A DNA stretch of 33,705 bases from Actinomycetota bacterium (GTDB taxonomy: Bacteria > Actinomycetota > Actinomycetes > Nanopelagicales > Nanopelagicaceae): NCBI GenBank assembly GCA_947451045.1, contig CANFXM010000013.1:1-33705 (forward strand). The letters run 5' to 3'. The position numbers were made by a program, and so were the translations under genes. The notes below the pieces were generated by a model. It had not been told where the DNA came from. It did no database searches and saw only the letters and a program-made list of their open reading frames with translations. Positions within the stretch are counted from its first letter, which is position 1; each line of letters starts with the position of its first letter. This document shows, one piece after another, positions 1-33,705 of the stretch.

Positions 1-362
1 AGGGCCTGTCCAAATAATTTTTGTTTGCCTGTCAAACCTAAAGATTTTTGCCGGGAGATTTTTAGCCAATCATCAATAAATCCAAGTGCCCCTAAGAAAA
101 ACACGAGCCCAAAAACAAGCAGTGCAGAAATTGTCATGCTGTGTCCAGTCACAACATGCGCTACGACGTATCCCACGACAGCTGCAAAAATAATTACAAG
201 GCCACCCATGGTTGGAGTGCCTCTTTTGGTGTGATGACTACTTGGGCCATCATCACGAATAATTTGACCATAGCCACGACGCGCTAAAAGTCGAATAAGT
301 AAAGGAGTTCCAAAGAGTGAAAAAATTAACGCGATTGCACCACTGATCAGAATTTGTTTCAT
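1..362 (-). CDS. mraY: phospho-N-acetylmuramoyl-pentapeptide transferase (MraY), N-terminal part, runs off the window
   Basis: Reverse-strand translation from ATG at 362: MKQILISGAIALIFSLFGTPLLIRLLARRGYGQIIRDDGPSSHHTKRGTPTMGGLVII..., matching the MraY N-terminus (DGPxxHxxKxGTPTMGG); ATGA overlap with murF stop. Confidence 0.95.
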   Translation of the reverse strand, partial: MKQILISGAIALIFSLFGTPLLIRLLARRGYGQIIRDDGPSSHHTKRGTPTMGGLVIIFAAVVGYVVAHVVTGHSMTISALLVFGLVFFLGALGFIDDWLKISRQKSLGLTGKQKLFGQA

Positions 363-1744
363 AGCTCAATCTCAATTCTTTGATTCCACAAGTTTTCAAT
401 ACCTTCAGATAAAATTTCGAATCCTTCTGCGCGAGAAGCTTTGACGAGTGCAACATCTCCGAGATTCATATTGGAAGAAAATGCAATTGCATCTTCAATT
501 GAACTCATGACATGGACTGCCATCTCGCCACCTTCGTACTTCTCCGGAAGATAGTCAGGTGCATTGACAAGCACGCAGTGATCAATTCCTATCTCTTGAG
601 CAAGGGTGCCAATAGCTCGATGCTCGAGCGCTGATGACTCGCCGAGTTCATGCATTTTTCCTAAAAACGCCCACGATTCTCCCCCACGCTCTTGCGCAAA
701 TAATGCAAGAGAACGCAAAGCTGCCTGCATTGAATCCGGGTTTGCGTTATATGAATCATTGATTAGTAGCAACCCCTTGAGCTCACGTAATTCCATACGC
801 CATTTACTTGACTGACTTGCAGTTGAGAGAGAGCCTGCGATGAGTTCAATAGAAAAACCAAGTGCTGTTCCTGCAGCCGCTGCCGCAAGAGCATTTGCAA
901 TGTGATGGGCTCCGACAAGGCGCAGGCCAACTGCGTCTCGTCCTTCTGGAGTCACTATATCAAAATGCGCGCGACCTTCTCTTATTTCAACATCTGCTGC
1001 CCGAATCTCATCACGTGTATTGATGCCAAAAGTCAATATTTTCCCTGAATGTAGTGAGGCCATTGCAGTTGTAAAGGAATCATATGTACCTAGTATTGCG
1101 ATTCCATTTTTTCCTAATGAAGAAATCAGTTCAGACTTAGTTTGTGCTATGGCCTCTTGCGAACCAAATTCTCCAACATGGGCTTTTCCAACTCCTAATA
1201 CAATTCCGATATTAGGGGAAACAATTTCACATAGTCGAGCAATATCTCCACGATGCCTGGCTCCCATTTCGATTATGCAATATTTTGTGGAGTAATCGCA
1301 TTGCAAAAGCGTCAACGGAACACCGAGCTCGTTATTGTACGAAGAGTAAGGAGCTACGGTATTTCCGACTGTTGTACAAATTGCACGTAATAGATCTTTC
1401 GTACTGGTCTTTCCTTGTGAACCGGTTATTCCAATAACGTACATATCTTGTAACTGAGATCGGACATATTTTGCTAATTGAGAAAGCGCAATAAGAACAT
1501 CACTGACAACAATACAATTCCCTTCAACTACCCGAGTACTCAAAGTAAGAACTGCACCATTTGAAATGGCATTTTTCACATAATCATGACCATCTTGATT
1601 TTCACCAAGGAGTGCTAGAAATAGAGAGCCATCAACTGCCTCACGAGAATCAAAAACTGCAGGAGCGCTCACCACGACATCTGCACTGCCGTGTAACTCA
1701 CCCAATACGATTTGAGATATTTGATGAGCGCTAATTTCTATCAT
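359..1744 (-). CDS. murF: UDP-N-acetylmuramoyl-tripeptide--D-alanyl-D-alanine ligase (MurF)
   Basis: 461 aa ORF with Mur ligase ATP motif GSQGKTSTKD, NDSYNANPDSM; dcw context. Confidence 0.95.
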   Translation of the reverse strand: MIEISAHQISQIVLGELHGSADVVVSAPAVFDSREAVDGSLFLALLGENQDGHDYVKNAISNGAVLTLSTRVVEGNCIVVSDVLIALSQLAKYVRSQLQDMYVIGITGSQGKTSTKDLLRAICTTVGNTVAPYSSYNNELGVPLTLLQCDYSTKYCIIEMGARHRGDIARLCEIVSPNIGIVLGVGKAHVGEFGSQEAIAQTKSELISSLGKNGIAILGTYDSFTTAMASLHSGKILTFGINTRDEIRAADVEIREGRAHFDIVTPEGRDAVGLRLVGAHHIANALAAAAAGTALGFSIELIAGSLSTASQSSKWRMELRELKGLLLINDSYNANPDSMQAALRSLALFAQERGGESWAFLGKMHELGESSALEHRAIGTLAQEIGIDHCVLVNAPDYLPEKYEGGEMAVHVMSSIEDAIAFSSNMNLGDVALVKASRAEGFEILSEGIENLWNQRIEIEL

Positions 1745-3237
1745 TTTTTTTCTTCAATCGCTTTTGCTAATTCGATTCGGTCATCAAAGGAATGAACTTC
1801 TCCTAAAATATCTTGGCCAGTTTCATGGCCTTTTCCAAGAATTATTACGAGATCACCTTCTTGTGCATAATTGACGGCGCTCTGTATCGCTTCGTGGCGA
1901 TCGATAATGATATTTTTTTCATCTAGATTTTTTATTTCTTGAGTCATGTCCTGCAAAATTGATTCAGCTTTTTCAGAACGTGGATTATCACTTGTAAAGA
2001 TTGCGATATCTGAGCCTTGTTTCAGTGCCAAGCCCATAGCTGCACGTTTACTTCGATCCCTATCTCCGCCACAACCTAGAACTCCTATAACTCTGCCTTT
2101 ACTCAATTCTCGTGCTGTTTCTAACACTCGTGCAACTGCATCAGGTGAATGTGCGTAATCAACAAAGGCTGCAAATTTTTGACCAACCGCAATGGATTCC
2201 AAACGTCCTGTAGCACCTTGTAGCTTTGCTAAATTGGAAGAAATATCTATCGGATCTATTCCACTTTCTACCGCAATCGCAATTGCCATAAGCAAATTGT
2301 CATAGTTATATCCCCCATGTAAATTCACATTGCCCTCAATGAGAATTCCACCCGTACCTCGAATCGAAATTGTCGCCCCAAAATACTCATGTTCAATTCG
2401 AGAATAATGCCACTGCGCGCCTTGGTTACTGCGAGAAAGAGTAACAACCGGCAACTCCGTCATCTCTTTGAGCCGTAAACCGTAATCGTCATCAATATTT
2501 ATAACGGCCAAATCCGCATACTCAAATGTAAAAAGCGAAGCCTTAGCTTGAAAGTAATTTTCAATACTCTTATGGAAGTCAAGGTGGTCCTGGGTCAAAT
2601 TAGTAAAACCTACGACTGCAAAGTGGCTGCCTCGAATTCGCTCGAGTGCGATGGCGTGGCTTGAAACCTCCATCACTAAATTCCGCATGTGCCGTTCTCG
2701 CATCACTGCCGCAAGTGCTTGTAGTTCACTACTTTCTGGAGTTGTTCGCTTGCTTGTGAGAACTTCATTTCCAATTCGCGTTTCAATAGTTCCAATGAGT
2801 CCGCTCTCGCGACCCGCCAAAGACATAATTTGATGAAGCAATGTTGTAACAGTAGTTTTGCCATTCGTTCCAGTAATTCCAACACTATAAAGATCGCGCA
2901 TTGGCTCACTGTGAAACCATGCACTCAATACGCCAGCACTTCTACGTGGATTTTCAGCAACAATCACTGGGACACCCTGCACGAGCTTGGATCCCGCTTC
3001 ATCTGTCAACACTGCTACGGCGCCGCGAGTAATTGCTTGCGCTGCAAATTTTGCTCCATGTGTTTTCTCTCCAGGTAGTGCAATAAAGAGATCTCCTGGT
3101 TCGACATCGTTGCTGGATTGTGTCATTCCTTGAATAGAAATTTTGCTAAGGTCTATTTTCGAAGTTTCAGAATGAGCTGAAATAATCTCGCATACTGCAT
3201 CGAGAGGCTTAGAAACACTCGACATCGTTCTTAGCAT
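1741..3237 (-). CDS. murE: UDP-N-acetylmuramyl-tripeptide synthetase (MurE)
   Basis: 498 aa ORF with GITGTNGKTTVTTLL, DYAHSPDA, DNPRSE motifs; overlaps murF start by 4 bp. Confidence 0.95.
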   Translation of the reverse strand: MLRTMSSVSKPLDAVCEIISAHSETSKIDLSKISIQGMTQSSNDVEPGDLFIALPGEKTHGAKFAAQAITRGAVAVLTDEAGSKLVQGVPVIVAENPRRSAGVLSAWFHSEPMRDLYSVGITGTNGKTTVTTLLHQIMSLAGRESGLIGTIETRIGNEVLTSKRTTPESSELQALAAVMRERHMRNLVMEVSSHAIALERIRGSHFAVVGFTNLTQDHLDFHKSIENYFQAKASLFTFEYADLAVINIDDDYGLRLKEMTELPVVTLSRSNQGAQWHYSRIEHEYFGATISIRGTGGILIEGNVNLHGGYNYDNLLMAIAIAVESGIDPIDISSNLAKLQGATGRLESIAVGQKFAAFVDYAHSPDAVARVLETARELSKGRVIGVLGCGGDRDRSKRAAMGLALKQGSDIAIFTSDNPRSEKAESILQDMTQEIKNLDEKNIIIDRHEAIQSAVNYAQEGDLVIILGKGHETGQDILGEVHSFDDRIELAKAIEEKK

Positions 3238-5036
3238 TATGGATTTACCGCAGCTTTCTTGATGCGAGCTTTCAATTCTGCTTCATTGAGAGCGACGGGA
3301 ACTACTTTTGTACCTGTTGGCGAAACGTGCTCGCTCTTTAGTGCAAATGACATTACTTGTTTGAAAACAGGCCCACCTAAAGCTCCACCCCAGTGCAAGC
3401 CTTTTGGATCTTGAATAGTGACGCTAATGACGTAGCGAGGTTTATCTGCAGGCGCAAAGCCAATAAATGATGCTGTGTAACCGCTGTAACAATTACATGC
3501 AGAGTTGTATCTCATAGCAGTACCTGTCTTGCCTGCCACTCTGTACCCTGGAATTGCGGCGGCAGGAGCTGTTCCATTGGCAGAGACAACGCTCTCCATC
3601 ATAATTCGCATCTTTTGCGCAGTTTCTGCACTGACAACTCTTTCGCTAGCACGTGCTGGTGCAGGAGTGAAATGGCCACTTGAATCACTAGTCCCAGCAA
3701 TAACGGAGGGAGTTACTCGAATTCCATTATTCGCAATCGTTGCAAAAATACTTGTGGCTTGCATAGCGGTTACGGAATAGCCCTGGCCAAATGCAATAGT
3801 TGGTGCGGATGTGCCCGACCATTGTGAAACAGGTGCCAGAATTCCCTGCGATTCTCCTGGAAGACCCGATCCTGTATTTACTCCTACGCCGAATTTTTTC
3901 AAGTAGTCATATAACTTTTGATTATCTAATTTTTCACCAATTTGAATCGAGCCGGTATTACTCGATTCTGCCAATATTCCCGACACTGTAAGTCTCTCGG
4001 TTGCATGTTTTTGGTGATCACGGAATATTTTTGCCGAACGCTTGAGTTGGTATGGGACTGTAAAAACAGTATCTGGTGTGACTACTTTTTCCTCAATCGC
4101 AGCAGCCATTGTCATAACTTTGCCCGTGGAGCCAGGTTCATACACATCTTGAACTGAAGGATTGCGCATCAATGTCAGCGAAACACCTTTACGGTTATTA
4201 GGGTCAAATGTTGGCGCAGTAGCGTGTGCAATTATTTGGCCAGTCTTTGGATCCATCACAATTACAGTTCCACTTACCGCCCCTGAACTTTTTACTGCAT
4301 CACTGATTGCTTTAGATGCAACCCACTGAATATCTCGATTTATGCTGAGGCGAATACTTGCGCCAGTTTTAGCGGGGACTATTTCAGACTGCGAGCCAGG
4401 AATTTCTGCCGCATACCCGTTTGCATAAGAGTACTTTCCATCAACACCTGTAATTGTAGAATTTTGGCTCTCTTCAAGTCCCGTGGCTCCAATTCCTGCA
4501 TCATTGACAAATCCAATGAGAGAGGCAAGAAGCGGACCTGATGGATATTCACGAATATAAGAACGCTCTGGAAAAAATCCAACAATTCTATTTGAAATAT
4601 TCTTTTTACTGAGTTGCAAGTTATACGTATTCATAGCATCACTTAGTAATTTCCAGGTCTCAGGTTTACCATTTCGATAAACCATGCTCCAGCGGTGAGT
4701 GCCTGTGATGCTCTTCGCAACATCTGCAGTAGGAATACCGATAATGGGAGCGACAAATTCTGCAACTCTTTGAGGATCAGTAATAAGAGTTTGATCTACC
4801 ACGATGCTCGTTGCTGCAACGCTACGTGCAAATGCAACGCCGTTTATATCGGTTATTTCTCCTCTAGGAGCTGGCAACGAACGGGTTAGAAACATTTCAT
4901 TATTAGCGCGTGCCTGATATGTGGCAGCTTGAACTGCTTGGATCTGAACAAGTCTCATTCCAAAGGCGAGCAAAAAAACGAGTGCAGTAATGATAAGCAC
5001 TCTGATTCTGCCTTTTGCTAATGAAAAATTACCCAT
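3237..5036 (-). CDS. ftsI: division peptidoglycan transpeptidase, penicillin-binding protein (FtsI/PBP3-like)
   Basis: 599 aa ORF; N-terminal TM, SxxK (EPGSTGKVM), SSN and KTGTA transpeptidase motifs; dcw position. Confidence 0.93.
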   Translation of the reverse strand: MGNFSLAKGRIRVLIITALVFLLAFGMRLVQIQAVQAATYQARANNEMFLTRSLPAPRGEITDINGVAFARSVAATSIVVDQTLITDPQRVAEFVAPIIGIPTADVAKSITGTHRWSMVYRNGKPETWKLLSDAMNTYNLQLSKKNISNRIVGFFPERSYIREYPSGPLLASLIGFVNDAGIGATGLEESQNSTITGVDGKYSYANGYAAEIPGSQSEIVPAKTGASIRLSINRDIQWVASKAISDAVKSSGAVSGTVIVMDPKTGQIIAHATAPTFDPNNRKGVSLTLMRNPSVQDVYEPGSTGKVMTMAAAIEEKVVTPDTVFTVPYQLKRSAKIFRDHQKHATERLTVSGILAESSNTGSIQIGEKLDNQKLYDYLKKFGVGVNTGSGLPGESQGILAPVSQWSGTSAPTIAFGQGYSVTAMQATSIFATIANNGIRVTPSVIAGTSDSSGHFTPAPARASERVVSAETAQKMRIMMESVVSANGTAPAAAIPGYRVAGKTGTAMRYNSACNCYSGYTASFIGFAPADKPRYVISVTIQDPKGLHWGGALGGPVFKQVMSFALKSEHVSPTGTKVVPVALNEAELKARIKKAAVNP

Positions 5037-5436
5037 TCTTTACAACTCCTTTAGCCGTAGGAATTGCATCTAAGTTTAGAAAAATTGGAGCATCCGATGG
5101 GCGCATCCCTAACTTTGTTGCCGCACTTGCTAAAGAAATTGGAGACGAGATCTGATCAATGCTGCGATCTATAGCTTCTCGTTGGTCGCTAATTAATCTG
5201 CTCTCAGCTTTCAATTTGCTCAATTCAAAAGCATCCTGGGCAAGAAAAGTATTTATAACAAGTAAGAGCACAAAACCAAAAATGCCTACTGCTGTGATGA
5301 AAAGGGCAAAGAATTTTCTGTCAGCTTGTTTGACTTCGGTATTACTTGTAACAATCTTGAGTGCGACCTGATTTGTCTTTTCGGCAATGAGTTCACGCGA
5401 ACGAGTGACTACAGGTGCGAAGGCGGTAATTGCCAT
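5029..5436 (-). CDS. ftsL: FtsL-like septum formation bitopic membrane protein
   Basis: 135 aa, single TM (FALFITAVGIFGFVLLLVIN) followed by coiled-coil-like region; position between rsmH and ftsI. Confidence 0.8.
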   Translation of the reverse strand: MAITAFAPVVTRSRELIAEKTNQVALKIVTSNTEVKQADRKFFALFITAVGIFGFVLLLVINTFLAQDAFELSKLKAESRLISDQREAIDRSIDQISSPISLASAATKLGMRPSDAPIFLNLDAIPTAKGVVKNG

Positions 5437-6401
5437 TATGCGGCCACCTTTTCAATTGCGCGCAACCGCACAGATGCTGATCTGGAATTTTCATCAAGTT
5501 CAGACTGAGAAGGTGTTTCTCCACCACGAGTGACAAGTGCAAACTTTGCCGCAAATTCAGGGAGCTCAAATGGGAAATTTCTTGGAGTACCCGATGTTGT
5601 CGATGCCACAAAGAGTTCCTTGACAATTCGATCTTCTAAAGATTGGAAAGACATAACGACCAATCTGGCGCCCACGCTAAGAAGATTGAGTGCAATAGGT
5701 AGAGCCCGTGTGATGGTGCCAAGTTCGTCGTTAGTTTCTATACGAAGAGCTTGAAAAGTTCTTTTCGCTGGATTGCCACCAGTACGACGCGTTGCAGCAG
5801 GAATACTCTCTTTTACTAAAGCAGCTAGCTCAGTAGTTGAATTCAATGGGTTTTTTGCGCGTGCTTTTACGATTGATTCAACAATGCGCGTTGCAAACTT
5901 TTCTTCACCGTAGGAACGAAGAATTCGTACTAGTTGTCCTGGTTCATAGGTATTCACAATTTCTTGGGCAGTAAGACTTTGTGTCACATCCATACGCATA
6001 TCAAGGGGGGCTTCATGGGAGTAAGAGAACCCACGATTCGCTTCATCTAATTGCATTGAAGAAACTCCAAGATCAAAGAGTGCTCCCGTAATTTCTGTAT
6101 AACCAAAGGACTGAACTACTTCGCCTATGCGATCAAATGTGGTGTGTGCTGTTTTCAATCGATCTTTATATATAGATAGCCGTGAAGTTGCAGAATCAAT
6201 TGCACTTTGATCGCGGTCAATTCCAATAACAGTGAGGTTGGGAAATGCCTTCAGTAGTGCCTCTGTATGACCGCCAAGGCCCAATGTTGCATCAACAATA
6301 AGTGGATTCGAACTAGTAAGAATTGCGGGAGCCAGAAGTTCAATGCAACGATCGCGCATTACTGAATAGTGCGCAGTACTACTTGTCATCTTCTCCCCCA
6401 T
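5436..6401 (-). CDS. rsmH: 16S rRNA (cytosine(1402)-N(4))-methyltransferase (RsmH/MraW)
   Basis: HYSVMRDRCIELL, DATLGLGGHTEALL, FDLGVSSMQLD, RGFSY motifs; exact start ambiguous (ATG 6401 or ATG 6389). Confidence 0.95.
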   Translation of the reverse strand: MGEKMTSSTAHYSVMRDRCIELLAPAILTSSNPLIVDATLGLGGHTEALLKAFPNLTVIGIDRDQSAIDSATSRLSIYKDRLKTAHTTFDRIGEVVQSFGYTEITGALFDLGVSSMQLDEANRGFSYSHEAPLDMRMDVTQSLTAQEIVNTYEPGQLVRILRSYGEEKFATRIVESIVKARAKNPLNSTTELAALVKESIPAATRRTGGNPAKRTFQALRIETNDELGTITRALPIALNLLSVGARLVVMSFQSLEDRIVKELFVASTTSGTPRNFPFELPEFAAKFALVTRGGETPSQSELDENSRSASVRLRAIEKVAA

Positions 6402-6440
6402 TTCATTTCCCGTCTTTCATTTTCTCGTTTACATTTCTTT

Positions 6441-6544
6441 ACTCTCTGCTCTGGTCACCGCCGGCCGACGGATCTATTTTGTATCGACGCCGGGGAAGTG
6501 GCGCCGATACTTTCGAAGGGTCGGCGGTGGCCACAACAGAGAGT
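6441..6544. other. large nested inverted repeat / stem-loop in the mraZ-rsmH intergenic region
   Basis: Outer arms ACTCTCTG(6441-6448)/CAGAGAGT(6537-6544); middle arms TGGTCACCGC(6452-6461)/GCGGTGGCCA(6524-6533, one mismatch or wobble) plus CGAC(6466-6469)/GTCG(6520-6523); inner arms GTATCGACGCC(6481-6491)/GGCGCCGATAC(6500-6510), fully paired with one G-U on the minus-strand transcript. Confidence 0.7.
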
Positions 6545-6559
6545 TGGACCAAACTTTTA

Positions 6560-6991
6560 TTAGAAGAGGCCCGGAAATACCTCCTCAGAAACATCAGCAA
6601 AACTCTTTTCACGATCCGCTAAATATTCATTCCATGCAGTTGCGTCCCAAATTTCAACGCGAGTATTTGCACCAATAACAACGCAATCTTTTTCAAGAGC
6701 TGCATATGTGCGCAGCCCTTGTGGAATTGTTATGCGACCTTGGCGATCAGGAATTTCATCGTGTGCACCTGCATACATAACACGTTGATAATCACGTGCT
6801 GATTTCGCAGTAACTGGCGCTTGTTTTAGCGTTTCTGTAATGACAGAAAATTCATGTGATGGAAAAACGTAGAGACAACGTTCTTGTCCTTTTGTAATAA
6901 CTAAACCTGCTGCTAAATCTTCGCGAAACTTTGCAGGAAGAATGAGGCGGCCTTTTTCATCCAGACGAGGCTCGTGGGTGCCTAAAAACAT
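6560..6991 (-). CDS. mraZ: transcriptional regulator MraZ
   Basis: [24 protein letters not shown] and second SpoVT-AbrB-like domain ([13 protein letters not shown]); start trimmed from the ORF track's 7012 (TTG) to ATG at 6991. Confidence 0.95.
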
Positions 6992-7047
6992 GTGGTGCGC
7001 CCCCTTCCCCAAAGGATCGCTGAACAGAGCTTTTTCGCTCTATTCCC

Positions 7048-7123
7048 CCACTTTACTCCACTTTCCTCCTTTTTCAACCACCTTTCGCCACCTTTCTCCC
7101 CGCTCCTCCCCACCTCTCCCCAC
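7048..7123 (-). promoter_or_regulatory. putative MraZ operator array (10-bp-phased GTGG-type boxes)
   Basis: On the minus strand GTGG at 7123-7120, 7113-7110, (GCGG 7103-7100), 7091-7088, 7081-7078, 7061-7058, 7051-7048; spacing 10 bp within each run; directly upstream of mraZ. Confidence 0.75.
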
Positions 7124-7136
7124 TCATTTTGGGCAT

Positions 7137-7163
7137 AAAAAAAGAGCTCCCGAAGGAGCTCTT
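7137..7163 (-). terminator. intrinsic terminator ending the dinB/DUF3040 transcription unit
   Basis: Minus strand AAGAGCTCC-TTCG-GGAGCTCTT, perfect 9-bp stem followed by a run of T. Confidence 0.9.
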
Positions 7164-7180
7164 CTACCTACCGCAAGGGT

Positions 7181-7540
7181 TTATTGGTCGGAATTGCGTT
7201 GATCCCAACGCTGCTCCAGGCGTGAACCGAGCCCAAATCCCTTTCGTGGGCTACGAGAATTTTTGACCGAACTCGTAGTGCTTCCGATGGAGGAAATAAG
7301 AAGGATCAGCCCAGTAAGGGCGATAAGGAAACCGATCACGCCCACGATAGTCATTTTGGCAATGAGGCCAGCAAAGAGTGTGACCAATCCAAGTCCAATA
7401 AGCACGAGGGCGCGTAGGGCGCGATTTCGTCCGGGACGCATAGCGGCCCCCGACAAAGTTGTAGCCAGTTTTGGATCCTCGGTCAGAAGGGCAGCTTCCA
7501 TTTGGTCTAGTAAGCGTTTTTCATGCTCAGAAAGTGCCAT
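7181..7540 (-). CDS. DUF3040-family small membrane protein
   Basis: MALSEHEKRLLDQMEAALLTEDPKLA..., two TM segments; start trimmed to ATG 7540. Confidence 0.85.
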   Translation of the reverse strand: MALSEHEKRLLDQMEAALLTEDPKLATTLSGAAMRPGRNRALRALVLIGLGLVTLFAGLIAKMTIVGVIGFLIALTGLILLISSIGSTTSSVKNSRSPRKGFGLGSRLEQRWDQRNSDQ

Positions 7541-7575
7541 GGCCACACAATAGAACATCTTTTCTTTCATCGCTA

Positions 7576-8769
7576 CTAGGAAATGTCGGGCTCGTCCTCA
7601 GGCTCCACTAAACGAGCCGGGCGCACGCTATCTCGCCCAAAACGTGCCTGCGCCTTATCGATAGCGCTCTCGGCTTCGCGCCATCCATTCTCGCGCTGAC
7701 CTAGAAGCATCTGGTGTGGGGCTCCCTCACTCAAATTTTCAAGGCCTACTCCCACAAGTCGAAGGCGCGCTCGCTCAATTCGCAGCGCTTTATATAAACC
7801 TTTTACAACGTCATAGACCTCGTGTGTGGAATCAATTGGAAGTGCCAAAGTTTTTGAGCGATTGATTGTTGTGAAATCAGCAAAGCGAACTTTAATTGAA
7901 ATAGTTTTTGCGAAAAGATTTCGCGAACGAAGGCGCGACGTTGCCTTCTCGCAGAGGCGAAGATATTCCTTAAGAATTTCTTCAGGGCTATCTAAATCTA
8001 ATGGAAATGTTTCTGCCGCGCTAATACTTTTCTCTGGTTCATCAGTTACTACATCGCGGTAATCGCGACCCCATGCAAGTTCATAAAGTGAGGCGCCACT
8101 TGCTTCACCGAGTGCGCGAATCAATGTTGTACGGGGAAGTTTTGCAATATCTTCCACAGTTCGAAGTCCTAAGCGTTCAAGTACTTCGGCGGTCTTGGGG
8201 CCCACTCCCCAAATTGCCTTGACAGGCAATGGATGCAGAAATGTCAGGATGCGATCTGCTGGAATTTCTAATATTCCATTTGGTTTACAACGACCGGATG
8301 CTAGCTTGGCAATAAATTTTGATGGTGCGATTCCGACAGAACATGTGATGCCTTCTTGTTTTTCAACTTTAATACGAATCGCTTCTGCAATTTCTCGCCC
8401 CGTACCTAGCAATCGTTTTGCACCTGTTACATCGAGAAATGCTTCATCAAGTGAGATGGGCTCTACTAATGGAGTAAAGGATTGAAAGATTTCCATAATT
8501 CCCGCGGATACTTCGCTGTAACGAGAATGATCTGGTGGAATAAAAATTGCATGGGGCGCTAATCGTTGCGCGCGACCAACTGGCATCGCTGCATGTATTC
8601 CAAATTTGCGAGCTTCATAATTTGCAGAAAGGACTACCCCGCGAGCTCCTGCGCCAACTACTACCGCTTTACCTTTCAGTGTTGGGTTATCGCGCTCTGC
8701 AACTGAGGCGAAGAAGGCATCCATGTCGACATGCAGAATCGTTGCCTGCGTTGCCTCTTCCTCGCTCAT
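7576..8769 (-). CDS. dinB: DNA polymerase IV (Y-family, DinB)
   Basis: HVDMDAFFASVAERDNP, YEARKFGIHAAMP, SLDEAFLDVTG, CSVGIAPSKFIAKLAS motifs; catalytic acidic residues intact; C-terminal QMLLGQ resembles a clamp-binding motif. Confidence 0.95.
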   Translation of the reverse strand: MSEEEATQATILHVDMDAFFASVAERDNPTLKGKAVVVGAGARGVVLSANYEARKFGIHAAMPVGRAQRLAPHAIFIPPDHSRYSEVSAGIMEIFQSFTPLVEPISLDEAFLDVTGAKRLLGTGREIAEAIRIKVEKQEGITCSVGIAPSKFIAKLASGRCKPNGILEIPADRILTFLHPLPVKAIWGVGPKTAEVLERLGLRTVEDIAKLPRTTLIRALGEASGASLYELAWGRDYRDVVTDEPEKSISAAETFPLDLDSPEEILKEYLRLCEKATSRLRSRNLFAKTISIKVRFADFTTINRSKTLALPIDSTHEVYDVVKGLYKALRIERARLRLVGVGLENLSEGAPHQMLLGQRENGWREAESAIDKAQARFGRDSVRPARLVEPEDEPDIS

Positions 8770-11700
8770 ACGACGAGGCTACTTCGTTCGGCGCTCCACT
8801 TTTCGTAGGCGCTACGAAGATCCCACGCACCTGTTGCTCGAATTGAAATACCTCGCGCTCCCGTGCGACGAGTATGACCACGAACTAAAAGTAGAGATGA
8901 GTTATAAAGAATATCTGCGTAATCAATTTGTACATCACTGAAAAAAGTTGAATCACTACATCCATAGCCATCATCGAGTGTAAGAAAAATTACACGTTTA
9001 CCCGAACGCACTGGTGGCGTCTGCATCGCAACCTTTACTCCAGCAACAAGTACTTCGCTCTGTGAACGCGCCTCTAATAGTTGAGATGAACGTACTGCGC
9101 CAATTGCATTGAGAAATGGGGCGTAGAACTCAAGCAAGTGATGAGTTATATCCATTCCTAAGCGCTCTACTTCGTGGCGCACTCCTTCTGCGGCGCTCAT
9201 TGCAGGTAGACCACTTGAAATAAGTGCTGGTGGTTCAAAACCTAAATTCATTTGAGCACCCGAGACTGCAAGTGCTGGAGAGCGCACCAGATCCTTTATA
9301 TGTAATAACAGATCACGCCTATGTATCTCATCGCTAGCATGTAAGGAATCAAAAGCTCCTGTCAGAATAAGAGCTTCGGTTACTGAAATAGATGCTCCTG
9401 AACGTCGTACGAAATCAGTGATATCTGTATAGGGACGGCACTGAATAATTGATTCAATCTCTGTTGCGCTAATTCCACTCACCGTGGAGAGTGGAATACG
9501 TATGGCGTACCCGTTCTCACTATTTTCAACCCTATAGACAGAATCCGAAAGATTTACATCCAAGGGCGCAAGAGTGATTCCCATTTGGCGCGCTTCATCG
9601 AGTATTAAACGTTTGGGATACATGCCTGGATCATGGGTAAGTACACCTGCGATAAATGCTGCAGGGTGATGAGTCTTCAGCCATGCCGATTGATATGTGG
9701 GTAGCGCAAATGCTGCGGCATGCGCTTTGCAAAATCCAAAGGATGCAAAAGCGCGCAATACATCCCAAATTTCATTGACGATAGCTAGTTCATATCCATG
9801 CGCTAGTGCGGCAGGAAAAAACCAATCACAAATCTCTTGTTGCCCAGAAGGATCGCCCATCCCGCGTCTTTTCTCATCGGCTGCAGCAAAAGAGATACCT
9901 GTCATCACGGAAATGATTGCGATTACTTGTTCGTGAAAGACAACAACGCCTTCAGTTTCATTGAGAATCTCGTAGAGATCGGGATGAATAATGCGCGCAC
10001 TCTCCCACCCATGTCTTGCTTTGAGAAATGGCGTAATCATGTCGCTCTTGACTGGACCTGGTCTAAAAAGTGAGATATCGATAATCAAATCTGTAAATGT
10101 TGCTGGGGCAAGTTTTCCTACAAGTTCGCGTTGTCCTGGGCTTTCGATTTGAAAAATTCCTAGCGTGCGCGTTGATTGAATCAACTCAAATGTGGCTTTG
10201 TCATCGAGTGGAACTGAATCTATGTCGACTACTTTTTCTTCAACGCGCTCTATCTCTTTGAGTGCATAAGCAATTGTTGATTGCATGCGAACTCCCAAAA
10301 TATCGAGCTTGAGTAGTCCTATCGCTTCAACATCATCTTTATCAAATTCGACCATTGGGTAGCCACTTGCATTGCGCTGCACGGACACTCGATCGTAGAG
10401 GCCCGCATCAGATAAAACGATGGCGCATGGATGCATGGCTAAATGACGCGGCAACCCATCGAGTTTTTCGGCGAGTGAAATAGTCATCGCCGTGAGAGGC
10501 GCTGAAAGATTGAGTTTTCGAAGTTCGGGTAAATTCTCTAGCGCTTGTGAAATATTTTTAGCACGTACATGAGGCATTGATTTTGCAATCAGATCTATCT
10601 CCATTGCAGAAAGCCCAAGAGCGGCCCCCGTATCGCGAATTGCGTGACGGGCTCGATACGTATCGACCATTGCAACTGTGGCACATCTAGAACTTTCGCC
10701 ATATCGCTTGAAAACTAAATCATAAATTTCTAAGCGACGATCTGATTCAACATCGATATCGATATCGGGAAGTGCCGCGCGCAGCGGCGAACAGAAGCGC
10801 TCCATCAAAAGTCCGTGACGCAGCGGATCGACTCCTGAAATTCCTAAGAGATGACAGATCAGTGAACCTGCACCGCTGCCACGAGCTGCAACTCTGATAC
10901 CGCGTTTGCGCGCCATATCTGCAATATCGGCAACGGTAAGAAAATATGACTCGTAACCAAGAGTTGCAACTGTTGCTAATTCATCATCTAAACGCTGGCG
11001 CGCTTTATGTATTGATGCGCTCTCGTTATAGCGCCAGTTGATTCCAGCAAGACTTCGCGAACGCAACAAAGAGCGCATCTCGTGCGCCGACGTTGCACCA
11101 ACAACTTCTGGTTCGGGTAAATGAATCCCACCTAAACCAATATCGCGCGCAGGAGATAACAAAGAACGCTCTGCCCACGTGCGCGTTGTCGCCAATAATT
11201 CTCGCGGAGTTCGCTCCCCCGCTGCTCTAGCAATTTCACCAGCAAGTGAAATCATTTCATCGCTCGATTTCAAAAATGCCTCGGCATTGCGCCGCTCCAG
11301 ATGGCGCTGATGCAACGGGACTAATTGTCTAGCACAATCTAAAATATCGGCTACGGGGCCATCGGCGCGATCGCGCATACGCACTGCATTAGTAACGACT
11401 GCGTCTATATCGTGATCACGGGCAAAGATAAGACTACGGGCTGCAAATGCAGTGGAGCGTGGCCCTGAACCTGCAACAAGATGAGACACGCATTCAATTG
11501 CATTATCAGCAAAGAGATCCCGCGTTGTATTGAAAATACTAAAAGCAAGATCAAATCGATGCTCTGCAATAGCGCTAGCCAGTGGTGATTGTGGGCCATG
11601 AAGTGCATAAACATTGGTGCTGTATTCACTGTATTTTTGTAATAAGTCCAGAGTCAGTACAACCTTGCGATTCTCAGAGCTCATATGTAGCGATGTCAAT

Positions 11701-11990
11701 AAACGACAAAGCGAGCGCCATCCTCCATCGCTATGGGCAAGGAGTGTGATGCGTGGTAATTCTTTTACCGAATGGCCTAGATCAATTGCGCAGTTGATTC
11801 CGATAATGGGTGCAATTCCATAATCAATACAACTTTGTGCAAAACGAATTGCCCCTGCTAATCCATCGCGATCAGTAAGTGCAAGCGCTGGCATTTCAAA
11901 TTCAGCGGCGCGAGCTACTAGGTCGCGTGGTTGTGTTGTGCCGTATTTGAGTGAATAACCACTGGCAACATTGAGATGTATAAAACTCAT
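8766..11990 (-). CDS. dnaE2: error-prone DNA polymerase III alpha subunit (DnaE2-type)
   Basis: 1074 aa; FIHLNVASGYSLKYGTTQPRDLVARAAE...LALTDRDGLAG (degenerate PHP), polymerase motifs RGSGAGSLICHLLGIS, LPDIDIDVESDRR, FHEQVIAI; overlaps dinB by 4 bp. Confidence 0.88.
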   Translation of the reverse strand: MSFIHLNVASGYSLKYGTTQPRDLVARAAEFEMPALALTDRDGLAGAIRFAQSCIDYGIAPIIGINCAIDLGHSVKELPRITLLAHSDGGWRSLCRLLTSLHMSSENRKVVLTLDLLQKYSEYSTNVYALHGPQSPLASAIAEHRFDLAFSIFNTTRDLFADNAIECVSHLVAGSGPRSTAFAARSLIFARDHDIDAVVTNAVRMRDRADGPVADILDCARQLVPLHQRHLERRNAEAFLKSSDEMISLAGEIARAAGERTPRELLATTRTWAERSLLSPARDIGLGGIHLPEPEVVGATSAHEMRSLLRSRSLAGINWRYNESASIHKARQRLDDELATVATLGYESYFLTVADIADMARKRGIRVAARGSGAGSLICHLLGISGVDPLRHGLLMERFCSPLRAALPDIDIDVESDRRLEIYDLVFKRYGESSRCATVAMVDTYRARHAIRDTGAALGLSAMEIDLIAKSMPHVRAKNISQALENLPELRKLNLSAPLTAMTISLAEKLDGLPRHLAMHPCAIVLSDAGLYDRVSVQRNASGYPMVEFDKDDVEAIGLLKLDILGVRMQSTIAYALKEIERVEEKVVDIDSVPLDDKATFELIQSTRTLGIFQIESPGQRELVGKLAPATFTDLIIDISLFRPGPVKSDMITPFLKARHGWESARIIHPDLYEILNETEGVVVFHEQVIAIISVMTGISFAAADEKRRGMGDPSGQQEICDWFFPAALAHGYELAIVNEIWDVLRAFASFGFCKAHAAAFALPTYQSAWLKTHHPAAFIAGVLTHDPGMYPKRLILDEARQMGITLAPLDVNLSDSVYRVENSENGYAIRIPLSTVSGISATEIESIIQCRPYTDITDFVRRSGASISVTEALILTGAFDSLHASDEIHRRDLLLHIKDLVRSPALAVSGAQMNLGFEPPALISSGLPAMSAAEGVRHEVERLGMDITHHLLEFYAPFLNAIGAVRSSQLLEARSQSEVLVAGVKVAMQTPPVRSGKRVIFLTLDDGYGCSDSTFFSDVQIDYADILYNSSLLLVRGHTRRTGARGISIRATGAWDLRSAYEKWSAERSSLVV

Positions 11991-12280
11991 TACAAATTTC
12001 TAATGATCCACTGACCGCTGACTTCATCGCGTTCGAGTTCAAATGTTGTAAGAGCACCTATAGGTGCAGCTTCTACTCGCCACAGCGAGCGCGCTTGATC
12101 ATCAGGGCGATACTTTCCATCGCTGACGTGATTCCACCAGCCACCTGCTTCACACCAACGTGACAAAACTGTATGAATACGAAAGCGACGACCTTTGAAA
12201 CTAAATTCAATAGGAGTTGCGCCCTCACTGGTTACATCAAGGGCTTTCGTAATTTGCGGAGTGGGCTGTGGAACTGACAT
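11990..12280 (-). CDS. small DUF6504-like protein encoded upstream of dnaE2
   Basis: ~96 aa, ...FSFKGRRFRIHTVLSRWCEAGGWWNHVSD...SLWRVEA...FELERDEVSGQWIIRNL; stop shares a base with the dnaE2 start; ATG 12280 or TTG 12301 start. Family name from recall only. Confidence 0.6.
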   Translation of the reverse strand: MSVPQPTPQITKALDVTSEGATPIEFSFKGRRFRIHTVLSRWCEAGGWWNHVSDGKYRPDDQARSLWRVEAAPIGALTTFELERDEVSGQWIIRNL

Positions 12281-12312
12281 TGCGGTAGAGCCTTTCGCCA
12301 AACTGTGGGTAT

Positions 12313-12328
12313 TCGAACAGATGTTCGA
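12313..12328. promoter_or_regulatory. LexA (SOS) box
   Basis: Perfect TCGAAC-AGAT-GTTCGA palindrome matching the actinobacterial LexA consensus TCGAAC-N4-GTTCGA. Confidence 0.93.
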
Positions 12329-12357
12329 AAGATAACCCTCAGCGCTGACAGGCGCAA
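12329..12357 (-). promoter_or_regulatory. candidate promoter of the SOS unit: -35 TTGCGC (12357-12352), 17-bp spacer, -10 TATCTT (12334-12329)
   Basis: Minus-strand sequence TTGCGC-CTGTCAGCGCTGAGGGT-TATCTT abuts the LexA box. Confidence 0.55.
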
Positions 12358-12365
12358 GGTCGGAG

Positions 12366-12761
12366 CTAGATCAGCTCAGCTATCAGAGCCCGAACTCGTG
12401 CCTCAATCTCATCGCGAATCGGGCGAACCGCCTCGACTCCCTGGCCAGCAGGATCGGCCAATACCCAATCGAGATAGCGCTTGCCTGGGTAGAAAGGACA
12501 TTTATCCCCACAGCCCATCGTGATAACAACATCGCTATCGATAACGGCCTGATCTGTGAGCACCTTGGGCTTCTCACCGCTCAGATCAATCCCCTTTTCA
12601 GCCATCGCTTCAAAGACGGCAGGGTTGATGCTTTCGGCAGGTGCAGTCCCTGCAGATCGCACCTCAATAGCTCCTGCGCCCAGGTGGTTCAAGAAAGCGG
12701 CAGCCATTTGAGAGCGGCCTGCATTGTGAATGCAAACAAAGAGGACGGAAGGTTTTTTCAT
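12366..12761 (-). CDS. arsC: low-molecular-weight arsenate reductase / protein-tyrosine-phosphatase family (ArsC)
   Basis: SVLFVCIHNAGRSQMAAAFL (CX5R P-loop), TMGCGDKCPFYPGKRYLDW..DP; start trimmed to ATG 12761. Confidence 0.88.
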   Translation of the reverse strand: MKKPSVLFVCIHNAGRSQMAAAFLNHLGAGAIEVRSAGTAPAESINPAVFEAMAEKGIDLSGEKPKVLTDQAVIDSDVVITMGCGDKCPFYPGKRYLDWVLADPAGQGVEAVRPIRDEIEARVRALIAELI

Positions 12762-12917
12762 AGCGCGATCATGGCACCTATATATGAATGATTGGTTACA
12801 AGCGAGTGAAAGTCTTACGGTGCGTGTCGAGGTCAAATGTAATTGAAATTTCAACTATTCACCTTTACCCTTTTATTTGTAAGGTCCACTCTCGGAAAAA
12901 TAGTTAAAAGGAGTTTC

Positions 12918-13334
12918 ATGAACGCAATACTCGTAATTGCACGTATCCTCTTTGCGGCAATCTTTATTAACTCAGGAATTATGCACCTCACAAAGCTTGA
13001 GGCAATGACAGGATATGCAAAATATAAGAAAGTTCCCGCTGCAAAACTCAGCGTTGCAGTTTCAGGCTTAATGATTCTAGTCGGCGGCCTTTATGTTGCC
13101 CTTGGAATCTACGCTGACCTTGGCGCACTTCTTATTGCAATCTTCTTGATCCCAACAGCATTCCTCATGCATGCATTCTGGAAAGAGAGCGATGCAACTG
13201 CTAAGCAAAATGAATCAATCAATTTCTTCAAAAATCTTTCAATTGCTGGTGCAGCACTGATTATTTTTGTCCTTATTGCTCGCGGTGCAGATATTGGACC
13301 AAGTATCACTTCAGCATTTTTTAGCTTCAAGTAA
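12918..13334 (+). CDS. DoxX-family membrane protein
   Basis: MNAILVIARILFAAIFINSGIMHLTKLEAMTGYAKYKKVP..., four TM segments; AAAAGGAG Shine-Dalgarno upstream of ATG 12918. Confidence 0.82.
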   Translation: MNAILVIARILFAAIFINSGIMHLTKLEAMTGYAKYKKVPAAKLSVAVSGLMILVGGLYVALGIYADLGALLIAIFLIPTAFLMHAFWKESDATAKQNESINFFKNLSIAGAALIIFVLIARGADIGPSITSAFFSFK

Positions 13335-13355
13335 TACTCAAAGAAACTACTTACT

Positions 13356-13389
13356 AAAAGGGCCTCGGGATAAAACCCGGGGCTCTTTT
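13356..13389 (+). terminator. intrinsic terminator downstream of the DoxX-like gene
   Basis: AAAAGGGCCTCGGG-ATAAAA-CCCGGGGCTCTTTT, 14-bp stem (two G-U) ending in TTTT. Confidence 0.85.
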
Positions 13390-13405
13390 CTGTCATTATG
13401 TACGT

Positions 13406-14152
13406 ATGGAAATCCTCGGCGCCCTCCTTGCAGGTTGCTTCATAGGAGCAGTCCTTGGTTTTATCGGGGCTGGCGGAGCAATGCTTTCCGTTCCGATACT
13501 TATTTACGGATTCAATTTCTCCCCTGCACATGCAACTACCGCAGCCCTTGCTATTGTCTTTAGCGCAGCAGTATCTGGGCTCATCTCTAAATTTCGCAGC
13601 AAAGACGTACTCATCAAGGAAGCACTCGTTATCTGGGCTTTGGGATTGGTCACAAATCTTGGTGGGTCATGGGTCGCACACCGCTTGCCCGATTCATTTA
13701 TCACAACGGGTTTTGCAATCGTCATGATTTCGGCCGCTACCTCCATGTTATTTAAATCATTAGGCGGGAATGAAAAGAAGATTCCAGTAGTAGCACTAGT
13801 CGCAATTTCATTAACCATTGGGCTTATGACGGGACTCTTTGGAATCGGTGGAGGCTTCTTGGCAATTCCAGTATTAATTCTCTTCTTTAATAACACTGCC
13901 AATAGAGCTGCAGGTACATCTTTATTTATTATTGCCCTCAATACTCTGACAGCATTTTTTGGGCATTATCGAATCTGGTCTCAAATTTCTTGGCACCTGC
14001 CAATTCTGATGTCTGTATCTGCAGTTGTTGTAGCAGGTTTTGCATCGCGCATGGGCGAACTATCAAATCCGCTACTAATGCGGAGATCTTTCGCGGTCTT
14101 GCTCTACGCCGTTTCGATTTTTACAATTATTCAAACGTGGTTGTTGAACTAA
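13406..14152 (+). CDS. TSUP (TauE/SafE) family permease
   Basis: 248 aa; FIGAGGAMLSVPILIY and repeated FGIGGGFLAIPVLILFF half-motif, multiple TM. Confidence 0.85.
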   Translation: MEILGALLAGCFIGAVLGFIGAGGAMLSVPILIYGFNFSPAHATTAALAIVFSAAVSGLISKFRSKDVLIKEALVIWALGLVTNLGGSWVAHRLPDSFITTGFAIVMISAATSMLFKSLGGNEKKIPVVALVAISLTIGLMTGLFGIGGGFLAIPVLILFFNNTANRAAGTSLFIIALNTLTAFFGHYRIWSQISWHLPILMSVSAVVVAGFASRMGELSNPLLMRRSFAVLLYAVSIFTIIQTWLLN

Positions 14153-15366
14153 CGCGCATTTTTTAGTGCGCGTGACATATAACCAGCAAAAGTCAGACAT
14201 AGGGCCGGAAATAGAATTGCAATAGGTAGATTGATTAACTGTGCCAATCCACCAATAATGCTTGGTCCGATGAAAAAGCCCATCATTCCAATCACACCAA
14301 CTCGAGCCATTGCCACAGAGGATGCAATCCCTGGAGTCTGTGAGGCAGCCAAAATAATTGCAGGAAACATTGGTCCGAGTCCAAATCCAGCCAAGGCGAA
14401 ACCGCAATCGATAATAATGAGTGCGAGTAACGGGTGAGAATGTGAAAGTGGGACAGCAGTAATAATTCCAACAGCCCAACCGATACCACCTACATAACCA
14501 CCGAGTTTTACCGTCTTCATTGGGCCAAAATAATCAAGGGCTTTGTCGCCTAGAAAGCGGCTTGTAATCATTGCAAGTGCAAAACAACCGAAGGCAGTTG
14601 CGTTCTTACCTTTTCCAAATCCCATACTGTCGCGCAATAAAATTCCGCCCCAGTCGCTAGCTGCCCCTTCTGCAACCAAGCCACTGAGCATTCCAACACC
14701 CATTCCCCACAACGGCATGACTGATTTTCCCATCAATGGAATTTTTGCTTGTGTATCTTCACCGCCACCATCGTGTTCATCGAGATCTGGAGGCAATATG
14801 AAAATAGCTGCCGGAATATAAGCAATCATGCAGACAATTCCAAGAGTTACTAAGTGAACCTTTGGCGATACATAGTGCGAAAGAATTCCACCCAAAAGAG
14901 CTGCTACAAACGCACCTGTACTCCAGAGCGCATGAAATGTAGACATCCATCGACGTTTAAGAATTTTTTCAACTACTGCAGCTTGAGTATTGACTGAAAT
15001 ATCCATACTTGAATATCCAAAACCCATAACAAAAAGTGAGGCAACAAGGAACAGGGGGTTGTGAGCAAGGCCAATACCAATGAGTCCTAGCGGCATAACA
15101 AAAATAGCAACTGATACAACTCGGCGTGAACCAAAAGTGTGAATCAATCTTCCAGCTAATTGTGCGCCACACAGAGCCCCTACGGTTCCTGAAATAAGAA
15201 CCAGACCAAGCTGAGCATTATTAATCTTGACGATATCTTTTATTTCGGGAACTCGCGCTACCCATCCCATCGAAACCAATCCCATGATTCCAAATGTTGC
15301 CCACAATGCATTTCGTGCACGTGTGCCGATTTTCGTTAATTCTTCTTGGCTATAAGTCGCGCTCAT
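14149..15366 (-). CDS. MFS transporter (paralogue A)
   Basis: ~405 aa, 12 TM-like pattern; GRLIHTFGSRRVV, RRWMSTFHALWSTGAF; start likely ATG 15366 (track start 15375 is TTG). Confidence 0.88.
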   Translation of the reverse strand: MSATYSQEELTKIGTRARNALWATFGIMGLVSMGWVARVPEIKDIVKINNAQLGLVLISGTVGALCGAQLAGRLIHTFGSRRVVSVAIFVMPLGLIGIGLAHNPLFLVASLFVMGFGYSSMDISVNTQAAVVEKILKRRWMSTFHALWSTGAFVAALLGGILSHYVSPKVHLVTLGIVCMIAYIPAAIFILPPDLDEHDGGGEDTQAKIPLMGKSVMPLWGMGVGMLSGLVAEGAASDWGGILLRDSMGFGKGKNATAFGCFALAMITSRFLGDKALDYFGPMKTVKLGGYVGGIGWAVGIITAVPLSHSHPLLALIIIDCGFALAGFGLGPMFPAIILAASQTPGIASSVAMARVGVIGMMGFFIGPSIIGGLAQLINLPIAILFPALCLTFAGYMSRALKNAR

Positions 15367-15392
15367 AGAGGGCAACGCTAACTCATAGAGGG

Positions 15393-16622
15393 CTAATTTT
15401 CTGTAGTCAGCCGCTTCACTTTGATAAATCTTGTTTGTAAAGCCGCGCCCATCATCAAAAGCACCGGAAATGCGAATGCAATTGGTAATGAAGTAAGTTG
15501 TGAAATTCCACCAATAATTGTTGGGCCAGCAAAATATGAAGCAATAGCAATAAGCCCAATGCGAGCTAATCCAACAGAGGGGGCAACTCCAGGAATCGAT
15601 GCTGCAGCTAAATTAAAAGCTGGGAAGAATGGGCCGATACCAAATCCAGCAGCACCAAAACCTATACATACGATCACCAAACTCAGCATGTGATGTGAGT
15701 GAGCTAAGGGAACTCCAACAAGAATCGAAAGTCCCCAGATTCCACCACCAAAGAGTGCTCCATATTTTACAGTCTTTACGTGGCCCCACATTTCAAAGAA
15801 CTTATCTCCTAGCAATCTGCTGACAATCATCGTCAATGAAAAAACGGTTGCTGCGGCAGCATTTGTTCCTTTACCAATATTCATATGATCTCGAAGAAGA
15901 ATTCCACTCCAGTCATATGCGCCACCTTCGGGAACCAGCGCACAGATAAGACCAAAACCTATCCCCCACAAAATCATCGCTTCTTTACCTCTAAATGAAA
16001 CTTTTGAAGAAGTTTGACTTCCTTCTTCACCACCATGTCCATCGAGCTCTGGTGGTAGGAGATAACGAGTTATATATAAGTAAGAAAGAAAACTCAGCGC
16101 TGACATCACTAATAAATTAACTTTTGGTGAGACAAAATTTGCTACAAGGCCGCCAACAAGGGCTGCACAAAAAGCGCCAATACTCCAAAGGCCATGGAAG
16201 GTAGACATCCATCGCCCCTGAGTGTGCTGCTCAATTGCAATTGCTTGACTATTTAGCGCGACATCCATAAATGCAACGCTGAATCCACAGAAAAATAATC
16301 CGAGGGCAAGCGTTGGGACATTATGTGCAATTCCCATAATGCTCACACCCAGTGGCAAAGTAACGCCAGCTATTCGAACGACAATTTTTGATGAAAACAT
16401 ATGTACTACTCGACCAGAGAGTTGTGCGCCAGGTACCGCACCAAAGGTGCTCGCAAGTAATAAGAGTCCAAATTGACCATCACTCAAACCCAATGAAGTT
16501 TTTATTTCAGGAATGCGTGGAATCCAAGCCATGCCCGTAATACCTAGTACGAAGAAACTTGCCCAGACTGCATTTCGGCCATGGATCCCGTATTGATAAT
16601 TAGTGAGTGCCTTAGAGGACAT
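15393..16622 (-). CDS. MFS transporter (paralogue B)
   Basis: 409 aa; GRVVHMFSSKIVV, GRWMSTFHGLWSIGAF; colinear similarity with the adjacent MFS ORF. Confidence 0.88.
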   Translation of the reverse strand: MSSKALTNYQYGIHGRNAVWASFFVLGITGMAWIPRIPEIKTSLGLSDGQFGLLLLASTFGAVPGAQLSGRVVHMFSSKIVVRIAGVTLPLGVSIMGIAHNVPTLALGLFFCGFSVAFMDVALNSQAIAIEQHTQGRWMSTFHGLWSIGAFCAALVGGLVANFVSPKVNLLVMSALSFLSYLYITRYLLPPELDGHGGEEGSQTSSKVSFRGKEAMILWGIGFGLICALVPEGGAYDWSGILLRDHMNIGKGTNAAAATVFSLTMIVSRLLGDKFFEMWGHVKTVKYGALFGGGIWGLSILVGVPLAHSHHMLSLVIVCIGFGAAGFGIGPFFPAFNLAAASIPGVAPSVGLARIGLIAIASYFAGPTIIGGISQLTSLPIAFAFPVLLMMGAALQTRFIKVKRLTTEN

Positions 16623-16645
16623 GGCGCGACGCTATCTCATAAAGT

Positions 16646-17140
16646 GTGCACATGGATGGAATTCTCGAAAAAGCGGCCGTGAGACGCTTCCTCGATGCCG
16701 CAAAATCACTGGGTATCAATGGCGAAATAAAAATCCTTTCCGACTCAGCCCGCACTGCTGTCGATGCAGCAAATGCACTCGGTATCGAAGTAGGACAGAT
16801 TGCAGCATCTCTCATATTCAAACTTCCCTCCGGTAATCCGCTGCTTGTCGTTACAAGTGGTCGACATAAAGTTGATACGGCACTTGTTGCGAAAAATCTT
16901 GGAATTGAAAAACTTGATCGCGTCGATGCGGATTACGTAAAAGAAAACAGTGGTTATTCAATCGGTGGTGTGAGCCCATTGGGGTGGGTTACAAAGCCAG
17001 AAATAATCCTTATTGATCAGGCACTCAATGAATATGAAACCGTATGGGCAGCAGCGGGACATCCACACGCGGTTTACCCAACTTCTTTTTCTGAATTACT
17101 TGAATGCACAGGAGCGCAACCTATGGTTGTAGGTGAATAA
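16646..17140 (+). CDS. YbaK/EbsC-family aminoacyl-tRNA deacylase
   Basis: AASLIFKLPSGNPLLVVTSGRHKVDTALVAKNLG, YSIGGVSPLGW motif; start GTG 16646 or ATG 16652. Confidence 0.85.
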   Translation: MHMDGILEKAAVRRFLDAAKSLGINGEIKILSDSARTAVDAANALGIEVGQIAASLIFKLPSGNPLLVVTSGRHKVDTALVAKNLGIEKLDRVDADYVKENSGYSIGGVSPLGWVTKPEIILIDQALNEYETVWAAAGHPHAVYPTSFSELLECTGAQPMVVGE

Positions 17141-17141
17141 A

Positions 17142-17942
17142 ATGACACTTTCAACGCGAAGTTATAACTCGCCAACATCTGAAGATGTTCTTGTCTTAGT
17201 TCACGGACTTGGCTCGGCTGCGACTGCATGGAAGCCGATAATTCCTGCGCTATCTGAAAAGTTCAATGTCATCACTGTTGATCTGCCAGGACATGGTGAA
17301 TCGACATTTGATCCGGCCCAAGCGATGGATCCGCAATCTCTTGCTCTCTTAGTTCGTGATTCCATAAAAACTAATCACGGAATAGATGAATTTCATTTGG
17401 TAGGAAATTCATTAGGAGGATGGATTTCACTCGAGCTCGCATCACTTGCTCGCCAGAATGTAAAAAGTGTTACGGGGCTTGCTCCTGCAGGACTTTGGTT
17501 AGCGCCATATACGGCTCGCTATCCGGGAAGCGCTGTTGCAAATATTTTGGCTCGTGGACTTAAGGTTGCAGCCCCATACATTATCGATTACGACTTAGTT
17601 AGAAAGGTGGGCTTTGCCGATGTCAGCCCACGATGGAAAGAACTTTCAAAAGAAATTTGTTTGGATGCAACGCTGGCGATGGCTACATCTGCCGGTTACT
17701 ACCCTGCGTGGGATGGAATGTTGAAAAAGAGATTTGATTCACAGATCAGTTCTGACATACCGGTCACTATTATTTTTGGAGATAGCGATAAAACTTTGCC
17801 CGCATTAGATTGCCAAGAAAAAACCCTTGCGCCAGCGCATGCCAAATGGATTGAATTTGAATCGTGCGGACATGCTCCTATGTGGGATTGGCCGCAACAA
17901 TGCATTGAAAAGATAATTGAAACTACAGGTATCGCGAAATGA
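17142..17942 (+). CDS. alpha/beta-fold hydrolase
   Basis: LVHGLGSAATAWKPIIP, nucleophile elbow GNSLGG, acid FGDSDKTLP, His in SCGHAPMWDWP; translationally coupled to neighbours on both sides. Confidence 0.88.
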   Translation: MTLSTRSYNSPTSEDVLVLVHGLGSAATAWKPIIPALSEKFNVITVDLPGHGESTFDPAQAMDPQSLALLVRDSIKTNHGIDEFHLVGNSLGGWISLELASLARQNVKSVTGLAPAGLWLAPYTARYPGSAVANILARGLKVAAPYIIDYDLVRKVGFADVSPRWKELSKEICLDATLAMATSAGYYPAWDGMLKKRFDSQISSDIPVTIIFGDSDKTLPALDCQEKTLAPAHAKWIEFESCGHAPMWDWPQQCIEKIIETTGIAK

Positions 17943-18598
17943 TTGTTGCTGCCTACTTTTGGCAGATCGAAAGGAAAAGAATTCCATTTGCTATTTCTCG
18001 AATGGCACTCAATAGACGGGCTGTTAGAAATTTTCCTGGAGTAAGTTTTTCAAAGTTACTGGGATGTGGCACTGGTGAACGCTTTACCCCGAGTGATGCT
18101 GATCCTTTGCGATGGGGAATTTTGGTAGCAATTGATGAAAACCAAATTGAGGCATTTGATAACAGCCGTTTTATTTCACAATGGAGAAAGAATTCGCACT
18201 CTGAATTTCGAGCACTGCTCTCCCCTATTTCTTCGCACGGGCAATGGTCTAAGAAAGAACCATTCACTGTTTCTACAAAACCTAACGACGGAGCGATTGT
18301 TGCAATTACTAGAGCGCGCATCTCCTTTCTCGGAAATTTTCGTTTCTGGAAAGCCGTTCCACCTGTAACTACTAGCCTTCACAATTCACCAGGTTTGATT
18401 TCTGCTATTGGTATCGGCGAGGCACCTATTGGATTGCAAGGAACTTTCTCGATCTGGGAATCCGCACAGGCACTTCGCGAATTTGCCTATAAAGGTGAGG
18501 CACATACCCAAGTAATTGCCGATACCAAGAAATATCAGTGGTATTCAGAGGAACTCTTCGCTCGCTTCGCTGTTCTGGAGTTACGCGGCTGCTTATAA
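17939..18598 (+). CDS. CrtA-like (spheroidene monooxygenase / carotenoid 2-hydroxylase family) protein
   Basis: MALNRRAVRNFPGVSFSKLLGCGTGERFTPSDAD..., SPISSHGQWSKKEPF, ITRARISFLGNFRFWKAVP, GIGEAPIGLQGTFSIW, WYSEELFARF resemble the CrtA family; ATGA overlap with the hydrolase. Confidence 0.82.
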   Translation: MIVAAYFWQIERKRIPFAISRMALNRRAVRNFPGVSFSKLLGCGTGERFTPSDADPLRWGILVAIDENQIEAFDNSRFISQWRKNSHSEFRALLSPISSHGQWSKKEPFTVSTKPNDGAIVAITRARISFLGNFRFWKAVPPVTTSLHNSPGLISAIGIGEAPIGLQGTFSIWESAQALREFAYKGEAHTQVIADTKKYQWYSEELFARFAVLELRGCL

Positions 18599-18616
18599 GT
18601 AGGGCAGAATTGCACC

Positions 18617-19420
18617 ATGTCGCTTCGCCACTATTCACCTCGCGGTAATAGGCGACGCGGAATAAATCCAAAGGCGCAAGGTTTGCTTGTAGGAATTCTT
18701 GGAATTGCGATATTTCAACAGATTGTCTATCCGTTAGTTCATGGCGAAACTCTTCGAGTACTCACTATTTCTACTGTGTATTGCGGGGCTATAGCGATGT
18801 CACTACATGCGCTCTTAGCCTTTGGTGGTAAATACGCATTTAGATACTTATCGGTGACATTGATTTATGCCTACATAATGGAAGAAATTGGAATTCATAC
18901 AGGGTGGCCATTCGGGCAATATTCCTATGATGCTTCGCTAGGACCAAAACTTGCAGGAGTCTCACTAGTCGTTCCTTTTGCTTGGGTAATGATGGCGCAT
19001 CCACTTTTGATTGCCTCTCGAAGAGTCGGCAAAAGTTGGGTTTTTCTTTACGGTGGAATTGCATTGATGGCATGGGACTTATTTTTAGATCCGCAGATGG
19101 TTAATGCCGGTCGGTGGAGTTGGACTTTCACAGGATCGCATGTTCCTTTCGAACGCGAAATTCCATTATCAAATGCATTTGGCTGGCTTCTAGCTGGCAT
19201 GGGACTGATGGGTCTTCTGCACCAAATACTTCCCCGTGAACTTAGAAAAGTAAGCGCAGGTTTTGGGGTTGTTGATTTTTATTTAGCATGGAGTTGGTTC
19301 TCGGGCGTTGTTGCTAATTTATTTTTCTTTCATCGACCAGGTATTGCATTCTTTGGTGGTCTCATTTATGGATTGGTTCTTGCACCGTATGTATTTTCGC
19401 GCTGGCTCGGTAGACCATAG
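18617..19420 (+). CDS. cruF: carotenoid biosynthesis protein, CruF-like 1',2'-hydratase family (DUF422)
   Basis: EEIGIHTGWPFGQYSYDASLGPKLAGVSLVVPFAWVMMAHP, MAWDLFLDPQMVNAGRWSW, PLSNAFGWLL. Confidence 0.85.
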   Translation: MSLRHYSPRGNRRRGINPKAQGLLVGILGIAIFQQIVYPLVHGETLRVLTISTVYCGAIAMSLHALLAFGGKYAFRYLSVTLIYAYIMEEIGIHTGWPFGQYSYDASLGPKLAGVSLVVPFAWVMMAHPLLIASRRVGKSWVFLYGGIALMAWDLFLDPQMVNAGRWSWTFTGSHVPFEREIPLSNAFGWLLAGMGLMGLLHQILPRELRKVSAGFGVVDFYLAWSWFSGVVANLFFFHRPGIAFFGGLIYGLVLAPYVFSRWLGRP

Positions 19421-19430
19421 ATATAGTTGA

Positions 19431-20489
19431 ATGATTTCAGTAATTCTAAATTCAATCTTGTTGCTTTTCGTTTTGATCAACGCATTTACCATGCCAAAAC
19501 TGGCGCAATCCATTGCAGTATCGAAGTCAGTTGCTGTTCATATTCCAATGCGCAATGAAGCAAAAAATGTACTTGAACTAGTCGAATCTCTTAGAAGCCA
19601 GAATTATGCGGGCCAACTCCATTTCTATATCCTCGATGATAATTCTACAGACCAGACTTATTCTTTACTTCAATCAGCAACCAAAGACGATCCTCGCTTC
19701 ACACTTCTAGTCGGTAGTGAGCCACCAAACGGGTGGATTGGGAAAACATGGGCGCTACAGCAAATCTTTGAAGCAAGTAGTGAGGAAGTAATCATCAGTC
19801 TTGATGCAGATGTTCGACTCACTACTGATGCAATTACTCGTGGCGTATCGACTCTGTCGGAATATAAACTCAATTTTCTTTCTGTTTATCCTTCTCAAAT
19901 AACCACAACATTTGGGGAGAGAATGATTCAGCCACTCTTGCAGTGGTCTTGGCTTTCAACTTTGTTGTTGCGATTCACAATGCGCTCTACTCGATCTGCA
20001 TTTGCTGTAGCAAATGGCCAATTTTTTATTGTCCAACGCCAAGTAATGACCGGATATGCGAATGTGAAAAAAGAAGTTTTAGACGATATGGCTCTTGCTC
20101 GAACTTTGCTAACTAGTAAATTCAGAGGCAGTGTTGTCAACGGTGGAGCTATTGCCCAGTGCCAAATGTATGCCTCATTTTCTGAGCTTCGTTCTGGTTA
20201 CGCCAAATCATTATGGAAAGCATTTGGCTCGGTCATTGGAAGTCTTATTGCAATTATTTTTCTATTTATCTCCGGTGTTCTACCAATCATCCTGGTTCTG
20301 ACGGGATCGCCATGGGGATGGATTGCCCTTGAGCTTGTCGTACTCTCGCGAATCATTAGTGCCTATATCTCCGACGGGGCAATGATGGATTCACTTCTTC
20401 ATCCAATCTCGTCGCTCTTGCTTATCTATCTCATTATTTATTCTTGGTCAGTGCGCAAAAATGTGCAATGGAAGGGTCGCACACTATGA
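19431..20489 (+). CDS. family 2 glycosyltransferase, CruG-like (carotenoid glycosyltransferase candidate)
   Basis: VAVHIPMRNEAKNV, LDDNSTDQT, SLDADVRLT, DDMALAR motifs plus C-terminal TM region; placed between cruF and crtD homologues. Confidence 0.8.
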   Translation: MISVILNSILLLFVLINAFTMPKLAQSIAVSKSVAVHIPMRNEAKNVLELVESLRSQNYAGQLHFYILDDNSTDQTYSLLQSATKDDPRFTLLVGSEPPNGWIGKTWALQQIFEASSEEVIISLDADVRLTTDAITRGVSTLSEYKLNFLSVYPSQITTTFGERMIQPLLQWSWLSTLLLRFTMRSTRSAFAVANGQFFIVQRQVMTGYANVKKEVLDDMALARTLLTSKFRGSVVNGGAIAQCQMYASFSELRSGYAKSLWKAFGSVIGSLIAIIFLFISGVLPIILVLTGSPWGWIALELVVLSRIISAYISDGAMMDSLLHPISSLLLIYLIIYSWSVRKNVQWKGRTL

Positions 20490-22006
20490 AAATTTCTATC
20501 GTTGGCGCTGGTGTTGGAGGAATGATTGCTGCTGCACGATTAGCAAAAGCCGGTCATTCGGTAACCGTGTACGAAGGAAGTGATCGAGTCGGTGGAAAAT
20601 TACGTACCGAATGGATTGGGCGATACGCATTCGATACTGGCCCATCATTGCTAACACTTCCTGCTGTTTACCGAGACTTCTTTCTTAAAACGGGAAAGCA
20701 TATGGGCCAGGAGATGGAAGTAGTCTCGGTTAATCCTTCTTTTGATTACCGATTTGCCGATGGCAGTAATGTGAAGTTTGCGAATCTCTCACGTCATGAA
20801 ACTTTGAAATCAATTGCAGAATCTTTTTCCCAAGAAAGTGCCCAGCAATGGGATTCACTAATGAGCGTTGCAGAGAAGATGTGGGATATCTCAAGAGAAC
20901 CTTTTATTGAATCAGAGCTCAGATCACCCCTTTCCCTATTGAAGAGACCCACTTTCTTGAAAGATTTATTTACTATCAAACCTTGGCAATCACTTCGTCA
21001 ATTAGCCAATGACGAACTCACCGATATTCGACTCCGTTACATTTTGGATCGCTACGCAACATATAGCGGTTCAGATCCTCGTAAGGCTCCTGCTGTGCTT
21101 TCCTCTATTGCATTTGTAGAGGAAACATTTGGCGCTTGGCATATCAAAGGTGGCCTTGGAACTATGGCTGAGGCTATCTATGCGCGCTGTGTCAAACATG
21201 GTGTTCATTTTGAGCTATCAACTCCAGTTCAGGAAATTATTCTCAACCAAGGCAAAGTCACTGGAATTATTCTTTCTAATGGTCAACGTGTTGAATCTGA
21301 TGCAGTTGTGAGTAATGCCGATGCATCATTTACGTACAACACTCTTATCAAGAGTAACTCCCGCAGAGTGAAGAAAATCCGACGAAATCTTGCTAAATCT
21401 GAAGCATCCTTAGCTGGCTTCTCGTTACTACTTGGACTTCGCCCTAGTGATGAACCGATGCTTGAGCACCACACCATTTTATTTCCTCAAGATTACGACA
21501 AAGAGTTTGATTCGATTTTTACTGAAAGAAAACCTGTTTCTGAACCCACAATCTATCTATGCGCTCCCCACGATCCAACAATGGTCAAAACGCAAAACTC
21601 TGTCGGGCTTTTCGTATTAGTCAATGCCCCAGTTCACTCACTTGATCCAACCCAAGGCTGGAATTGGAGTGATGAAAAATTCAATAATGAATACGCACAC
21701 CAAATTATTGATCAGATTGAATCACGCGGTATTTCAATACGAGATCGATTAGAAACAATGACTATAAGAACGCCACTGCAATTACAAGTAAGTGTCAACG
21801 CACCTGGTGGCTCAATCTATGGAAGTTCGAGTAATGGCGCCCGAGCTGCATTTTTGCGAGCAAAGAATCGTTCATCTATAAAAGGTTTGTACTTGGTGGG
21901 AGGTTCAGCCCATCCTGGAGGTGGCTTACCTCTTGTTGGTATTAGTGGTGATTTAGTTGCTAGCGCAATTGGGAGCGCGAAAAACGTACAACCAAATAAA
22001 GGCTAA
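20486..22006 (+). CDS. CrtI/CrtD-family carotenoid desaturase (candidate 3,4-desaturase)
   Basis: MKISIVGAGVGGMIAAARLAKAGHSVTVYEGSDRVGGKL, FDTGPSLLTLP, C-terminal GGSAHPGGGLPLVGISG; ATGA overlap with GT2 gene; start trimmed to ATG 20486. Confidence 0.88.
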   Translation: MKISIVGAGVGGMIAAARLAKAGHSVTVYEGSDRVGGKLRTEWIGRYAFDTGPSLLTLPAVYRDFFLKTGKHMGQEMEVVSVNPSFDYRFADGSNVKFANLSRHETLKSIAESFSQESAQQWDSLMSVAEKMWDISREPFIESELRSPLSLLKRPTFLKDLFTIKPWQSLRQLANDELTDIRLRYILDRYATYSGSDPRKAPAVLSSIAFVEETFGAWHIKGGLGTMAEAIYARCVKHGVHFELSTPVQEIILNQGKVTGIILSNGQRVESDAVVSNADASFTYNTLIKSNSRRVKKIRRNLAKSEASLAGFSLLLGLRPSDEPMLEHHTILFPQDYDKEFDSIFTERKPVSEPTIYLCAPHDPTMVKTQNSVGLFVLVNAPVHSLDPTQGWNWSDEKFNNEYAHQIIDQIESRGISIRDRLETMTIRTPLQLQVSVNAPGGSIYGSSSNGARAAFLRAKNRSSIKGLYLVGGSAHPGGGLPLVGISGDLVASAIGSAKNVQPNKG

Positions 22007-22580
22007 TTGTCTGTAATAGTAAGAAAACAATCGATAGTGCCGTAATTCCTGTAATGCCTAAATGCCACATGATTAATGCGATAAAAATAAAGCTTGCGCG
22101 TACTGGACGTTCGGCAGGTGTTACTACGCCAAGTTCATTGACGCCCAATGAAGAAAGTCGCGCACGAGCATATTCTTGAACACTTGCGATAACCCATAAA
22201 ACAATTGAAATCCAAGCAGGTACACCAATTCGATAAAACGCCACTAGCCAAAGAGCTTCGCTTATACGATCAGCTACAGAATCGAGAATCGCACCTCTGT
22301 TGCTCTCGCGCTTTTGAAATATTGCAACACTTCCATCAATACCGTCGAAGAAAAGTGAAAAGACTATAAAGATAATTCCCCAAATTGAAAGAGCTGTAAA
22401 GGCTGTTGCAATCGCACTTAGTAATCCCAATAGTGTCAGCACGTTAGGAGAAATACGAAGAAGCGTTGCAACTAGCCCAAATCGATATGAGATAGAGAGC
22501 CAAGCGCCAACAATTCCCGTTACAGGTGCATCGTTATGTAATTGGCTCCAACGTTTTAGAAATTCAGTCTTCGACATCAT
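21960..22580 (-). CDS. CDP-alcohol phosphatidyltransferase family protein
   Basis: Motif DGIDGSVAI-FQKRESNR-GAILDSVAD follows DxxDGxxA(R)x8GxxxDxxxD with AR replaced by AI. Confidence 0.85.
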   Translation of the reverse strand: MMSKTEFLKRWSQLHNDAPVTGIVGAWLSISYRFGLVATLLRISPNVLTLLGLLSAIATAFTALSIWGIIFIVFSLFFDGIDGSVAIFQKRESNRGAILDSVADRISEALWLVAFYRIGVPAWISIVLWVIASVQEYARARLSSLGVNELGVVTPAERPVRASFIFIALIMWHLGITGITALSIVFLLLQTISLYLVVRFSRSQLR

Positions 22581-23435
22581 CTAGCGGACTACTCCCAGAT
22601 TCTCGTAAATTTCGCGAGTAGCAGTTGAACTATTCATTGTATAAAAGTGAATTCCAGGAACGCCTTCAGCTAAAAGTTTTTGACATAACTCAGTAGCGAT
22701 TTCCACACCTAACGAACGAACTGCTTCGGGATCTGATTCCACGGAAAGGAAACGTTTCATCATTGCATCTGGAATCGCTGTGCCTCCAAGTTCAGACATT
22801 CGATGTAGCTGCTTTACATTTGTTACAGGCAATATTCCAGCAATGATCGGCAAATTTGAACCACGTGCACTCAAGCGATCAACAAGTGCGCGCCATCTTT
22901 GAGCTTCAAAGAAGAATTGTGTAGTTGCAAATGTTGCACCTAATGATTCTTTTCTAATAAGTACTTCAATATCTTTATCAAAATCACCGCCAGAAGCAGG
23001 ATGTCCATCAGGAAATGCGGCCACACCAATAGTGAAACCACCTAAGCCAGCAGCAAGTTCAACAAGCTGGTCTGCATGATCTAGTCCACCTGGTGTTGAA
23101 GTCCATGGCGCACTTGGGCCACCAACTGGATCTCCACGCAGCGCCAATATGCTTGAAATTCCTGCATTTTTATATTTTCCTAATATTTCAATGAGTTCAT
23201 CTCGCGTAGAGCCAACACAGGTGAGGTGCGCAACTGTAGGAATCTTTATTCGCTCTGTGATGTGGGAAGTAATAGCAATTGTTCTATCGCGCGTACTTCC
23301 GCCCGCTCCATAAGTGACGGAAATAAAATCAGGACGAAGTGATTCCAATCCAGTCATTGCAGCCCAAAGACGAGCCTCTCCCTCGGCATCTTTAGGCGGG
23401 AAGAATTCAAATGAATACGAAGTGCGCTTAGCCAC
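22581..23435 (-). CDS. metF: methylenetetrahydrofolate reductase
   Basis: YSFEFFPPKDAEGE, DFISVTYGAGGSTRDRT, HLTCVGSTRDEL, ILALRGDPVGG, TTQFFFEAQRW, PGIHFYTMN. Confidence 0.96.
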   Translation of the reverse strand: MAKRTSYSFEFFPPKDAEGEARLWAAMTGLESLRPDFISVTYGAGGSTRDRTIAITSHITERIKIPTVAHLTCVGSTRDELIEILGKYKNAGISSILALRGDPVGGPSAPWTSTPGGLDHADQLVELAAGLGGFTIGVAAFPDGHPASGGDFDKDIEVLIRKESLGATFATTQFFFEAQRWRALVDRLSARGSNLPIIAGILPVTNVKQLHRMSELGGTAIPDAMMKRFLSVESDPEAVRSLGVEIATELCQKLLAEGVPGIHFYTMNSSTATREIYENLGVVR

Positions 23436-23457
23436 GGAGTGAGGGTACCGTTACCGC

Positions 23458-24543
23458 GTGATGGATGAGCAAAAAGCGACACTAGCCAAGGTCCGCGAGA
23501 GCATTGAAATAGAGCTTTCCGATTTTCTTAGCAAGCAGAGCGCATACCTCGAATCAATCTCTAGCGATTTAGCGCCGGTTGCACACTCTCTTTCTTCTTT
23601 CTTGCTCGATGGAGGAAAAAGGCTTCGCCCCCTCTTTGCATATAGTGCATTTGTTGGCGCAAGTGGAGTCCCAGATAAAAATGTGATCCGAGCAATTTCA
23701 AGTCTCGAACTTTTACAAGCATGCGCACTCATCCATGACGATCTCATGGATGGTTCAGATACGCGACGAGGAAAACCATCTATACATAGACACTTCGAAA
23801 CGATTCATCAACGTGAAGAGATGGAAGGTTTCGCAGAGCGTTACGGAATGGCTGCGGCGGTATTGCTGGGAGATTTAGCTCTTGTTCTCTCTGATCAAAT
23901 GCTCAACTCTGCAGGATTAGATTCAGCGCAGATGCACTCTGTACTTCCTGTTCATGATGAAATGCGCGTCGAACTCATGGCAGGACAATTCCTCGATATT
24001 CATGAACAAACTCAGAAAAATACAAATGTGGAACGCTCGCTTACCATTGCACGTTATAAATCTGGTAAATACACAATCGAACGTCCACTTCATATTGGGT
24101 CCTCCCTTGCAATCACAGATGTGAAATCACGCAAGAATATTGATCAGGCATATTCTGCTTATGGTCTTCCACTAGGTGAGGCTTTTCAACTTCGCGATGA
24201 TTTACTCGGTGTCTTTGGCAATCCTGAAGTAACCGGTAAACCTGCGGGAGATGATTTACGAGAAGGAAAGCGCACCGTCTTAGTGGCGATGACTCTAGAT
24301 AATTCTTCCCCCGCGGCCACTGCTCGATTTATGAGCTCATTTGGTTCATCGCAATTGAGCCCCACTGATATTCAAGCGCTACGCGAAATCATTATTGAAT
24401 CTGGAGCGCGCACTCGTGTTGAAGAACTCATCGATTCACGAACTTCTAGCGCGCTAGATGCGCTGAGTCAAGGTGGAATTACGCCTTCAGGACAAGCTCT
24501 ACTAACAGAGCTTGCAGCTTTATCGACCCGTAGGAGTATGTAG
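23458..24543 (+). CDS. crtE: polyprenyl (geranylgeranyl) diphosphate synthase
   Basis: GGKRLRPLFAY, LIHDDLMDGSDTRRG (DDxxD), LRDDLLGVFGNPEVTGKPAGDDLREGKRT; followed by crtI, crtB. Confidence 0.92.
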   Translation: MMDEQKATLAKVRESIEIELSDFLSKQSAYLESISSDLAPVAHSLSSFLLDGGKRLRPLFAYSAFVGASGVPDKNVIRAISSLELLQACALIHDDLMDGSDTRRGKPSIHRHFETIHQREEMEGFAERYGMAAAVLLGDLALVLSDQMLNSAGLDSAQMHSVLPVHDEMRVELMAGQFLDIHEQTQKNTNVERSLTIARYKSGKYTIERPLHIGSSLAITDVKSRKNIDQAYSAYGLPLGEAFQLRDDLLGVFGNPEVTGKPAGDDLREGKRTVLVAMTLDNSSPAATARFMSSFGSSQLSPTDIQALREIIIESGARTRVEELIDSRTSSALDALSQGGITPSGQALLTELAALSTRRSM

Positions 24544-24548
24544 AAATA

Positions 24549-26033
24549 ATGAGTGCGCGCGTAAAAGGCCCAACGAATCATGTGGTTGTAGTTGGCGCAG
24601 GACTTGCTGGCTTGAGTGCTGCTCTTCGATTAGCAGGAGCTGGTCGCAAAGTAACTGTCATTGAACGCGAATCAGTACCTGGCGGACGAAATGGTTTATT
24701 GAAAAAAGATGGCTACTCATTTGATACTGGGCCTTCGGTTTTAACGATGCCTTCATTGATTGAAGATGCGTTCAACAGCGTTGGTGAAAATATGAAAGAT
24801 TGGTTAGAACTAACCACTGTTTCTCCCTTGTATCGTGCATTTTATGCTGATGGATCACAACTTGATGTTCATGCAAATACCCAAGCGATGGAAGCTGAAA
24901 TTGCTGAAAAAATCAGCCCGAGCGAAGCAGCTGGTTACGCTCGATACGTAGATTTCGTAACAAAGTTATACAAGTATGAAATGAATGATTTTATTGATAG
25001 AAATATCGATAGTCCTCTCAATCTTCTAACACCAAATCTAGCTCGACTCATTGCCCTAGGTGGTTTTCGCAAACTATCTCCCAAGGTAAATCAATTTATG
25101 AAAGATCCTAGATTGCAAAAAGTTTATTCTTTCCAAGCCATGTATGCGGGTGTTAGCCCACAACAAGCGTTAGCAATTTATGCCGTTATCGCATATATGG
25201 ATTCAGTCAATGGCGTCTTCTTTCCTAAGGGAGGAATGCATGCAGTTCCCCGTGCACTGGCGGGTGCTGCGCAAAAACATGGCGTTGAATTCAAATACAA
25301 CACAACAGTTACTGGTTTGGAAATTGTCAATGGTCGCGCCAAAGCGGTAACAACTGATACCGGTGAGCGCATCGAATGCGACGTCGTCGTTCTCAATCCA
25401 GACTTACCTGTGATGTGGCGCGAACTTCTTGGCAAGACTCCCCCATCAATCAAACGACTCAAATATTCGCCCTCATGCGTCACTCTTTTAGTTGGCTCAT
25501 CAAAGAAATATGACCACATCGCTCATCACAATATTCATTTTGGTGAATCGTGGGATGGTGTTTTTGATGAACTTATAAACAAAAAAGTACTTATGACTGA
25601 TCCCAGCGTCCTGGTTACAGTCCCCACTCACGATGATCCGGATTTAGCGCCTCCTGGAAAAGAGTCGTACTACGTTCTCTTTCCAACTCCCAATCTTGAT
25701 GCTGATATCGATTGGAAAGTTCAAGCAAAGCCCTATAGAGATCAAATGATTAGAACACTTGAAGCGCGCGGTTACACAGGATTTGGTGATGCAATTGAAG
25801 TTGAACAAATGACCACTCCCCTAGATTGGAAGAATCAAGGATTGGAGCGCGGTGCACCATTTGCCAGCGCACATACTTTTTTCCAAACAGGGCCATTTAG
25901 ACCTCGCAATTTAGCTGCTGGGTTTGAAAATGTGGTCTTCGCTGGTTCAGGTACTCAACCTGGCGTTGGCGTACCTATGGTTTTAATTTCAGGACGTTTA
26001 GCAGCAGAGCGAATCGTAGGTCCGGTGAAATAA
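24549..26033 (+). CDS. crtI: phytoene desaturase (CrtI)
   Basis: VVVVGAGLAGLSAALRLAGAGRKVTVIERESVPGGRNG, FDTGPSVLTMP, C-terminal GSGTQPGVGVPMVLISGRLAAERI. Confidence 0.94.
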   Translation: MSARVKGPTNHVVVVGAGLAGLSAALRLAGAGRKVTVIERESVPGGRNGLLKKDGYSFDTGPSVLTMPSLIEDAFNSVGENMKDWLELTTVSPLYRAFYADGSQLDVHANTQAMEAEIAEKISPSEAAGYARYVDFVTKLYKYEMNDFIDRNIDSPLNLLTPNLARLIALGGFRKLSPKVNQFMKDPRLQKVYSFQAMYAGVSPQQALAIYAVIAYMDSVNGVFFPKGGMHAVPRALAGAAQKHGVEFKYNTTVTGLEIVNGRAKAVTTDTGERIECDVVVLNPDLPVMWRELLGKTPPSIKRLKYSPSCVTLLVGSSKKYDHIAHHNIHFGESWDGVFDELINKKVLMTDPSVLVTVPTHDDPDLAPPGKESYYVLFPTPNLDADIDWKVQAKPYRDQMIRTLEARGYTGFGDAIEVEQMTTPLDWKNQGLERGAPFASAHTFFQTGPFRPRNLAAGFENVVFAGSGTQPGVGVPMVLISGRLAAERIVGPVK

Positions 26034-26933
26034 GTGGATGAACTTACTGCTGCTGGAATTACTGATCCGACTCTGAGGGCGTCATATGAAGAGTGCAAAC
26101 GTCTTAATTCGCTACACGGTAAGACATATTATTTAGCAACACTTTTGCTTCCCAAAGAGAAGCGACCATTCGTACATGCTCTTTATGGATTTGCACGTTA
26201 TGCAGATGAAATTGTGGATGACCTTGCATCAGAGCTCACTATCCAAGAAAAGAGTGACTTACTTACCCAATGGGGCGAAAAAGTTCTACAAGGTCTTTCA
26301 TCAGGAGATAGTAACGATGTGGTTGGGCGCGCTCTTATAGACACAGTTACAAAGTTTAAGATTCCCCATGAGCATTTTGTTGCTTTTCTTCATTCCATGA
26401 AAATGGACCTCTCCGTGACTTCTTATGCGAATTACGAAGCACTGATGGAATACGTTTATGGCTCTGCTGCGGTAATTGGATTAGAGATGGTTCCTATTCT
26501 TGGCCCACTCTCTGATGCCGCCTTTGAGCCTGCAAAGAAACTCGGCATCGCATTTCAGTTGGCTAACTTTATTCGTGATGTCAACGAAGATTTAGATCGC
26601 GGGCGAATCTATTTGCCCCTTGATGAACTTGCAGAGTTCGGTGTAAATAAGGAAATGCTAGCGAGAAGAATTCTCACACCGCAGATTGTCAGCGCCTTGA
26701 AATTTCAGATTGCACGAGTTCGTCAATTACAGAAAGAGGCAACACCAGGAATTCAAGAATTAGCACCTTCCAGTCGGCCATGCATCGAGGCTGCTAGTGA
26801 ACTTTATTGCGGCATTGTTGATGAAGTCGAGAAGATTGATTTTCAAATATTTAATAAGCGCGCAAAGACTTCAACGGGAAGGCGTTTGAGAGTTGCGTCC
26901 AAAGCTTATGTCAAAGCACTTCAAGCTCGATAG
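26034..26933 (+). CDS. crtB: phytoene synthase (CrtB)
   Basis: HGKTYYLATLLLPKEKRPFVHALYGFARYADEIVDD, GIAFQLANFIRDVNEDLDRGRIYLP; GTG start. Confidence 0.95.
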   Translation: MDELTAAGITDPTLRASYEECKRLNSLHGKTYYLATLLLPKEKRPFVHALYGFARYADEIVDDLASELTIQEKSDLLTQWGEKVLQGLSSGDSNDVVGRALIDTVTKFKIPHEHFVAFLHSMKMDLSVTSYANYEALMEYVYGSAAVIGLEMVPILGPLSDAAFEPAKKLGIAFQLANFIRDVNEDLDRGRIYLPLDELAEFGVNKEMLARRILTPQIVSALKFQIARVRQLQKEATPGIQELAPSSRPCIEAASELYCGIVDEVEKIDFQIFNKRAKTSTGRRLRVASKAYVKALQAR

Positions 26934-27220
26934 CGCTTTCCTAAGAAAACCCACAGCGATAAAACGCTGAGCAAAAGTGAGAAGCCAAAAAATAAATCTT
27001 CTACTGGGGCTGCTGCAATCCTCAATCCAATAATTGATTCGGACTTATACATCACAATATCTCGAGATGTAAGCCACCAGTTTGTGAGTAGCTGAAAGGG
27101 CAGAATGATGGAATAAGAAGTCCAAAAAGCTTTCCGAAAAATTAATGCAATCTTTGTTACTTTAGTATCAAAGATAATTGCTAGAGCAAATGCAAGAAAA
27201 GCTACTTGGGTATAATTCAA
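26921..27220 (-). CDS. crtYd: lycopene cyclase subunit/domain, CrtYd-type
   Basis: TSYSIILPFQLLTNWWLTSRDIVMY, GLRIAAAPVEDLFFGFSLLL; 3-TM small protein. Confidence 0.9.
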   Translation of the reverse strand: MNYTQVAFLAFALAIIFDTKVTKIALIFRKAFWTSYSIILPFQLLTNWWLTSRDIVMYKSESIIGLRIAAAPVEDLFFGFSLLLSVLSLWVFLGKRYRA

Positions 27221-27549
27221 TGCTCATCTCCAATAATCCAATGTCTTTTAACATTTCTCACTGCTTCAAGCGTCATAATTCCTGCAATAGGAATAATGAG
27301 AAAAAAGAGAAATTCTTCAAGTGGAATATTCCATGGTCCGAAAATTCCTAGAATTTTCTGATGATCGAAATACCAATCTCCTCGAGAAATTGCATATGCA
27401 TCCCAAATAATAAAAAGAATTGCAATAGGAATAATGCTGAGCAGTACTCTTTTGAATCGCGCTAAGACTCGAACACGTAGTGCAATTTCTAGCCAAAAGG
27501 AGCCACATATAGTGAAGGCGAGCATCGCCATGTAACTCCACTTAAGCAT
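27217..27549 (-). CDS. crtYc: lycopene cyclase subunit/domain, CrtYc-type
   Basis: LFIIWDAYAISRGDWYFDHQKILGIFGPWNIPLEEFLFFLIIPI; overlaps crtYd start. Confidence 0.92.
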   Translation of the reverse strand: MLKWSYMAMLAFTICGSFWLEIALRVRVLARFKRVLLSIIPIAILFIIWDAYAISRGDWYFDHQKILGIFGPWNIPLEEFLFFLIIPIAGIMTLEAVRNVKRHWIIGDEH

Positions 27550-27607
27550 GGCAACATTCTCTCCTACCTTCTAAGTGATTAGCACAAACATGCACCATAT
27601 TCGCTAC

Positions 27608-27696
27608 AGTGTGCGATGCGGGAGCCCACAAGGCTGAGAGGGTCTGAGATTCAGATCGACCGCTTGACCCGTCCGGTAATGCGGATGCGGAAGGGA
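27608..27696 (+). promoter_or_regulatory. TPP (THI-box) riboswitch
   Basis: GCGGGAGCCCACAAGGCTGAGAGGG...GACCGCTTGACCCGTCCGGTAATGCGGATGCGGAAGGGA with conserved GGCTGAGA and (T)AATGC...GAAGGG; immediately upstream of a PnuC-family gene. Confidence 0.92.
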
Positions 27697-27702
27697 TTTA
27701 AT

Positions 27703-28284
27703 ATGTCATCTATTTTTTTCACTGCATGGGGCTATCAAGTTTCATATCTAGAATTTATTTCTGCCCTCACTTCTCTAATCGGAGTCTGGCTTGGAACAAC
27801 GGGTCGCAGAGTTACCTGGCCATGGTGGGCAATTAGTAGTGCTCTCTACGGAATATTTTTTTATCAGGCCAATCTTCTCGGTAGCGCAGCTTTACAAATA
27901 GTTTTTATTATTGCGGCAGTTCGAGGATGGTTTGATTGGGCTCCAACCGGGGCAAAGCCTGGCCGACTTTCCAATAAAGGACGCATCTATTGGTTTCTCG
28001 CCCTTATTGGGTCATGGGTTGTACTGCAACCAGTGCTAACACGAATGGGCGCTGCAGCAACATGGATTGATTCATTCCTCTTTGTAAGTTCTCTGATTGC
28101 ACAAATACTTATGGTCTATGAGAAGTATGAGAATTGGCCTCTCTGGTTTGTAGGAGATGCAATTGGAACGGCGCTCTATGCCCATCAAGGTTATTGGTTT
28201 ACATCATTACTCTATTTAATATTTACACTCATCGCTCTAGTTGGTTGGAAGAATTGGTATGCATCTCGTATCCGCACTCAATGA
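27703..28284 (+). CDS. pnuT: PnuC-family transporter, PnuT-like (predicted thiamine uptake)
   Basis: MSSIFFTAWGYQVSYLEFISALTSLIGVWL..., WPLWFVGDAIGTALYAHQGYWFTSLLYLIF; start trimmed to ATG 27703 because the track's ATG 27616 lies inside the riboswitch. Confidence 0.85.
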   Translation: MSSIFFTAWGYQVSYLEFISALTSLIGVWLGTTGRRVTWPWWAISSALYGIFFYQANLLGSAALQIVFIIAAVRGWFDWAPTGAKPGRLSNKGRIYWFLALIGSWVVLQPVLTRMGAAATWIDSFLFVSSLIAQILMVYEKYENWPLWFVGDAIGTALYAHQGYWFTSLLYLIFTLIALVGWKNWYASRIRTQ

Positions 28285-28807
28285 CCTCTACGGCAATACT
28301 CCCCCAGTAGGTAAGACTCATATCATCGCAATCGATGGACCTGCCGGGGCTGGGAAAACCACACTTGCGAATGAGATTTTTCAAGCTATGTCTACGAAAT
28401 ATTCCATCGAAGTCATTCATATGGATGATCTCTACAACGGGTGGCAAGATGCATTAGGGGACGAACTCACTGCGCTGCTTTCCTCAATTATCGACTCGCA
28501 GAAAAATATGAATACCTTCAAGATTCCAATTTTTGATTGGGTAAATTATTCCTTCACATCAGTTCGCGAACTAAAGCCGCCACAAATTCTCATTCTGGAA
28601 GGAGTTGGAAGTGCTCGCTCATGTGTAAGAGAATTTACAATGGCAACAATTTGGATTGAAGTAGACCGTGCACTCGGTATTCAACGAGTTCTCGCTCGTG
28701 ACGGTGAAGAGATTGAAACTCATATGAAGCAATGGCTGATAGATCAAGAGATATATTTCACAACGGATAAAACGCGTGAAAGTGCTGATTTTATACTGAG
28801 TACATGA
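28259..28807 (+). CDS. small P-loop (uridine kinase-like) NTPase/kinase
   Basis: HIIAIDGPAGAGKTTLANEI Walker A, EVIHMDDLYNGW, LILEGVGSA; start ATG 28259 overlaps the end of pnuT. Confidence 0.75.
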   Translation: MHLVSALNDLYGNTPPVGKTHIIAIDGPAGAGKTTLANEIFQAMSTKYSIEVIHMDDLYNGWQDALGDELTALLSSIIDSQKNMNTFKIPIFDWVNYSFTSVRELKPPQILILEGVGSARSCVREFTMATIWIEVDRALGIQRVLARDGEEIETHMKQWLIDQEIYFTTDKTRESADFILST

Positions 28808-28863
28808 TGACATTGGGCGCGCCCAACAGCATCTCCAACTCCTTCCTCTCTAAAATCTAAGCT

Positions 28864-30744
28864 ATGTCAGACCTTACGGGTGAACTCATTGATGGGCGAT
28901 ATCAGCTCATTCGTCAGATTGCCAACGGTGGAATGGCTGTTATTTATGAAGCGTTAGATACTCGTTTAGATCGCAGAGTCGCTGTCAAAATAATGCACCC
29001 CCACTTGGCTCAAGATGAAGAATTTGTTGGACGCTTCATACGTGAGGCTAAAGCTGCTGCTGCCCTTTCACATCCAAATATTGTTGCGGTGCAAGATCAA
29101 GGGTGGAATCAAAGTGGCACGCCTGCTGTATTCCTTGTTATGGAACTTATAGATGGCCACACGCTTCGTGATTTTATTTTCGAACGAGGTCGCTTTGATG
29201 TAAAAGATGCAATCAATTATCTGACACCAATATTGAGCGCACTTTCAGCTGCGCATAGAATTGGCATAGTTCACCGTGATATTAAGCCTGAAAATATTTT
29301 GATCTCTAAAGAGGGACGCGTCAAAATTGCTGACTTTGGCTTAGCTCGCGGAACACTTCTGGGAACAACAATGACTGCTGAATCCAGCATTATTTTGGGA
29401 AGTGTTTCATACCTCTCTCCCGAACAAGTACAACGTGGTGTTGCTGATTCTCGAAGTGATGTTTATGCCGCAGGAATTGTGGCTTATGAAATGCTCACTG
29501 GCGAGAAACCATTCCCTGGCGAAACTCCTATTCAAATTGCATACATGCATGTCAATGAAAAAGTCCCGGCTGTGAGCTCAAAACGAAAAGATATTCCTGC
29601 CTCACTAGACGCTCTGATTTTGCGCGCAACAAGTTCTAATCCCGATGAGCGCCCTCGCGATGGAGCAGAATTTCTCAATGAACTGCAAAAAGTCCTGGGA
29701 GTTATTGATCCTTCGCGCAATCAGATGAGTTTAGAACTCGACTTACCCGTTACTTCCTCTAAAAAATTCAAGAAAGAAAAGAAAGTTGTAGCAACAAAAG
29801 AGATCACAATCCCCGTTGAGAGTAGCGCCGCAATTCGAGTCGCCAAAAGAAAAGCTAGCAAGAGGGTAAGGCGCAATCGTTGGATTGCAGTTGGATTAGC
29901 TGTTGCACTTGGAATTGGTGGTTGGTACGCCATTGTTGGACCAGGCTCACGAATAGTTGTTCCATCAGTAGTTGGTGGAACCCTGGACGATGCAACAAGC
30001 GCGTTTACTCCGTTGGGCCTCACTCCTGAAGTTACCGACCAAGTATTTGATGAAGATATTCCCAAAGGGAAAATTATTTCATCTAGCCCAGCAGGCGGTG
30101 GAAAAATTGGAGAAGGCGGAAAAGTAAAGCTTGTGATTTCAAAAGGCCCGGAGCGCTATCAGGTCCCAGATCTCAAGGGACTTGCACCAGATGTGGCTCA
30201 GCGACAAATCGAAAAAAACTCGCTTCATTTTGGTAGCGTCACCGAAGTTTTCAATTCAGTTATTCCTTCAGGATTTGTCATCTCATCCTCACCCAATGCT
30301 GGCGATTCAGTAAAAAGAAATACTGCTGTAAATATTCTGGTGAGCAAGGGAATCGAGCAAGTCGTTTTGAATTCCTATCTTGCAAAGAGTGGGGATCAAG
30401 CCCTCAATGAACTCACTGATGCCGGCTTTGTCGTTGTGACTAAATATGTGTTTGATGAAAATGTCTTAGCGGGGGCAGTTATTCAGCAAACTCCCGATGG
30501 AAGTGCCCCCGTAGCTAAGGGCGCAAAAGTCATTCTGATAGTTTCCAAAGGCTCAGAATTCGTATTCATACCAAATCTCTATTCTCTCTCAGAGGCCAAA
30601 GCCCTCAAGGCGCTTTCCGATATTGATTTGAAAGTTACGGTAAAGAAAATGGGCAAGAAGAGTGTAAAAAATGTAACAAATATCGCACCGAAGGTTGGCT
30701 CGAAGGTCAAACGTGGCAGCACGGTAGTCATCACAGTAGGGTAA
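28864..30744 (+). CDS. Ser/Thr protein kinase with four PASTA domains (PknB/StkP-like)
   Basis: GRYQLIRQIANGGMAVIYEALD, VHRDIKPENILIS, DFGLARG, single TM (RWIAVGLAVALGIGGWYAIV), four extracellular PASTA-like repeats. Confidence 0.93.
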   Translation: MSDLTGELIDGRYQLIRQIANGGMAVIYEALDTRLDRRVAVKIMHPHLAQDEEFVGRFIREAKAAAALSHPNIVAVQDQGWNQSGTPAVFLVMELIDGHTLRDFIFERGRFDVKDAINYLTPILSALSAAHRIGIVHRDIKPENILISKEGRVKIADFGLARGTLLGTTMTAESSIILGSVSYLSPEQVQRGVADSRSDVYAAGIVAYEMLTGEKPFPGETPIQIAYMHVNEKVPAVSSKRKDIPASLDALILRATSSNPDERPRDGAEFLNELQKVLGVIDPSRNQMSLELDLPVTSSKKFKKEKKVVATKEITIPVESSAAIRVAKRKASKRVRRNRWIAVGLAVALGIGGWYAIVGPGSRIVVPSVVGGTLDDATSAFTPLGLTPEVTDQVFDEDIPKGKIISSSPAGGGKIGEGGKVKLVISKGPERYQVPDLKGLAPDVAQRQIEKNSLHFGSVTEVFNSVIPSGFVISSSPNAGDSVKRNTAVNILVSKGIEQVVLNSYLAKSGDQALNELTDAGFVVVTKYVFDENVLAGAVIQQTPDGSAPVAKGAKVILIVSKGSEFVFIPNLYSLSEAKALKALSDIDLKVTVKKMGKKSVKNVTNIAPKVGSKVKRGSTVVITVG

Positions 30745-30748
30745 GCGG

Positions 30749-31612
30749 ATGTCATTACCTAGAACTCGTCTCGGTGCGCATACTCCAACATCGGGTGGAA
30801 TGGTCAAACGATCTCTGGGCTATGCACAAACTATTGGTGCAGATGCAATTCAAATCTTTGCGTCAAATCCTCGTGGGTGGGCTCAATCAACTCCTAATCC
30901 GCAAGCAGATGAAGAGTTTCGAACAAAAGCTGCAGAGTTGGATATTTATACATATGTGCATGCATCTTTTCTTATCAACTTAGGATCACCCACTGAAAAC
31001 ACTTATGTGAATTCCCTGGCTTCAACTGCATACTCGCTACAGCGTGGGGCAGAAGTTGGCTCTCGTGGTGTTGTTATACATACCGGCTCTGCTGTGAACG
31101 AAGATCACGTAGATAAAGCCTGGAAACAAATTCACGAAGGAATGATGCCTGTGCTCAACGCACTTGGTGATGATTCACCCTTTCTTTTGCTGGAACCAAC
31201 TGCTGGACAAGGACAATCCCTTGTTAAGAAATTAGATGATTTAGAAAACTATCTCAAAGCTCTGGAATACCACCCTAAAGTAGGAATTTGTCTAGATACC
31301 TGTCACGTATTTGCGGCAGGACACGACATATCTAAAAAGGGTGGCATGAGCGAAACTATTGATTTGCTCATTGAGATTGCAGGTATCGAACGCTTCCAAC
31401 TCATTCATGCTAATGACTCAATGGATGTATGTGGGGCGCTCAAGGATCGGCACGCAAATATTGGTGAAGGAAAAATTGGAGTAGAACCTTTTAGAGAATT
31501 GTTAGCCCACCCTGCTGTAAAAAATGTTCCGCTTATTCTTGAGACACCGGGGATGGAACCAGCACATGGACCAGAAATCGAACTTCTCAAAAAACTCCGC
31601 GATTCAAAATGA
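30749..31612 (+). CDS. nfo: deoxyribonuclease IV (AP endonuclease, Nfo family)
   Basis: LGAHTPTSGG, AIQIFASNPRGW, VHASFLINLGSP, LLLEPTAGQG, GICLDTCHVFAAG, HANDS. Confidence 0.92.
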   Translation: MSLPRTRLGAHTPTSGGMVKRSLGYAQTIGADAIQIFASNPRGWAQSTPNPQADEEFRTKAAELDIYTYVHASFLINLGSPTENTYVNSLASTAYSLQRGAEVGSRGVVIHTGSAVNEDHVDKAWKQIHEGMMPVLNALGDDSPFLLLEPTAGQGQSLVKKLDDLENYLKALEYHPKVGICLDTCHVFAAGHDISKKGGMSETIDLLIEIAGIERFQLIHANDSMDVCGALKDRHANIGEGKIGVEPFRELLAHPAVKNVPLILETPGMEPAHGPEIELLKKLRDSK

Positions 31613-32475
31613 CCTCCACAAAACACGCCTACAAACTTAAGATGGCTCCATGGGCTCTTCTCATGGTTTCTGTTGCATGGGGTTTCTCATTTGTAGTGAT
31701 GAAAGATGCAATCGCCCGACAGAGTGTCAATAATTTTCTCTTTACCCGCTTTACATTGGCTGTCATTGTTATGGTGGCGATCAAACCTCAAGTGGTTCGA
31801 TACTTTACAAAAGATTTAGTACTTCGAGCAGGGGCTGCCGGCCTATTTCTAGGTATCGGTTACATACTTCAAACTTTGGGTCTTGCGCGCACGGGCGCCG
31901 CTATTACTGGCTTTGTCACTGGTTTATATATTGTGCTCACACCACTTATCGCATCACTATTTTTTAGAGAACGGGTTTCACTCTTTACGTGGTTTTGTGT
32001 ATTTATAGCCACTGTAGGTCTTGCTCTTTTATCAATCCACGGTTGGTCTGTTGGAATAGGTGAACTACTCGTACTAGGTAGCGCACTCGCTTTTGCACTT
32101 CATATCGTGGCACTGAGTCAATGGAGTAACGGAAGAGACACCTACGCCATGACGGTGGTCCAACTTGCAATGTGCGCAATTATTTCTGGGATTGGTTCTA
32201 TTTCAAAAGGATATTCCTTACCTCCCGATAAAGGCGTGTGGAGTGTTGTAATTTTTACTGCAGTCTTTGCTACTGCTATTGCATTTATTGTTCAGACTTG
32301 GGCACAAGCACATATGAGCGCAACGAAAGTAGCAGTCATTCTTACAATGGAAGTTGTATTTGCTGCCGTCTTTGCAGTACTTATCGGTGGCGAAACTCTC
32401 AATATTCAAAGCTCAGTGGGTGGAATTATGGTTGTAATCGCGATGTATTTGATTGTTATGCGGGAAGAGAAATAG
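31609..32475 (+). CDS. EamA/DMT-family transporter
   Basis: VAWGFSFVVMKDAI, GLYIVLTPLIASLFFRERVS, ILTMEVVFAAVFAVLIGGETL; 10 TM pattern. Confidence 0.88.
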   Translation: MTSTKHAYKLKMAPWALLMVSVAWGFSFVVMKDAIARQSVNNFLFTRFTLAVIVMVAIKPQVVRYFTKDLVLRAGAAGLFLGIGYILQTLGLARTGAAITGFVTGLYIVLTPLIASLFFRERVSLFTWFCVFIATVGLALLSIHGWSVGIGELLVLGSALAFALHIVALSQWSNGRDTYAMTVVQLAMCAIISGIGSISKGYSLPPDKGVWSVVIFTAVFATAIAFIVQTWAQAHMSATKVAVILTMEVVFAAVFAVLIGGETLNIQSSVGGIMVVIAMYLIVMREEK

Positions 32476-32484
32476 GCTCATCTC

Positions 32485-33516
32485 ATGATCGATCTTCGTT
32501 CTGACACAGTTACAGTTCCAGACCAAGGAATGCGCGAGGCTATAGCTTCAGCTCCAGTGGGCGATGATGTATATGGTGATGATCTGACTACAAATTCACT
32601 CGAAGAAAGAGTCGCTGCCCTTTTTGGAAAAGAAGCTGGATTATTTACTCCAACTGGTTCACTGGCAAACCAATTAGCAATTCGCTCCTTGGTCGCACCT
32701 GGTGAAGAGTTACTTGCGGAAACGAATTCACATATCGTGCGTGCCGAACTTGGTGCAGCCGCAGTGTTTAGTGGCATTACAACTCGTACGTGGCCTGCGC
32801 ACAATGGACTATTGAAGGCATCTGATGCGCTAGCTATTGCTAGACCCGACTCTGGCCCCTACCTAGTTTCTACGACTGCGATTGCAGTTGAAAATACTCA
32901 TAACTTTGGTGGCGGAACGGTTCAGCCAATTGAACAAATACGAGAACTTCATGCAGGTGCATCAAAGTTAGGGCTTCACCTACACCTCGATGGTGCACGT
33001 ATCTGGAATGCCCACGTTGCAAGTGGCGTTTCATTTGCTGAATATGGAAAGTATTTCGAAACAATAAGTGTCTGTCTCTCCAAAGGCCTCGGTGCACCAG
33101 TGGGCTCAGTAATGCTCTCTACAAAGGAGCGAATTGCAAAATCTCGCGTTTGGAGAAAGAGATACGGCGCAGGAATGCGCCAAATTGGAATTCTGGCAGC
33201 TGCAGGTCATTACGCTCTCGATAATAATATAAATCGATTAGCGCAAGATCACAGGCGCGCAAGAAAGATTGCTGATGCCATAGCCACACTCAACGCTTCC
33301 TTGATAGACGCATCGACTGTTGAGACAAATATCGTGGGATTAGATTTATCTGTATTACCAATAAGTGCTGCAGAGCTTGCTCAACGTTGCAAAGCTCAAG
33401 GTTTACTTATCAGTGCGCTAGGTCCTAAATATGCGCGACTAGTTACTCATATGAACTTCGATGATGCACAGTGCGATCAAGCAATTGAAATTCTAAAGAA
33501 AGCCCTCGTGGCTTAG
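32485..33516 (+). CDS. ltaE: threonine aldolase (PLP-dependent, low-specificity type)
   Basis: MIDLRSDTVTVPDQGMREAIASAPVGDDVYGDD, LHLDGARIWNAHVASG, CLSKGLGAPVGSVML. Confidence 0.93.
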   Translation: MIDLRSDTVTVPDQGMREAIASAPVGDDVYGDDLTTNSLEERVAALFGKEAGLFTPTGSLANQLAIRSLVAPGEELLAETNSHIVRAELGAAAVFSGITTRTWPAHNGLLKASDALAIARPDSGPYLVSTTAIAVENTHNFGGGTVQPIEQIRELHAGASKLGLHLHLDGARIWNAHVASGVSFAEYGKYFETISVCLSKGLGAPVGSVMLSTKERIAKSRVWRKRYGAGMRQIGILAAAGHYALDNNINRLAQDHRRARKIADAIATLNASLIDASTVETNIVGLDLSVLPISAAELAQRCKAQGLLISALGPKYARLVTHMNFDDAQCDQAIEILKKALVA

Positions 33517-33705
33517 GAGCCACTCTTTCTTATCTAAACCATAGGCATAGTTACCGAGGGCTCCGCCCGTTTTTACAATTCGATGACATGGCACCACAAG
33601 CATGATTGCGTTTTTTGCACACGCACTACCCGCGGCCCTCACTGCATCTGGGCTTCCTGCGCGAGCCGCTAAATCGGCATATGACATAACTTTTCCTGCA
33701 CCTAC
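33493..33705 (-). CDS. methylated-DNA--[protein]-cysteine S-methyltransferase-like protein (Ogt/ATL type), C-terminal part
   Basis: GKVMSYADLAARAGSPDAVRAAGSACAKNAIMLVVPCHRIVKTGGALGNYAYGLDKKEWLLSHE; PCHRIV active-site motif; runs off the right edge. Confidence 0.88.
   Translation of the reverse strand, partial: VGAGKVMSYADLAARAGSPDAVRAAGSACAKNAIMLVVPCHRIVKTGGALGNYAYGLDKKEWLLSHEGFL

What the first reader, a model, noticed from the sequence alone, without database searches (positions are those of the whole stretch)
17142..22006. Predicted myxol-glycoside-like carotenoid tailoring operon: crtA-like + cruF-like + GT2 + crtD-like
Seen: four adjacent plus-strand ORFs resembling CrtA, CruF, a membrane GT2 (CruG-like) and a second CrtI/CrtD-type desaturase, apart from crtE/I/B and crtYc/Yd but in the same locus. 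Established: CruF hydrates the psi-end, CruG glycosylates the 2'-OH, CrtD introduces 3,4-unsaturation, and a crtA-related enzyme acts as a carotenoid 2-hydroxylase in flavobacterial myxol biosynthesis. Inference: with gamma-carotene from CrtYc/Yd this set could make a myxol-type 2'-glycoside, with the CrtA homologue as the 2'-hydroxylase (or a 2'-ketolase). No beta-carotene 15,15'-dioxygenase (blh) is visible here, so the locus looks dedicated to an intact membrane or antenna carotenoid rather than retinal.
Basis: partly seen in the sequence, partly recalled or inferred. Interest (0 to 1): 0.72.

Follow-up and report, generated by a model that had tools for sequence, protein, structure and literature searches.

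The report
Carotenoid tailoring operon in freshwater actinobacterium
A small freshwater actinobacterium carries a conserved set of genes predicted to build a sugar-decorated orange-red pigment with one closed ring, possibly a membrane protectant or a light-gathering helper for its light-driven proton pump; the enzymes are known types and the product has not been measured.

Summary
CrtA-like (17939-18598), CruF-like, CruG-like GT2 and CrtD-like genes lie head to tail with 4-bp overlaps or 10-18 bp gaps, upstream of crtE-I-B and crtYd/Yc. An unmentioned alpha/beta hydrolase fills 17133-17942. The order crtA-cruF-GT2-crtD is kept in 21 of 21 loci of the genome's family, and CrtA in 256 of 296 family genomes, so this is a fixed trait. 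The CrtA homologue is a genuine family member with a predicted heme-protein fold, but scores below the spheroidene-monooxygenase cut-off and groups with actinobacterial homologues, not purple-bacterial ketolases. Hydroxylase versus ketolase is open. No CrtZ/CrtR or CrtW family gene was found, so the product is better called a deoxymyxol-type (salinixanthin-like, without 4-keto) glycoside; 1'- versus 2'-O-glycosylation is undecided. No blh or RPE65 dioxygenase was found in the 96%-complete genome, yet it has an actinorhodopsin with the glycine that opens the carotenoid-binding window. New detail: crtYc/Yd occur either beside blh (one clade) or beside crtB (as here). As I recall, Dwulit-Smith et al. 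2018 already predicted a complex-carotenoid branch in all acI clades. Verdict: real, mostly expected, chemically unproven.

The parts
16646..17140 (+). YbaK-like aminoacyl-tRNA deacylase; first gene of the probable transcription unit, probably not part of the pathway
   Evidence: PF04073 E 5e-22; overlaps the next ORF; homologue found in 18 of 21 family loci
17133..17942 (+). alpha/beta hydrolase, role unknown; overlaps crtA by 4 bp
   Evidence: PF12697/PF00561; found in only 11 of 21 family loci, so not core
17939..18598 (+). CrtA-like carotenoid C-2 oxygenase (hydroxylase or ketolase)
   Evidence: NF045923 E 4.5e-47, below its cut-off; alignment A1 with purple-bacterial CrtA; tree; predicted fold pLDDT 92.8, resembles heme aldoxime dehydratase; His189 invariant in both alignments
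18617..19420 (+). CruF-like carotenoid 1',2'-hydratase
   Evidence: PF04240 109 bits over cut-off; TIGR03460 97/154.7; in 21 of 21 family loci
19431..20489 (+). membrane GT2 glycosyltransferase, CruG-like
   Evidence: PF00535 E 7e-19; best NCBIfam CruG NF045692 E 3e-36, 125/600 bits; DD, DAD and DD motifs; in 21 of 21 family loci
20486..22006 (+). CrtD-like 1-hydroxycarotenoid 3,4-desaturase
   Evidence: NF045637 333/580 bits, TIGR02734 313/238 bits; higher on the CrtD than on the CrtI-family model, the reverse of the window's CrtI
23458..24543 (+). CrtE-like prenyl diphosphate synthase
   Evidence: polyprenyl synthase models; conserved position
24549..26033 (+). CrtI phytoene desaturase
   Evidence: TIGR02734 532/238 bits
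26034..26933 (+). CrtB phytoene synthase
   Evidence: phytoene/squalene synthase models; conserved position
26921..27220 (-). CrtYd lycopene cyclase subunit (crtB-linked kind)
   Evidence: PF18916, TIGR03462 over cut-off; groups by position
27217..27549 (-). CrtYc lycopene cyclase subunit (crtB-linked kind)
   Evidence: PF18916, TIGR03462 over cut-off; groups by position

Best explanation
The locus encodes a C40 pathway to a glycosylated monocyclic xanthophyll of the deoxymyxol/salinixanthin type. CrtE, CrtB and CrtI make lycopene; the CrtYc/CrtYd pair closes one end to give gamma-carotene. At the open end, the CruF homologue adds water (1'-OH), the CrtD homologue introduces the 3',4' double bond (1'-hydroxytorulene), the CrtA homologue, a heme protein, oxygenates C-2' (hydroxyl somewhat more likely than keto), and the GT2 enzyme attaches a sugar at the 1'- or 2'-oxygen. 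The product probably serves as a membrane pigment for photoprotection and could be the antenna of the actinorhodopsin encoded elsewhere in the genome. Shown by computation: gene content, order, conservation, family membership, absence of detectable blh. Inferred: every reaction, their order, the product and its role.
For: Families of all genes. Tight gene packing. Order crtA-cruF-GT2-crtD in 21 of 21 family loci; CrtA in 256 of 296 family genomes and 102 of 108 high-quality ones. CrtA alignment with purple-bacterial CrtA, predicted fold and heme-protein fold match, invariant His189; CrtA of purple bacteria holds a five-coordinate heme (PMC10604819). crtB-linked crtYc/Yd in this genome. CrtY, CruF, CrtD and CrtA-OH of Nonlabens spongiae together make deoxymyxol in E. 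coli (PMC11855829). No BCD, RPE65, PF04116 or PF00487 gene found in the genome. Rhodopsin present with Gly149 aligned to xanthorhodopsin Gly156.
Against: CrtA, CruF, GT2 and CrtD all score under the NCBIfam equivalog cut-offs, so the exact reactions are extrapolated. Similar clusters in Streptosporangiales show no crtYc/Yd-type cyclase within the 9-kb flanks (other cyclase types not sought), so an acyclic substrate is possible. In most blh-bearing relatives examined the cyclase is not in this locus. Four P450s and a partial CrtO-like protein could modify the ring. Beta-carotene, without a ring hydroxyl, does not bind the xanthorhodopsin Kin4B8 (PMC12308411), which weakens the antenna idea for an unmodified ring.
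Confidence: 0.58

Rival explanations
1. CrtA works as a 2-ketolase (two hydroxylations at one carbon), so the product is a 2'-keto, 1'-O-glycosylated monocyclic carotenoid rather than a deoxymyxol glycoside.
For: Homology to spheroidene monooxygenase. The literature describes the ketolase as arising from a hydroxylase, and Rubrivivax CrtA as a Bacteroidetes-derived enzyme that ketolates (PMC2889829; PMC10604819), so the switch is easy.
Against: The window protein lies outside the three purple-bacterial sequences, among actinobacterial homologues, with Bacteroidota homologues also on that side of the tree; Bacteroidetes CrtA is described as a hydroxylase. The tree cannot settle the point: no characterised CrtA-OH sequence was in it and the root was set on the purple rows.
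Confidence: 0.3
2. The tailoring enzymes act on acyclic lycopene at one or both ends, and the cyclase serves a separate purpose.
For: Streptosporangiales and Solirubrobacterales clusters with CrtA, CruF, CrtD and GT2 show no crtYc/Yd within the flanks. In 9 of 11 blh-bearing relatives examined, crtYc/Yd is found only beside blh.
Against: In this genome crtYd/Yc sits beside crtB, as in 10 of 12 blh-less genomes examined (own genome included), and every one of 23 genomes tested keeps a cyclase. Without blh there is no other obvious use for a cyclase.
Confidence: 0.18
3. The true product is a C50 carotenoid (bacterioruberin-like), the CruF homologue being a bisanhydrobacterioruberin hydratase.
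For: The best NCBIfam hit of the CruF homologue is the archaeal-type TIGR03460. One UbiA-family protein of the genome is unassigned (L004).
Against: No lycopene elongase in the locus; two of three UbiA proteins are heme O synthase and MenA, and the third scores only 26 of 205 bits on the prenyltransferase model PRK12875, which I take to be lycopene-elongase-like. Nonlabens CruF acts in a C40 pathway (PMC11855829).
Confidence: 0.05

Closest known systems
Myxol pathway of Nonlabens / Flavobacterium P99-3 (CrtY, CruF, CrtD, CrtA-OH, CrtZ)
   Same: Same functional set for the psi end: CruF-type hydratase, CrtD desaturase, CrtA-related C-2 oxygenase (PMC11855829).
   Different: Here the cyclase is the CrtYc/CrtYd pair, no CrtZ-type hydroxylase was found, a GT2 glycosyltransferase is added, and the CrtA groups with actinobacterial homologues.
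Salinixanthin and its form without the 4-keto group (Salinibacter, Rhodothermus)
   Same: Monocyclic C40 glycoside with hydroxylated and non-hydroxylated forms; salinixanthin is the antenna of xanthorhodopsin (PMC5822342). The detailed structure (1'-glycosyloxy, 2'-hydroxy, 3',4'-didehydro) is from my own knowledge.
   Different: No clear 4-ketolase or acyltransferase identified here. Rhodothermus reportedly lacks recognisable CrtC/CruF homologues, so the enzymes differ.
Cyanobacterial myxoxanthophyll pathway (CruF, CruG, CrtD-type desaturase)
   Same: CruF hydratase and CruG-like GT2; own knowledge that CruG glycosylates the 2'-OH.
   Different: GT2 reaches 125 of 600 bits on the CruG model; the C-3',4' desaturase model TIGR02733 gives only 65 of 550 bits.
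Spheroidenone pathway of purple bacteria (CrtC, CrtD, CrtF, CrtA)
   Same: CrtA and CrtD homologues act on the psi end.
   Different: CruF in place of CrtC, no CrtF in the window, a cyclase present, CrtA outside the purple group.
acI 'complex carotenoid' branch predicted by Dwulit-Smith et al. 2018 (AEM 84:e01678-18)
   Same: Same lineage and, by my memory of the abstract, a secondary carotenoid branch in all acI clades.
   Different: The paper could not be read here, so whether it named these genes and this product is unverified.

Membership tests
CrtA family (spheroidene monooxygenase and relatives) | full-length sequence similarity to CrtA | tested here: met
   NF045923 is the only NCBIfam hit, E 4.5e-47 over residues 14-217; alignment with purple-bacterial CrtA
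Spheroidene monooxygenase (equivalog) | score over the curated cut-off of NF045923 (300 bits) | tested here: not met
   160 bits; Roseobacter litoralis CrtA reaches 370
CrtA family | five-coordinate heme in the active site | tested here: inconclusive
   fold resembles heme aldoxime dehydratase, TM 0.60, and one His is invariant; heme binding itself not testable
CrtA-OH carotenoid 2-hydroxylase | hydroxyl rather than keto product at C-2 | not testable with these tools
   needs expression; the tree separates it from purple ketolases but holds no characterised CrtA-OH
CruF 1',2'-hydratase | PF04240 membrane protein over cut-off | tested here: met
   109 bits, cut-off 25
CruF equivalogs (archaeal, gamma-carotene type) | over curated NCBIfam cut-offs | tested here: not met
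   97/154.7, 61.5/300, 46.6/400 bits
CruG 2'-O-glycosyltransferase | over cut-off of NF045692 | tested here: not met
   125 of 600 bits, though it is the best hit
CrtD 3,4-desaturase | CrtI-superfamily protein scoring higher on CrtD than on the CrtI-family model | tested here: met
   NF045637 333 bits over TIGR02734 313 bits; the window CrtI shows the reverse; the CrtD equivalog cut-off of 580 is not reached
Myxol pathway | beta-ring 3-hydroxylase (CrtZ or CrtR type) | tested here: not met
   no PF04116 and no PF00487 match in the 96%-complete genome; P450 substitutes not excluded
Retinal-producing carotenoid locus | blh-type or RPE65-type dioxygenase | tested here: not met
   (RPE65 only a 12-bit fragment with a stop, under cut-off); about 4% of the genome may be missing

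The most novel reading that the evidence does not exclude
In this dominant freshwater lineage two lycopene cyclases have been split by job: a blh-linked clade makes beta-carotene for retinal, and crtB-linked pairs act as a monocyclase feeding a deoxymyxol- or keto-type glycoside that is the native antenna of actinorhodopsin. Lineages such as this one kept the antenna branch and lost, or never had, retinal synthesis, relying on retinal from neighbours.
Probability: 0.22. Interest if true: 0.68.

Novelty: new member of a known kind. Interest (0 to 1): 0.4.

Why it matters
By the literature, acI actinobacteria are the most abundant bacteria in most freshwater lakes. Their tailored carotenoid appears not to have been identified, at least in the papers readable here. 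A concrete product class and a testable gene set would make the pigment, and the question whether actinorhodopsin uses a carotenoid antenna, accessible to heterologous expression. The common pattern of opsin without a known retinal gene but with a conserved tailoring operon also bears on whether the opsin works with imported retinal, or partly as a lipid scramblase as proposed in PMC12805836.

Tried and rejected
Sequence search of CrtA against the PDB found no relative. Lycopene elongase as an explanation of the unassigned UbiA protein: a plasmid search gave one unannotated Streptomyces hit, no support. Fatty-acid hydroxylase and desaturase families as ring-modifying enzymes: no match. A CrtO ketolase: only a contig-end fragment with 54 of 1000 bits, beside a Bax-inhibitor-like gene and transporters, no carotenoid genes. 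The alpha/beta hydrolase as a core pathway gene: rejected because it is missing in about half of the family loci. Absence of blh from the window as evidence by itself: rejected, since blh-bearing relatives carry it elsewhere. Sigma-70 promoter and terminator scans gave no more sites than shuffles. That the crtB-linked cyclases form one clade was neither shown nor rejected (p-AU 0.31). Dwulit-Smith 2018 is not in the library.
Full report
What is there. The window is contig 13 of a 1.39-Mb, 73-contig genome, 95.8% complete. On the plus strand lie a YbaK-like gene (16646-17140), an alpha/beta hydrolase (17133-17942), a CrtA-like gene (17939-18598), a CruF-like gene (18617-19420), a GT2 gene (19431-20489) and a CrtD-like gene (20486-22006), followed by two minus-strand genes (a CDP-alcohol phosphatidyltransferase, and one that reads as MetF), then crtE, crtI, crtB, and crtYd/crtYc on the minus strand. 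Overlaps of 4 bp and gaps of 10-18 bp suggest one transcription unit for the plus-strand genes; no promoter or terminator signal beyond chance was found.

Is it more than chance? Yes. I took stretches from 21 relatives of the same family. All 21 carry CrtA, CruF, GT2 and CrtD in this order; the longer ones continue with crtE, crtI and crtB. The CrtA homologue occurs in 256 of 296 family genomes and in 102 of 108 high-quality ones. Median identity to the window proteins is 59% (CrtA), 59% (CruF), 46% (GT2) and 63% (CrtD). The alpha/beta hydrolase is found in only 11 of 21.

The CrtA homologue. Its only NCBIfam match is spheroidene monooxygenase, at 160 bits against a cut-off of 300; a purple-bacterial protein reaches 370. 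It aligns over its length with purple-bacterial CrtA. AlphaFold2 gives a confident model (pLDDT 92.8) of what looks like two ferredoxin-like repeats; among PDB matches the best TM-scores, about 0.60, are aldoxime dehydratases, which are heme enzymes (own knowledge). Purple-bacterial CrtA is reported to hold a five-coordinate heme (PMC10604819). His189 is the only histidine of the window protein that is invariant in both alignments, so it is my candidate for the heme ligand. In a 106-row quick tree the window protein sits with its family in a supported group with Geodermatophilaceae and Frankia, inside a wider, mainly actinobacterial group, away from three purple-bacterial sequences. The tree was rooted on those rows and contains no characterised CrtA-OH, so it places the protein but does not tell hydroxylase from ketolase.

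Wider setting. A scan of genome contigs with a CrtA alignment returned the best 80 loci. In 22 of these the CrtA gene lies with crtB and GT2, mostly also with CruF and CrtI/D genes: Streptosporangiales, Solirubrobacterales and two further actinobacterial MAGs. Many of them also hold PlsX- and PlsY-like genes, which hints at acylation there; the acI loci do not. In 50 of the 80 loci, mainly Bacteroidota, no other gene of the set was seen within 9 kb.

Two cyclase positions. All 23 genomes tested have crtYc/Yd. In the 11 that carry blh, a crtYc/Yd pair lies right beside it; two of them (G179, G237) have a second pair beside crtB. Of the 12 without blh, this genome included, 10 have the pair beside crtB and two have it unlinked. 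A tree of the joined subunits makes the blh-linked pairs one group (support 96/87); the crtB-linked pairs are not shown to be one group, nor is that rejected (p-AU 0.31). The genomes are related to each other, so the counts of 10 of 12 and 11 of 11 are not independent events.

Retinal and rhodopsin. No BCD and no RPE65 match over cut-off was found in this genome. A rhodopsin is present; its Gly149 aligns with Gly156 of xanthorhodopsin, the residue that makes room for the carotenoid (PMC8113403). In the family, 231 of 296 genomes have a rhodopsin and 138 a BCD. Among high-quality genomes the counts are 86 and 51 of 108, so at least 35 have rhodopsin without a detected BCD. Dependence on outside retinal is already described for acI clade C (PMC12422013).

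Product. Nonlabens CrtY, CruF, CrtD and CrtA-OH together make deoxymyxol in E. coli, and CrtZ is needed for myxol (PMC11855829). No CrtZ/CrtR or CrtW family gene was found here, so deoxymyxol-type is the better prediction, with a sugar added by the GT2 enzyme. Rhodothermus makes a glycosylated, acylated relative lacking the 4-keto group (PMC5822342), so such a molecule is chemically ordinary. Four P450s and a partial CrtO-like protein keep ring modification possible. A bare ring is a problem for the antenna idea: beta-carotene does not bind Kin4B8 (PMC12308411), although binding rules for actinorhodopsin may differ.

Novelty. Every enzyme type is known, and Dwulit-Smith et al. 2018 (as I recall its abstract; not readable here) already predicted a complex-carotenoid branch in all acI clades. 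I file it as a new member of a known kind with moderate interest.

Noticed in passing
window 26921-27549; L145, L150 (G179); L149 and contig 12 of G237: crtYc/Yd pairs occur either beside blh or beside crtB; two genomes carry both kinds, and the blh-linked ones form one supported group.
   Followed up: partly
L004 30-2259 (G000 contig 68): A DUF2867/NmrA-like protein sits tail to tail with an unassigned UbiA-type prenyltransferase; a sequence-similar SDR/HpnA-like protein adjoins the carotenoid cluster of Nonomuraea gerenzanensis (L042).
   Followed up: partly
L042, L049, L051, L053 and other Streptosporangiales loci: PlsX- and PlsY-like acyltransferase genes lie inside the CrtA-CruF-CrtD-GT2 clusters, suggesting an acylated carotenoid glycoside there.
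   Followed up: partly
L041 8881-9666 (Deinococcus taeanensis plasmid): A CrtA homologue annotated as hypothetical protein, with no annotated carotenoid genes nearby.
   Followed up: no
Bacteroidota loci among L052-L125: In 50 of the 80 fetched loci, mainly Bacteroidota, the CrtA homologue has none of the other searched carotenoid genes within 9 kb.
   Followed up: no
G043 contig 2, 125453-126244: A blh homologue with six in-frame stops, apparently a decaying gene.
   Followed up: no
window 7576-12301: A DinB-like polymerase gene, a 1074-aa DNA polymerase III alpha-like gene and a small ORF follow each other on the minus strand, reminiscent of a DnaE2/ImuB mutagenesis cassette (by eye).
   Followed up: no
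window 359-7012: Minus-strand genes that read as murF, murE, ftsI, an FtsL-like ORF, rsmH and mraZ: part of a division and cell-wall cluster (by eye).
   Followed up: no
window 14149-16622: Two adjacent minus-strand MFS-type transporters of 408 and 409 aa that look like a tandem duplication (by eye).
   Followed up: no
G000 contig 12, 33888-34913 (L175 5889-6914): FAD protein cut by the contig end whose only NCBIfam match is CrtO at 54 of 1000 bits; could be a ring ketolase or an unrelated oxidoreductase.
   Followed up: partly
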